A stretch of 49,747 nucleotides of DNA from an uncultured Prevotellaceae bacterium (GTDB taxonomy: Bacteria > Bacteroidota > Bacteroidia > Bacteroidales > Bacteroidaceae): assembly GCA_947167515.1 (NCBI GenBank), contig CAMVIM010000009.1, positions 72,522 to 122,268 on the forward strand. The letters are read 5' to 3'. The translations under genes were made by a program, and so were the position numbers. Below are positions 1 to 49,747 of this stretch, piece after piece. Every line of letters starts with the position of its first letter. Positions within the stretch are counted from its first letter, which is position 1. The notes beneath the pieces are model-generated. The model saw only the letters and a program-made list of their open reading frames with translations, was not told the DNA's origin and searched no databases.

Positions 1-315
1 GTAGGATTGTACGCTCTTTTGTCCCATCGTATGAGCGGTTTCATACATTCCCATCGCTGTGAGTGTCTTGCAGCACAAATCCATGAGGAGGGCAGACTTC
101 TCGAGATCGCCCTTGATTTGAGCTTCAGCCAGTGAAGTGCCAATCGTGTTGTAGTAGGTTTCCATCTCGTCGAAAGTTCCCGTGTAGAGAACGAGGTCGC
201 TGTCGTATTGTGTGAAGGTGGTAATGGCTTGGGACGGCAGGGACATGAAGAAGAGGACACCGACGAGCACGAGTGGGCGGAGGCGGTAACGGATGGCAGA
301 AGGGAAGAATTTCAT
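1..315 (-). CDS. Secreted helical-repeat protein, N-terminal part only (possible TPR/CHAT protein)
   Basis: The frame opens at an ATG at 313-315 and runs off the left edge, so only about 105 residues are visible. Residues 1-31 look like a signal peptide: a basic start (MKFFPSAIRYRLRP), a hydrophobic stretch (LVLVGVLFFMSLP) and a likely cleavage near SQA. The mature part contains a helical segment of TPR type (AEAQIKGDLEKSALLMDL, then LTAMGMYETAHTMGQ). It is the third gene of a minus-strand run after the CHASE2 gene and the 279-aa gene, with an 85-bp gap. Secreted TPR-CHAT proteins occur beside CHASE2 proteins, so a CHAT protease-like domain downstream is possible, but it lies outside the window and is inference. 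Confidence 0.7.
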   Translation of the reverse strand, partial: MKFFPSAIRYRLRPLVLVGVLFFMSLPSQAITTFTQYDSDLVLYTGTFDEMETYYNTIGTSLAEAQIKGDLEKSALLMDLCCKTLTAMGMYETAHTMGQKSVQSY

Positions 316-400
316 ATATAGGTGGATGGGGTATAAAGATGGGAATTTTGGGAAAGCGTGTGTGGAGATGTCTGGAGGAGTGAGTTGGGTTGAGTAGGAC

Positions 401-1240
401 TCATTCCATCATCTGAAACAGGAGAGGAAGAGGTTTGACACCTTTTGTTGCGTGTTGTTGCTCGAGAAGGGTGCCAATGACCTCGGAGTCAAAGGGTTGT
501 TCAGATGCAAACAGCAGATATTGGCAGGGGGTGTCTGTGGAAGCAAAAGGATACTGATAGAGCGTGGTGGTGGCATGAGGAGAGAGGGTGGCAATATTCT
601 CGCTTGAAGGACTGCTCGTGTCAAGGCACAGATAGGGCGATTCTCCGTTGTCTGGTAATGCAATTATATTGAAAAACAGTAGGTTGTCTGTGAAGTTTTC
701 GATATGGAAATAGCATAGTTCATCTTCTGTGGCCATACTGAGGTGGAGCGTGGGTTTTTTGCTCTTTTGAGGTTCGTTCAGTTGCTTCTGCAAGGCAGCA
801 TACACCTTCATGTCCGTGTCATTGACCATATCCTTCTCCTGCATGGAAGAACGGTAGGAAACACCCATGATGGTGGCTCCACCGGCTTTTCCATTTGCAG
901 ACTTCATGGTTTGTTGCAGGGTGAGTTGGGTAGTTTGACTGGATTGACGCCGTGCGTTAGAGATGATTTGTGCCACATTCTGTACACCCATCTCTCGGGT
1001 GATATAGACACGACGAGTGTCCTTGTCGCAGATGGCAAGCATGGCTCCCTCTTTCAGGGAGAACTTGTCTTTCACCGTCACGCCATCGTTCTTGGCAGGC
1101 TTAACCCATTGACTGCCCACCAGACGTTCGACGGAGCCTTCAATATTAAAGATGTAGTAGTTGGCGCCTCGCATAGAGGTGGAGGCTAAGAACACCAGCA
1201 GTGTGGCGACAAGTTGCAGCGTGTGTGTGAATGTTTTCAT
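401..1240 (-). CDS. Secreted protein of unknown function, weakly DUF4384-like C-terminus
   Basis: 279 residues. Residues 1-26 form a signal peptide (hydrophobic LQLVATLLVFLAS, likely cleavage after RGA). The mature N-terminal half starts with a beta-rich segment (FNIEGSVERLVGSQWVKP, then GAMLAICDKDTRRVYI) recalling small SH3-like or FecR-like folds. Residues ~165-270 (LHLSMATEDELCYFHIENF, then LLFASEQPFDSEVIGTLLEQ) resemble the DUF4384 pattern, in which a surface-presentation domain ends in an LFAS-x-x-PFD motif; DUF4384 often accompanies caspase-like or CHAT proteins. The gene lies 36 bp after the CHASE2 gene and 85 bp before the secreted helical-repeat gene, so the three probably form an operon. 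No catalytic motif is visible. The family assignment is by eye and tentative. Confidence 0.72.
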   Translation of the reverse strand: MKTFTHTLQLVATLLVFLASTSMRGANYYIFNIEGSVERLVGSQWVKPAKNDGVTVKDKFSLKEGAMLAICDKDTRRVYITREMGVQNVAQIISNARRQSSQTTQLTLQQTMKSANGKAGGATIMGVSYRSSMQEKDMVNDTDMKVYAALQKQLNEPQKSKKPTLHLSMATEDELCYFHIENFTDNLLFFNIIALPDNGESPYLCLDTSSPSSENIATLSPHATTTLYQYPFASTDTPCQYLLFASEQPFDSEVIGTLLEQQHATKGVKPLPLLFQMME

Positions 1241-1276
1241 TGTATGTACATTTTATAGGGTTAAATGATTCTCTTT

Positions 1277-2428
1277 TTACAGGTCTTTGACTCTCAGCAC
1301 ACCAAGAATACCGTTCCAAAGGTCGAGGGCTAAAAGTCCTAAGGCAATGAGGCTGAGAGGGAAGGTGAGGTCAACGATGAGATGGAGGTGGAAGAATAGC
1401 AATGTCCCGCACACCACGACGAGTAGGAACATGGCAATTTGGAACAAGCGCATGAAGAGGTTGCCTGCCCGATAATTGAGCGAAGCAGAACTCACCATGA
1501 CAAAACAGAGGCTGAGTACAATTGCCAACAGCCACTGTGCCCATTTGGGTAGTGGGGTGAGTTCGTCGGCATCGAGAATGGTGGATAGGGTGTAGGCGTG
1601 GATGAGGATGCCAGGCATCTGTTCACTGATAGGAGTGATGTGTACATCCTGCATGTCATTTAATGTGCCCAACAGCACCACCTTATTCTCCAGTGCTTCA
1701 GGTTTTTCTATCACTTGAGAAGGCTCGATGATTTCATATTCTCGTGAGCCATAATTGATGTAAACTACTTGCCCCTCTTCGTCCTCTTCACCATGACTTG
1801 CTTGACTTAGCCATTGCTGCAGGTGTGTTTCCGATTCGGGAACAGCCATGCGAGCCAATGCCGTTGTGAAGTGAGGAATTTTCCCACGATCGGTTTGGTA
1901 GTAGGGACGAAAGTTGCGTACCACGCTATAGGGAGTCGAAATGTTGAGGTTGATGACTCCACGTTGTTGTTGGGTACTGTCGAACAGATAGGCGTTCCGT
2001 GCCTTCCATCCCTCGTCGCCCTCTGCATCAACCCCCATAGGGAGCACCAGTCGGGGTTCCTGCTTCAGGAGTTCAAGCAGCAGAGAGTCGTGGTCGGCAA
2101 CATATCCGAAGAAAACATCCAGCCCGATGGCGGCAGGATTGCAAAGGGAAATATCTTCGACCAGTGTGGCAATGTCCATGCGTGAGAGTGTGTCGATAGG
2201 CACAATGACGATGTGGTTGTCGAGCAGTCGCTCATTGCGGGCATTGGCTACAAACTGGTAGAAATCGGAACTGTCATAGTCTGTGATGCCAGCGGAACTT
2301 AAGTAGGGCAGGGTGGAGAGATCGTCTGTCGTCACCTGCGATAGTCCGATGGCAAGCAATAGGATGCCGACAAAATTAATGGCAATCCTTTTGACCGTCT
2401 TTCTGTTGATGGCTTTCAGAAATTTCAT
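1277..2428 (-). CDS. CHASE2-domain membrane protein without an output domain
   Basis: 383 residues from the ATG at 2426-2428; an upstream in-frame ATG would add 38 unlikely residues and run back through the promoter box. An N-terminal membrane anchor (RIAINFVGILLLAIGL, residues ~14-29) is followed by an extracytoplasmic CHASE2-type domain: the ALARM-type pieces (VIVPIDTLSRMDI; NPAAIGLDVFF; VINLNIST) and the typical end (NKVVLLGTLNDMQDVHITPI, then MPGILIHAYTLSTIL). Three C-terminal membrane segments follow (WLLAIVLSLCFVMV, LFQIAMFLLVVVCGTLLF, LTFPLSLIALGLLALDL). CHASE2 normally senses a ligand and drives a cytoplasmic kinase or cyclase. Here the protein ends about 10 residues after the last membrane segment, so no output domain exists. 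First gene of the minus-strand run. Confidence 0.85.
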   Translation of the reverse strand: MKFLKAINRKTVKRIAINFVGILLLAIGLSQVTTDDLSTLPYLSSAGITDYDSSDFYQFVANARNERLLDNHIVIVPIDTLSRMDIATLVEDISLCNPAAIGLDVFFGYVADHDSLLLELLKQEPRLVLPMGVDAEGDEGWKARNAYLFDSTQQQRGVINLNISTPYSVVRNFRPYYQTDRGKIPHFTTALARMAVPESETHLQQWLSQASHGEEDEEGQVVYINYGSREYEIIEPSQVIEKPEALENKVVLLGTLNDMQDVHITPISEQMPGILIHAYTLSTILDADELTPLPKWAQWLLAIVLSLCFVMVSSASLNYRAGNLFMRLFQIAMFLLVVVCGTLLFFHLHLIVDLTFPLSLIALGLLALDLWNGILGVLRVKDL

Positions 2429-2432
2429 GGGG

Positions 2433-2464
2433 CAAAAATACATTTTTTCTGCTATATAACCAAT
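2433..2464 (-). promoter_or_regulatory. Promoter of the CHASE2 operon, near-leaderless
   Basis: On the minus strand the -7 box TATTTTTG (2433-2440) and an ATTG (2461-2464) are separated by 20 bp, matching the Bacteroidetes TTTG-N19-21-TAnnTTTG pattern. Only four C residues separate the -7 box from the ATG, so transcription should start at or within a base or two of the start codon. Seen by eye. Confidence 0.55.
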
Positions 2465-2601
2465 TTTCCTGATGATTTTCAGTAAAAAAGTAGGGCGAAT
2501 AGAGATATAATGTTCCCCTTTTGGCTTCAAACTCGTTGTCACTTGGGTCTTAACGAATCTTTGGGCTTAAGCTGAAGATGATACGAAAAGGGAGATTTTG
2601 T

Positions 2602-2632
2602 TTTGTCGGTCTAAAAAAATGATGTACCTTTG
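2602..2632 (+). promoter_or_regulatory. Promoter of the DUF4861 gene
   Basis: TTTG at 2602-2605, 19 bp spacer, TACCTTTG at 2625-2632: a full match to the Bacteroidetes sigma-ABfr consensus. The start codon at 2661 follows a short A-rich leader. Confidence 0.8.
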
Positions 2633-2660
2633 CATTTGTCAATCAAATAACGGAAGAAAA

Positions 2661-3920
2661 ATGAAGAAAATAGTGACAACGGGTGTGATGTTGCTGAGTG
2701 TTTTGGCAGCATTGGCACAAACAAAGACCTTGCAGGTGACTGTGACGAACGACTGGAAGGCGGACAAGACGGATGAGCCTGTGGCAGTGAAGTTGCCCGA
2801 TCTGAAAAAGGTGGGTTTTGTGGTGAAAAGTGCCACGGTCAAATGTAAGGGGAAAGAGGTGCCCTGTCAGTTGGACGATATGGACGGTGATCTCTGCCCC
2901 GACGAGGTGTTTTTCCTTACCGACATCAAGGGAAAGGATACGAAAACGTTTGAGGTGAAGTTGTCGGATAAGAAAGCAAAGAAAGAGGCAGAACCCCGTA
3001 TCTACACGGCGTTCCAAATCAGGGATAAGCAGGACAAACACCCCGATGCGTTGCGAGTGGAGGCTCCAGGCAAGAGTTTCCTCTTCAACGACATCTATAT
3101 GCACGGCATCACCGTGGAGTCAGAACTGACGGGCTATCGCATCTACTTCGACCACAGACAGAACATCGACCTGTATGGCAAACGATACAGGCGGATTGAA
3201 CTGCCCCAAACACAGTTCTACACCTCGGAGGAACAGTTGAAGGACGGTTATGGAGTGGATGTGCTGTGGGCTGGCAACGCTATTGGTTGTGGCTCGTTCA
3301 AGGACTGGAAGAAGGGAAAGCCTGAAAACTGGACAGAGGTGGCTGTGAGAGGTCAACGTGTGGTGACGACTGGACCTCTGCGCACCGTGGTGGAAGTGTA
3401 TGACTTGGGAGTTGAGGACGATGATGATTTGACTTATTCCATGCACCAGCGATACTCCCTCTATGCAGGACATCGTGACTTGCAGGTGGAGGTGCGCTTT
3501 CAACCTATCACCGACGTCAAGGTGTTTGACAAACTCTTCTGCACGGGTGTGCAGAAGGTTGGTGCTACAGCCGATGAAGCCACACGCAAGGGGCATAAGT
3601 CAGAAGGTTTCGTGAAGAAGGAGGGCTTGGCAGCCTCGTGGGGGTGCGACTATCCCGACATGGGCAAGAAGCAGTTGTGGGCTCCTGAACCTGTGGGGCT
3701 GGCGTTGTATGTGCCCAAGGACTATATCAAAGAAAGGAAGGAGGATGACCTGAACTATCTCTATGTGGTGAAGCCTGACAAGGACAACCTTATCCGCTAT
3801 TGGGTGTCTTTCTGTGCCGACAAGGAGGAAAAAGGCTATCATTCGGCAAAGGAATGGTTTGCCTCCTTGGACGACTGGATGGAGAACGTGAATCGCCCTG
3901 TGTCGGTGAAGGTGAAGTAA
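2661..3920 (+). CDS. Secreted DUF4861-family protein
   Basis: 419 residues from the ATG at 2661, chosen because the earlier in-frame ATG lies at the promoter and the chosen one gives a clean signal peptide (MKKIVTTGVMLLSVLAALAQ). The mature protein is beta-rich and carries the segments I associate with DUF4861: VQVTVTND-like opening, YTAFQIRDKQDKHPDALRVE, a YFDHRQNIDLYGKR segment, GYGVDVLWAGNAIGCGSFKD and RYSLYAGHRDLQVEVRFQP, then WAPEPVGLALYVP. DUF4861 proteins are found in polysaccharide-utilising Bacteroidetes, sometimes beside pectin enzymes, and their chemistry is not settled. The gene is alone: divergent from the CHASE2 operon and followed by its own gap. Export to the periplasm or surface is likely; the activity is unknown. 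Confidence 0.85.
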   Translation: MKKIVTTGVMLLSVLAALAQTKTLQVTVTNDWKADKTDEPVAVKLPDLKKVGFVVKSATVKCKGKEVPCQLDDMDGDLCPDEVFFLTDIKGKDTKTFEVKLSDKKAKKEAEPRIYTAFQIRDKQDKHPDALRVEAPGKSFLFNDIYMHGITVESELTGYRIYFDHRQNIDLYGKRYRRIELPQTQFYTSEEQLKDGYGVDVLWAGNAIGCGSFKDWKKGKPENWTEVAVRGQRVVTTGPLRTVVEVYDLGVEDDDDLTYSMHQRYSLYAGHRDLQVEVRFQPITDVKVFDKLFCTGVQKVGATADEATRKGHKSEGFVKKEGLAASWGCDYPDMGKKQLWAPEPVGLALYVPKDYIKERKEDDLNYLYVVKPDKDNLIRYWVSFCADKEEKGYHSAKEWFASLDDWMENVNRPVSVKVK

Positions 3921-3944
3921 TGCTTGCGAAACTTTTTTTACTTT

Positions 3945-3982
3945 TTCACTTTAATTATCAATTGTCAATGGTCAATTATCAT
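3945..3982. repeat. Simple 9-bp-type intergenic repeat
   Basis: Between the DUF4861 gene and the division gene, the segment contains related tracts (TTATCAATTG, TCAATGG, TCAATTATCA) in tandem. It resembles one arm of the larger hairpin elements elsewhere in the window, but no complementary arm is present. Confidence 0.45.
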
Positions 3983-3992
3983 TTTTTTTTCT

Positions 3993-4000
3993 TACCTTTG
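3993..4000 (+). promoter_or_regulatory. -7 box for the FtsB/DivIC gene
   Basis: TACCTTTG at 3993-4000, 55 bp before the ATG at 4056. No clear TTTG lies at the right distance upstream; the best candidate (AATG at 3967-3970) is 22 bp away. Confidence 0.6.
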
Positions 4001-4055
4001 CAGCCGATAAAGAGTGAAAATGTCGTGTGTTTAACCTCGTGATTGATAAGAACGT

Positions 4056-4352
4056 ATGAAAAGTAGCATCAAGCATTGGATTTTTAAGCTGAAATATGTG
4101 GTGGCACTGGCCGTGTTTGCCGTATTCCTCGGCTTTGTGGGTGAAAGCAGTCTGGTGAACCGCTTTGCGCAACAGCGGGAAATCTCGCGGTTGAAGGAGG
4201 AAATAGATGAGTACAACCGCAAGTTTGCTCAGGACAAGAAGACGCTGGATGCGCTGAAGCATGACCCCGAAGCTGTCAAGGAAGTGGCGCGTAGCCGGTA
4301 TTTCATGAAGACGGACAACGAGGACATCTTTATTGTGGAGGACGATGAGTGA
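4056..4352 (+). CDS. FtsB/DivIC-family division protein
   Basis: 98 residues. A short cytoplasmic N-terminus is followed by one membrane segment (YVVALAVFAVFLGFVG, residues ~14-29) and a coiled coil (~32-70: FAQQREISRLKEEIDEYNRK). Then comes the short conserved tail of the septum formation initiator family: HDPEAVKEVARSRYFMKTDNEDIF, in which E-x-x-AR-x-x-Y-x-M/L is diagnostic. In the family this bitopic protein bridges FtsQ and FtsL in the divisome. Length is normal. It precedes a small membrane protein gene by 58 bp and purB further on. Confidence 0.93.
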   Translation: MKSSIKHWIFKLKYVVALAVFAVFLGFVGESSLVNRFAQQREISRLKEEIDEYNRKFAQDKKTLDALKHDPEAVKEVARSRYFMKTDNEDIFIVEDDE

Positions 4353-4410
4353 GTGTAAGGAGTGCGAAGTGGAAGGTGAGAAGTATAAGCTGAGCGTCAG
4401 GATTTGAGGT

Positions 4411-4794
4411 ATGCAAAAGATGTTGGGTCTTATGGAAATGGCGGGCGAAACGCTGGTGGTGATAGGTGCTGCGGCGTGGTTGCCTCTACGTGATGTTGCC
4501 ATGTGGGTGTTTGCTGTGGGTGTGGTGCTCATGGCTGTAGGTCGGTTTGCCCAGGAACCATTCTATCTCCGTTATGCCCAGCGTGACCCCAAGGAGTTGA
4601 CCATGCGACGGTTGTATCATCAGCGTGTGTTTGGCATGGTGGCTTTGGTGCTGGCGGCTGTGGTGATGTGGTTGCCGACGGGTTTTTATAGCGGCTTGTA
4701 TGTGGGACCCACCTCGTGGCTGGTGTTGTTTGTAATCTTTGTTGTGATAGAAGTCTATACCATCTTCCGAATTTCCTCCGTAGAGAAAAAGTGA
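4411..4794 (+). CDS. Small integral membrane protein, unknown function
   Basis: 127 residues with four likely membrane helices: AGETLVVIGAAAWL (~11-24), VAMWVFAVGVVLMAVGRF (~29-46), VFGMVALVLAAVVMWLP (~73-89) and SWLVLFVIFVVIEVYTIF (~102-119). Between helices 2 and 3 lies a basic, conserved-looking loop (YLRYAQRDPKELTMRRLYHQR). I do not recognise the family. It is probably co-transcribed with the FtsB/DivIC gene 58 bp upstream, which makes a role in or near the envelope plausible but unproven. An internal ATG at codon 4 or 8 could also be the start. Confidence 0.75.
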   Translation: MQKMLGLMEMAGETLVVIGAAAWLPLRDVAMWVFAVGVVLMAVGRFAQEPFYLRYAQRDPKELTMRRLYHQRVFGMVALVLAAVVMWLPTGFYSGLYVGPTSWLVLFVIFVVIEVYTIFRISSVEKK

Positions 4795-4909
4795 GTGGTT
4801 GGGATGAAATAGTGGGATGTGAAAAGAAAAAAATAGTTAAAAAGATGCAAATGTGGGGATGAAATACCTTTTCTGTTTTTTTGTTTTTTTTTCTTCGTGA
4901 GAAAAAGTG

Positions 4910-4917
4910 TAACTTTG
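4910..4917 (+). promoter_or_regulatory. -7 box for purB
   Basis: TAACTTTG at 4910-4917, about 168 bp before the purB ATG, implying a leader of roughly 160 nt. No well-placed TTTG is present upstream. Confidence 0.55.
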
Positions 4918-5011
4918 CAGCCAAAATAACGTGCCATGAATGATTCGTGAAACCATTGGCAGGGAAAAAGAAAATAGGAAACATCATAAAACTGAAAAAG
5001 AACATCGTTGA

Positions 5012-5028
5012 GGCGTCTGGGTGACGCC
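5012..5028 (+). promoter_or_regulatory. Hairpin in the purB leader
   Basis: GGCGTC, a TGGGT loop and GACGCC form a perfect 6-bp GC-rich stem about 58 nt upstream of the purB start. No U-tract follows, so it is not a simple terminator. It may affect translation or mRNA stability. It matches no purine riboswitch that I can recognise. Confidence 0.4.
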
Positions 5029-5085
5029 ACCTATATACAAAAAAAGGGTAGAAGGGAAAGAGACGAAAAAGATTTGAAAACAGAT

Positions 5086-6432
5086 ATGGAACTGAATGTA
5101 CTTACGGCTGTCTCGCCTATTGACGGCCGCTACAGAAGCAAGACCGATAGCTTGGCTTCTTATTTTTCTGAATACGCACTCATCAAGTACCGTGTTCGTG
5201 TTGAGATCGAGTATTTCATCACGCTCTGCGAGTTGCCGTTGCCTCAGCTGAAAGGCTTTGACCCCTGTCGCTTTGAGCAGTTGCGCAATATCTACCGCAA
5301 CTTCTCCGAGGCCGATGCACAGAGGGTGAAGGACATCGAGAAAGTGACCAACCACGATGTGAAGGCTGTGGAGTACTTCATCAAGGAGGAACTGGACAAG
5401 ATAGGCAACTTCGAAGAGTGCAAGGAATTCATACATTTTGGCTTGACCAGCCAGGACATCAACAATACATCTGTGCCACTCAGCATCAAGGATGCTCTTC
5501 AGGAGGTCTATTATCCTCAGGTGGAGGAACTCATCGCACAGCTCAAGGAGTATGCCGACGAGTGGAAAGACATCCCCATGCTGGCCAAGACTCATGGACA
5601 GCCTGCTTCGCCCACTCGTTTGGGCAAGGAAGTGATGGTGTATGTCTATCGCTTGACCGAACAGCTCAATCAGTTGAAGGCATGCAAGATTACCGCCAAG
5701 TTCGGAGGTGCGACGGGCAACTACAATGCCCACCACATCGCCTATCCCGACTATGACTGGAAGGCTTTTGGTAACAAGTTCGTGAGCGAGAAACTGGGCT
5801 TGGAGCGTGAGCAATGGACGACACAGATTAGCAACTACGACAACTTGGGAGCCATCTTCGATGCCATGAAGCGCATCAACACCATCATCATCGACCTTGA
5901 CCGTGATTTCTGGATGTATGTGTCTATGGAGTATTTCAAGCAGAAGATCAAGGCTGGTGAGGTAGGCTCTTCAGCTATGCCTCACAAGGTGAACCCTATT
6001 GACTTTGAAAACTCGGAAGGCAACCTCGGCATGGCAAACGCTATTTTGGCATTCCTCAGCCAAAAACTTCCAGTGAGCCGTCTGCAACGTGACCTCACCG
6101 ACTCTACGGTGCTGCGCAATGTGGGAGTGCCGATGGGTCACATGGTCATCTCCATCCAATCCACGTTGAAAGGACTGCGCAAGCTTCTGCTCAATCAGGA
6201 GGCCATCAACCGCGACCTCGACAACTGCTGGGCTGTGTGTGCGGAAGGCATACAGACTATCCTTCGCCGCGAGGCATATCCTCATCCTTATGAGGCACTG
6301 AAGGCGCTGACCCGCACCAATGCCGCTATCACAGCCGAGAGCATCAAGGGCTTCATTGATGGTTTGGAGGTGTCGGAGAGCGTGAAGGCTGAGCTAAGAG
6401 CGATTACGCCGCATAGTTACACAGGAGTGTGA
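5086..6432 (+). CDS. purB: Adenylosuccinate lyase
   Basis: 448 residues from the ATG at 5086; an upstream in-frame ATG at 5008 would extend through the leader hairpin and is unlikely. The enzyme cleaves SAICAR to AICAR and adenylosuccinate to AMP, releasing fumarate in both cases, in cytosolic purine synthesis. It belongs to the fumarase/aspartase superfamily: TSQDIN (residues ~121-126), the general acid/base region AKTHGQPASPTRLG (~167-180) and the superfamily signature GSSAMPHKVNP (294-304) on the flexible catalytic loop. Length and domain order match E. coli-type PurB (~456 residues). It is followed by an unusual 10-bp tandem repeat. Confidence 0.97.
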   Translation: MELNVLTAVSPIDGRYRSKTDSLASYFSEYALIKYRVRVEIEYFITLCELPLPQLKGFDPCRFEQLRNIYRNFSEADAQRVKDIEKVTNHDVKAVEYFIKEELDKIGNFEECKEFIHFGLTSQDINNTSVPLSIKDALQEVYYPQVEELIAQLKEYADEWKDIPMLAKTHGQPASPTRLGKEVMVYVYRLTEQLNQLKACKITAKFGGATGNYNAHHIAYPDYDWKAFGNKFVSEKLGLEREQWTTQISNYDNLGAIFDAMKRINTIIIDLDRDFWMYVSMEYFKQKIKAGEVGSSAMPHKVNPIDFENSEGNLGMANAILAFLSQKLPVSRLQRDLTDSTVLRNVGVPMGHMVISIQSTLKGLRKLLLNQEAINRDLDNCWAVCAEGIQTILRREAYPHPYEALKALTRTNAAITAESIKGFIDGLEVSESVKAELRAITPHSYTGV

Positions 6433-6440
6433 GGGTTTTA

Positions 6441-6510
6441 GGAATTTCTAGGATTTTCTAGGCTCTTCTAGGATTTTCTGGGCATTCCTAGGTTTACCTA
6501 GTTTTTCCTA
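6441..6510. repeat. Degenerate 10-bp tandem repeat, seven units
   Basis: Immediately after purB, seven consecutive 10-bp blocks follow GG-N3-TT(C/T)CTA. Examples are GGAATTTCTA, GGATTTTCTA, GGCTCTTCTA and GGTTTACCTA. The phase is exact with no insertions, and the last unit has decayed (GTTTTTCCTA). The period equals about one helical turn. The array lies in the 168-bp gap before the pseudouridine synthase gene. Confidence 0.85.
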
Positions 6511-6600
6511 TCCATTAAAATGTAAAAAAAGATTGTTAAACAGTAAAATGATACAATCGTATAATAAATAGTAAATTGTAAAAAAATTGTAATTAAAATT

Positions 6601-8034
6601 ATGTCTGAACTTGAAGAATGGCAGGGCAATGCACCTGCAGCAGAAGAAAAATCTGACAACAATGGCGGTGACCGTGAGGGCTTCCGTCCATCCTACAACC
6701 GTGAAAGCAATTATGGTGGCCGTCCACAATTCAATCGTGGCGATCGTCCGCAGCGTCCTCGCTTCAATCGCAACGAGCGTGCGGCCTACAGTTCCAATGG
6801 CGTACAGAACGAACGTGGATTCCGTCCTGCTGGCTTCGGTGGCTCCTCTTCCTCTGAAGAAGGTGGTTACCAGCAGCGTGGCGGCTATCAGCAGCGTCCT
6901 TACAATAACAATGGTGGTTACCAGCAGCGTGGTGGCTACAACCAGCAGCGTGGCGGCTACCAGCAACGTGGTGGCTACCAGCAGCGTGCTGGTTACAACA
7001 ATGGTGGTTACAACAACCGAGGCTATCAGCCCAATGGCGAGCAGGAAGGCAACTTCGAGCAGCAGGGCGGCTACCAGCAGCGCGGTGGTGGCTATCAGCA
7101 GCGTGGCGGTTACCAGCAGCGCGGTGGCTACAACCAGCAGCGTGGTGGCTACCAGCAGCGAGGTGGCTACCAGCAGCGTGGTGGCTACAACAATCAGCGT
7201 GGTGGCTACAACAACCAGCGTGGTGGCTATCGTCCACGCACTGCCGACTACAATCCGAATGCGAAGTACAGCATGAAGAAGCAGATTGAGTACAAGGAGT
7301 ATCTTGAAGACCCCAATGCACCCATCCGCTTGAACAAGTTCTTGGCAAACGCAGGCGTATGCTCACGTCGTGAGGCCGACCAGTTCATCCAGGCAGGCGT
7401 CGTGTCTGTCAACGGACAGGTCGTGACCGAATTGGGTACCAAGGTGCAGCGTACCGACCAGATACACTTCCACGACCAGCTCGTGAGCATCGAGAAGAAG
7501 GTGTATGTCATCCTCAACAAGCCCAAGGATTACGTGACCACCTCTGATGATCCTCAGCAGCGCAAGACCGTCATGGAACTGGTCAAGAACTGCTGCCGCG
7601 AGCGCATCTACCCTGTGGGCCGACTCGACCGCAACACCACGGGTGTGCTCCTCTTCACCAACGATGGCGACCTGGCCTCCAAGCTCACCCATCCTAAGTT
7701 CCTGAAGAAGAAGGTGTATCATGTCTTCCTCGACAAGAACCTCACCGCTGCCGACATGAAGCAGATTGCCGAGGGCATCACCCTCGAGGATGGCGACATC
7801 AAGGCCGATGCCATCAGCTATGCTTCCGAGACCGACAAGAAGCAGGTGGGCATCGAGATTCACTCTGGCAAGAACCGCATCGTGCGCCGCATTTTCGAAA
7901 GCCTTGGCTACAAGGTGTGCAAGCTCGACCGCGTCATGTTTGCAGGTCTCACCAAGAAGGGCATCAAGCGTGGCGACTGGCGTTTCCTAACCGAGCAGGA
8001 GGTGGCCATGTTGCACACAGGACATTATGAATAA
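6601..8034 (+). CDS. RluB/RsuA-type pseudouridine synthase with long RGG-like disordered N-terminus
   Basis: 477 residues. The C-terminal half is a standard pseudouridine synthase that isomerises a uridine in rRNA: an S4 RNA-binding domain (~241-290, RLNKFLANAGVCSRREAD) and a catalytic domain with GRLDRNTTG (340-348), in which Asp343 is the catalytic residue. Near the end, GKNRIVRRIFESLGY is typical of the RsuA/RluB/RluF branch. The first ~235 residues are low complexity, with about 20 YQQRGG, YNQQRGG and YNNQRGG units. Such Arg/Gly/Tyr/Gln tails bind RNA and can phase separate. Family members without a tail are 230-300 residues, so the tail doubles the protein. The substrate uridine cannot be told from sequence. 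The gene is preceded by an AT-rich leader and followed by a large hairpin. Confidence 0.93.
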   Translation: MSELEEWQGNAPAAEEKSDNNGGDREGFRPSYNRESNYGGRPQFNRGDRPQRPRFNRNERAAYSSNGVQNERGFRPAGFGGSSSSEEGGYQQRGGYQQRPYNNNGGYQQRGGYNQQRGGYQQRGGYQQRAGYNNGGYNNRGYQPNGEQEGNFEQQGGYQQRGGGYQQRGGYQQRGGYNQQRGGYQQRGGYQQRGGYNNQRGGYNNQRGGYRPRTADYNPNAKYSMKKQIEYKEYLEDPNAPIRLNKFLANAGVCSRREADQFIQAGVVSVNGQVVTELGTKVQRTDQIHFHDQLVSIEKKVYVILNKPKDYVTTSDDPQQRKTVMELVKNCCRERIYPVGRLDRNTTGVLLFTNDGDLASKLTHPKFLKKKVYHVFLDKNLTAADMKQIAEGITLEDGDIKADAISYASETDKKQVGIEIHSGKNRIVRRIFESLGYKVCKLDRVMFAGLTKKGIKRGDWRFLTEQEVAMLHTGHYE

Positions 8035-8037
8035 CTA

Positions 8038-8130
8038 GTTAGGAGTGAGAAGTTAGGAGTTAGGAGTTGCCATGCGGATTACGTGCATCGCGTCAGCCTA
8101 ACTCCTAACTCCTAACTCCTAACTCCTAAC
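8038..8130. repeat. Large intergenic hairpin, 7-bp-repeat arms with shared loop core (copy 1)
   Basis: A left arm (8038-8068) built of TTAGGAG units pairs with a right arm (8100-8130) of CTCCTAA units over 31 bp with two mismatches; the inner 18 bp are perfect. The 31-nt loop carries CGTGCATCGCGTCAGCCTAA (8082-8101, the last two bases entering the right arm). That sequence recurs with one change in the loop of the hairpin at 29791-29894. The element fills nearly the whole gap between the pseudouridine synthase stop (8034) and the asnS start (8141). Confidence 0.9.
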
Positions 8131-8140
8131 TTCAATAGAT

Positions 8141-9562
8141 ATGAAACGAGTTAAGATAATCGACCTCCTTCAGCGCACCGACTTTGGTGCCGAGGTCACC
8201 GTGATGGGTTGGGTTCGTACCAAGCGAGGCAGCAAGGCTGTCAATTTCATCGCATTGAATGACGGCTCCACCATCAAGAACGTGCAGGTAGTCGCCGACG
8301 TGGAGAAATTCGACCCCGAAATGATGAAGCTCATCACCACCGGCGCTTGTCTTTCCGTGACAGGCACCATGGTGGAATCCATTGGTTCTGGTCAGGCAGT
8401 CGAAGTGCAGGCCACCGACATCAAGGTGTTTGGCGAGTGCCCTGCCGACTATCCCATGCAGAAGAAAGGGCAGTCCTTCGAGTACATGCGCCAGCATGCC
8501 CACATGCGTCTGCGCACCAACACGTTCGGTGCCGTGATGCGCATCCGTCACAACATGGCGATGGCCATCCACACCTACTTCCATCAGCACGGCTACTTCT
8601 ACTTCCACACTCCCATCATCACAGCCTCCGACTGTGAGGGTGCAGGTCAGATGTTCCAGGTGACCACCAAGAACCTCTACGACCTCAAGAAGGACGAGAA
8701 CGGCTCCATCATCTACGACGATGACTTCTTCGGCAAGCAGACCTCACTCACCGTGTCTGGTCAGCTCGAAGGCGAGCTCGGTGCCACCGCCCTGGGTGCC
8801 ATCTACACCTTTGGCCCCACCTTCCGTGCCGAGAACTCCAACACCCCTCGCCACTTGGCTGAGTTCTGGATGATTGAGCCAGAAATCGCCTTCATGGATC
8901 TGCCCGACCTCATGGACTTGGAAGAGGACTTCATCAAGTACTGTGTGCGCTGGGCGCTCGACAACTGCAAGGACGACCTCGAGTTCCTCAACAAGATGAT
9001 AGACAAGGGCCTCATCGAACGTCTTGAAGGTGTGCTCCGTGAGGACTTCGTGCGCCTCGACTACACCGAGGGCATCCGCATCCTCCAGCAAGCCATCAAG
9101 GACGGCCGAAAGTTCGAGTTCCCCTGCAACTGGGGCGACGACCTCGCATCCGAGCACGAGCGCTATCTGGTGGAGGAATACTTCAAGAAGCCTGTCATCA
9201 TGACCCACTATCCCAAGGCCATCAAAGCCTTCTACATGAAGATAGACGAGACAAACCCTGTGCTCGATGGTCAGGAAATGGAGCAGACCGTGCAGGGCAC
9301 CGACGTGCTCTTCCCACAGATTGGCGAAATCATCGGAGGCTCTGTGCGTGAAGAGGACTATGGCAAGCTCATGGGCGAAATAGAGGAGCGCAACATCCCG
9401 ATGAAGGACATGTGGTGGTATCTCGACACCCGCAAGTTCGGCTCATGCCCCCATGCAGGCTTCGGTCTCGGTTTCGAACGACTCATCCTCTTCGTCACCG
9501 GCATGCAGAACATCCGCGATGTCATCCCCTTCCCACGCACCCCCAAGACCGCTGAGTTCTAA
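8141..9562 (+). CDS. asnS: Asparaginyl-tRNA synthetase
   Basis: 473 residues, the usual length. The cytosolic class IIb enzyme charges tRNA-Asn with asparagine. An N-terminal OB-fold anticodon-binding domain (~1-110; [19 protein letters not shown]) precedes the catalytic core. Motif 2 is [21 protein letters not shown]-like, about residues 229-249, and motif 3 is [12 protein letters not shown] near the end. The AEFWMIEPE form together with TEGIRILQ separates AsnRS from AspRS. A direct AsnRS means the organism need not make Asn-tRNA by transamidation. The gene starts 10 bp after the 8038-8130 hairpin, so the hairpin may influence its expression. A good terminator follows. Confidence 0.96.
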
Positions 9563-9587
9563 CAGACTTACACATATTATATAATAT

Positions 9588-9626
9588 AAGGCACAGAGTC
9601 CCCCCACGACTTTGTGCCTTTATTTG
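9588..9626 (+). terminator. Terminator after asnS
   Basis: AAGGCACAGAGTC (9588-9600) and GACTTTGTGCCTT (9608-9620) form a 13-bp stem with one G-U pair and a C-rich 7-nt loop, followed by TATTT. It lies between convergent genes and may act in both directions. Confidence 0.8.
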
Positions 9627-9677
9627 TTCCCTCCACTTCAAAAAATGAGGGGGAAATATTGCCGAATGCCGTAGTGC

Positions 9678-12134
9678 TTAAAAGGCAGTGGACGTATGAC
9701 ACCTGAAAACACCCTGGAAAATCTCGTATTTCTCACGGCTCTGATAGTGTTCACGGCTGAGTTGGCTAAGTAACGTACCTCGTACGTCTTTCCTGAACAC
9801 AACGTTCTCTACATGGTTGCCCACATACATGGGAATGTAGTCGGCGGTGGAGTACCATCCGGGCTTGTCCTCCATCTTGTCGTGTAGCAGACGACCGTTA
9901 ATCTTGATGCCCTCAAAGGTGACGCCTTGCACCTTGTGCTCATCATCGTAGCCGTTGATGATTGAAAGGCTGGGTGTTATGCCTTTATATCGGATATTCC
10001 TGAAGGTGACATTTTCTACGCCACGGCCAGGGGCTGTGCAGTATTTCTGGTTGTGCCCTACCTTGACCTGTAGTAAACTTCCTTGATGAATCTGCTCCAC
10101 GCGGATATTCTCGAAAGTGACGTTGCGCACGAGATTATTGTCGCCGCAATTGATGGCCAGACAGCCCTGATAATCCACCTGTGGTTCAGCTTGTCCGAGG
10201 ATATCGATGTTCTCGTAGCGCAGGTTCTCGATGGTGTCACCACGCTCTGCATTTCCATGTATGCCGATGAAGATAGGGTGCGCCACGTCGGCCCAAAGTG
10301 TGGAGTTGCGCATGGCGATATTGCGCGTCGAACCATTGAATCCCTTGCGTGTGGCATAAGCTGTGGTGCAGTCATCGGAGTTGCGGCAGAAGACGTGGTC
10401 GAAGAGAATGTCGCTGGAGCCGCCAAAGACATTCAGTCCATCGCCCCACGAGGGATGCGATATACTGCGGACATCGTGGAGGGTGACGTTCTGCGACTCG
10501 CCTATGGGACAGGTGTTGAGCACCAAGCCATCGATAAGCACATCCTTCGAGCGATAGACATGTGCACCCTCGTAGCCCCGTTCAGGTCGAGCGATACCAC
10601 GCCCTAAGATGCTCACGTCGTGAGCGTCGTTGATGGCGAAGGTGGCGGTCAGATATGCGCCGCCATCGAGATAAAACGTGGTGCTGGAAGCCACGTGAAT
10701 TGTATCTTCTTTATCATAAAAACCTGGACCATAATACCTGAACTCACGCCCTTGCGCCTTTGCCTGCTTCTCAGCCTCTTCCTTGCAGATAGGCGGTTTG
10801 GAGGTGAAAATCAGCAGATTATTGGTGATGTCACCATCAAGTTCTACACTAACATTCTCTGGTTGGAAAAGCAGGAACTGAACAGTAGAGTCATTCTGCA
10901 CATTAGCTATTATGCCACGATAGTCAGGGCGAATGCGGGCAGTCTTAAACTTACGGTTCTTCGACACCATACGCACGAACACGTCGCCCGTAAAGTCAAA
11001 CATGCAGTAGCTGATTTCTGAGACCCTGTGTCTGTTGTCCCCAACGGAGGCGTTTACTTTTGCCATATACGTATCCACCCTCGTCCATTCTTGGCTACTC
11101 CGCGGACGGACAAACACCTCGTAGTCGTGCTTCAGAGGCGCGCCTTTAGGAGCGGAATAAGTAAAGACTTGATGTAGCCGTGTTCCCTCTTTCACGCCTT
11201 TCACAACAAATTGGTCGGCCTCCATGTTCTGTATAATCTCTCCTCGCCGCTCCGCCTTCCGTTGCAGGTCGAGGAGTTTCTTCGTATATGGCATCTTCAG
11301 ACCTTTCACCGTCGTATAGTGCTCGTAGGCCGCATCGTAGATACAGCGGATGCGTCCTCGTCCCATAGAACCTGGCTCCGTCCAATCGCAGTAGAGACCT
11401 GTGCAGTCCTGCCACGTCTCAAACGGAACATGGTAACCCTGGTTATATCGGGCACTATACTCTAGCCCCCTCATCAGTCGATTGTCGAATGCACCCCACA
11501 GGTCATCTCCCTGCATCCACGCCATTTCGCAAATGTCGCACAACGCACCCAATCCCAATTGTGCATGCGCTTGATCACGCCCTGTCTCCTGGCATTGACC
11601 CGTCTCGCTGACGTATCGGGGCAGCGCCCCATTGTCGTTGGCTTGAAGAAAATACTCGATGCTGGCCTGATAGAGCACACTGTCTTCAAGAAAGATGGCG
11701 CAGGCCATCCTGCAACGGTTCATAATAGCCCCCCAGTTGCCATTGGCGTATGGGCTGTCGGCCTCGAACTTGTCGATGGTAGGAAGGATGGCACGACGAA
11801 GCATTGCGGACCATTCTGGAGTCTGATAATCCTTTGCAACTATCATTGCCCGCACTAGCCAATAGGCCTGAATGGTGCAGAGCGGTGCATCGTGGCCGTC
11901 GAATCGCTGTAGTGTATGGGCGTAGGCATTGATAATCTTCAGCGCTGTTTGGCTGTTGCCGATTTGTGCCGACTGCCACGCCTTCCACATATCGCGTTCG
12001 CTGCCTCCTTTTGTGTGGGCGTACTGTCCGTCACGGGCTACCACCTCGTAGGGGCCAGCCATTTGGTAGTTTACCTGTGCTCTGCTGCTGACTGCCCACA
12101 GTGTCATTACTACAAAAAGAATCTTTCGTGTCAT
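9678..12134 (-). CDS. Secreted two-domain polysaccharide enzyme: alginate-lyase-type toroid plus beta-helix
   Basis: 818 residues with a signal peptide (MTRKILFVVMTLWAVSSRAQ). Residues ~40-310 look like the alpha/alpha-toroid of the alginate lyase family: SPYANGNWGAIMNRCRMACA, then SETGQCQETGRDQAHAQLGL, then a MAWMQGDDLW segment and NRLMRGLEYSARYN, a pattern shared with the next gene. Residues ~400-770 look like a right-handed beta-helix of the GH28/pectin-lyase type: FRYYGPGFYDKEDTIHV, FYLDGGAYLTATFAI, VSILGRGIARPE, and coils with NSDDCTTAYATRKG. Carrying both folds in one chain is unusual. The likely job is degradation of an acidic polysaccharide outside the inner membrane. The substrate and which domain is active are unknown. 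It lies 16 bp after the gene at 12151 and is probably co-transcribed. Confidence 0.8.
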   Translation of the reverse strand: MTRKILFVVMTLWAVSSRAQVNYQMAGPYEVVARDGQYAHTKGGSERDMWKAWQSAQIGNSQTALKIINAYAHTLQRFDGHDAPLCTIQAYWLVRAMIVAKDYQTPEWSAMLRRAILPTIDKFEADSPYANGNWGAIMNRCRMACAIFLEDSVLYQASIEYFLQANDNGALPRYVSETGQCQETGRDQAHAQLGLGALCDICEMAWMQGDDLWGAFDNRLMRGLEYSARYNQGYHVPFETWQDCTGLYCDWTEPGSMGRGRIRCIYDAAYEHYTTVKGLKMPYTKKLLDLQRKAERRGEIIQNMEADQFVVKGVKEGTRLHQVFTYSAPKGAPLKHDYEVFVRPRSSQEWTRVDTYMAKVNASVGDNRHRVSEISYCMFDFTGDVFVRMVSKNRKFKTARIRPDYRGIIANVQNDSTVQFLLFQPENVSVELDGDITNNLLIFTSKPPICKEEAEKQAKAQGREFRYYGPGFYDKEDTIHVASSTTFYLDGGAYLTATFAINDAHDVSILGRGIARPERGYEGAHVYRSKDVLIDGLVLNTCPIGESQNVTLHDVRSISHPSWGDGLNVFGGSSDILFDHVFCRNSDDCTTAYATRKGFNGSTRNIAMRNSTLWADVAHPIFIGIHGNAERGDTIENLRYENIDILGQAEPQVDYQGCLAINCGDNNLVRNVTFENIRVEQIHQGSLLQVKVGHNQKYCTAPGRGVENVTFRNIRYKGITPSLSIINGYDDEHKVQGVTFEGIKINGRLLHDKMEDKPGWYSTADYIPMYVGNHVENVVFRKDVRGTLLSQLSREHYQSREKYEIFQGVFRCHTSTAF

Positions 12135-12150
12135 GTAACGATGTGCCCTT

Positions 12151-14955
12151 TTATTTTATAAAGACCTTCTTTCCATCAATGATATAGATTCCTTTTGGGA
12201 GCACAGAGTTTACAGGAGAAGCTGAGGGCAGAGATAGAGGACGGCCTTGAAGGTTGTAGGCCACATTTCTCATTTTCCATTTTTCATTTTCTATGTCCTT
12301 GATTCCCGTTGGATCGCCTACGGTCTTGCTCGTTGGTCGCTGGTCGGCCAGGGTCTGTACCTCGTCGGCGGTGAGGGCGGTGTTGTAGATGCGTAGGTTG
12401 TCCATGTAGGTGTTGGTCATGTAGGCATCGCTGGCAAAGGGCGAACGACCAATCCAGTTGTTGGTCAACTGATAACCGAAGGTGGTGGGTTTGAGCGAGA
12501 TGGTGGCGGTACCCTTTTGCACGCCGTCGATGTAGAGGGTGGCGGTGGTGCCTTTCTGGACGAGGGTAATGGTGTGCCATTTGTTCACAGTGAGGCTGGA
12601 ATTGGAGTTCACCTGATAGGCTGTGCCGTCCTTGATTTCGTAATACCAGTTACTGCCGCCCGACTTGTTGACGAGGGCTGAGTACTGCGACGTGCCGTTG
12701 GATAATGCCCATGCCCAGCAGAAACTGGAGAGTGAGTTGGAAGTGGTGACGCAGAGGTCGAGTGAGATGGTGTAGTTGGTCTTCAGCTGGCTCATCACGT
12801 CAGTACCGATGGTCTCACCCAAGTCTATGTAGCCCTTGTTATTGCCAGTGAATACTGCCCAGTTACCGTCGTCGAGGAAGCGGCGTTTGGCTGTTCCGGA
12901 GAGGGTGGCGGGATAGAAACCGAGCGAGTCGGGCAGTAGTCCGTCTTCATCGGGCTCGGTCTCGAAGTCGTGGTAGTAGAGCAGTCCCGAAGTTGGTCTG
13001 TCGTCGTCTCGTACGTGGATTTTAATTTCGCGGGTGTAGGCGGCTTCACCCTGATTGTAGGCAGTGACGGTGAATGTGGTGTCGCGCTCTATCTTGCCCG
13101 TGGTGATGGTAGCGGCCTTCGAGCCGTTCCACCACTCCCACGAGCCGTAGCTTACGCCGCTGATGCTAAGTGTCACCTTGTTGCCCGTGACCACCGTTGC
13201 CTCGTTGGTACCCACGATGGCATTGTTCACCTTGATAGTAACGGAAAAGTCGTCGGTGGGGATGCAGTCGCCCTGCACGAAAATACTGAAAGCCAACTGG
13301 CTCTTCACGCCGTTGCAATTCGTGTAGGTGACGCGGTAGATATAGCTTTTATCTGCGGTGATGGTCAGGTTGCGGGTGATTTCGCCAGTGTTCCAGAGCC
13401 AGTTGCCCGTGTCCTCCTCACCCTCGGGCAGTTGTGGCATGAGGGTGATGGCGGTTCCTTTGGGCACGCCCGTCTTGTTGTTGGTGGAGTAGGTGTTCAC
13501 CAGTCCACCCAGTTCGTTGTGATAGATGGTCGTGCCGACAACTAGCTTGCGCGTTTTCTCCTGGGTGAGCGATGGGATGAGGTTGGCGTTGATGGTGCCG
13601 CCGTACTCCATCTTGGGTGACAACTCGGTAGGAATATTCTCAGCAGGACAAAGCTGTTCGTTGCGTGTGTTCATCAACACCGAGAAGCCCAAGTGGTCGT
13701 AGCCGCCGCTGGTGCTGCCCGAGCCGCCGCCATCGATTCCCATGTTCGTATATGCCTGTTCGGAAAAAGGCATCTCAACACCCTTCACACCTTCGTAGAT
13801 GCCGATGACGGTGCCCCAGTAGGGACGCATCTGAGCACCCATCGCCGGCTCCGTCATCGTCCAAGTCCGTGAGTCTGTGTAGTAGTAGCCGTTCGTGCCA
13901 TAGATATAATCCACCCATGGCAAGCCTTCGACGCTCAGCGACTGCGCCGCCAGATACTCTATACCTGCGGCTATGCGATGGTTCATGTAGGCGAAGAGGT
14001 CGTCGCCTTGATTCCAGCCCACCTTAGCCACGTCAAGTGCCACGCCCAGCGACATGGACGAATGGCCTGCATCGCGTCCGCTCTCGTTGAGTTGGCCGAG
14101 CAGACCGTAGGCACCTGTTTCCAATTCACTCTCGTAAGTAGTAACCACAAAGTTGCCTAGGAATTCCGTTAGACCATCGTTTTTGATGGGCACTTCGGTA
14201 CGCGGATCCTTGAACGTGCCGCATTGGTCGTATTTGAAATAGGACATGCCCTGATTGTAGATGAAAACATCGTCACACAATACGCCGATGCTGATGACAC
14301 ATAGCGCATTACAGAGTCCCCAGTTGCTCCAATAGTGACCAGGGGCTTGCCACCATTTGTCGGCGTTTTCCCACGTTCCATTACGTCTACGCAGGAAGCC
14401 GATTGCAGAAGGGTACCACACATTGAGCATCCAGCGTTGGAACTCAGAGAAGTCCTCGCGGCTCCAGCCTTCGTAGTCGCGCATTAGCTCGGCAGCCTGT
14501 GCGAACTGGTAACCATAGAGTCCGGCAGCAAGAGCATAGTTCGAGTCGCCGCCGATGCCCTTCGTCGTCCGTGCCCATGCCATCAGGATGCGCACGGCGG
14601 CATTGGCGTTGGCCTTTGTACCCGCAATTTTCCAACGCAGTGCATTCTGGTAGGCCATAGCAGCACCACGGGCAGCATTCATATAGTTCTCGCCACTGCC
14701 GCCACGCACGATGATTTCAGTGGGATACGTCTGTACACTGCTCTGTGAAAACTCCGATGAGGTCAACTTCTGCCAGGCCTGTTTCACCTTCGTGTTGCCA
14801 GCTTCCAACTGTGCCTTAACGCGGTCGAAGTCCGCTTGCGTGTGCAGACCGCCAGGGTGGATGAAGCCTCGGTCGGTGTCATACTCAGCTGTCTGTGCTA
14901 CGGCCTGTCCCGTCATCAGCAGGAGCAGCCCAACGATTGCCTTGATTTTCTTCAT
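12151..14955 (-). CDS. Secreted alginate-lyase-family protein with Ig-like and LamG domains and sorting tail
   Basis: 934 residues with a signal peptide (MKKIKAIVGLLLLMTGQAVAQ). Residues ~25-400 match the alginate lyase superfamily (PL5/PL38-like toroid): FIHPGGLHTQADFDRVKAQL, RILMAWARTTKG, NWGLCNALCVISIGVLCDD, then LNESGRDAGHSSMSLGVALD and a WNQGDDLF segment. Residues ~430-640 look like two Ig-like modules. Residues ~650-870 look like a LamG/concanavalin-like domain (GLLYYHDFETEPDEDGLLPD, KWHTITLVQKGTTATLYIDG, DNLRIYNTALTADEVQ). The C-terminus (YNLQGRPLSL through LPKGIYIIDGKKVFIK) resembles type IX secretion tails, suggesting surface delivery. The linker just before it is encoded by simple repeats. 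First gene of the minus-strand lyase operon, divergent from the regulator at 15152. Confidence 0.85.
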   Translation of the reverse strand: MKKIKAIVGLLLLMTGQAVAQTAEYDTDRGFIHPGGLHTQADFDRVKAQLEAGNTKVKQAWQKLTSSEFSQSSVQTYPTEIIVRGGSGENYMNAARGAAMAYQNALRWKIAGTKANANAAVRILMAWARTTKGIGGDSNYALAAGLYGYQFAQAAELMRDYEGWSREDFSEFQRWMLNVWYPSAIGFLRRRNGTWENADKWWQAPGHYWSNWGLCNALCVISIGVLCDDVFIYNQGMSYFKYDQCGTFKDPRTEVPIKNDGLTEFLGNFVVTTYESELETGAYGLLGQLNESGRDAGHSSMSLGVALDVAKVGWNQGDDLFAYMNHRIAAGIEYLAAQSLSVEGLPWVDYIYGTNGYYYTDSRTWTMTEPAMGAQMRPYWGTVIGIYEGVKGVEMPFSEQAYTNMGIDGGGSGSTSGGYDHLGFSVLMNTRNEQLCPAENIPTELSPKMEYGGTINANLIPSLTQEKTRKLVVGTTIYHNELGGLVNTYSTNNKTGVPKGTAITLMPQLPEGEEDTGNWLWNTGEITRNLTITADKSYIYRVTYTNCNGVKSQLAFSIFVQGDCIPTDDFSVTIKVNNAIVGTNEATVVTGNKVTLSISGVSYGSWEWWNGSKAATITTGKIERDTTFTVTAYNQGEAAYTREIKIHVRDDDRPTSGLLYYHDFETEPDEDGLLPDSLGFYPATLSGTAKRRFLDDGNWAVFTGNNKGYIDLGETIGTDVMSQLKTNYTISLDLCVTTSNSLSSFCWAWALSNGTSQYSALVNKSGGSNWYYEIKDGTAYQVNSNSSLTVNKWHTITLVQKGTTATLYIDGVQKGTATISLKPTTFGYQLTNNWIGRSPFASDAYMTNTYMDNLRIYNTALTADEVQTLADQRPTSKTVGDPTGIKDIENEKWKMRNVAYNLQGRPLSLPSASPVNSVLPKGIYIIDGKKVFIK

Positions 14956-14983
14956 ACGTTACTTTCTTTTTGTTTTCCTGCTG

Positions 14984-14991
14984 CAAAATTA
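14984..14991 (-). promoter_or_regulatory. -7 box for the lyase operon
   Basis: On the minus strand TAATTTTG (14984-14991) lies 28 bp upstream of the lyase ATG at 14955. No good TTTG is visible at -33, as expected for a promoter that needs an activator such as the neighbouring AraC-type regulator. Confidence 0.5.
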
Positions 14992-15119
14992 CTCCTTTTA
15001 CTGTATATATACATGTCTTTTTTGTTCCAATCCCGCTGTTTCAAGCGTACAAATGGAAGAAAAGCACGTTTCAGACATACAATTTGAATGTTCCAAGCAG
15101 TTATCTCGATAAAAAACAG

Positions 15120-15127
15120 TACTTTTG
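15120..15127 (+). promoter_or_regulatory. -7 box for the SusR-like regulator
   Basis: TACTTTTG at 15120-15127. It rules out the in-frame TTG at 15125 as the translation start and supports the ATG at 15146 or 15152. Confidence 0.55.
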
Positions 15128-15151
15128 TATCGTCAAAATGATGTTATGGGT

Positions 15152-17188
15152 ATGAGAATAAAGATATTGCTGACAATAAGCTTGGTGCTTTGCTGGGCGA
15201 CAATGGACGCACAGATACGGCAATGGGGCGTTCAGAACGGACTGCCCACGGGCGAGGTGCGGCAGATTATCGCGCTGCCCAACCACCAGATGCTGGTGAA
15301 CTGCGAGGGTGTGTTCTGTATCAGCAATGGGGCGGGCTTTACCGTTGTACCCTGTGACAGACGGAAGGCGTATAAATTGGAGCACTATGCTGACTCAGTG
15401 GGTTATGGGCATCAGTGGCAGGGCGACTCGTTGCTGTGGCTGCGCGACTTCTACCGCATATACCTTTTCGACATGCGCACACGGTCTTTCCATTATGACA
15501 TAGAAGGGCGACTGCGTTCTTTAGGGGCATTTTCGTTTTCGCCAGAAACAGTCAGTGACTGGCAAGGCGGCATGTGGACGGGGACGCTGGGAAACGGCAT
15601 TACATACACACCGCCTCAGCGGCAAATGGCAGAGTTACTTGAAGATGACCCCTTGATAGGGATTGCCCGAGGGACTGCAGAATTTAACGTCAGGCTTGCT
15701 GACGGACGACTGTTGCAGAGGCGTGGCCTCAATAGGATAGGCTATTTTCTGCCTGACGCAAACCGCTTCGACTCTCTCAATGAGCGTCTGCCTCAGTTAA
15801 ACGACTATCGAAACATCGTAGGAGCCTGTGCACTGGCTGAACCGTGGGTAGTACTCTATACGCAGAACGGTGCCTGTCTGCTTGACACCAAAGCCGACAC
15901 GCTGGCCGCTTTCAAATCAGGAGAATGCATTGGGGAATACTCCGACAAATATAATTGTATGTTGCGTGATGCAAAGGGAAACTTGTGGATTGGAACGCAG
16001 AACGGACTGTTTAAGACCTACACGGAAGGAACAGAGCGTGTCACAGGCCTTGCCAACAACTGCATCCGCAGTCTGGTGATGGATGCTCAGGGGAACATCT
16101 GGGCAGGTACGGCATGCGGTATTTCGAGAATTACACCCGCAGTGGTCAACTATGGTGAGGACGACGGTATCCCGCCTGTTTCCATGATGGAGCGTGCCGC
16201 CTGCTTGACGGATGACGGTCGTCTGGTGTTTGTCCATCATAGCTCGGTAGCTACGGTGTTCCGCCCTGAATGGTTGAGCGACGATGCTCATCTGCAGACT
16301 CCTGTACTTACTCTTCTACAAGTAAACGGTCACGATGAGACCTGTGTACAAGACGTAGGGTTAACGCTCCCGTATAACGAGAACTACCTTACTTTCCAGT
16401 TCTCTTCCCTCGATTATGCCCATCCGTCGCACGTCCGCTACCGCTACCGCTTGTGTGGCCTTGAGGATGAATGGCACACTGCCGATGAAACCATCGGTCT
16501 TGCCGAGGCCGATTACAAAGCCCTGCCGCCAGGAGAGTATATCTTTGAAGTACAGGCCGCCTCAGCAGATGGCGAGTGGAGTGCCCCCCTGACTGTACAA
16601 GTATCTATCCGTCCCCCGTTCTGGCTGACGTGGTGGGCGAAAACCTTGTATGCTCTTCTGCTTTGTGCTCTTATTGTTTTTTTCCTTACACTCTATCTAA
16701 AGAAAAAGAAGGCGGCCTTGGTGCGTGAAAACGACAACCGCGTGAACCATCTCTTTGAGATGCGCGAAGAAGCCCGCCATCAGTTTGCCAATAACACTAA
16801 CGTTGACCCTAAGAAGATTGGCGTGAACCCAGAGGAGGAAGTGTTGGTTGCCAAACTACTGAAAGCCATCGAAGCGCATATCGCCGATGAGGGCTACGGC
16901 GTGGAGCAACTGGCCGCAGACGTGGCTCTGAGCCGCACCAACCTCTACGGAAAACTGCGCAACATGCTTGGCATCTCGCCTGCCGACTTCATTCGAAACG
17001 TCCGACTGAAGCGTGCAGCACAACTACTCACCGACAATCCGACCCTCTCCATCAACGAAGTTTCCGTCCGTGTAGGCTTCTCCACTCCCCGAAACTTCTC
17101 CACCCAGTTCAAGAAGATGTTCGGTGTTTTGCCCTCGGAATATAGAGGAACGGAGAACCATATTCCTTCATCAGATATTCAATCTTGA
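15152..17188 (+). CDS. Membrane-bound propeller/Y_Y_Y/AraC regulator (SusR-like, no kinase)
   Basis: 678 residues from the ATG at 15152 (15146 is an alternative). A signal peptide or anchor (MRIKILLTISLVLCWATMDA) is followed by a periplasmic beta-propeller with two-component-regulator-propeller repeats (IRQWGVQNGLPTGEVRQI; LWIGTQNGLFKTY; NIWAGTACGISRIT). A Y_Y_Y domain follows (NYLTFQFSSLDYAHP to VQVSIRPPFW), then one membrane helix (~490-518, LYALLLCALIVFFLTLYL) and a cytoplasmic AraC-type HTH (~570-666, VGFSTPRNFSTQFKKMFGV). The histidine kinase and receiver domains of hybrid regulators are absent, so sugar sensing would be coupled directly through the membrane to DNA binding, as in SusR. 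It is divergent from the two lyase genes and is their likely activator. Confidence 0.9.
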   Translation: MRIKILLTISLVLCWATMDAQIRQWGVQNGLPTGEVRQIIALPNHQMLVNCEGVFCISNGAGFTVVPCDRRKAYKLEHYADSVGYGHQWQGDSLLWLRDFYRIYLFDMRTRSFHYDIEGRLRSLGAFSFSPETVSDWQGGMWTGTLGNGITYTPPQRQMAELLEDDPLIGIARGTAEFNVRLADGRLLQRRGLNRIGYFLPDANRFDSLNERLPQLNDYRNIVGACALAEPWVVLYTQNGACLLDTKADTLAAFKSGECIGEYSDKYNCMLRDAKGNLWIGTQNGLFKTYTEGTERVTGLANNCIRSLVMDAQGNIWAGTACGISRITPAVVNYGEDDGIPPVSMMERAACLTDDGRLVFVHHSSVATVFRPEWLSDDAHLQTPVLTLLQVNGHDETCVQDVGLTLPYNENYLTFQFSSLDYAHPSHVRYRYRLCGLEDEWHTADETIGLAEADYKALPPGEYIFEVQAASADGEWSAPLTVQVSIRPPFWLTWWAKTLYALLLCALIVFFLTLYLKKKKAALVRENDNRVNHLFEMREEARHQFANNTNVDPKKIGVNPEEEVLVAKLLKAIEAHIADEGYGVEQLAADVALSRTNLYGKLRNMLGISPADFIRNVRLKRAAQLLTDNPTLSINEVSVRVGFSTPRNFSTQFKKMFGVLPSEYRGTENHIPSSDIQS

Positions 17189-17292
17189 TGTTGCAAAAAG
17201 TTTAATAGCGTGAGTTCGGCATAAAAGATTGTCGCTGACAACTGACATGACGGCACTCTTTTTTGCCATTTCCACAACCCCGATATCGGTCT

Positions 17293-17350
17293 GAGTCACA
17301 CCTCCACCTTAGGTGTGACTCATACCCCTACCATAGGTGTGAGTCACACC
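17293..17350. repeat. 24-bp tandem repeat, 2.4 copies, with TGASTCA cores
   Basis: Units at 17293-17316, 17317-17340 and a partial 17341-17350 begin GAGTCACACC or GACTCATACC and end TAGGTGT. The junction reads GTGTGAGTCACAC or GTGTGACTCATAC, a palindrome around TGASTCA. The last unit runs into the inverted repeat at 17340. Confidence 0.8.
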
Positions 17351-17443
17351 GATTTTGAGGCACAGAAAAGGCCCTGCGAAGCAACTCCTCGCAGGGCCTT
17401 TCTTTCATGGCGGGCGAGGGAGTCGTCCCCCCCTGCCCACATG
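17340..17443. repeat. Left copy of a ~100-bp inverted repeat bracketing the PMP-like gene
   Basis: The 104 bp here are the reverse complement of 20356-20457 with about 95% identity; the differences are two substitutions and a few single-base indels in C or A runs. The homology continues at lower identity into the sorting-tail remnant (17450-17515). The repeat contains a strong terminator hairpin. Confidence 0.88.
17367..17402. terminator. Terminator after the SusR-like regulator (bidirectional)
   Basis: AAAAGGCCCTGCGA and TCGCAGGGCCTTT form a perfect stem around the loop AGCAACTCC, with a T-rich end on the plus strand and also on the minus strand. It lies 180 bp after the regulator stop codon and is duplicated at 20395-20431. 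Confidence 0.85.
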
Positions 17444-17449
17444 ACTCTT

Positions 17450-17515
17450 CTTACTTACCCAGCCCTTCTTTTCTTTGATGATGTAGATACCTTTTTTCTG
17501 TTGGGATTCGAGGAG
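17450..17515 (-). pseudogene. Remnant of a sorting-tail coding end
   Basis: On the minus strand these 22 codons read LLESQQKKGIYIIKEKKGW followed by VSK. They align with the end of the PMP-like protein (MLKSQLRKGIYIINGKKVLVK). A stop codon lies directly upstream in frame at 17516-17518 and there is no start or remaining gene body. It joins the inverted repeat, so a complete gene end with its terminator once lay here in the opposite orientation. Confidence 0.75.
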
Positions 17516-17648
17516 TTATAAAGGAGTTAAAATGCAGTTAAATAAAGAGTTTAGCCACTTTTTTTGTGTTTATTGCAAAAAAAGTTAAATTTCAGAACTC
17601 TTTGATGAATTATTGGGACAAGTAGAACAAATGTTGAAAGATAATGTG

Positions 17649-17656
17649 TAGCTTTG
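17649..17656 (+). promoter_or_regulatory. -7 box for the PMP-like gene
   Basis: TAGCTTTG at 17649-17656, about 98 bp before the ATG at 17755. No clear -33 TTTG. Confidence 0.45.
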
Positions 17657-17754
17657 TAATTAATTCAACTTTCAGAAGTGAAAGAAGAAATTGAAAAAGT
17701 GATGTGGACCTTTTGCTCGACGTAGTCAAACTTAAATCAATTATTATTCTAATT

Positions 17755-20348
17755 ATGAAAAAAACTTATTCCTTATCTTCGCTTTTCTCTGTGCGGTCGC
17801 ACAGGGAGTTTGGGGACAGACACTGGTCAAGAATGAAAACGAACTTGCCCAGGCTGTCAAAACTGATGGTATCAGTATCGTGATGATGGAAGACATCGAG
17901 ATGAGTCAGCCCATCACCATTCAGGGCGATAATGGCGGCGTGACAGTATCTATCAACATGAATGGCAAGAAGCTGTCATACAAGAAGTCTGTAGGTCAAA
18001 CCACGGCCCAATGTGTCTTCATCGTTCCTTCAGGAAGTGTACTGAACCTGAGCAACGGTTCCATTGCCGATGTGAGTAATGTAAACGGCAACAACAGCAA
18101 GTATGTGGCTGGTGTCATTGTCAACGACGGTACGGTGACGGCCAGCAACGTCACCATCTCGGGATGCAAGGGCCTCCTGGGCGGTGCCATCAAGAACAAC
18201 AAGGGCGCCACGCTCAATCTGAAGTCCTGCACCTTCGACGGCAACGAGGCCGTTACGAATAAAGATGTGGAGGGCAGCGGAAACGGCGGTGCCATCTGGA
18301 ACAAGGGTGAAGTCAGCATCAGTCGGATTGATGATCAGTCTTTCAGCATTGTGATCCAGAATGGTCGTGCTGAATACGGCGCTGCCATCTACAACGATGT
18401 AGGTGGTGTCATCACCATGTCCGATGACAGCCCAGAGGCTACATTCTACCATAACAAGTCTAACGTGGACGGCGGTGCTATCTTCTGCGATGGCGTCATG
18501 ACCTTTAATCACGTGACCTTCGAGAAAAACACTGCCCAGAATGGTAACGGCGGTGCTATCCACATATCCGCAACGGGTAATGTCACCATCAAGGATGATG
18601 ATAGCAGCGGGAACATCTTCGACGGGAACACGGCTTCAGCAAATGGTGGCGGAATCTATACCAACGGCTTGTTTAGCGTAAAGGGCATGACTGCCAATAA
18701 CAATGTCGCCAACTTTGGCGGTGTTCTCTACGTCGGTGACAGCGGCAATGCTACTATCAACACGAGTGCTACCATCTCGGAGAACAAAGCCGACATGCAG
18801 GGTGGCGCCATCTACAATGGAGGTACCCTTAGCATGCAGGGCACTATCTCCGTGAAGAATAACACGGGAGCCAAGGATGCGGCAAACAATGTGTTCCTGC
18901 CGAAAGGAAAGGTCATCACCGTAAGCGGCAGCCTGTCACGCAGCGGCATCGGCATTAGCGTGGCAGAAACAACGGGCATCTTTACCAGCGGATACAGCAC
19001 CACTAACAGCGGTACTGAACCCAGCAAAATCTTCTTGCCCGACTACTATCAGGACTTCTATGGTGTGGCATTTTCCGGCAATGAAGCCAACTTGGACTTG
19101 CAGTCTCCCATTATGATTAAGGAGGAGAGTGCTCTTCGCCAGGTACTGGATATGTTCGACAACTTCAGCATGAAGCTGGCTAACGACATCAACCTCAGCA
19201 ACAGCACGCTGAGTATCCCAAGTGGCAAGACGGTGACCTTCGACCTCGGCGGCTTCACGCTGAACCGTGGGCTCACGTCGCGTGAATGGGACAACGGCGG
19301 TCAGGTCATCACGGTACGTAACGGCGCTACGCTCAACCTCAGCAATGGTACATTGACTGGCGGCTGGGGCGGCGACAGCGGCGGTATCAGCAACGAGGGA
19401 GGAACCGTGAACTTGACGGATGTCACCATCACTGGTTGTACGGGCGATGACCGTGGCGGTGGTATCTGCAACAGAAACGGCGGTACACTGACCATGAAGG
19501 GAGGTGCTATCACCAATAACATCAGCAGAGACCGCATGACTCCTGAGGGCGGTGGCGGTATCTTCAACTACGAGGGTGCCACGATGACCCTCACGGGTGT
19601 CACTATCACGGGCAACGAGGCCAAGGTGAAAGGTGGCGGTGGTATCTGCAACTTCGGCACATTGACGCTCGACGGCTGCTCCATCACCGGCAATACCAGC
19701 AACGATATCGAGGCCAGTGATGTGGGCGGTGGTGCCATTTATACATCCAGTGGCGCTACCACTACACTCAGTGGCGTCACCATCACGGGCAACGAGGCCA
19801 AAGGTGCCGGTGGCGGCGGTGTGAACAACTGGGGCACACAGACCATTGACGGCTGCACCATCACTGGCAACACCAGCAAGGCCAATGGCGGCGGCGTATG
19901 GAGCGGTCCCCGCACGACGCTGCAGATGCTGGGCAAGAACACCGTGACCGACAATCAGAGTAACGGCAAGACCAACAATGTCTATCTGAGGGAAGATGTG
20001 CTCATCACTGTCACCGGCAGCCTCGAAGGCAGCCAAATCGGCGTAGGCATGGGGACTCCGGGCACTTTCACCAGCGGTTACGGCACCAACAACGAGGGGC
20101 TGCTCCCCATCAAGGTGTTCCTGAGCGACAACGACGATTACACCGTTACCCAGAGGGATAACGAGGCCGAATTGAAGAAGAAAATGGAAGGGGAAACGTC
20201 CATCGCTGGTGTGGAAAGCCAAAACAAGCCAGCTGAAGGATGCTACGACTTGAATGGTCGTAAGATGAACGCTGAACCTTCCATGCTCAAATCTCAACTG
20301 AGGAAGGGTATCTATATCATCAACGGAAAGAAGGTTTTGGTTAAATAA
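17755..20348 (+). CDS. PMP-like beta-helix surface protein, signal peptide out of frame at an A7 tract
   Basis: The ATG at 17755 is followed by seven A residues and then a frame that soon stops. In the +2 frame, codons from 17757 read EKNLFLIFAFLCAVAQGVWG, a textbook signal peptide, and run without interruption to 20348. One more A would give MKKNLFLIF and a protein of about 864 residues. Without it, translation could begin only at the GTG or ATG codons at 17880-17888, leaving no signal peptide. The body has at least a dozen GG[AG]I/V-x-N/T-type repeats (GGAIKNNKGATL, GGAIYNGGTLSM, GGGICNFGTLTL), as in Chlamydia polymorphic membrane proteins and other parallel beta-helices. It ends in a type IX-like tail (YDLNGRKM; RKGIYIINGKKVLVK). 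It is bracketed by inverted repeats. Phase variation, recent pseudogenisation or a sequencing error would all fit. Confidence 0.85.
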
Positions 20349-20355
20349 GATAAGG

Positions 20356-20457
20356 CATGTGGGCAGGGGGAGACTCCCTCGCCCGCCATGAAAGAAAGGC
20401 CCTGCGAGGAGTTGCTTCGCAGGGTCTTTTTCTGTGCCTCAAAGTCGGTGTGACTCA
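20356..20457. repeat. Right copy of the ~100-bp inverted repeat
   Basis: Reverse complement of 17340-17443 at about 95% identity. It begins 8 bp after the PMP-like stop codon and contains that gene's terminator. Confidence 0.88.
20395..20431 (+). terminator. Terminator after the PMP-like gene
   Basis: AAAGGCCCTGCGA (20395-20407) pairs with TCGCAGGGTCTTT (20417-20429) around GGAGTTGCT, followed by T residues. One G-U pair. Confidence 0.85.
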
Positions 20458-20485
20458 AGCCGATGCTGTCGCTTAAATGGGGCTA

Positions 20486-20551
20486 GAAGGCTTGGAAGGG
20501 AGGGGATGAAAGGCTTGGAATGGGGGAATGGAAGGCTTGGAATGGGGGAAT
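20486..20551. repeat. 22-bp tandem repeat, three copies
   Basis: Three exact-length units (20486-20507, 20508-20529, 20530-20551) share AAGGCTTGGAA and GGGGGAAT. Units 2 and 3 are nearly identical. The period equals that of the GTAC array at 42370-42630 but the sequence is unrelated. Confidence 0.85.
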
Positions 20552-20605
20552 GGCGGTCTGAAATGTTAAACAACATTTAATTGTGGATTAAGGAATGTAA
20601 AATAT

Positions 20606-20636
20606 TTTGTTAGTTGGGATTGTTTTTCTACTTTTG
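20606..20636 (+). promoter_or_regulatory. Promoter of the DUF4369 lipoprotein gene
   Basis: TTTG (20606-20609), 19 bp spacer, TACTTTTG (20629-20636): full Bacteroidetes consensus. The ATG at 20674 follows 37 bp later. Confidence 0.78.
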
Positions 20637-20673
20637 TGCCGTATTTGTTCAAAAGGATGATGATACCAGAGAT

Positions 20674-21381
20674 ATGAAAAGGTTTTTCCATGTGACTGTT
20701 GGTGTGGTGGCGATGTTGTTGACACTGGCGGCTTGCTCCACCAGCTATAACATTACGGGCACTTCGTTGCAGTCGTTTTATGACGGCGACATGGTCTATT
20801 TGCGCCCGTTGGGAGGTGAGGATACGAAGGCGGTTGATTCGTGCCGTATTTTGCATGGGGCTTTCACGATGACGGGTCCAGTGGATTCGGTGATGTGTGT
20901 GAGGATGTTCTTCGGCACGAGTGGCGATAATATCCCCATCATCCTGGAGGAGGGAAACATCAAGGTGATTGACCTGAATAATGCCATGAAGGTGGAGGGC
21001 ACTCCGCTGAATGATAAGTTCTATGCGTTCATGACGGAGCGGGATTCGCTGATGTTCCTGCTGCAGGAGTTGCCGAGGAAGGAGAGCGTGATGATTCTGG
21101 ATGGTTATGACCACGATGAGATTTTGCGCGAATTGGGTGAAGAGGAAGGTACTATCCGTATGGCGATAGATAAGCTGGAAACGGATTTCGTGACGGCGAA
21201 TTTTGACAATGTGCTGGGCGTGACTTATTTCTTGGTGCTTTGCGACAATGCGTATAACAGGTTTGGCTATGCGACGACAACTCCGCAGATTGACGAGATT
21301 TATGGACGTGCGCCTGAAGCGTTTAAGGAGAACAAGGATGTGAAACGATATATGAATCTCTGTGAAGGAGCGGGTGAGTAG
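20674..21381 (+). CDS. DUF4369-type lipoprotein
   Basis: 235 residues from the ATG at 20674, downstream of a consensus promoter that excludes an earlier in-frame ATG. Residues 1-21 form a lipoprotein signal with lipobox LAAC (Cys21). Residues ~25-115 fit the DUF4369 pattern of Bacteroidetes lipoproteins (GDMVYLRPLGG, CRILHGAFTMTGPVDSVM, PIILEEGNIKVIDL). In larger relatives this domain precedes a thioredoxin fold; here a helical region follows (~120-235) and no CxxC is present. Likely anchored in an envelope membrane; function unknown. It stands alone, convergent with rho across the hairpin at 21409-21490. Confidence 0.8.
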   Translation: MKRFFHVTVGVVAMLLTLAACSTSYNITGTSLQSFYDGDMVYLRPLGGEDTKAVDSCRILHGAFTMTGPVDSVMCVRMFFGTSGDNIPIILEEGNIKVIDLNNAMKVEGTPLNDKFYAFMTERDSLMFLLQELPRKESVMILDGYDHDEILRELGEEEGTIRMAIDKLETDFVTANFDNVLGVTYFLVLCDNAYNRFGYATTTPQIDEIYGRAPEAFKENKDVKRYMNLCEGAGE

Positions 21382-21408
21382 AAGGGAAAAGTGACGAGTG
21401 AAAAAATA

Positions 21409-21490
21409 AGTGAAAAGTGAAGAGTGAAAAATCTATTTTACCAACCATCCGGATGGGGATACTTAGATTTTTCACTCTTCACTTTTCACT
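21409..21490. repeat. Large intergenic hairpin with AGTGAAA-repeat arms and palindromic loop
   Basis: A perfect 26-bp inverted repeat (21409-21434 and 21465-21490) is built of AGTGAAA/AGTGAAG units. Its 30-nt loop contains the perfect palindrome CCATCCGGATGG (21445-21456). It lies between the convergent DUF4369 lipoprotein and rho genes and could end transcription both ways. The loop is unrelated to those at 8069 and 29825. Confidence 0.88.
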
Positions 21491-21507
21491 TTTCACTATT
21501 CTCTTCC

Positions 21508-23481
21508 TTACCCATTCATGCTGATCAAGAACTCTTCGTTGTTTTTGGTTCGTTCGATTTGTTTCATCACGAAGTCCATAGCTTCCATCGAAGTCATGTC
21601 AGCAATATGGTTGCGGAGCACCCACATGCGGTTGAGGGTGGTCTGGTCTTGCAGCAGGTCGTCGCGACGAGTGGATGATGCGGTGAGGTTGACGGCAGGG
21701 AAGATGCGCTTGTTGGCAAGGCTGCGGTCGAGTTGCAGTTCCATGTTGCCGGTTCCCTTGAATTCCTCGAAGATGACTTCATCCATCTTGGAGCCTGTGT
21801 CGATGAGTGCGGTGGCGATGATGGTGAGTGAGCCGCCGTTCTCGATGTTTCGTGCTGCTCCGAAGAAACGTTTGGGCTTGTGGAGGGCGTTGGCATCGAC
21901 ACCACCGGAGAGCACCTTGCCGGAAGCCGGAGAGACGGTGTTGTATGCACGTGCCAGACGGGTGATGGAGTCGAGGAAGATGACCACATCGTGTCCGCTC
22001 TCCACCATGCGCTTTGCCTTTTCAAGCACGATGCCGGCAATCTTCACGTGATTCTCGGCTGGTGCATCGAAGGTGCTGGCAATGACTTCTGCATTCACGG
22101 TGCGCGCCATGTCGGTGACTTCCTCGGGACGCTCGTCGATGAGGAGCATCATGAGGTAAGCTTCGGGGTGGTTGGCTGCAATGGAGTTGGCGATGTCTTT
22201 CATCAGCATGGTCTTACCTGTTTTGGGCTGTGCCACGATGAGGGCGCGCTGTCCCTTACCGATGGGCGAGAAGAGGTCAACCACGCGGGATGACTTGCTG
22301 TCGTCGTATCCCTTGCAAAGCTTGAACTTCTCGTCGGGGAAGAGGGGAGTGAGGAACTCGAAACCTACACGGTCGCGCACACGGGCAGGGTCGCATCCGT
22401 TAATTTTCTCCACGCTGGCAAGGGGGAAGAAACGCTCGCCTTCTCTGGGCGGACGTACGAAACCATCAACCACATCGCCGGTCTTTAGTCCGTAGTGCTT
22501 GATTTGCTGGAGAGTGACATAAACATCGTCGGGTGAGGGCAGGTAGTTGTAGTCGCTGCTACGCAGGAAACCATAGTTGTCAACGGTCTCGAGCACACCG
22601 CTTACACGGATGATGTTGTCGAACTCATAAGGTTTCTCCTTCACGAATTTCTCTTTCCGAACCATTGCTTGTGCGGGTGCAGCATAGTTGTCATACTGAG
22701 GTTCATTGTAGGCAGGTGCCGGTTCCACAGGTTTCTCGAAATTCGGGAAGGTGTTATTGATACGGGTGAAGTATTCCTCTTCGTCAGGCACGTCTTGCAA
22801 GATGATGAAGTCTGAGGTGGAGGCGGTAGTCTTCTTCTGAGTTATAGAGAAGATGGTCTTGGGGTGAACGTCGGAAGAAGCGAATGCCTCTTCGGGCACA
22901 ATGTCGTCGATGAGGTTGGCAGCATCAGCATTGCTTTCTACTGGTGCGGCTTCTTCGGCAGTTGTTTCAGCAGGTTCGTTCGCGGCAGCTTCTTCCTTCA
23001 CCTTGGGCTTGCGACCCCGTTTCTTGGGAGCCGGTGCTTCTTCCTCATTGGATGCCGTTGCTGCTTCTGCTTCGGGGGTGCTTTCTTCCTTTGCCTTGGG
23101 TTTGCGACCACGCTTTGGAGCCTCGGCAGGTTTCTCTTCTGCCGGAGCTACAGGTTCGGCTGCGGTCAGCATGGCCTTCTCTTCGTCAGAAAGATCGGCG
23201 AACATGGACTCGTCTTTGGTCACTTTCATGTTCTTGTCTATCTTCTTGGCCTTGTCCTGATTGGCTGTATAGACGCGGTCAACATTCTTGACGCTGACCC
23301 GTGAGCGTTTGCGTGCTGTCTTTTCTGTTGCGTTGGAAGCATAGGTCGTTGCCTGCTCATCGATGATGTTCAGTCTGAGACTGGTGTCATCCATCTTGTC
23401 AGCATTCTTGATGCCCAATTCCGCTGCAATGTTGAGAAGGTCTTCCCTCTCTTTGCGGTTTAGTTCTTCTAAATTATACAT
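21508..23481 (-). CDS. rho: Transcription termination factor Rho with long disordered N-terminal insert
   Basis: 657 residues against ~420 in E. coli. The hexameric RNA helicase ends transcription of untranslated RNA. A Rho N-terminal helical domain (1-~45, [20 protein letters not shown]) is followed by ~200 disordered residues rich in Ala, Glu, Lys and Pro with two AT-hook-like motifs KRGRKPK (123-129, 154-160). The cold-shock RNA-binding domain follows (~265-330, [14 protein letters not shown], then [20 protein letters not shown]). The ATPase core has Walker A QPKTGKT, Walker [12 protein letters not shown] and an intact Q/R-loop region. Disordered Rho inserts are typical of Bacteroidetes, and in B. 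thetaiotaomicron the insert has been reported to drive phase separation. It is monocistronic, with its own promoter and a ~155-nt leader. Confidence 0.97.
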
Positions 23482-23643
23482 AATGTGGTGTTAGTTGTTT
23501 AGTGGTTTAGTCGTCAGAATAGTTTGCAAACCTACTAATCTACTAAATGACTGGTTACAGTGTTTATGAAAATGTTTTGTGTGAATGTTTTCTGCGACAA
23601 CGTTTATCTTTGCAAATGTTTCTGTTGTCCCAAAAAGATGGTG

Positions 23644-23675
23644 CAAAAGTAGTGATTTTTTTTTTCTCATACAAA
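23644..23675 (-). promoter_or_regulatory. Promoter of rho
   Basis: On the minus strand TTTG (23672-23675), 20 bp spacer, TACTTTTG (23644-23651). Transcription would start near 23638, giving a ~155-nt leader before the ATG at 23481. Such a leader could serve autoregulation, which is known for rho in other bacteria. Confidence 0.75.
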
Positions 23676-23685
23676 TTCTTGGGAA

Positions 23686-23720
23686 AAAAAATGCGGGAAA
23701 TGTTTATTCCCGCATTTTTT
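23686..23720 (-). terminator. Terminator of the ABC/CbiK/ABC-F/engB operon
   Basis: AAAAAATGCGGGAA and TTCCCGCATTTTTT form a perfect 14-bp stem with a 7-nt loop, with A/T runs on both sides. It overlaps the engB stop codon (23719-23721) and lies just upstream of the rho promoter, so it insulates rho. Confidence 0.85.
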
Positions 23721-24315
23721 ATAGGCTTTTGTTGACGTCGTCGATATAGTCGAGCAGTTCCTCGCGCCCCTGTTTGCTGGTGGCGCTGGTGACGAAGTGA
23801 GGGGGAAGCTCTTCCCATTCTTCGTGCAGGGTGTCGAGGTATTTCTCTATAGTAGGCTTCACTTTCGAGGGCTGGAGCTTGTCCGCCTTGGTGAAGACAA
23901 TGGCGAAGGGAACCCCATTGCTGCCGAGGAAATGAAGAAAAGCGAGATCTACCTTTTGGGGGTCGTGACGAATGTCGATGAGTACGAAAAGGCAGGTGAG
24001 CTGTTCACGTTGCAGCACATAGCCGCTAATCATGTTTTTCAGCTGGTCCATTGCTTTTTTCCCTCGTTGGGCATAGCCATAGCCAGGCAGGTCAACGATA
24101 TACCAACTGTCGTTGATGAGAAAGTGGTTGATGCACATCGTCTTGCCAGGAGTAGAGGAGGTGAGAGCCAGTTTGCGCCGCTCGGTCAGGGCATTGATGA
24201 GCGAGGACTTGCCCACGTTGCTTCGGCCGATGAAGGCATATTCGGGGCGGTTGTCTTTGGGACACTGAGTGACGGAGGGTTTGGAGCCGATGTAGGTGGC
24301 GGAGGTTATTTTCAT
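23719..24315 (-). CDS. engB: Ribosome-biogenesis GTPase EngB/YsxC
   Basis: 198 residues, the normal length. A TRAFAC-class GTPase needed for late assembly of the 50S subunit. G1 is GRSNVGKS (30-37), G2 lies around STPGKT (54-59), G3 is DLPGYGYA (75-82), G4 is TKAD (142-145) and G5 is SAT (177-179). All nucleotide-binding motifs are intact. It lies 70 bp after the ABC-F gene in the same direction and ends in a terminator that overlaps its stop codon. Probably last gene of the operon starting at 28163. Confidence 0.97.
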   Translation of the reverse strand: MKITSATYIGSKPSVTQCPKDNRPEYAFIGRSNVGKSSLINALTERRKLALTSSTPGKTMCINHFLINDSWYIVDLPGYGYAQRGKKAMDQLKNMISGYVLQREQLTCLFVLIDIRHDPQKVDLAFLHFLGSNGVPFAIVFTKADKLQPSKVKPTIEKYLDTLHEEWEELPPHFVTSATSKQGREELLDYIDDVNKSL

Positions 24316-24385
24316 TGCTTTTGTTTTTGGGGAAGGAGTATTTCTGGTTGCTATAGTTTTTATAGTTCTACTGGCTTTTTAGGGG

Positions 24386-26146
24386 TTATGCAAATTCGGA
24401 GAGTTCGAGCCAGCGCATTTCCTTTTCTTCCAGTTCGTCGGAGAGGATGGGAAGGCGTTTGCTCATGCGGGTGATTTCTTCAACGGAAGTGGTGCCTCCA
24501 CAGAGTGCTTCTTCAATCTCTTTCTTCTCGGCTTCGAGCGTGGAGATATCCTTTTCCAGTTGGGTGAACTCCTGCCGCTCCTTGAAGGTGAGGCGACGGG
24601 CACGGTTTTGATTGCGGCCATCGGGCTTCTTCTCTTCTTTAGCAGGTGTTTTCTCGTCCGATTGCTTCTTCTCGTTCTGTTCCTTCCAATCGCGGTATTG
24701 ACTGTAGCTGCCAGGAAAGTCCTGAATGTTGCCGTTGCCGTGAAAGACGAGTGTGTGATCTACGACTCTATCCATGAAGTAGCGGTCGTGGCTGACGATG
24801 ATGAGACAGCCTCTGAAATTCTTCAGGTACTCTTCAAGAATTTGCAGCGTGACGATGTCGAGGTCGTTGGTGGGCTCGTCGAGAATGAGAAAGTTGGGAG
24901 CTTTCATCAGTACGGTGCAGAGATAGAGGCGTCGGCGTTCGCCACCGCTGAGCTTGTAGATGTAGCTGTGTTGCTCTTCAGGAGTGAAAAGGAAGTGCTG
25001 CAGGAACTGGCTGGCGGAAAGTTTTTCACCGTTGCCCATATCGACATACTCGGCAATGTCGCGCACGGCATCAATCACTTTTTGGTCGTCGCGGAAGTTC
25101 ATGCCTTGCTGCGAATAGTAGCCAAAGCGTACGGTTTCGCCGATGTCAATGTTGCCACTGTCGTGAGGTTCCAGCCCTAAAAGCATTTTCACGAAGGTGG
25201 ATTTGCCTGTTCCGTTATTGCCCACAATGCCCAGTTTCTCGTAGCGGGTGAAGTTGTAGTTGAAGTTCTTGAGGAGGATGCGAGAGCCGAAAGCCTTGCA
25301 CACATCGGTCATCACAAAGATTTTATTGCCAATGTAGGTGCCGCCCATCTCCAGGCGCACGTTGCGTTCCTCGATGCGCTGCTTGGCACGTTTCTCCAGT
25401 TCGTAGAAAGACTCAATTCTGTATCGTGCTTTTGAACTACGGGCGCAAGGTGTTGAGCGCATCCATTCCAGTTCTGTTCTGTATAAATTGTTCGCGCGAG
25501 CAATTTCGGCGTTCATGTTCTCGATGCGCTCTTGGCGTTTTTCCAGATAGAAGGAGTAGTTGCCCTTGTAGGTGTAGATGCGCGAGTTATCCATCTCGAT
25601 GATGCTGGAGCAGATGCGGTCGAGGAAGTAGCGGTCATGTGTCACCATGAGAATGGCCATCGTGCTGCGGCTAAGCATGTTTTCCATCCATTCAATCATC
25701 TCCAAATCGAGGTGGTTGGTCGGCTCGTCGAGGATAAGCAAGTCGGGTTCTCCAGCCAGCACTCTTGACAGGGCGATGCGTTTCACCTGTCCACCACTCA
25801 GCTGCGACTCGGTGCGCAGGGCTTCCTCTGCCGAGATTTTCATCTGCGTCAGATACTGCTTGTAGCGTTGCAGGAAGTTCTCGTCCTTCCCTTCCAAATC
25901 TTTGGGCTCAAGCGTGGGAGTCTGTTCCAGATAGCCCACCTTGATGCCGTTTCGAAACACAATCTTGCCACCGTCATCTCCCTCCTTGCCGGCAATGATG
26001 CTCAGCAGGGTGGATTTGCCCGTGCCGTTCTTGGCGATGAGACCAATGTGTTCACGCTCGTTTACGGTGAACGAGATGTCTTCGAACAGCACACGGTGGC
26101 CGATTCGCTTGGTCAGTCCTTGTATTTCGAGATAGGGGCTTGCCAT
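24386..26146 (-). CDS. ABC-F family ATPase (Uup-like)
   Basis: 586 residues with two ABC cassettes and no membrane segments. Cassette 1: Walker A AKNGTGKST (38-46), signature LSGGQ (116-120), Walker B LLILDEPTNHLD (136-147). Cassette 2: Walker A GNNGTGKST, signature LSGGERRR, Walker B FLILDEPTNDLD. Between them is the charged linker typical of ABC-F proteins. A C-terminal coiled coil (KERQEFTQLEKDISTLEAEK) is characteristic of Uup, which binds nucleic acid or ribosomes. The first cassette is short between Walker A and signature compared with E. coli Uup. ABC-F proteins act on the ribosome or in DNA metabolism rather than in transport. Its start lies 4 bp from the end of the CbiK-like gene, so they are co-transcribed. 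Confidence 0.93.
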   Translation of the reverse strand: MASPYLEIQGLTKRIGHRVLFEDISFTVNEREHIGLIAKNGTGKSTLLSIIAGKEGDDGGKIVFRNGIKVGYLEQTPTLEPKDLEGKDENFLQRYKQYLTQMKISAEEALRTESQLSGGQVKRIALSRVLAGEPDLLILDEPTNHLDLEMIEWMENMLSRSTMAILMVTHDRYFLDRICSSIIEMDNSRIYTYKGNYSFYLEKRQERIENMNAEIARANNLYRTELEWMRSTPCARSSKARYRIESFYELEKRAKQRIEERNVRLEMGGTYIGNKIFVMTDVCKAFGSRILLKNFNYNFTRYEKLGIVGNNGTGKSTFVKMLLGLEPHDSGNIDIGETVRFGYYSQQGMNFRDDQKVIDAVRDIAEYVDMGNGEKLSASQFLQHFLFTPEEQHSYIYKLSGGERRRLYLCTVLMKAPNFLILDEPTNDLDIVTLQILEEYLKNFRGCLIIVSHDRYFMDRVVDHTLVFHGNGNIQDFPGSYSQYRDWKEQNEKKQSDEKTPAKEEKKPDGRNQNRARRLTFKERQEFTQLEKDISTLEAEKKEIEEALCGGTTSVEEITRMSKRLPILSDELEEKEMRWLELSEFA

Positions 26147-26150
26147 CGTG

Positions 26151-27041
26151 TCAGCGTGTGATGAGTTTCTGTTCTCTTGCCGTCAGCCGGCGATACTTCT
26201 CGGCATGGCGAATGTGGTTGCAGAAGAGGCTGATGATGTCGTCCAGTTCGCCCAGATAGTGCATTTCCACACTCACCTTGTAGCCTTCTTCGTCCAGCTC
26301 CTCCTGCCATTCACGGAGAGTTTCAAGCGCTGCCTTGTTGTCGTTAGTCAGCAAGAAAGGAATGAGGTGCACCTTCTTGGCCTTCTCGCTTTTCAGTTGT
26401 TTGAGCAGGTGGGCAAAGGTGGGCAAGCCTTCGATAGTGGCTACATGCCAGCCCTTCATGTCCTTGTTGCGGAGTGTGTAGTCGAGCACGGCAAATTGTG
26501 TTGCGTTCCCATTGTCGGCATCGGCACACACGAACACGTTGACAACTTTGGGCTGACCGAATATTGATGCAGCCTGAACAGCTTTCTCGTAGTCTTCCGT
26601 GCTGCTAAGCAATGGTTCTCCCAGACGGATGTGCTTGAATTTTCCCTTCACCTCCTCCACCGTTTGGCGCAGGCACTGCATGTTGATGCCATCGGTCAGG
26701 TCGGACGACTGGATGAGCACGTGTGTGTAGCCCTCCTTTTGCAACTGGCTGAGCAGTTCATCGGGGGTGGGCACTTGCTTGAAGGTGCTTCTTGATGTCC
26801 ACGCTTCTCGGAAAGCGTAGTTGGGGTAGGCTTGTCTGAGTTGCTGATTGATGCGCTCGTAGGTACCGATGGCAGAACCGTCGAGGGTACCTTCATGTAC
26901 AGCCACAACGACAGCTTTGTCGCCTTCGCGGAGGTTTTCAAATAGGTCTTGCTCCATCTCCGACGTCTGTGCCATTGTGGGCAGCGTGAAGGCGAAACAG
27001 GTGAGGAGCATGGAAAAGAGGGGAGTGAGTATTCTTTTCAT
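26151..27041 (-). CDS. Periplasmic CbiK-like protein lacking the metal-binding histidines
   Basis: 296 residues from the ATG at 27039-27041; this start gives a signal peptide (MKRILTPLFSMLLTCFAFTL, cleavage near TMA-Q). The body follows the CbiK anaerobic cobaltochelatase pattern: GTLDGSAIGTYERINQQLRQ, the WTSRSTFKQV region, THVLIQSSDLTDGI, then ATIEGLPTF (usually VEGYPT) and KKVHLIPFLLTNDNKAA. In active CbiK one metal histidine lies in an MGHG motif and another in AGDHA; here those places read VCADAD and TNDNK, so both are missing. The gene follows a FecE/BtuD-like ATPase. A binding or accessory role in tetrapyrrole or metal uptake is more likely than chelatase activity, but is inferred. Confidence 0.82.
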   Translation of the reverse strand: MKRILTPLFSMLLTCFAFTLPTMAQTSEMEQDLFENLREGDKAVVVAVHEGTLDGSAIGTYERINQQLRQAYPNYAFREAWTSRSTFKQVPTPDELLSQLQKEGYTHVLIQSSDLTDGINMQCLRQTVEEVKGKFKHIRLGEPLLSSTEDYEKAVQAASIFGQPKVVNVFVCADADNGNATQFAVLDYTLRNKDMKGWHVATIEGLPTFAHLLKQLKSEKAKKVHLIPFLLTNDNKAALETLREWQEELDEEGYKVSVEMHYLGELDDIISLFCNHIRHAEKYRRLTAREQKLITR

Positions 27042-27089
27042 GCGTGTACATCTATTATTTATAAGTATGCATCTATTCATGCAGTGCAT

Positions 27090-28163
27090 CTATTCAAAAG
27101 GAGTCATCTCGGCTTTTTCGCGGATGACTGAAATTTGGTGTTTGGTGATGGCAGGCACAATCATGCCAATCAGTTGGCCAATCTTCTCTGCCTTGATACT
27201 TTCCCGCCCGTCCTCCATTAGACGGAAGGTTCCGTCGCCAGGAAGTTTGACCGATACGGCCGTGCAGACCTGTGAGCCTTCTGCAGAGCGTACTGGCTTG
27301 ATGCCGTTGCGCGCTAAGGCCTTGCAGAAGAGGCGGTATTCGAGCGAGTCTTTCCCTTCCACCAACACTTCACGGGCTGTCTCGTGGCTGATGGAGAAAG
27401 TGCAGGTCTCGCGGTCATAAGTCATGTCTTTTTTGGCAAAATACTTTTCGATGCTGCCGTCGAGGCTCAAATCTTCGGGCAAGCCTGTGGTCAGCCCCAT
27501 CTCGTGGTCGAGCAGCCACACCTGGTCTGCCACTTGCAGAGCGTGTTCCAAATCGTGTGTGCTCATGAAGATGGACTTCTTCAGCGCTTTTGCCAGTCGA
27601 TGCAGCAGGAGCATCATGGCAATTTTGCTGGGATAGTCGAGATAGGCGGTCGGTTCGTCCAGCAGGATGATGGGCGTTTCTTGTGCAATTGCTTTGGCTA
27701 TCATCACCTTCTGCCGTTCGCCGTCGGAGAGTGTCTGCATGGGACGTGAAGCAAGAGGTTCGATGCCCACCCAATTCATGCACTTGGTCACGATGTCCTT
27801 GTCTTTCTGGCTCAGTTTGCCCCAGAAACCCGTATAGGGTGCGCGACCCATCGCCACCACCTCTTCGGCTGTCATGTTCTTGATGCTCGAATTGTCGGTC
27901 AGCACGACACTGACAATCTGTGCCAACTCCTTGTTGGTGTAGTCATTCAGGTTTCTTCCCATCATGGTCACCTTGCCGCCCAAGGCAGGCTGAAAGCCGC
28001 CCAGTGTGCGCAGCAGCGTCGATTTGCCCGCACCGTTAGGTCCCAGCAGACAAACCATCTCGCCGCTGTTGAGTGTGGCGTTCAGATGGGAAGCTATCAC
28101 TTTTTCGCCCTTCTTCGTCTTGTAACCCGTAGAAAGGCCGTTCAGTTCAATGGAAATGCTCAT
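27090..28163 (-). CDS. FecE/BtuD-type ABC transporter ATPase
   Basis: 357 residues, longer than the usual ~260. The ABC core (~1-240) has Walker A GPNGAGKST (41-49), an Asn/Asp-rich Q-loop neighbourhood (VLTDNSSIKN), signature LSDGE (145-149, a variant of LSGGQ common in this family), Walker B IILLDEPTAYLD (165-176) and H-loop STHD. It belongs with FhuC/HmuV/BtuD ATPases that power import of siderophores, heme or cobalamin. The ~110 extra C-terminal residues form a separate domain of unknown role. No FecCD permease or binding protein is encoded nearby, so the partners must lie elsewhere. First gene of an operon with the CbiK-like, ABC-F and engB genes. Confidence 0.9.
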   Translation of the reverse strand: MSISIELNGLSTGYKTKKGEKVIASHLNATLNSGEMVCLLGPNGAGKSTLLRTLGGFQPALGGKVTMMGRNLNDYTNKELAQIVSVVLTDNSSIKNMTAEEVVAMGRAPYTGFWGKLSQKDKDIVTKCMNWVGIEPLASRPMQTLSDGERQKVMIAKAIAQETPIILLDEPTAYLDYPSKIAMMLLLHRLAKALKKSIFMSTHDLEHALQVADQVWLLDHEMGLTTGLPEDLSLDGSIEKYFAKKDMTYDRETCTFSISHETAREVLVEGKDSLEYRLFCKALARNGIKPVRSAEGSQVCTAVSVKLPGDGTFRLMEDGRESIKAEKIGQLIGMIVPAITKHQISVIREKAEMTPFE

Positions 28164-28171
28164 AATGGGTG

Positions 28172-28202
28172 CAAAGGTACGGCTTTTCTGTGAAATGTGA
28201 AA
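28172..28202 (-). promoter_or_regulatory. Promoter of the FecE/BtuD-like operon
   Basis: On the minus strand TACCTTTG (28172-28179) lies 8 bp before the ATG at 28163, with TTTC 19 bp further upstream (28199-28202). The transcript leader would be only a few nucleotides. Confidence 0.65.
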
Positions 28203-28226
28203 AGTGGAAAATATTTTTTCATATTC

Positions 28227-28260
28227 TTTGCCCCATTTTCATTTTATTTCCTTACCTTTG
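28227..28260 (+). promoter_or_regulatory. Promoter of the HMA-like gene
   Basis: TTTG (28227-28230), a slightly long 22-bp spacer and TACCTTTG (28253-28260), 20 bp before the ATG at 28281. Confidence 0.65.
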
Positions 28261-28280
28261 TGACAAAAAAGGAAATAGAA

Positions 28281-28640
28281 ATGAAAAAGACTTTGACACT
28301 GATGGTGGCAGCCCTGCTCATGTGCGCCACCGCGATAGCGAAAGATTTCAAAGTGCTGGTGATGAAGACCACCCCTGAAGTGCAGAACGTGGAAGCCCAG
28401 ACGAAGGTGAAGAACCAGCTGCGCTTGACGGCTGGCGTGAAGAAGGTGGAAACCGACTTTGTGGCCAAGCAGGTGTGGGTGACCTATGACGGCGAGAAGA
28501 CCAGTGCAAAGGTTATCCTTGCCGCCATGAAGAAGATGGGCTATGAGGCCACGGTGGTGAGTGATGGGGCAGCTCCCGAAAAGGCTCCCAAGCCAACACA
28601 GGTGGATGCCATGTCGGGGGCATCGAAGCAGCAGAAGTGA
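28281..28640 (+). CDS. Secreted HMA-fold protein without the CxxC metal site
   Basis: 119 residues from the ATG at 28281, directly after a consensus promoter. A signal peptide (MKKTLTLMVAALLMCATAIA) is followed by one heavy-metal-associated fold: FKVLVMKTTPEVQNVEAQTK, LTAGVKKVETDF, KQVWVTYDGEKTSAKVILAA, MKKMGYEATVV. The secondary-structure pattern and the G-V-x-x-V and MGYEA signatures fit MerP/CopZ-like domains, but the loop that should hold CxxC reads TTPEVQN and the protein has no cysteine after the signal peptide. Copper or mercury transfer by the usual mechanism is therefore excluded. A short Lys/Pro/Ser tail ends it. It precedes manC by 59 bp. Confidence 0.82.
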   Translation: MKKTLTLMVAALLMCATAIAKDFKVLVMKTTPEVQNVEAQTKVKNQLRLTAGVKKVETDFVAKQVWVTYDGEKTSAKVILAAMKKMGYEATVVSDGAAPEKAPKPTQVDAMSGASKQQK

Positions 28641-28699
28641 AACAAAACGAAGTAATACAAAACTAACCTATTGATACCTATAAAACAAATAAAGCAGAA

Positions 28700-29788
28700 A
28701 TGGACAAGAGAAATTATTGTGTCATTCTTGCAGGTGGGCTTGGCACTCGCCTTTGGCCGATGAGCCGTGTACAAAAACCTAAGCAGTTCATTGATGTGCT
28801 GGGCACAGGAAAGACCTTGCTTCAGATGACTTACGAGCGGTTCGCCAGTTTCATCGACACCGACAACATCATCATTGTGACAAACGAAAGCTACCGCCAG
28901 ATTGTGGTGGAGCAATTGCCTGGGTTGAAGTATGAAAACATCCTGATGGAACCCATGCGGCGCAACACTGTGCCAGCTGTCACATGGGCAGCTCTTGAGA
29001 TTCAGCGTCGCTGTCCCGACGGACGTTTCGTCGTGAGTCCTTCAGACCAAAACATCTCCAACCATGAAGTGTTCTGCGAGGATGTGCTCAAAGGGCTCGA
29101 CTATGTAGGAGTGAGCCACATGCTGCTCACTCTTGGCGTGAAGCCCACACGTCCCGAAGAGTCGTATGGCTACATACAGATGGCTGAAGAGCGTGAGGGA
29201 TATAGTAACATCTACAAGGTGCAGAGTTTCACGGAGAAACCCGCCAACGACTTTGCCCGCATCTTCTACGAAAGCGGCGAATTTCTTTGGAACACAGGTC
29301 TTTTCATGTGGAGGGCTGACACCTTCCTCGATGCTGTGAAAGGAGCCAGCGGCGAATTTACCAGCATCGTGGAAAACGTGTTGACTAAGTACCGAGAAGG
29401 CGAATACATAGCTGACCTGCTGATGGAGCTGTTCACGAAGTGCCCCAACATGAGTCTGGAGCAGAGTGTGTTGGAGAAATCAGAAAATGTCGATGTGCTG
29501 CTTTGTCGCTTTGGATGGGCAGACCTTGGTACTTGGGCTGCTGTGCACGAAGCCCTCCCTCAGTCCGACATGGGCAATGTGGTCATCGACTCCAAATCCC
29601 TCCTCTACGACTGCAAGGACTGCATCATCAAGCTACCCGACGGACACGTCGCTGTGGTGCAGGGATTGGAAGACTATGTGGTGGTGGAAGATGGCAACGT
29701 GCTTGTCATCTGCAAGAAGGGCGACCAAAAGAACATCCGCAAGTTTGTGAACGATGCACAACTGAATCTTGGGGAAGAGTTCGTGTAG
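28700..29788 (+). CDS. manC: Mannose-1-phosphate guanylyltransferase
   Basis: 362 residues. Makes GDP-mannose from mannose-1-phosphate and GTP for capsule, O-antigen and glycoprotein sugars; cytosolic. The nucleotidyltransferase signature GGLGTRLWPMSR (12-23) with PKQF (27-30) is intact. Further family marks are VVSPSDQNI, LTLGVKPTRPEESYGYIQ, FTEKP, FLWNTGLFMW and FGWADLGTW. It ends with the short left-handed beta-helix and lacks the C-terminal isomerase domain of bifunctional ManC/AlgA, which is usual in Bacteroidetes. It follows the HMA-like gene by 59 bp and is separated from the convergent lipoprotein gene by a perfect 34-bp hairpin. Confidence 0.95.
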   Translation: MDKRNYCVILAGGLGTRLWPMSRVQKPKQFIDVLGTGKTLLQMTYERFASFIDTDNIIIVTNESYRQIVVEQLPGLKYENILMEPMRRNTVPAVTWAALEIQRRCPDGRFVVSPSDQNISNHEVFCEDVLKGLDYVGVSHMLLTLGVKPTRPEESYGYIQMAEEREGYSNIYKVQSFTEKPANDFARIFYESGEFLWNTGLFMWRADTFLDAVKGASGEFTSIVENVLTKYREGEYIADLLMELFTKCPNMSLEQSVLEKSENVDVLLCRFGWADLGTWAAVHEALPQSDMGNVVIDSKSLLYDCKDCIIKLPDGHVAVVQGLEDYVVVEDGNVLVICKKGDQKNIRKFVNDAQLNLGEEFV

Positions 29789-29790
29789 GA

Positions 29791-29894
29791 GAGTTGATGA
29801 ATTAAAAAATGAAGAATTGAAGTTGGTTATTCGGTGTGTTCGTGCATCGCGTTAGCCTAAAACTTCAATTCTTCATTTTTTAATTCATCAACTC
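29791..29894. repeat. Large intergenic hairpin, perfect 34-bp arms with shared loop core (copy 2)
   Basis: 29791-29824 and 29861-29894 are perfect inverted repeats of 34 bp. The 36-nt loop contains CGTGCATCGCGTTAGCCTAA (29841-29860), identical in 19 of 20 positions to 8082-8101 in the other hairpin, although the arms are unrelated. The arms start 2 bp after the manC stop and end 1 bp before the stop codon of the convergent gene, so the element exactly fills the gap. It probably also acts as a bidirectional terminator. Confidence 0.92.
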
Positions 29895-29895
29895 T

Positions 29896-31050
29896 TTACA
29901 GCAGCTTCAGTATGTTGTCCTCCAGTGTGCCTTCCATGAACTCGCTTCTCACCACAATCTCGTTCTCCCTGTTCACCAGGAAGAACGTGGGCAGATTGAC
30001 AATGTTATAAATCTGTGTGGTTGTGCCGTCCGTTTCATGCACACACACCCAAGGCAGATTCTCGCACGAAAACTTCCAGAAGTGGATGTCCTCATCCAGC
30101 GAAATCTGGTAAATCTCAAATCCCTGTGCATGATATTTCTCATAGAGGGAGCGCATCAGTCGGGTGCGTTCCTTCGAATCTTTCGCCCCATACACCGTAA
30201 AGTCAATGAGCACCACCTTCCCTTTCAGTTCCGTGATGCTGTGCAGACGGCTGTTGATGTCGGGCAGGTTGATGTCGATGATGCCCGTCTCCGCCACCTT
30301 GCTCTCATCTACCTGTAGCACCTTCTGTTGAGGCGGTGCCGTGTTGTCCATCCCCTTAATGGCCATGTTGCACAGCTGCTTGGTGCGCGGAGCGTCAGGA
30401 TATGCACCGTCCCATGCTGTGGCCACCGTGGCATAGCATCGCACGTCTGTTCGGTCGGTCAGCGGGTTGAACAGCTGGAACGTGCCCTGCAGGTCGGTCA
30501 GACTTTGACACACGGCATAGTAGGCAGAGGCAGAACGTGGCGAATCAAAAATGTATTCCATCTTCATGCGCTCCTTGTAGCGGGTAATGACAGCCTCAAG
30601 ACTGTCCACCTTGTCGCCTGGCAACATGTCCTCGTTCCGCTCAATCGCCACCAGCTGCTCCTGCACCTGCTGCTGCATCAGGCAAATCTCTCTGATCTTC
30701 CTGCTGCTCTCATTCCCCTCAATGCTGTAGTCTCTCTCCATCGTCGCAAGTTTCGCTGTGACGGTGATGCATTCCGTGCTGTCAACTGCAAAGTTAATCA
30801 TGTGCTTCCCCACCTGCAATGCATAAAACTCAGGTGCATCCGCTGGAGCCGCAGCCTTGAAGGAGAATGCCCCGTCCTCCTTCAGTTTCACCGAATCCAA
30901 CTTCTGTACCCCGTCCAATGTGCTTTGGGTGAAATAAAGCATCGAGTCCTTAGCCCCCTCAATCGTTCCCTCCACATGGAACTTAGGCTCTTTGTCGCAG
31001 GCGGCCAGCGTCATGGCTCCTGCCATTATAATAATGAGTGTCTTTTTCAT
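29896..31050 (-). CDS. DUF4369/thioredoxin-like lipoprotein without redox cysteines
   Basis: 384 residues from the ATG at 31048-31050. A lipoprotein signal ends in LAAC (Cys18). An N-terminal DUF4369 domain (~24-115: FHVEGTIEGAKDSMLYFTQ, KEDGAFSFKA) and a helical middle lead to a C-terminal TlpA/AhpC-like thioredoxin fold (~255-384: INLPDINSRLHSITELKGKV, FEIYQISLDEDIHFWKFS, LPTFFLVNRENEIVVRS, with the cis-Pro in LPTF). The WCxxC position reads FTVYGAKDS (~284-292), so no disulfide chemistry is possible there. Bacteroidetes carry many TlpA-like envelope lipoproteins; cysteine-less forms may be binding or structural. The gene is single, convergent with manC. Confidence 0.87.
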   Translation of the reverse strand: MKKTLIIIMAGAMTLAACDKEPKFHVEGTIEGAKDSMLYFTQSTLDGVQKLDSVKLKEDGAFSFKAAAPADAPEFYALQVGKHMINFAVDSTECITVTAKLATMERDYSIEGNESSRKIREICLMQQQVQEQLVAIERNEDMLPGDKVDSLEAVITRYKERMKMEYIFDSPRSASAYYAVCQSLTDLQGTFQLFNPLTDRTDVRCYATVATAWDGAYPDAPRTKQLCNMAIKGMDNTAPPQQKVLQVDESKVAETGIIDINLPDINSRLHSITELKGKVVLIDFTVYGAKDSKERTRLMRSLYEKYHAQGFEIYQISLDEDIHFWKFSCENLPWVCVHETDGTTTQIYNIVNLPTFFLVNRENEIVVRSEFMEGTLEDNILKLL

Positions 31051-31071
31051 TCGAATAGGATATTTTGAGTG

Positions 31072-31079
31072 CAAAGTTA
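31072..31079 (-). promoter_or_regulatory. -7 box for the thioredoxin-like lipoprotein gene
   Basis: On the minus strand TAACTTTG (31072-31079), 21 bp before the ATG at 31050. No clear -33 element. Confidence 0.55.
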
Positions 31080-31154
31080 AAACATTCTGCCGAAAAAGAG
31101 GCTGTGAAATGAAGATTTTCAGATGAATAAGGGTGTAGTATGCGGAAAAAGTAT

Positions 31155-31162
31155 TACCTTTG
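31155..31162 (+). promoter_or_regulatory. -7 box for pnp
   Basis: TACCTTTG at 31155-31162, 62 bp before the ATG at 31225. No clear -33 TTTG. Confidence 0.6.
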
Positions 31163-31224
31163 TCCGATTTTTCGTGTCGAGAGTGGCACGACTATAGATG
31201 TTTTATATTTTTTCAACAAACAAG

Positions 31225-33528
31225 ATGAACGTAATTACAAAGAAGGTTTCGTTGCCTGATGGAAGAGAAATCAGCATCGAAACAGGAAAGCTGGCAAAGC
31301 AAGCGGATGGAGCGGTGATGCTTCGCATGAACGACACCATGCTCCTCGCCACTGTTTGTGCAGCGAAAGATGCAGTACCGGGAACAGATTTTATGCCACT
31401 CCAGGTAGAGTATCGTGAGAAGTATGCGGCTAATGGCCGTTTTCCTGGAGGTTTCACCAAGCGTGAAGGTAAGGCAAGCGATGAGGAAATCCTCACTTGC
31501 CGTCTTGTTGACCGCGCCCTCCGCCCTCTGTTCCCATCGAACTATCACGCAGAGGTTTATGTGAATGTCATTGTCTTTTCTGCCGATGGCAAAGATATGC
31601 CGGATGCTCTGGCTGGTTTTGCTGCTTCCGCAGCACTGGCTTGCTCGGATATTCCTTTCGAAGGTCCTATCTCAGAGGTGCGTGTGGCTCGCATCAATGG
31701 CGAGTTTGTCATCAACCCCACCTTCGAGCAGTTGAAGGAGGCTGATATGGACCTAATGGTTGGTGCCACTGAGGAGAACATCATGATGGTGGAAGGTGAG
31801 ATGAAGGAAGTGCAGGAGAAGGACCTTCTTGAGGCTCTGAAGGCTGCTCATGAGGCTATCAAGCCACAGTGCCGCTTGCAGAAGGAACTGATGAAGGAAC
31901 TTGGCAAGGACGTGAAGCGTGAGTATTGTCATGAGGTGAATGATGATGACTTGAAGGCAGACCTCGCTGCTAAGTGCTACCAGCCTGCTTACGATGTGAC
32001 GAAGCAGGGTCTTGAGAAGCAGGCTCGTACAGAGGCTTTCGAGAAGATTCGTGAAGATTACAAGGAGGCATACGCTGCTGCTCACACTGATTTGAGCGAA
32101 GAGGAATTGGACGAGAAATACACGTTGATTGACCGTTACTACCACGATGTAGAGCGTGATGCCATGCGTCGTTGCATCCTTGATGAGGGTGTGCGTCTTG
32201 ATGGCCGTAAGACCACTGACATCCGTCCTATCTGGTGCGAGGTTTCTCCACTGCCTGGACCTCACGGAAGTGCTATCTTCACTCGTGGTGAAACACAGGC
32301 ATTGGCTTCTGTCACTCTTGGCACGAAGCTCGACGAGAAGTTGGTTGACGGTGCATTGGAGCGTTACTACATGAAGTTCTTGCTCCACTACAACTTCCCT
32401 CCATTCTCTACAGGCGAGGCTAAGGCACAGCGTGGTGTGGGTCGTCGTGAAATCGGTCACGGTCACCTCGCATGGCGTGGCATCAAGGGACAACTTCCAG
32501 ATGATTATCCATACACTGTCCGTGTGGTCAGCGATGTGCTGGAGTCAAACGGCTCTTCATCTATGGCTACCACTTGTGCGGGTACCCTCGCATTGATGGA
32601 TGCAGGTGTGCCCATTAAGAACCCCGTGGCTGGTATCGCTATGGGTCTTATCAAGAACCCAGGCGAGGACAAGTACGCTATTCTTTCTGATATTCTTGGC
32701 GATGAGGACCACCTCGGCGATATGGACTTCAAGACCACTGGTACGAAGAACGGTCTGACAGCTACTCAGATGGACATCAAGTGCGACGGTCTTTCTTACG
32801 AAATTCTTGAAAAGGCACTCATGCAGGCTAAAGCCGGTCGTGAGCACATTATGGGTGAGATGATGAAGACTATTTCTGAGCCTCGTCCTGAACTCAAGCC
32901 ACACGTACCACGCATTGAGCAGATTATCATTCCTAAGGAGTTCATCGGTGCCGTCATTGGTCCTGGTGGTAAGGTTATCCAGCAGATGCAGGAAGACACT
33001 CAGACCGTCATCACCATTGACGAAGAGGACGGTGTGGGCAAGGTGCAGATTTCTGCTCCAGGACGCGATGCCATCGAGGCTGCCATTGCCAAGATTAAGG
33101 CCATCGTTGCCATCCCCGAAGTGGGTGAGGTATATCATGGTACCGTTCGTTCGGTGATGCCTTACGGATGCTTCGTGGAGTTCTTGCCTGGTAAGGACGG
33201 TCTGCTTCACATCAGTGAGATTGACTGGAAGCGTCTCGACACCGTTGAGGAGGCTGGCATCAAGGAAGATGACGAGATTGACGTGAAACTTATCGACATC
33301 GACCAGAAGACGGGTAAGTACAAACTCTCTCGTCGTGCCCTCATTGAGAAACCTGCCGACTACCAGGAGCGTCCACAGCGCGAACGTCGTCCTCGTCCAG
33401 AGCGTGGCGAGCGTCGTCCACGTCCAGAACGCAACGACCGTCAGCCACGTCACAACGAGCCACGCAACGAGGCTCCTGCACAGGAAGGTGGCGACTTCAA
33501 GTCTGCACTTGATGACCTGATTAAGTAA
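31225..33528 (+). CDS. pnp: Polyribonucleotide nucleotidyltransferase (PNPase)
   Basis: 767 residues from the ATG at 31225, which gives the conserved start [20 protein letters not shown]; an in-frame ATG 27 bp upstream is less likely. The trimeric 3'-5' exoribonuclease degrades RNA with phosphate and acts in mRNA turnover. Two RNase PH domains surround the helical middle; the second holds the catalytic region [20 protein letters not shown] and [16 protein letters not shown] domain follows ([20 protein letters not shown]), then S1 ([20 protein letters not shown]). The C-terminus adds ~45 residues rich in Arg/Pro ([18 protein letters not shown]), another charged RNA-binding-type tail. Monocistronic, with a terminator after it. 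Confidence 0.97.
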
Positions 33529-33550
33529 TAACCCCACATATCATTAAGAA

Positions 33551-33590
33551 AAGTCGGAAGGCCACTTCATGTGACCCTCCGACTTTTTTT
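33551..33590. terminator. Terminator between pnp and the unusual cluster
   Basis: AAGTCGGAAGGCC and GACCCTCCGACTT pair imperfectly around CACTTCATGTG, itself a small self-complementary segment, followed by eight T residues on the plus strand. T-rich sequence follows on the minus strand too, so it can end both convergent transcripts. Confidence 0.82.
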
Positions 33591-33600
33591 TGTAATTGCT

Positions 33601-36537
33601 TTATGTGTTCATCACACTTCTGAGGGCGTTTGCTGCTTCTGAGAAGGCATCGACGTAGGTGCCGTCTGCTACAGGGTTGATGCCAAACTCTGCCCCTATC
33701 TCCTGCGATTGTGATGAGTTCTTTGTGGCGAGTTGCTCACTCAGCTTTCCTAATTTTCCTAAGGCTCGCATCGTGTCGCCACGCTCCTGCATCACTTTCA
33801 CGGCCTCCTTGATGTTGCCTTTCTCCAATAGGTCGAGTTTCTTGATTTGCAGGTCATTGATTTTCTTGATGAGTGGAGCCGCATCAGCGTCCTTCTTCAC
33901 CTTGCTGAGGGCACCCACGCCCTTGCCGATGCCGTAGTAAATGGCTTTCTGTACACCAGCCTGACCCGCCTCTTTGGCGATGTCCGTCATGTCGCCACCC
34001 TTAATGTAGGCATTCAAGGCACCCTTTGCCGCTTCACCACCTACCACAGCCGTCATCTCGCCCCAGCCACCTAACGACTTCGAGAATCTGCCTGCCTCGT
34101 TCTGCAACACGCCAAAGAGTCCTTCTGTCACTCCCTGCCATGCGGCGGTTTTCATGGCTTGTTCGTCACCCTTGTTATAGACATGTGCTTCAGCCACACG
34201 TTTCAAAGGAGCTTTTGCAAGGGTGTAGGCGTTCTTGAGAGCTTTGGCACCAGGACCTCCTATTTCGCCCATTACATTGATGGCAACGTCGCAGCCCTTG
34301 TCAATCGCCCATGTCACTCCTGTGATAGCCGTCCACACAGCCGCCGTGTTTTTGTCCTTTCGAGCCACTTCCTCCAAGGCTGCCTGCTTCTCTTTCATCT
34401 TCTCCATGATTGTTGCCTTGTCGGTTGTGCCAAACTCTTCCTCCAGTTTCCGCATCCGTTCCTTCTTCGCTTCTTCTGCCAGATACTGTTGCTTCCACTC
34501 CGTATGGCGTCTACTCGTTTCAGTCACACCCGTCTTTCGTTCACGCTCCCATTGTGCCTCGTTCTGCGCACGTTGTTCCTTCAGCCATTGTTGTGCTTGC
34601 TGCCGGTCCAGTTCTTTCAGACGCTCTGTTTCAGGGTCAACTGCAGGGGGGATGTCGCCTCCACCACCTATAGGCATACCTCCGCCAACGCCGCCCACCA
34701 GCGATGCCAACAAGATGCCAATCAAACTGATGACCACACTTTCCGTGGCTGTTGTATGCTCCCCCAATATTTCATTATCGCCATTAAGCCAACCAAGCAA
34801 CTTGTCTATCACACCAATGGTTTCTTCCTCTGTGCCACCACCTGTAATAGCGATGCTGTCGTTGCCCAGCGTCTCTTTGATGCCTTCCATCACGCTATCT
34901 TTCTGTTCCTCCAGTTCCTTCTCACCGCCAAGTTCTTCGTCTTCCTCATAGACCTTTTCCTCATGACGAACCACAATGTCAATCATCTGTTCGTATTTGG
35001 CAACCATCTCTTTCATCTTTGTCTCAGCCTGTTTCTGGATTCCGGGCATTTTATGCCGATACTCATGAAACCCTATTCCATAGCTAAGGCATGACAGTAT
35101 CAGCACAGCATAGCTTTCGCCCATTTCTTCCTTTAGGTTGGCTGGTTCGAACTTCCCCGAGTGTTTCAAGCAATCTTTAGCACCTTGTATATAGTTGTCC
35201 GTCGCCACTGGAAAGTTTGTCAGGAAGACATAGATACAATCCCATACATCAAAACCATATTGTTCTAAAACTTCCGTTTGGAACGTGTGCTTCCTTCTAA
35301 TCCGCATGGCTGGAAAACCTTTGAAGTTAAATTCTTCCGTCTCCAATGTATAGATGTTTCTTGCCTGTGCTCCCGCAATAACATCTTTCTCCCAATATTT
35401 TTCTATGACAGGAATGCCATATCTCTTCAGTTGGCTGATGCTGCCCAAAGGGGGATTGCTCGTTCCTTCTTCCCATAGAGAATTTCCTGTGCTCCAGCCG
35501 ATGCATGATTTCGGGATGTGTTGCCACAAATCCCAAATCCCCATTTGGACATACCATTCATAATGTCGTCGCCGATTATCATCCGTTCTCAATTCTTCCC
35601 CCAAAAGGAATCCATATTGCCCACGTCTTGTTTGATGTATAGTCTTATAGCTATTTACCCCTACAGTATTGCCACTTTTGTTAATGTATGGCACATGGTT
35701 CAGCTCTAGCATATAGCGGTCTTCTCGCAGGAGCACATCTTTCATTTCGTACTCTTCGATTCTTTTGCGGTGGTATTGTTTGATGACACTTTCCATCTTG
35801 TAAGTGTCAAAGCTATGCTCATCTGCTTCAGAAGATTCTTTCACTTCGGGAGGCGGCAGAATTTCTCCCCTGATACGTTCCAATGGGCTGATGGTTTCCA
35901 CGTAGTAATAATCCCCTCCTTCTTTGAATGGTGGAAAACCTCTGCGTCGGCTCTTTCCGTTATCACTATCACCGTTCTTCTCTTCAGAAGCCTCTTTTCC
36001 ACTTCCTCCTCTCATATAATGCAGCACATCCCAAGCGAATCCTTTTGTATAGCCCTCTCCATATCCAATGGCTGTGACGAGCCAGAACTCGGCTTGGGCA
36101 TCGTCTTGGTAGGTGAAAGTGTAGGAGATTTCACCGGATTGTTGGCTCACCACATCAAGGGCTTCCACCCAGTTCCTGCCTTTTGTCTTGGTGGAGGTCA
36201 GGGTGCGGTCGCCTTTCCCCACCACTTTCTTGTAGAGTGCTTCGCCCGTCTCTTTGGGTCTTTGGAAAAAGATGGCAGCATACAACCTCGGACTTTCCCC
36301 ATCAGGCCACAGGGCTTGGATGTACTCAGCCTGTTCCCCTGCTGTCAGCCCCACCTTGATGGGGCCTTTTACGATGGTCTCAGGCAACTGGCAGCGCACC
36401 ACGTCGCCCATGTTGTTCTCCACCACGGAGGGCACCACGTGTTCCCTCTCCGTCTGTTTCCATGTGCTCTGTGCCTGTGCCGTGATGCCAGCCCATGCCA
36501 ACATCAGAGCCACGAGTATTGTTGCAAGCTTTTTCAT
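33601..36537 (-). CDS. 978-aa secreted, membrane-inserted coiled-coil protein of unknown function
   Basis: Largest protein of the unusual cluster and its last gene. Signal peptide at 1-22 (MKKLATILVALMLAWAGITA). Residues ~25-175 form a beta-rich domain; ~180-215 are charged and disordered. Residues ~250-490 form a Trp/Tyr-rich domain (WYVQMGIWDLWQHIPKSCIG; WDCIYVFLTNFPVATDNYIQ). A Glu-rich stretch is followed by one hydrophobic, Gly-rich segment (~607-640, VVISLIGILLASLVGGVGGG). A long charged helix (~645-745) follows, then an Ala/Gly-rich region (DVAINVMGEIGGPGAKALKN; AAKGALNAYIKGGDMTDIAK) recalling cores of polymorphic-toxin or tape-measure-like proteins, and a final coiled coil. No catalytic motif is recognised. 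It lies 16 bp after the 121-aa gene, so it is co-transcribed. Confidence 0.75.
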   Translation of the reverse strand: MKKLATILVALMLAWAGITAQAQSTWKQTEREHVVPSVVENNMGDVVRCQLPETIVKGPIKVGLTAGEQAEYIQALWPDGESPRLYAAIFFQRPKETGEALYKKVVGKGDRTLTSTKTKGRNWVEALDVVSQQSGEISYTFTYQDDAQAEFWLVTAIGYGEGYTKGFAWDVLHYMRGGSGKEASEEKNGDSDNGKSRRRGFPPFKEGGDYYYVETISPLERIRGEILPPPEVKESSEADEHSFDTYKMESVIKQYHRKRIEEYEMKDVLLREDRYMLELNHVPYINKSGNTVGVNSYKTIHQTRRGQYGFLLGEELRTDDNRRRHYEWYVQMGIWDLWQHIPKSCIGWSTGNSLWEEGTSNPPLGSISQLKRYGIPVIEKYWEKDVIAGAQARNIYTLETEEFNFKGFPAMRIRRKHTFQTEVLEQYGFDVWDCIYVFLTNFPVATDNYIQGAKDCLKHSGKFEPANLKEEMGESYAVLILSCLSYGIGFHEYRHKMPGIQKQAETKMKEMVAKYEQMIDIVVRHEEKVYEEDEELGGEKELEEQKDSVMEGIKETLGNDSIAITGGGTEEETIGVIDKLLGWLNGDNEILGEHTTATESVVISLIGILLASLVGGVGGGMPIGGGGDIPPAVDPETERLKELDRQQAQQWLKEQRAQNEAQWERERKTGVTETSRRHTEWKQQYLAEEAKKERMRKLEEEFGTTDKATIMEKMKEKQAALEEVARKDKNTAAVWTAITGVTWAIDKGCDVAINVMGEIGGPGAKALKNAYTLAKAPLKRVAEAHVYNKGDEQAMKTAAWQGVTEGLFGVLQNEAGRFSKSLGGWGEMTAVVGGEAAKGALNAYIKGGDMTDIAKEAGQAGVQKAIYYGIGKGVGALSKVKKDADAAPLIKKINDLQIKKLDLLEKGNIKEAVKVMQERGDTMRALGKLGKLSEQLATKNSSQSQEIGAEFGINPVADGTYVDAFSEAANALRSVMNT

Positions 36538-36553
36538 ACCTCCTCCATTCGTT

Positions 36554-36919
36554 TCATTCGTTTGATTCGTTGTTCAGTTTCTCCACCACCTCGTTCAGTA
36601 GTCGGTCACGCTCCTCGCCTGGTTCCATGGGAATGTAGCGCCACTCTACGTTGTACTCCTTGCCTGTGGGACAGAAGCCGATGGCTCCTTCGTGGCTCAC
36701 GATGTAGAAGGTTCCGTCGATAGGTGGGTGCTGGTCGTCGCCCTGCTTGGCAAGGTCGAAGAGGTTGAAGTAGGTGATGGGGGCGTTGGTGGCTACGTCT
36801 CGCCACACCATGCAGCGTTGCATGGCAATGAAGAGGGCTTGTAGCCTACGAGGGTAGTGCCCTGTGAAGAAGGCTTTCATTGCCTCTTCTCTCGATTGAT
36901 TCTGGTCTTCTGTCTCCAT
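36554..36919 (-). CDS. Small soluble protein with VW/EGAIG domain (cluster gene A)
   Basis: 121 residues, no signal peptide or membrane segment, so cytosolic. Residues 21-97 are clearly homologous to residues 17-92 of the next protein upstream (36947-37405). Both start HY and share a helical part with AM-x-x-C-x-VW, then FN-x-x-DL, then FY-x-VS-x-EGAIG-x-x-P and W-x-x-IP. It lacks the zinc ribbon that its paralogue has. I do not recognise the family. It is 16 bp upstream of the 978-aa gene and 27 bp downstream of its paralogue. Confidence 0.75.
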   Translation of the reverse strand: METEDQNQSREEAMKAFFTGHYPRRLQALFIAMQRCMVWRDVATNAPITYFNLFDLAKQGDDQHPPIDGTFYIVSHEGAIGFCPTGKEYNVEWRYIPMEPGEERDRLLNEVVEKLNNESNE

Positions 36920-36946
36920 ACTTCCTATATCCGTTTCATCCGTGGT

Positions 36947-37405
36947 TCAAATAGTTCCTTCAATCTTTGTGCCGCAATGGATGCAGAACTTGTTGCTAGG
37001 AACGAGGGGCTTGCCGCAGTTCATGCAGAAGAGCATGGTTGGTGCCGTTGGGGTAGGGGTTACAGGAGGCGGTGGGGGTGTAGGAGGTGTGAGCGGTTGG
37101 ACATCTCTTTCAGCCTCCTCTTCTTCGGTCGGGATGAGTAGCCATTGGGTCATGTATTCGAAGCCAGGGCTTTTGCCGATGGCTCCCTCGCAGCTCACCA
37201 TGTAGAACTCATGTTCGCCCAGTGGGCGCTCCTTGTCGTGAGCCAAGGCAAACTCATAGAGGTCTTCTATGTTGAAGCGGGTGCTACCGTCCATCGTCTG
37301 CCATACGAGGCAATACTCCATAGCCTCAGCCAGTGCCGACGTGAGCGAGCGATAGTGATTGGGGTGCAGGTCAAGTGTCTGTCCGTTGTTCTGTTCCGTG
37401 CTCAT
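36947..37405 (-). CDS. Small soluble protein with VW/EGAIG domain and C-terminal zinc ribbon (cluster gene B)
   Basis: 152 residues, cytosolic. Residues 17-92 are the same domain as in gene A (AMEYCLVW; FYMVSCEGAIG; QWLLIP). A Pro/Thr-rich linker (~104-123) leads to a zinc ribbon: CMNC (127-130) and CIHC (141-144), spaced CxxCG-x10-CxxCG, as in the N-terminal ribbons of the membrane proteins encoded at 38054 and 39200. The start codon overlaps the end of the next upstream gene by 4 bp (37402-37405), which implies translational coupling. The ribbon is shared between a soluble and two membrane proteins of one operon, so it probably mediates a common interaction. Confidence 0.8.
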   Translation of the reverse strand: MSTEQNNGQTLDLHPNHYRSLTSALAEAMEYCLVWQTMDGSTRFNIEDLYEFALAHDKERPLGEHEFYMVSCEGAIGKSPGFEYMTQWLLIPTEEEEAERDVQPLTPPTPPPPPVTPTPTAPTMLFCMNCGKPLVPSNKFCIHCGTKIEGTI

Positions 37406-38034
37406 TCTTTTTCCTCCTCCTCGTCCTCGTCAGTTGGAAGACGGAAGTCCTCCACTGAGCCGTCCATGTTGACCAGCACACGTTCGCCACGCTTGTAGGC
37501 AAACATGAAGCCCTCGTCGCTCGCGTCCTGCGAGTTGGTCAGGTGGTAGATGCTACATCCGCAGGGAGCCATCTTGTAGAGCTTCACCTCGCTGCCGTCT
37601 TGGGCGGTAAGCGTCATGACGCCGATGCTCTCACCATCCTTGAAATACATATAGTTGAACCTGATGTTGCGACCCTTCGCGCGGTTGGTATAGATTCTCA
37701 CCTCTTGAGGCCGCTCGTCGTAAGCCACCGAGGGGAAGCCCTTTTCCTCGGCCAGCTCAGACACGGGCTGACCCTTATAGGTGGCATTGAGGGCAGCGTC
37801 GTAGTCGGTGTCGCTGTCATACATCCATGTGTCCCACAGTTCCTGCAGGTCGGTATTGTTCTTCTGCATGTAGTTGTAGCCCATCCAGCAGCCGATGCCG
37901 ATGGCTATCGCCAAGACCACTAAGATGGCACATCCGCATCCCAGACAGGTCTTGCCGAAGCAGCCGCTGCTGGGTTGCTGTGGGGGAGGGGGAACAGAGC
38001 CTGGATATGCTCCGTATTGCTGATTGTAAGGCAT
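37402..38034 (-). CDS. Single-pass membrane protein with CGCSIY domain (cluster gene C)
   Basis: 210 residues. The N-terminus is Pro/Gln-rich (PPPPQQP) without a zinc ribbon. A Cys/Gly-rich junction (GKTCLGCGCA) enters a membrane helix (~36-51, ILVVLAIAIGIGCWMG). The rest, probably extracytoplasmic, ends in a domain shared with the proteins at 38054 and 39200: SELAEEKGFPSVAY, a middle strand region, then [10 protein letters not shown] (158-167) and FMFAYKRGERVLVN. The tail is acidic. The absence of a signal peptidase site suggests an N-in orientation. The conserved Cys pair in CGC may form a disulfide or bind metal. Function unknown. Confidence 0.78.
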   Translation of the reverse strand: MPYNQQYGAYPGSVPPPPQQPSSGCFGKTCLGCGCAILVVLAIAIGIGCWMGYNYMQKNNTDLQELWDTWMYDSDTDYDAALNATYKGQPVSELAEEKGFPSVAYDERPQEVRIYTNRAKGRNIRFNYMYFKDGESIGVMTLTAQDGSEVKLYKMAPCGCSIYHLTNSQDASDEGFMFAYKRGERVLVNMDGSVEDFRLPTDEDEEEEKE

Positions 38035-38053
38035 AAGAATTAGAGATTAAGGG

Positions 38054-39172
38054 TTATTTCATGTTGATTTCTTTCATGCTGCCCTTCTGTCCGTAGAGCA
38101 TGCGTTTGCCGCCTTCATAGACGAAAAGGTAGGTGCTGCCGCCACCGCTCTTCGGATTAGCGAGAAGGTAGATGCTGTTGCCGCAGGATTGAAGGTTGTA
38201 CTTGAATTTCTCGCCAGTAAACCAATGGGTGACTTCCACTGTGCCCATTGTGGCGCGACCGCTCTGCTGGCTTATCTTGCACTGCACACCGATTTCGCTG
38301 TCTTTGTCGAGGTAGTACATGTCGTGCTTGGGCAGGGCGTTGTAACTCACTACGGGCACACCCAGTTCTTGAGCCAACTGCTTGGCTTTCTCCTTTTTTC
38401 CTGTAGCGGTATTCTTGGCTTCTTCTACTTTGGCCTTTTCTTCATTTTCGGTTGTCTCCTTCTTGTCCGCCTCTTCTTCTCCTTCAACACCTTCAGTTGT
38501 TTCCATCCCCTCGTTCTTTTCCATTCCTTCCATGATTTCCTTCTCGTCAAAATCCCCTTCTTCTCCATCTCCTTCTTCTTTCTCATCCATTCCTTCATTA
38601 TTGGAGAAATCGCCCGTTGTTCCGTTCTCGTTGTTGGTAGTGGTAGTAAATCCGCCTCCGTTCAGCAACTCTTCCCACTTCATGCCGTTCTTCTGCAGGT
38701 AGGAATAGCCCCACCAACCCAGTCCTCCGAGGGCAAGCACCACAACGAGGGCTATCGCACATCCGATGCCCAGACAGGTCTTGCCTTTACCACCGCCTTT
38801 CCCTGCATTCTCGTTCGTTTGAGGCTTAGGTGCTTGTGGCTTCTCAGTAGAAGGGGAAGGGGGGACCGGTGCCGTTGGTGTCACAGGTGGTTTAGGCACT
38901 ATTGGTGCCACAGGAGGTTCCGGTGCCGTTGGCGTCACAGGTGGTTCCGGTGCCGTTGGCGTCACAGGTGGTTCAGGCACTATTGGTGCCACAGGAGGTT
39001 CCGGTGCCGTTGGTGTCACAGGTGCCACAGGTGGATCGGAGGCCTGTGGTGCCTCTGTCACCACGGGTTCTGTTGTGTCCTCTACTATCTGCAAGGTGAG
39101 GTCGGCGCCGCAGCTGCCGCAAAACCTTGCTCCGTCTGGATTTTCAAATCCGCATTGTCCGCAAAATGCCAT
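38054..39172 (-). CDS. Zinc-ribbon, Pro-repeat, single-pass membrane protein with CGNSIY domain (cluster gene D)
   Basis: 372 residues. The N-terminal zinc ribbon has Cys4, Cys7, Cys18 and Cys21. Residues ~45-106 are tandem Pro-rich repeats ([18 protein letters not shown]) that could span a distance or bind partners. The junction [10 protein letters not shown] and a membrane helix (~138-153) follow, then ~100 residues rich in Glu, Asn, Gly and Met ([18 protein letters not shown]), low complexity. The C-terminal domain (~262-372) is paralogous to that of genes C and [26 protein letters not shown] (330-339), [12 protein letters not shown]. It keeps the first Cys of the CG[CN]SIY motif only. Same operon; the gaps are 19 and 27 bp. 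Confidence 0.8.
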
Positions 39173-39199
39173 ATTCTGTCTGTTTTTATGTTTTCTTTT

Positions 39200-39862
39200 T
39201 TAATCTTTGGGCAGGAAGAACTCTTCATGAATGCCGCTCTCATCGCTTATGATGATTTCTTTGGCTCCTTCATTCACGAAGAAGTAGCCGCACTCTTCAC
39301 TTTCATCATCAGGGTTGCTCAGGTGGTAGATGCTGCAGCCACATGGCGACACCCACAACTCTTTGGCACTCCCGGATGTAGGAATGATGTTCAGCGTGCC
39401 GATGAAGTCGCCCTCTGTGAAGTTGATGGATGCAAAGCGAATCTTGACGCTCTCGTCGTAGTTCCGATAGACACGCCCCTCCTTGGGCAGTTCACCGTTG
39501 GTCGCGGCAGGGAAACCAAGCTCTCCAGCCAGTTCCCTTACGGACTTCCCATTGTAGGTCTGCGCATCGGGGTCTTGTGCTCCCAGGCGACGTTTTGCTT
39601 CCCATTCCTTTTCTCCCTGCTTAAGCCATTCAATAGTCTCTTCGACCTCCTTGTCCTGTTGCTTCAGGTAGTTGTAGAACCACCAGACTCCACCGCCAAT
39701 CGCAAGCAGAAGCACGATAATTGCCACACCTGCGCAGCCGATGCATCCCTTCTTCATGCCGCTGCCATTCTCCGCAGTTTGAGTGGCGAGATTTGAGCCA
39801 CAGCCCATACAGAACTGTGATCCGTCGGGGTTCTGAGTCCCGCATTTCTTGCAAATAGCCAT
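39200..39862 (-). CDS. Zinc-ribbon single-pass membrane protein with CGCSIY domain (cluster gene E)
   Basis: 220 residues. Zinc ribbon with Cys4, Cys7, Cys18 and Cys21, spaced exactly as in gene D. A Cys/Gly junction (KKGCIGCAG) and a membrane helix (~45-64, [18 protein letters not shown]) follow directly, without the Pro-repeats. A short helix precedes the shared C-terminal domain: [28 protein letters not shown] (174-183), [13 protein letters not shown]. It is closer to gene C in the domain and to gene D in the ribbon, so the three arose by duplication and recombination. The ribbon should lie in the cytosol and the CGCSIY domain outside. Confidence 0.8.
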
Positions 39863-39903
39863 AGTCTTTTAGGTTTGTAGATTGTTTCTTGTCATGTGAG
39901 TTA

Positions 39904-40521
39904 TTACTTGGGCTCATACCGGAACACGTGTGTGCTGCTTTCATGTCCTGAAGTGGTGATGATGCTGTCACCGCTTGGATAGACGTAGAGCAGCGCTGGT
40001 ACCCAACAACGTTTGGCTTGTGTGGCGGGCATGGTGTCGCATGCCAGACTGTCGGTGGCCTCACAATCAGATTCCTTCGTCTCTAACGTGTAGATGGTGT
40101 AAACACTCTTGCCACGCGGCTGCACATAGCCCATTTCGGGCTCTCTGTCCACTGTGGCCCCCATGACAAACTGCCCGTTTATGTCCATCTCCACCATGCC
40201 AATGCTGTAGTCTGCATCATCGGTGGTGCCGAGATTGAAGGTGAGGCTGGAGCCAGTCTCCGCATTCACGTAACGTCCATCACGAGGTTGCGTGTCGATA
40301 TCCGTCAGCGTGAAGGGGATGAGCATCTGTGGCCCTCCAGCGTCATTATATGCCTTGATGGAGTCCATCAGTTGGTCCACGCTCAAATTGGGGTCTTCTG
40401 AATAGTATAATATCTGCCCCAAATAGTTTCTCTGTGCAGTCCCTTCTGGGTCGCATGCTGTCAAGAACAGGGTTGCGACCAACGTTGCCGCTATGGCCTT
40501 CATGAAGTTGTTCTTTTTCAT
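39904..40521 (-). CDS. Lipoprotein with YP-GDS domain (cluster gene F)
   Basis: 205 residues. Lipoprotein signal with lipobox LTAC (Cys23). The mature beta-rich domain (~70-200) is homologous to the N-terminal half of the protein at 41243: PRDGRYVNAE against PRDGVTYRQA, then GKSVYTIYTLE against GKGIFTLYTID, and VYPSGDSIITTSGHESS against VYPGGDSLLISRGNSTD. No catalytic residues are recognised. The start codon is 2 bp from the end of gene G, so these lipoproteins are coupled. Function unknown. Confidence 0.8.
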   Translation of the reverse strand: MKKNNFMKAIAATLVATLFLTACDPEGTAQRNYLGQILYYSEDPNLSVDQLMDSIKAYNDAGGPQMLIPFTLTDIDTQPRDGRYVNAETGSSLTFNLGTTDDADYSIGMVEMDINGQFVMGATVDREPEMGYVQPRGKSVYTIYTLETKESDCEATDSLACDTMPATQAKRCWVPALLYVYPSGDSIITTSGHESSTHVFRYEPK

Positions 40522-40523
40522 AT

Positions 40524-41210
40524 TTATTCCTCCTTTTCTGAAATTTCTTTGATGTATTCTGTCATCATTTCTTTCTCATTGTAATAGACTTCGTGCTCCT
40601 CATACACTTGCACGCTTGCATCGAACGACACCTGGCTCACCATGTCGAAGTTGTCCACATACCAGTCGCCACGTTCAAATACCAGATAGAGCTTCATTTT
40701 GGTCTCATAATGTAGCCTGACTTCCACCAGCACTTCGGCACGATGCATGGTGACATTGTCCACATCTAATACTTCAAAGCTCCAGTCCTTCAGGTCTTCA
40801 TCCTCCCAGGAGGCTAAAGTCCAGTGGTTATACACCAAGTCCGCTTCTTCCTGCAGGTCTTTCCCCTTGCTCTTCGCCACTTTCTCGGCCAAGGCACGGA
40901 GCCTCAGATAATTCTCGGAGCAACATTGCTGGTCGTCCTTGAGTTCGTAGAAGGACTTGACCCGTTGGATGATGTAGTGGGTGTTGTGTTGTTTGTCGTT
41001 GGGCGCAGGTTCGTCGTTGGCGATGGTGTCGGCCTCGATGCTGTCCAGGGCATCGTAGATGTCCAACTTCGCGACGGTGGCTGTATCGATGCCGATGCCG
41101 GGGCCGCCACAGATGGGGGTGTCCTTGCTCTTGTCCTTGCCGCCCCAGTTGCAGCTGCTGAACAGCGACAGCAGTCCGGCTGTCCATAAGGTTATCATAG
41201 TCTTGTTCAT
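40524..41210 (-). CDS. Lipoprotein with DUF3828-like domain (cluster gene G)
   Basis: 228 residues. Lipoprotein signal with lipobox FSSC (Cys20). The mature domain (~78-200) is homologous to the C-terminal half of the protein at 41243: QRVKSFYELKDDQQCCSENY against QRVNSFYKTMDDQKNCSEAY, then DWSFEVLDVDNVTMHRAEVL against DWSYKILEVTNISAKRAEAV, and FERGDWYVDNF against LERGDWYVDNF. The pattern W....I......A.V.V...........L..E.GDWYVDNF is reminiscent of DUF3828 proteins, NTF2-like envelope domains; this is tentative. Co-transcribed with F and H. Confidence 0.8.
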   Translation of the reverse strand: MNKTMITLWTAGLLSLFSSCNWGGKDKSKDTPICGGPGIGIDTATVAKLDIYDALDSIEADTIANDEPAPNDKQHNTHYIIQRVKSFYELKDDQQCCSENYLRLRALAEKVAKSKGKDLQEEADLVYNHWTLASWEDEDLKDWSFEVLDVDNVTMHRAEVLVEVRLHYETKMKLYLVFERGDWYVDNFDMVSQVSFDASVQVYEEHEVYYNEKEMMTEYIKEISEKEE

Positions 41211-41242
41211 ATTCTGTTTGATTGATGTACAAAAGGTGGGTG

Positions 41243-42334
41243 TCAGAAGGTGAAGATTTCCAAGAGTTCCTTTTCATCATACCTTTTTGAGACTTGGTCG
41301 GAATCTCCTGATTCTTCACTCTCGGAGTTTTGGGATGTAACGATGTAGAAGTTATCTACATACCAATCGCCTCGTTCGAGGGTGAGGATGAGACGGACAA
41401 TGGACTCGCGCTCCTTGCCTACAGAAACAACGGCTTCGGCACGTTTGGCTGATATGTTGGTCACTTCCAGAATCTTGTAGCTCCAGTCGGAACTTTGTGC
41501 GTCAGAGTCTTCGCCGCAGGTCCAATGGTTGGGGTATATGCTGCTGCGCTTGGCTGGGGTGGTGTCGAACTTGTCGGCGCTTTCTATGGCTGCATTGAGT
41601 ATCTGAAGATACGCTTCGGAACAGTTCTTCTGGTCGTCCATAGTCTTGTAGAAGGAGTTGACGCGCTGTGTGATGTGAGCCACAGTGTGCAGTCGGTCAG
41701 CAGGTGCGGGAGGGGCGGCTATGTAGGCGTCGTCCGTGGAGTTGCCTCGGCTGATGAGGAGGCTGTCGCCACCGGGATAGACGGAGATGATGGCGGGGAG
41801 AAAATGCATGCCATCGGAGGAGGCGCAGGCTTTTTTGGCTACTCGCTTGTCAATGGTGTAGAGTGTGAAGATGCCTTTGCCCCAGCTCTTCACTCGCGCG
41901 TCGGTCAGGGAGTCCTGCTCGAAGTACATGCGTTCGCGGAGAAACATGTCAGCTGTGCCGATGATGGCTGTATAGATGGTGTCATCATCTGCCTCGTGCG
42001 TTGGCTGACTAAGGTGGAAGGTGATGAAGCCGTCGGATGAGGCTTGGCGGTATGTCACTCCGTCGCGAGGCATGGGATTGCCTTCGTGTACAGGCAGGTT
42101 GACTTGCACGTTCACCTTGTTGAGAGTAGCTACCTCTTCGGGTGTTTGCGGGTTCTTTTCGGAGAAGACAGAGGGGAGCCAGTACTCGCCGGCCTGTTCA
42201 TACGTCCATCCGTCCATGATGGGTTGTCCGGTCTTGCCTCCGTTGATGTTGGGGCGACCAAGGTTGCATGCCGTCAGCACCAGGACTGCTATGCCTAGTG
42301 CCGCGAGGGTTTTGGTGTGGTGTTTCTTGTTCAT
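41243..42334 (-). CDS. Lipoprotein fusing the F and G domains (cluster gene H)
   Basis: 363 residues, first gene of the cluster. Lipoprotein signal with lipobox LTAC (Cys23). Residues ~80-205 carry the gene F domain and ~215-330 the gene G domain, with the matches given under those genes. So the two domains are encoded both as separate lipoproteins and as one chain, in the same operon. This arrangement usually marks physical partners. The upstream gap holds the 12-unit GTAC array and a distant promoter. The C-terminus is acidic and extends past the G domain. Function unknown. Confidence 0.82.
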   Translation of the reverse strand: MNKKHHTKTLAALGIAVLVLTACNLGRPNINGGKTGQPIMDGWTYEQAGEYWLPSVFSEKNPQTPEEVATLNKVNVQVNLPVHEGNPMPRDGVTYRQASSDGFITFHLSQPTHEADDDTIYTAIIGTADMFLRERMYFEQDSLTDARVKSWGKGIFTLYTIDKRVAKKACASSDGMHFLPAIISVYPGGDSLLISRGNSTDDAYIAAPPAPADRLHTVAHITQRVNSFYKTMDDQKNCSEAYLQILNAAIESADKFDTTPAKRSSIYPNHWTCGEDSDAQSSDWSYKILEVTNISAKRAEAVVSVGKERESIVRLILTLERGDWYVDNFYIVTSQNSESEESGDSDQVSKRYDEKELLEIFTF

Positions 42335-42369
42335 ATCGATTCAGGTGTTGGTTAGTCCTCTATTTTTAC

Positions 42370-42630
42370 CTCCTTCACAAGTACAACAGTCCTCCTTCAC
42401 AAGTACAACAGTCCTCCTTCGTAAGTACAACAGTACTCCTTCGTAAGTACTGCAGTCCTCCTTCGTAAGTACTGCAGTCTTTGTGTGTTAGTACTTTACT
42501 CCGCACTCATCAGTACTCTTGTCTTGATTCAGAAGTACTTCTCTCCTTATTCAGAAGTACTTCTCTCCTTATTCAGTGGTACTTGTCTCCTCATTCGGAA
42601 GTACTTCTCTCCTTATTCAGTGGTACTGAT
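42370..42630. repeat. 22-bp tandem array with 12 exactly phased GTAC cores
   Basis: GTAC occurs at 42381, 42403, 42425, 42447, 42469, 42491, 42513, 42535, 42557, 42579, 42601 and 42623: every step is exactly 22 bp. Units 1-5 follow CTCCTTC(A/G)(C/T)AAGTAC. Units 6-7 are diverged outside the core. Units 8-12 follow CTCCTTATTCAGAAGTAC or a GTGGTAC variant. Many cores extend to AAGTACTT, a palindrome. There are no unique spacers, so it is not a CRISPR. In the minus-strand transcript each unit carries AAGGAG-type sequence. The array occupies most of the gap between gene H and the malY-like gene. Confidence 0.95.
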
Positions 42631-42659
42631 GAGGATGCTGCGGTTTGATTGTCGGTGTG

Positions 42660-42691
42660 CAAAAATACATGTATTTGTGTAATACTGCAAG
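42660..42691 (-). promoter_or_regulatory. Candidate promoter of the zinc-ribbon/lipoprotein cluster
   Basis: On the minus strand CTTG (42688-42691), 20 bp spacer, TATTTTTG (42660-42667). Transcription would start near 42654 and pass through the whole GTAC array, giving a ~320-nt leader before gene H. No better box is seen closer to gene H. Confidence 0.55.
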
Positions 42692-42734
42692 ATATTTGGC
42701 AGGAAATTGGTGAAAAAGTGACAAAAAAGTGGAA

Positions 42735-43904
42735 TCAGCAGCTGCTGACTCCACTTATGATGCGTTTGATGCCTTCCTCGACGCGGCTACGTTGCGTGGC
42801 GAGGTTGATGCGGATGTAGCCTTCGCCAGCCGTTTGACCATACATCGTGCCGGGGTTCACATAGACTTTGGCGTGCTTCAGCAGATGGTCTGCCACTTGC
42901 TGGGAAGTCTTGCCTGTGGCGCGGATGTCCATCCACATCAGGTAGGTGCCTTCCAACGTGGTGACGGGGCAGTGGGGCAGGGCTTCGCTGAGCATCTGTC
43001 GGGCTAGTTGGTAGTTGCTGGCGATGTAGGCGTTGAGTTGGTCGAACCATACCTCGCCCTCGGCAGAGTAAGCGGCTTGCAGGGCTATCACACCAAAGGG
43101 ATTCACGTCACACACCTCGTTGATGTTGATGGCCTTATCCACCTTGGCGCGGATGGTATCGTCCTTCACGATGATGTTGGCAATCTGTAAGCCCGCGATG
43201 TTGAAAGCCTTGGAAGGTGAGATGCATACCGCACTGTTCTGGGCAAACTCCTCGCTGATGGAGGCGAAAGGCGTGTAGGTGTGGCCAGGCATGGTGAACT
43301 CGCAATGGATTTCGTCGCTGATGACGAACACCCCATGCCGCAAGCATATCTCGCCCATGCGTGTCAATTCCTCCCGTGTCCACACACGTCCTGCCGGGTT
43401 GTGAGGGTTGCAGAGCAGAAAGACTTTCACGTTTGGGTCGGCACACTTCTGCTCAAAGTCTTCCCAATCCACCTCATAGCGTTGACTCACCATCTTGAGC
43501 GGATTTTCCGCAAGGATACAACCATTGTTTCTGATGCTGGAAAAGAAGCAATTATACACAGGTGTCTGCACGAGCACCTTGTCTTCCTCGCTGGTGACAG
43601 CTTTGATGATGGCCGAGATAGCTGGTACCACGCCGCTGGTGTAGATGAACGACTTTCTGTTTGTCGTCCATCCGTGCCGACGTACGAACCACTGGATGGT
43701 GGCCTCATAATAACTCTCTGGTACCAACGTGTAGCCAAAACAGCCGTGCTGCATTCTTTTCTTCAACGCCTCCAGCACACAAGGAGCCGTCTCGAAGTCC
43801 ATGTCAGCTACCCACATGGGGATGATGTCGGGGTCGGAAAACTCATCCCATTTCACGCAGTTGGAACCTCTTCTGTCGATGATTTTGTTAAAGTCGTAAG
43901 TCAT
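42735..43904 (-). CDS. MalY/PatB-type PLP-dependent C-S lyase
   Basis: 389 residues, normal for the family. A fold-type I PLP enzyme, most like MalY/PatB cystathionine beta-lyases that cleave cystathionine or cysteine conjugates. The family opening is present (YDFNKIIDRRGSNCVKWDEF, then PMWVADMDFETAP). Other marks are TSGVVPAISAIIKA, CNPHNPAGRVW, the Asp of VISDEIHCEF and the PLP lysine in SPSKAFNIAGLQ, then the Arg of YIRINLA. Cytosolic. It overlaps the DUF3737 gene by 4 bp (43901-43904), so the two are translationally coupled. It also follows the MATE gene in the same run. Aminotransferase activity is possible but less likely. Confidence 0.92.
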   Translation of the reverse strand: MTYDFNKIIDRRGSNCVKWDEFSDPDIIPMWVADMDFETAPCVLEALKKRMQHGCFGYTLVPESYYEATIQWFVRRHGWTTNRKSFIYTSGVVPAISAIIKAVTSEEDKVLVQTPVYNCFFSSIRNNGCILAENPLKMVSQRYEVDWEDFEQKCADPNVKVFLLCNPHNPAGRVWTREELTRMGEICLRHGVFVISDEIHCEFTMPGHTYTPFASISEEFAQNSAVCISPSKAFNIAGLQIANIIVKDDTIRAKVDKAININEVCDVNPFGVIALQAAYSAEGEVWFDQLNAYIASNYQLARQMLSEALPHCPVTTLEGTYLMWMDIRATGKTSQQVADHLLKHAKVYVNPGTMYGQTAGEGYIRINLATQRSRVEEGIKRIISGVSSC

Positions 43905-44758
43905 GCGTTCAGGTTTTTCACGATTACCTTTGCGTCGGCAGGTGCCTTCTGGTTCTTGTCCCAGATGAGTTCACCAACCTTGCCTTCCACCACGACAGTG
44001 CCGCTGGTGGGGTTCTTGATGCTGTGCACATCACCTTTGATGGTGCCGTTCACAGTCGAGTATTCGAGAATGAGGTTGGCATCCTCCCCAAAGGTGCAGT
44101 CTTCGAGCGTGAGCCCATCCACATAGCAGAGCAGTTGCTCGCCCGTCAGGTGGCAGCGCACAAGGCGGATGTTCTTGCCGTACCAAGCCAGATACTCGCC
44201 ATTGATTTCGGAATCGTAGATGGTCACGTTCTCCGACTCCCAGAAGGAATCCTTGGAGTTGATGATGGCATCGTGTATCTCCACGTTCTTGGCATATTGG
44301 AAAGCGTAGTTGCCTTCCTGATGGTAGTGCTCAATCTTGATGTTCTCGGAGTGCATGAAAGCGTAGTCGCAGTTGTCGATGCGCACGTTCTTCAACTCGA
44401 TGTTCTTGCAGTCCCACAGATATTGCTCTCCGTTGGGGAAGTCGGTGTTCTCCACATAGATGCCATCCATGCGGCGAAACAGCTTGGGGGCATCGACCTT
44501 GCAGTTGGTCATGCGGCAGTTGCGTGAATACCAAAGGCTGCTACGTGCACTCTCGGCAAAGTAGCAGTTGTTGACACGGAACCCGTCGTTCTCCCAAAAC
44601 ACATACTTTCCTTCGAAGCGACAGCCTTCTGCCTCGATGTTGCTGCTCTCCTTGATGGAGGACTCGCCAAGGTGGATGGTCACGTTCTCCAACCGCAAGT
44701 CGTGGGAGGCATAGAGAGGACGCTCACCTCCAAATTCTTCATTCTTAATAGTTTTCAT
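43901..44758 (-). CDS. DUF3737 beta-helix protein
   Basis: 285 residues, no signal peptide. It matches DUF3737: repeated short coils such as SSNIEAEGCRFEGKYVFWEN, YFAESARSSLWYSRNCRMTN, KNIELKNVRIDNCDYAFMHS and KNVEIHDAIINSKDSFWESE. These form a right-handed beta-helix with Asn/Cys ladders and stacked Trp/Phe. The biochemical role is not established. The gene overlaps the MATE gene by 14 bp and the MalY-like gene by 4 bp, so the three are tightly coupled. The pairing with a C-S lyase suggests a shared substrate, but this is inference. Confidence 0.9.
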   Translation of the reverse strand: MKTIKNEEFGGERPLYASHDLRLENVTIHLGESSIKESSNIEAEGCRFEGKYVFWENDGFRVNNCYFAESARSSLWYSRNCRMTNCKVDAPKLFRRMDGIYVENTDFPNGEQYLWDCKNIELKNVRIDNCDYAFMHSENIKIEHYHQEGNYAFQYAKNVEIHDAIINSKDSFWESENVTIYDSEINGEYLAWYGKNIRLVRCHLTGEQLLCYVDGLTLEDCTFGEDANLILEYSTVNGTIKGDVHSIKNPTSGTVVVEGKVGELIWDKNQKAPADAKVIVKNLNA

Positions 44759-46226
44759 AGATGGTTTCTGTCTTTATCAGTTCTTCATGTTCTTCTTTTT
44801 CTGCTGGGGTCGGAATGCCTCGTGTCTCTTCCATGCTGATGTTGCTCCAGCTGCGGCGGCTCAGGCGGAAGAGGAAGGCGATGCCACGCCAACAGAGTTC
44901 CGCACACATGGCTATCCACACGCCACGCAACCCCATCGACGGAGCCAAAATCAAGGCTAACGTGAGACGCACCACCCAGATGCTGGCAAGGTTCATGATG
45001 CTGGGCACTAATGTCTTGCCCGAACCGACGAACACGCCGTATGCCACGATGCTGGCGGCAAACATCGGTTCTGCCCATGCCTCGATGCGGAGCACTTCGG
45101 TGCCTAACTCCACCACTTCCATGTCGGTGGTGACCATCTGCATCATCTCTGGCGCAAACACACCCATGAGCACACCCATCAGTGCCATGATGCTCATACC
45201 CAATCCCATGGAAATCCAGGCGAAACTGCGCATCAGGTCTTTGCGCCGTGCACCGAGACTTTGTCCCACAAGGGTGGTGGCTGCCTCAGAGATGCCATAG
45301 CCTGGCATGTAGCAGAGGCTCTCGATGTTGATGCCAAAGGTGTTGGCGGCAAGGGCGACCGAACCTAAGGGGGCAATGATGCCTGTGATGGCTATCTGTG
45401 CGCCGCACATCACGCCTCGCTCCAAACTGATGGGGGAGCCTATGGTACAGGCCTTGAGCAGGGTGCGCTTGCTGGGAATGTAGCGTGACCAGTCCCAATG
45501 ACCCGCCAGTTCGGTGTCGAGGGCAAAACGCAGCTGCTGGTCACGCACCGACATGAAGTAGAGCATGAGGATCATGGTGATGGCGTAGGCCACGAGGGTG
45601 CCGTAGGCAGCTCCTGCTGTGCCCATGTGGAAAACGAAAATGAAAAGGTAGTTGAACGCCACATCGAGCACACACATCAGGGCGTTGAGAAAGCTGGGCA
45701 CCTTGATGTTGCCGCTACATCGCAGGCTGCCTGCCGCCAACATGTTGATTTCGAGCACGGGCAGGGCAAACGCCACGATGGTGAAATATTCTGATGCGCC
45801 AGCGCAGATGTCGGCATCGGCACCTAACCAAATGGGGAGGTAGGGGGCGATGAACAGTCCGATGAGACTCAGCGCTAGGCTGAAGACGAGTCCTGTGAAG
45901 ATGCCTTGACGGATGATGTTGCGCGCACCGCGCAGGTCTTCGGCCCCTACATGATGTGCCACCTGCACGGAAAAGCCTGCCGCAAATGCCGAACAAAGTC
46001 CGCCAAACAGCCAGATGGTGGTGGACACCAAACCGACTGTGGCGGACTCTTTTGTGCCGAGATGCCCCAACATGGCGGCATCGATAATCTGCATCGCCAC
46101 CGACGATATCTGCGCCACCATGGCAGGAAGACTCAAAAGCACGGTCAGCCGCAGCTTTTCTTGCCACGACATGCTCCGTGCTCCTTTCCTGACCAGTGCC
46201 AGCAGTTCGTCTTTCGTCAATGTCAT
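44745..46226 (-). CDS. MATE-family efflux transporter
   Basis: 493 residues with 12 predicted membrane helices. Opens with RLTVLLSLPAMVAQISSVAM and the MATE signature region DAAMLGHLGTKESATVGL. The second half repeats the fold (SPISLERGVMCGAQIAITGI; YMPGYGISEAATTLVGQSLG). It exports cationic or other small molecules with Na+ or H+ influx across the inner membrane. The substrate is unknown. The acidic C-terminal tail (~35 residues) is an addition. Overlaps the DUF3737 gene by 14 bp. It starts 54 bp after the TlpA-like gene, perhaps in the same transcript. Confidence 0.94.
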   Translation of the reverse strand: MTLTKDELLALVRKGARSMSWQEKLRLTVLLSLPAMVAQISSVAMQIIDAAMLGHLGTKESATVGLVSTTIWLFGGLCSAFAAGFSVQVAHHVGAEDLRGARNIIRQGIFTGLVFSLALSLIGLFIAPYLPIWLGADADICAGASEYFTIVAFALPVLEINMLAAGSLRCSGNIKVPSFLNALMCVLDVAFNYLFIFVFHMGTAGAAYGTLVAYAITMILMLYFMSVRDQQLRFALDTELAGHWDWSRYIPSKRTLLKACTIGSPISLERGVMCGAQIAITGIIAPLGSVALAANTFGINIESLCYMPGYGISEAATTLVGQSLGARRKDLMRSFAWISMGLGMSIMALMGVLMGVFAPEMMQMVTTDMEVVELGTEVLRIEAWAEPMFAASIVAYGVFVGSGKTLVPSIMNLASIWVVRLTLALILAPSMGLRGVWIAMCAELCWRGIAFLFRLSRRSWSNISMEETRGIPTPAEKEEHEELIKTETIYENY

Positions 46227-46280
46227 CTCTCTTTCCTGTCTCTGTAGGCTACCTCCGGGTGGCGGCCTTCTCTCTCTTGC

Positions 46281-47048
46281 TTATTTCAGCACCTCAGCCA
46301 CGGCTTTCTCCACGGCGTCGCCGCGCAGATTCCGCTTCACGATGGTGCCATCAGGACCAAAGAGGATGATTTGCGGAATGCCGTTGATGCCGTAAGCATC
46401 GCTGCCAGCCTTCTGGGCGTTCATCATCTGGGGGTAGGGGATGCCTAACTGTTCAATGGCTTTCTTGGTATCTTCAGGCTTGTCCCAGGTGGCTACGCCC
46501 AGCACTTCGAACTTGTCGCCTTTGTACTTGTTATATACCTTGATGAGATTAGGTATCTCTGCACGGCAAGGACCGCACCAGCTGGCCCAGAAATCGACCA
46601 GCACGTACTTGCCTTTGCCCACATAGTCGGAGAGTTTGGTCACCTTGCCTTCATACTCAGCCTCGAAGTCCTTGAACTTCTTGCCTTCGCCTGTCTCCTG
46701 CTGAACAAGCCACTCTTTCTTGGCCTCTTGCAGTTGGGCGTGGTTCTTGAAATACTCGTCACCATCGACCAGTTTGATGAGCTCGTCGGTAGGCATCAGG
46801 AAGGAGAGAATGCTCTGGATGACGTAAACACCTGCATCGTTCTTGTTCTCTTTCACAAAGTCGAGTGCCGCAGCTTTTGCCGCTGCATCGTCATTGTCGG
46901 CAATGGTTTCAAACTTGGCGAAAAGAGGAGCGAGGGCTTCTTTCATCTCGCTTTCGGTCATCACTTTCTGTGCAGGTTTGCTGTCTTGTGCGCAGCTGGT
47001 GGCAGTCATGAGTGCCAGAACTGCCAGCATGGTAATCATTTTTTTCAT
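46281..47048 (-). CDS. TlpA-type thiol-disulfide oxidoreductase lipoprotein
   Basis: 255 residues. Signal MKKMITMLAVLALMTATS with a Cys at 19, a probable lipobox (ATSC). A helical N-terminal region (~30-125) precedes a thioredoxin fold with the intact active site WASWCGPCR (Cys157 and Cys160/161) and the cis-Pro loop GIPQIILFGPDGTIVKRNL. In the envelope it would reduce or isomerise disulfides, as in cytochrome maturation or oxidative-stress repair in TlpA/ResA relatives. Unlike the lipoprotein at 29896, its redox cysteines are present. Placed 43 bp after the S9 peptidase gene. Confidence 0.93.
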   Translation of the reverse strand: MKKMITMLAVLALMTATSCAQDSKPAQKVMTESEMKEALAPLFAKFETIADNDDAAAKAAALDFVKENKNDAGVYVIQSILSFLMPTDELIKLVDGDEYFKNHAQLQEAKKEWLVQQETGEGKKFKDFEAEYEGKVTKLSDYVGKGKYVLVDFWASWCGPCRAEIPNLIKVYNKYKGDKFEVLGVATWDKPEDTKKAIEQLGIPYPQMMNAQKAGSDAYGINGIPQIILFGPDGTIVKRNLRGDAVEKAVAEVLK

Positions 47049-47091
47049 ACTTGTTGTGTTATTGGTTAATAATCTTTATATATGTTTGTGT

Positions 47092-49353
47092 CTATCGTCC
47101 GCCGGCAGGAAGGAACTTCAGCCAGAAGTTCTCCATGGTCTTTCGCAGATGCCAGGTGGTTCCTTCGCCCTCGCTGATGCTGTGCGAGCGCATGGGATAG
47201 GCCACTTGGTAGAACATCTTGCCCTCTTCGATGAGTTTGTTCACCAGCCGTTCGCAGTTCTGGTAGTGCACGTTGTCGTCGCCAGTGCCGTGGATGAGCA
47301 GCAGATTTCCCTCCAGTCCGTCGGCCCAGTTGATGGGCGAGCCGTTCTCATAGCCCTCGGGATTGTTCTGCGGAGTGTTCATGTAGCGTTCCTGATAGAT
47401 GGTGTCGTAGAGGCGTTGGTCGGCCACGAAAGCCACGGCAATGCCTGTCTTGAACACTTTGGGATAGCGGAACATGCAGTTGAGCGTCTGGCTCCCACCG
47501 CCGCTCCAGCCTGTGATGCCGATACGCTCGGTGTCGATGAAGGGGAACTGGTGTGCCAGGTCGAGAATGCCTCGTGCCTGGTCTTCGCTGGCAAAAGTGC
47601 CCACCTCGCCGTAGATGCACTTGCGCCATTCGCGTCCACGTGGAGCTGCCGCACCGCGATTGTCAATGCTCACGATGATGTAGCCGAGGCTGGCCAGATA
47701 CTGGTGCCATGTGCTGCCCGACCATACGTCTTGCACGGTGGAGCTGGCTGGCTCTCCATACACATCGATGATGACAGGGTATTTTTTGCTGGCATCGAAA
47801 TTGAAGGGCTTAATCATCCAGGCATCCAGCATCAACTCGCCCGACTTCACCTTCACGAATTCCTTGGGGTGTATGCCGAGTGTGTCAAACTCCTGCTGTG
47901 CCTGGCTGTTGTCCACGAGTGCTCTCACCGTCTTGCCCGATGGGAAAGACTGCATGTCGGTCTGTGGCACGGTGCGGGCATTGCTGAAAGTGTGAACCGC
48001 CCATGTGCAGGTGGGCGACATGTTGTAATGGTGTTGACCCTTCTGGTTGGCATCACTGACGAGTTCACATTGGCCATTTCCGAAAAGTTTGGCTCTGTAC
48101 AAATAGCGTTGTGTGGCATTGTCGGGCGATGCGATGAAGTATATGTAGCCGCTCTGCTCATTCAAGCCCACTTGCTCTATCACATCAAAGTTCCCCTTGG
48201 TGATGAGCGTCATCTGCTTGCCATCGGCGCTGACACGATAGAGGTGCCTCCAACCGTCACGCTCGCTCATCCATGTGAAGAACTTATTGTCTTTCAGCCA
48301 CGTCACGTCATCGTTGGTCTCCAACCAGGTTACGTCACTGTCTTCGAAGATGTTCCTCAAATCGTTCTTTCCAATGGTGGCTGTCCACACTTTGTTGGTG
48401 TGCTGTGGACGATCCATCTGCTGAATGAACAGCCGATTCGTGCCTGGTATGAACTCCATGCGCGGCAGGTAGTTGTTGCGCTCGTCGCCAGGGATGGGCA
48501 ACCAGGTGGTCATGCCTCCTTCTGCCCGCACATAGCCAATCTTTACGGCACTGTTGGTGGTGCCTGCCTTGGGGTAGGGAAAGTGCTGCACGGTGGGGTA
48601 GATGCTATCTACGTTGTTGATGATGTCGAACCAACCTGTACCGCTCGTGTTGCTCTGCCAATAGGCAATGTACTGCCCATCGCCGCTCCAGCGGAAGCCG
48701 TCGCGACAGTCAAACTCTTCCTCATACACCCAGTCAAACGTGCCGTTCACGATGGTGTCGTTGCCGTCCGTTGTAAGGGCTTGGTAGGTCTTGGTGGTCA
48801 GATCCTCCACGTAGATGTTGTTTTTGCTCACGTATGCTACCTTGTTGGCATCAGGTGAAAACTTGGCAAACATCAGGCTGCTCTCGGGTAATCCCTTGCC
48901 CAATTGATACAACTCTCCGCTCTTGCGGTTCAGCACCCAATAGTCACCTCGGGTGTGATACCGCCACACTTTCTTTGTGTCTGTGAAAAGCAACACTTTC
49001 TCTTGGTCATCGCTGAAAATGATGTCCATCACGGGCTTTTGGTCAAAGAAACATGTACCATTCTCTTTGTCCACAATGAGTTGTTCCGATGGAATCAGCA
49101 CCGTCTTGCTTTCATCTTTGGCTGAGTACATTGCAACTTCTGGCTTGCTCGTCTCTTCATTCCAATCCACCTGCAGGTAGTGCTCACCGTCTGGCATCCA
49201 TTCAATGTGCTTGGCATACCTCGTGTGTACAATGGAACCAAAAGCTCTTGACTGCAACATCTTTGCGGTGTTAGTCGGCTGTTGGGCAAAGACTTCTTCC
49301 GTACACATTATTAATATATATATAAGAAGAAGCGGCTTGAATAAGTTTCTCAT
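47092..49353 (-). CDS. Secreted S9-family dipeptidyl peptidase (DPP IV type)
   Basis: 753 residues with a signal peptide (MRNLFKPLLLIYILIMCTEE, cleavage near VFA-Q). An N-terminal beta-propeller (~45-470, DPP IV N-terminal domain: YVEDLTTKTYQALTTDGN, then YEEEFDCRDGFRWSGDGQYI) carries the EE pair that anchors the substrate N-terminus. The alpha/beta-hydrolase domain has the nucleophile in GWSGGGS (about residue 615), the Asp in HGTGDDNVHYQN and the His in MRSHSISEGE. The enzyme removes dipeptides, typically X-Pro, from peptide N-termini in the periplasm or at the surface; Bacteroidales use such enzymes to feed on peptides. Its promoter faces the rRNA operon. Confidence 0.95.
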   Translation of the reverse strand: MRNLFKPLLLIYILIMCTEEVFAQQPTNTAKMLQSRAFGSIVHTRYAKHIEWMPDGEHYLQVDWNEETSKPEVAMYSAKDESKTVLIPSEQLIVDKENGTCFFDQKPVMDIIFSDDQEKVLLFTDTKKVWRYHTRGDYWVLNRKSGELYQLGKGLPESSLMFAKFSPDANKVAYVSKNNIYVEDLTTKTYQALTTDGNDTIVNGTFDWVYEEEFDCRDGFRWSGDGQYIAYWQSNTSGTGWFDIINNVDSIYPTVQHFPYPKAGTTNSAVKIGYVRAEGGMTTWLPIPGDERNNYLPRMEFIPGTNRLFIQQMDRPQHTNKVWTATIGKNDLRNIFEDSDVTWLETNDDVTWLKDNKFFTWMSERDGWRHLYRVSADGKQMTLITKGNFDVIEQVGLNEQSGYIYFIASPDNATQRYLYRAKLFGNGQCELVSDANQKGQHHYNMSPTCTWAVHTFSNARTVPQTDMQSFPSGKTVRALVDNSQAQQEFDTLGIHPKEFVKVKSGELMLDAWMIKPFNFDASKKYPVIIDVYGEPASSTVQDVWSGSTWHQYLASLGYIIVSIDNRGAAAPRGREWRKCIYGEVGTFASEDQARGILDLAHQFPFIDTERIGITGWSGGGSQTLNCMFRYPKVFKTGIAVAFVADQRLYDTIYQERYMNTPQNNPEGYENGSPINWADGLEGNLLLIHGTGDDNVHYQNCERLVNKLIEEGKMFYQVAYPMRSHSISEGEGTTWHLRKTMENFWLKFLPAGGR

Positions 49354-49382
49354 CTGTCTTTAATGCTATAATAAATCCGTTG

Positions 49383-49390
49383 CAAAGATA
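49383..49390 (-). promoter_or_regulatory. -7 box for the S9 peptidase gene
   Basis: On the minus strand TATCTTTG (49383-49390), 29 bp before the ATG at 49353. No clear -33 element. Confidence 0.6.
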
Positions 49391-49491
49391 GGCCTTTTCT
49401 TGCGGAAAGGCACCTTTTTCAGTGTTTATAAATCTTAAAAAGCCTCAAAATGAGGAAAAATTCATTTTTCTCAAAAAAAACCACTCAAAAG

Positions 49492-49523
49492 TTTGGTCGG
49501 TATTCAAAAAGTCCGTACCTTTG
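49492..49523 (+). promoter_or_regulatory. rRNA operon promoter
   Basis: TTTG (49492-49495), 20 bp spacer, TACCTTTG (49516-49523): a perfect Bacteroidetes consensus. Just upstream is an A/T-rich stretch (49440-49490) like an UP element, as expected for an rRNA promoter. Confidence 0.85.
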
Positions 49524-49529
49524 CACTCG

Positions 49530-49738
49530 CTTTCCGAAAGGGAAGCATAAAAAACGCTCTTTGACAGACTGCGAACAGAACAATCAAGACAAGGCAGACA
49601 TGCTAAATCGTCCTCCCGCTGGGAGAAAACGAGAGGCAGTCAAGCTGAAGTCAATTCCTGAATAAAAACAATAGCAATATAAACGAGATAAAGCAGGAAG
49701 CCTGGCCGGTCGGACAGAAGACTATAATTATAATGATT
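49530..49738 (+). promoter_or_regulatory. rRNA leader with boxA antitermination site
   Basis: The leader between the promoter and 16S contains CGCTCTTTGACA (49555-49566), close to the boxA consensus that recruits NusB/S10 to prevent Rho termination. It also contains a CCTCCCGCTGGGAGG-like hairpin region (49610-49625) that may help 16S processing. Confidence 0.75.
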
Positions 49739-49747
49739 ACAGTGAAG
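49739..49747 (+). rRNA. First bases of 16S rRNA (cut by the window edge)
   Basis: The last nine bases, ACAGTGAAG, fit the mature 5' end of Bacteroidetes 16S rRNA, which continues AGTTTGATCC. The call rests on the boxA leader and on this short match. Confidence 0.65.

Follow-up and report, generated by a model that had tools for sequence, protein, structure and literature searches.

Gene organization of the operon

The window (the whole stretch of DNA analysed here, 49,747 nucleotides) contains nine open reading frames on its minus strand, transcribed in the order H, G, F, E, D, C, B, A, and I. The intergenic gaps in this order are 32, 2, 41, 27, 19, −4, 27, and 16 bp, so the same-strand, closely spaced arrangement described in an earlier note on this DNA is confirmed, with gaps of −4 to 41 bp. 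The first three genes encode predicted lipoproteins. H (41243-42334) carries an HF domain of the CGxSIY type at residues 1-206 (41717-42334) and a G domain at residues 206-363, G (40524-41210) carries the G domain, and F (39904-40521) carries the HF domain. Regular expressions located lipobox-like motifs in all three, and in relatives the two halves of H match separate places. E (39200-39862) contains a zinc ribbon (39788-39853), a membrane helix (residues 41-59), and a CG[CN]SIY ectodomain. D (38054-39172) contains a zinc ribbon (39098-39166), a proline-rich linker, a membrane helix (residues 133-151), and the ectodomain, and C (37402-38034), which is without a zinc ribbon, has a proline-rich N-terminus, a membrane helix (residues 31-49), and the ectodomain. 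Each of these three proteins has a single hydrophobic segment by simple hydropathy. B (36947-37405) joins an AB (EGAIG) domain to a C-terminal zinc ribbon (36965-37030), and in A (36554-36919) the AB domain stands alone; they are the adaptors AB1 (B) and AB2 (A) of the triad discussed below.

The last gene, I (33601-36537), encodes a large protein with a signal-like N-terminal segment and a hydrophobic segment at residues 601-619, both from simple hydropathy, and a family-conserved C-terminal half at residues 644-887 (33877-34608). No relative of its N-terminal region was found, and AF2 gave a poor model for a relative of I (pLDDT 62.2). The topology features given here come from simple hydropathy and regular expressions rather than from a dedicated predictor, and the compartments are predicted ones. 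I had been described as a large secreted protein with a hydrophobic segment. The segment is present, but together with fusions in relatives it favours an inner-membrane protein over a freely secreted one, with the N-terminal half in the periplasm and the C-terminal half in the cytosol.

A promoter-like motif of the Bacteroides type, TTG-N20-TATTTTTG, lies on the minus strand at 42660-42690, 325 bp before the start codon of H. The same kind of motif heads the pnp-malY slot in all seven relatives (eight of eight with the window), though the first gene differs. The leader between the motif and H holds arrays of a 22-bp tandem repeat (42369-42627, minus strand); in the 81-158-base leader stretches of the relatives, no tandem repeats were seen by eye.

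Domain families shared among the proteins

Zn_Ribbon_1 (PF13240) matches B, D, and E with 31.8, 30.8, and 32.2 bits, all over the Pfam cut-off of 25, which agrees with the zinc ribbons first noticed in these proteins. Domain homology also bears out the other sharing that had been noticed, namely the EGAIG/VW domain in A and B, the CG[CN]SIY ectodomain in C, D, and E, domain F in F and H, and domain G in G and H. The ectodomain of C, D, and E was compared with the HF domain by hhalign, giving a score of 42.5 and a probability of 82.7, whereas 100 column shuffles reached at most 21.5 and 2.1, and control pairs with G scored 17.6 and 25.2 (probability 0.6 and 5.9). HF proteins from another genus match the ectodomain HMM with E-values down to 1e-7 among about 100 ORFs searched; E-values of such ORF-level scans refer to small ORF sets. 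These profile comparisons place the CG[CN]SIY ectodomain and lipoprotein domain F in a single family, a relationship that is new here. The domain reuse proposed in the earlier note holds, but the reused types number four rather than five because these two merge.

In the ectodomain tree, the window's D groups with the D of the relative L046 (100/100), its E with L040 (84/86), and its C, on a long branch, with L050 (81/83). Since C, D, and E of the window each group with other loci and not with one another, the paralog content turns over.

The AF2 model of A is confident (pLDDT 91.6), and comparison with the PDB gave no convincing match. The G domain and the C/D/E ectodomain have neither a Pfam match nor a convincing PDB sequence match. 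A GYF-like nature of the AB domain is unproven: its score of 14.4 compares with a maximum of 15.0 in 60 shuffles, with a GYF_2 profile of only five rows. The idea that G is an NTF2-like/DUF3828 lipoprotein was rejected, as sequence comparison gave no match.

Conservation at the pnp-malY slot

Gene counts at slots and loci were taken from tblastn and stop-to-stop HMM scans. The gene joining zinc ribbon and ectodomain (D) is present at the slot in all seven relatives and G in five. Four relatives hold D, with or without G/H, but no A, B, or I, and one genome, G026, which is 99% complete, holds D only at the slot and gave no match for I, AB, or HF. The A/B/I genes and the genes of this slot meet in the other three (L044, L045, and L046), and the full nine-gene combination is found in none of the seven. 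The operon is thus two modules merged, an I-AB-M triad and a local D/G/H block at the pnp-malY slot. The block does not need the triad, because four of the seven relatives keep D without A, B, and I.

The I-AB-M triad at other loci

The core module, which we name I-AB-M, joins the large membrane protein I to A and B, adaptors with the EGAIG domain, and to M, a polytopic protein. M loci were found by two rigid peptide patterns, and lineages beyond Bacteroidales may therefore also carry M. The patterns gave 21 loci with an M alignment; these are not independent, since eight equal contigs already sampled in length and some are close kin (L079 and L080 are 97% identical in M). I adjoins M at 20 of them and AB at 19. 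AB is missing at L090, and both AB and I at L092; M starts at base 54 and at about base 10 of these two contigs, respectively. Among the 19 AB-bearing loci, AB carries a zinc ribbon at nine, GYF_2 at six, neither at four, and both at none. The idea that GYF_2 or ribbons read proline-rich tails of M is not supported, with 0-1 prolines in the M tail at four of the six GYF_2 loci versus 4-30 at the nine zinc-ribbon loci. Single-ORF fusions join AB to I in L044 and L045, and AB to zinc ribbon-D in L044.

M is polytopic and glycine-rich; in alignment A4 (six rows), sequences are 63-71% identical to the first one. The C-terminal half of I has a mean column identity of 33% in alignment A2 and 26% in alignment A6. 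M appears to be the best conserved part. One locus (L099) holds four I paralogs. In one genome (L048, on the same contig as L079), a NADase_transloc (F5/8 type) protein adjoins I. The genome of the window holds the triad content in part, with both the C-terminal half of I and the AB domain present (A, B, and I). M gave no match at E<=1 in this genome (98.85% complete, 74 contigs), in a search without a positive control. Because M is not detectable there, the triad of the window may be incomplete.

These features of M bear on one alternative, in which M is a membrane channel, I a periplasmic or inner-membrane scaffold, and the lipoproteins exported or outer-membrane parts of an export or surface-display machine. 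The polytopic, glycine-rich, and apparently best conserved M and the NADase_transloc neighbour of I fit such a machine, but neither an ATPase nor an outer-membrane channel was recognised among the nine proteins, and the window genome has no detected M. We consider it very unlikely.

The triad is largely separate from the block of the slot: 18 of the 19 AB-bearing M loci are without D and G within the stretch examined, whose flank lengths vary by locus. The exception, at the pnp slot of one relative (L087), has D and HF. In another MAG (L091), an HF lipoprotein heads the triad away from the pnp slot. The genes are therefore partly scattered, the outcome named in the earlier note as contrary to a single system, with D lacking A, B, and I in four of seven relatives. 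What stands of a single nine-gene system is its co-orientation, partial co-conservation, promoter-like motif, and fusions; as one unit it does not stand, since it consists of two separable modules.

This separability raises a possibility that we regard as doubtful but real, that pnp-malY is a permissive, expressed site at which two independent families, a zinc-ribbon/lipoprotein paralog family and the triad, came to lie behind the same promoter and are co-transcribed with no joint function. Such accretion agrees with the nine-gene combination being absent from the seven relatives, with D lacking the triad in four, with triads free of D and G at other sites, and with the paralog turnover in the ectodomain tree. 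However, AB-I and AB-D fusions argue against it, as do the HF gene beside a triad at an unlinked site in L091 and the meeting of the modules in three of the seven relatives.

Distribution and comparison with known systems

Zinc ribbons are all that Pfam recognises above cut-off in the nine proteins; the matches from NCBIfam and PADLOC were weak or fell below cut-off. Neither Pfam nor NCBIfam revealed a transcription regulator, a kinase, or an enzyme domain among them. The only match in PADLOC 2.0 (anti-phage systems) is C to DruE, with 10.9 bits, 53 of 1460 positions, and an E-value of 0.015. In the library searched, no paper described a cluster with this content, and the earlier impression that no described system is recognisable is upheld.

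I was found in 6 of 61 relatives, AB in 8 of 301 family genomes, and each of the two in one of 395 phylum genomes, the window genome itself, with few genomes of its order among the listed rows. HF is present in 8 of 301 family genomes (two being weak matches inside frames of 1894 and 1898 aa), the ectodomain in 10 of 301 (five weak, with E 4.6e-6 to 8.1e-4 and, as in G019, confined to the membrane-helix part), and E in 10 of 45 genus genomes, some of these matches being zinc ribbon or helix only. M was found in none of 188 order genomes, a sample without a known positive, and a genome-contig search for I gave no confirmed relative. Among 72,556 plasmid records, nothing matched one M and one I query, and scans of viral contigs for M and AB gave no confirmed relative.

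The patchy presence of AB and I, the several I paralogs at one locus, and the paralog turnover would also suit an interbacterial or anti-phage conflict module. In it, I would be an effector anchored in the membrane, on which its alanine/glycine-rich helical end would act, AB and ribbon proteins would restrain or load I, and lipoproteins would be sensors or immunity parts. PMC7159879 describes GAP1/DO-GTPase and related conflict systems as membrane-proximal, with ZnR components and, for some planctomycetes, GYF domains in pairs. The GYF and zinc-ribbon domains reported there are a likeness to the present cluster. The ZnR-fused TRAFAC GTPase that goes with GAP1 in a system of that type has no counterpart here, as Pfam and NCBIfam matched neither a GTPase nor a vWA domain nor any known effector domain in the nine proteins. 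The C-terminal half of I stays alignable and is not swapped, the single PADLOC match is the 10.9-bit one, plasmid and confirmed viral relatives of the queries were lacking, and the chromosomal slots are fixed (pnp; nrdD-like). A conflict role is thus unlikely.

TcaA-type proteins of Firmicutes consist of a zinc ribbon, a single membrane helix, and an extracytoplasmic domain, an architecture resembling that of D and E. They differ in that, the ribbon aside, Pfam recognises nothing above cut-off in C, D, and E, and that the present genes form a multi-gene operon whose lipoproteins share the ectodomain. The pspA-ydjGHI operon of B. subtilis is another comparison. YdjG contains a pair of zinc ribbons together with an NTF2-like domain and a membrane segment (PMC11237479), and PMC8581546 reports that YdjG and YdjH are needed for membrane recruitment of YdjI and PspA. 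As in YdjG (PMC11237479), the single chains of D and E combine a zinc ribbon and a membrane segment with another domain. Both operons encode several membrane partners, and we count as a likeness that the band-7 partner of pspA-ydjGHI also has a zinc ribbon. However, none of the nine proteins matches PspA, Band_7, or TPM, the sole Band_7 match of the window genome is on contig C1 and the window on C9, its PspA matches are below cut-off (C58 and C22), and the C/D/E ectodomain has no sequence match to a known domain.

Proposed model of the operon

The analysis shows the gene content, the domain homologies, the co-conservation, the fusions, the exchange of adaptors, and the conserved promoter-like motif. 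Our preferred reading, to which we give a probability of about 0.4, is that the operon encodes a membrane-spanning assembly of two modules under one promoter that acts as an envelope-state sensor or scaffold. Its likeliest role by analogy would be that of an inner-membrane sensor or scaffold anchored by zinc ribbons, YdjG-like in its working and outside that system. In favour of the assembly are the adjacency of I and AB to M, the single-ORF fusions, the adaptor exchange on AB, the kinship of ectodomain and HF, the HF gene heading the triad in L091, the gene arrangement in L133 described below, and the promoter-like motif at all eight slots. Against it are the relatives that keep D but lack A/B/I at the slot, G026 with D only, the undetected M of the window genome, the unsupported readings of the M tails and of AB as GYF-like, the large L133 protein that shows no kinship to I, the nine proteins' lack of a regulator, kinase, or enzyme match, and the poor model of the I relative.

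We infer topology, contacts, signal direction, and purpose as follows. The cytosolic face would hold the adaptors with zinc ribbons (GYF_2 in relatives), namely B, the N-terminal parts of D and E, and the AB domains of A and B. The inner membrane would house I, C, D, and E, and the periplasm would contain the N-terminal half of I, the C/D/E ectodomains, and the lipoproteins F, G, and H. F and H share a domain family with the ectodomains; as the likeliest mechanism, this family would let lipoproteins and membrane proteins recognise each other or a single ligand. The state of the periplasmic layer could then be relayed by the single helices to the ribbons and AB domains in the cytosol, and these might recruit or release the cytosolic helical half of I.

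More broadly, and tentatively, the locus may represent an undescribed Bacteroidales membrane system around the core I-AB-M. Its cytosolic adaptors, zinc ribbons or GYF_2, would be interchangeable on a new AB fold, and it could take up another layer, consisting of zinc-ribbon membrane proteins and lipoproteins that have one new periplasmic domain in common. The window would then hold both layers in one operon, encoding a new kind of envelope-spanning complex for signalling or scaffolding. If so, Bacteroidaceae and Prevotellaceae, many of them from rumen or reticulum, possess a conserved membrane system of several genes, built from a number of protein families that Pfam does not match above cut-off, with a modular logic in which adaptor domains swap at one position and the membrane partners stay. 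It could show how bacteria connect periplasmic lipoproteins to cytosolic adaptors without an adjoining PspA-type partner. It would also supply families with names, AB, I, M, the HF/CGxSIY domain, and G, along with contacts that can be tested.

In another genus (L133), three genes in a row encode an HF lipoprotein, a signal-peptide/membrane protein of 1224 aa, and a zinc-ribbon protein that carries two ectodomains; the large protein was tried as an I homolog and has no detectable relationship to it (hhalign probability 0.1). By record title, nine of the 21 M loci come from rumen or reticulum.

Domain architecture of the nine-gene run

Nine genes, A to I, lie head to tail on the minus strand of the window with gaps of −4 to 41 bp, as an earlier note had described. 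One flank of the run is pnp, which lies on the plus strand at 31198-33528 and converges with I; the other is a MalY-like aminotransferase gene (42735-43904), followed by a DUF3737-like and then a MATE-like gene. These four names are our assumptions, assigned from the sequences rather than taken from profile searches. Among the nine proteins, the Pfam matches above cut-off were zinc ribbons only, in B, D, and E; NCBIfam and PADLOC gave nothing beyond weak or sub-cut-off matches, and no output domain was seen.

The domain reuse proposed in the note was borne out. A and B have a common domain (AB) whose invariant columns in the first alignment include W39, D61, G78, I80, and P97. The membrane proteins C, D, and E have a common ectodomain with invariant C142-G143 and Y147. 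The lipoproteins F and H share one domain (HF), and G and H share another (G domain). The predicted structure of A (mean pLDDT 91.6, pTM 0.81) follows the order helix-helix-strand-strand-helix-three strands-helix, and it gave no convincing match in the PDB or among viral entries.

Two of these domains belong together. The profile comparison of the ectodomain with HF, over a span taking in membrane/signal segments that were left untrimmed, scored 42.5 with a probability of 82.7. The maxima of 100 shuffles were 21.5 and 2.1, and the controls scored 16.2 (reversed), 17.6 (G domain vs ectodomain), and 25.2 (G domain vs HF). This shows that the ectodomain and HF are one family. Proteins from another genus also match both models, e.g., L134_10 (HF 1e-18, ectodomain 1e-7), so that one domain, predicted to be periplasmic, occurs on both membrane-anchored proteins and lipoproteins. 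Two of its three membrane-anchored carriers in the window have zinc ribbons.

Within D, a 27/81-bp tandem repeat (38866-39024) codes for part of a Pro-rich linker, whose length may differ among strains.

Gene content in relatives

We compared the slot in seven same-genus relatives, with pnp on one side and MalY (DUF3737 in one, L040) on the other. By tblastn, a gene with a zinc ribbon and an ectodomain was present in all seven, G and an H-type gene in five each, and I together with both AB types (A and B) in three (L044, L045, and L046); the slot of L043 held D alone. L044 retains an additional, broken HF copy as well as an additional ribbon. A search with I gave no match in the four genomes without I at the slot (G005, G012, G023, and G026).

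Outside the slot, relatives of I and AB are accompanied by a third gene, M, encoding a polytopic membrane protein. Scanning genome contigs with the M alignment gave 21 loci, all titled Bacteroidaceae, Prevotellaceae, Prevotella, Alloprevotella, Muribaculaceae, or Bacteroidales, of which 20 had I and 19 had AB in stop-to-stop HMM scans. I, AB1, M is a common arrangement, and a second I and/or AB2 often comes next. The adaptor on AB was a zinc ribbon at nine loci, GYF_2 at six, neither at four, and both at none. The idea that these adaptors read a Pro-rich ligand failed. The window holds I, AB1 (B, with its ribbon), and AB2 (A); no match to M was detected in its genome, which may reflect loss, a gap, or a missed match. 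The model of a 669-aa I relative (L083; pLDDT 62.2 overall) has an N-terminal part rich in beta structure, then a helix at 260-284 fitting the membrane segment, a low-confidence stretch, and long helices; the window I aligns with this protein only from aa 574 onward (7e-19 and 3e-06).

The note's reading of a single undescribed system is half borne out: the window contains an undescribed triad plus an undescribed lipoprotein/zinc-ribbon block, forming one gene run behind one promoter-like motif. Our full-text searches of open-licence literature found no paper on the nine-gene cluster.

Several further observations concern the triad. Pairs of a divergent B-like gene (AB domain and zinc ribbon) and an I-like gene (L053 9621-11663, L054 9452-11546, and L055 8971-11067) are possibly a simpler two-gene relative. 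At one triad locus, a signal-peptide protein immediately before I (L079 5926-6675, the same gene as L048 8070-8819) carries an NADase_transloc F5/8-type domain (PF25302, 2e-44). The clusters of L048, L074, L082, L086, and L090 adjoin, to judge from the sequence starts, either an anaerobic ribonucleotide reductase-like gene or the activase-like gene beside it, a second recurring triad slot besides pnp-malY. Directly after M in L098, genes at 10766-18794 resemble a type I restriction-modification set, judging by their N-termini rather than by profiles.

Links between the two modules

Single-ORF fusions join AB to I (L044 and L045) and AB to a zinc ribbon and D (L044); assembly error is possible, though the AB-I fusion is common to two genomes. 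An HF lipoprotein lies ahead of I-AB-M in L091, a MAG titled Prevotella, and a weaker HF relative lies ahead of I in L082 (5e-5; hhalign 94.9), unlisted at the stricter limit of the stop-to-stop scans. In another genus, consecutive genes of L133 (8418-14034) encode a zinc-ribbon protein that has a pair of CGxSIY ectodomains, a signal-peptide/membrane protein of 1224 aa with no detectable relationship to I, and an HF lipoprotein. This row amounts to another cluster built in the same style. Draws of 301 family genomes each gave 8 with AB and 8 with HF, two of them (G000 and G063) having both; the hypergeometric value of 0.016 assumes the same draw, counts two weak HF matches, and ignores kinship.

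We give a probability of roughly 0.4 to the products working as a joint assembly. A serious rival, that the genes accreted at the slot, seems to us only somewhat less likely. The assembly is rated no higher because the lipoprotein block is found without the triad, M was not found, there is no output domain, the Pro-rich-ligand idea failed, and accretion competes with it. In the joint assembly, the ribbons and AB domains would be cytosolic and the ectodomains and lipoproteins periplasmic, with I spanning the inner membrane. Since inner-membrane proteins and lipoproteins carry the same periplasmic domain, we favour their contact in the periplasm, direct or ligand-bridged, which cytosolic adaptors would read out. 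An experimentally studied parallel is the recruitment of YdjI and PspA by YdjG/YdjH (PMC8581546; YdjG architecture, PMC11237479). The cluster is not a member of that system, as it has no PspA or Band_7 partner.

Promoter-like motif and leader

The motif TTG-N-GTACATTTGC occurs in all seven relatives, with 21-97 bases left between it and the end of the compared leader stretch, and a related motif, TTG-N20-TATTTTTG, lies 325 bases upstream of H in the window. The first gene downstream varies by genome (H, G, D, I, or AB-I). Both strands of the seven relatives' loci (125,781 bases) hold 22 occurrences of the pattern, 9 slot matches counted in. Its consensus is similar to that of the Bacteroides promoter, TAnnTTTG.

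Two 22-bp tandem repeat arrays with AAGGAG-like cores (42369-42479, 5.0 copies, 93%; 42512-42627, 5.3 copies, 81%) occupy much of the leader from the motif to H, and visual inspection of the seven relatives' short leaders showed none. They might serve translation tuning or vary in length from strain to strain. Far from the cluster, GGTGGCTACCAGCAGCGT units form a long tandem array at 6862-7229.
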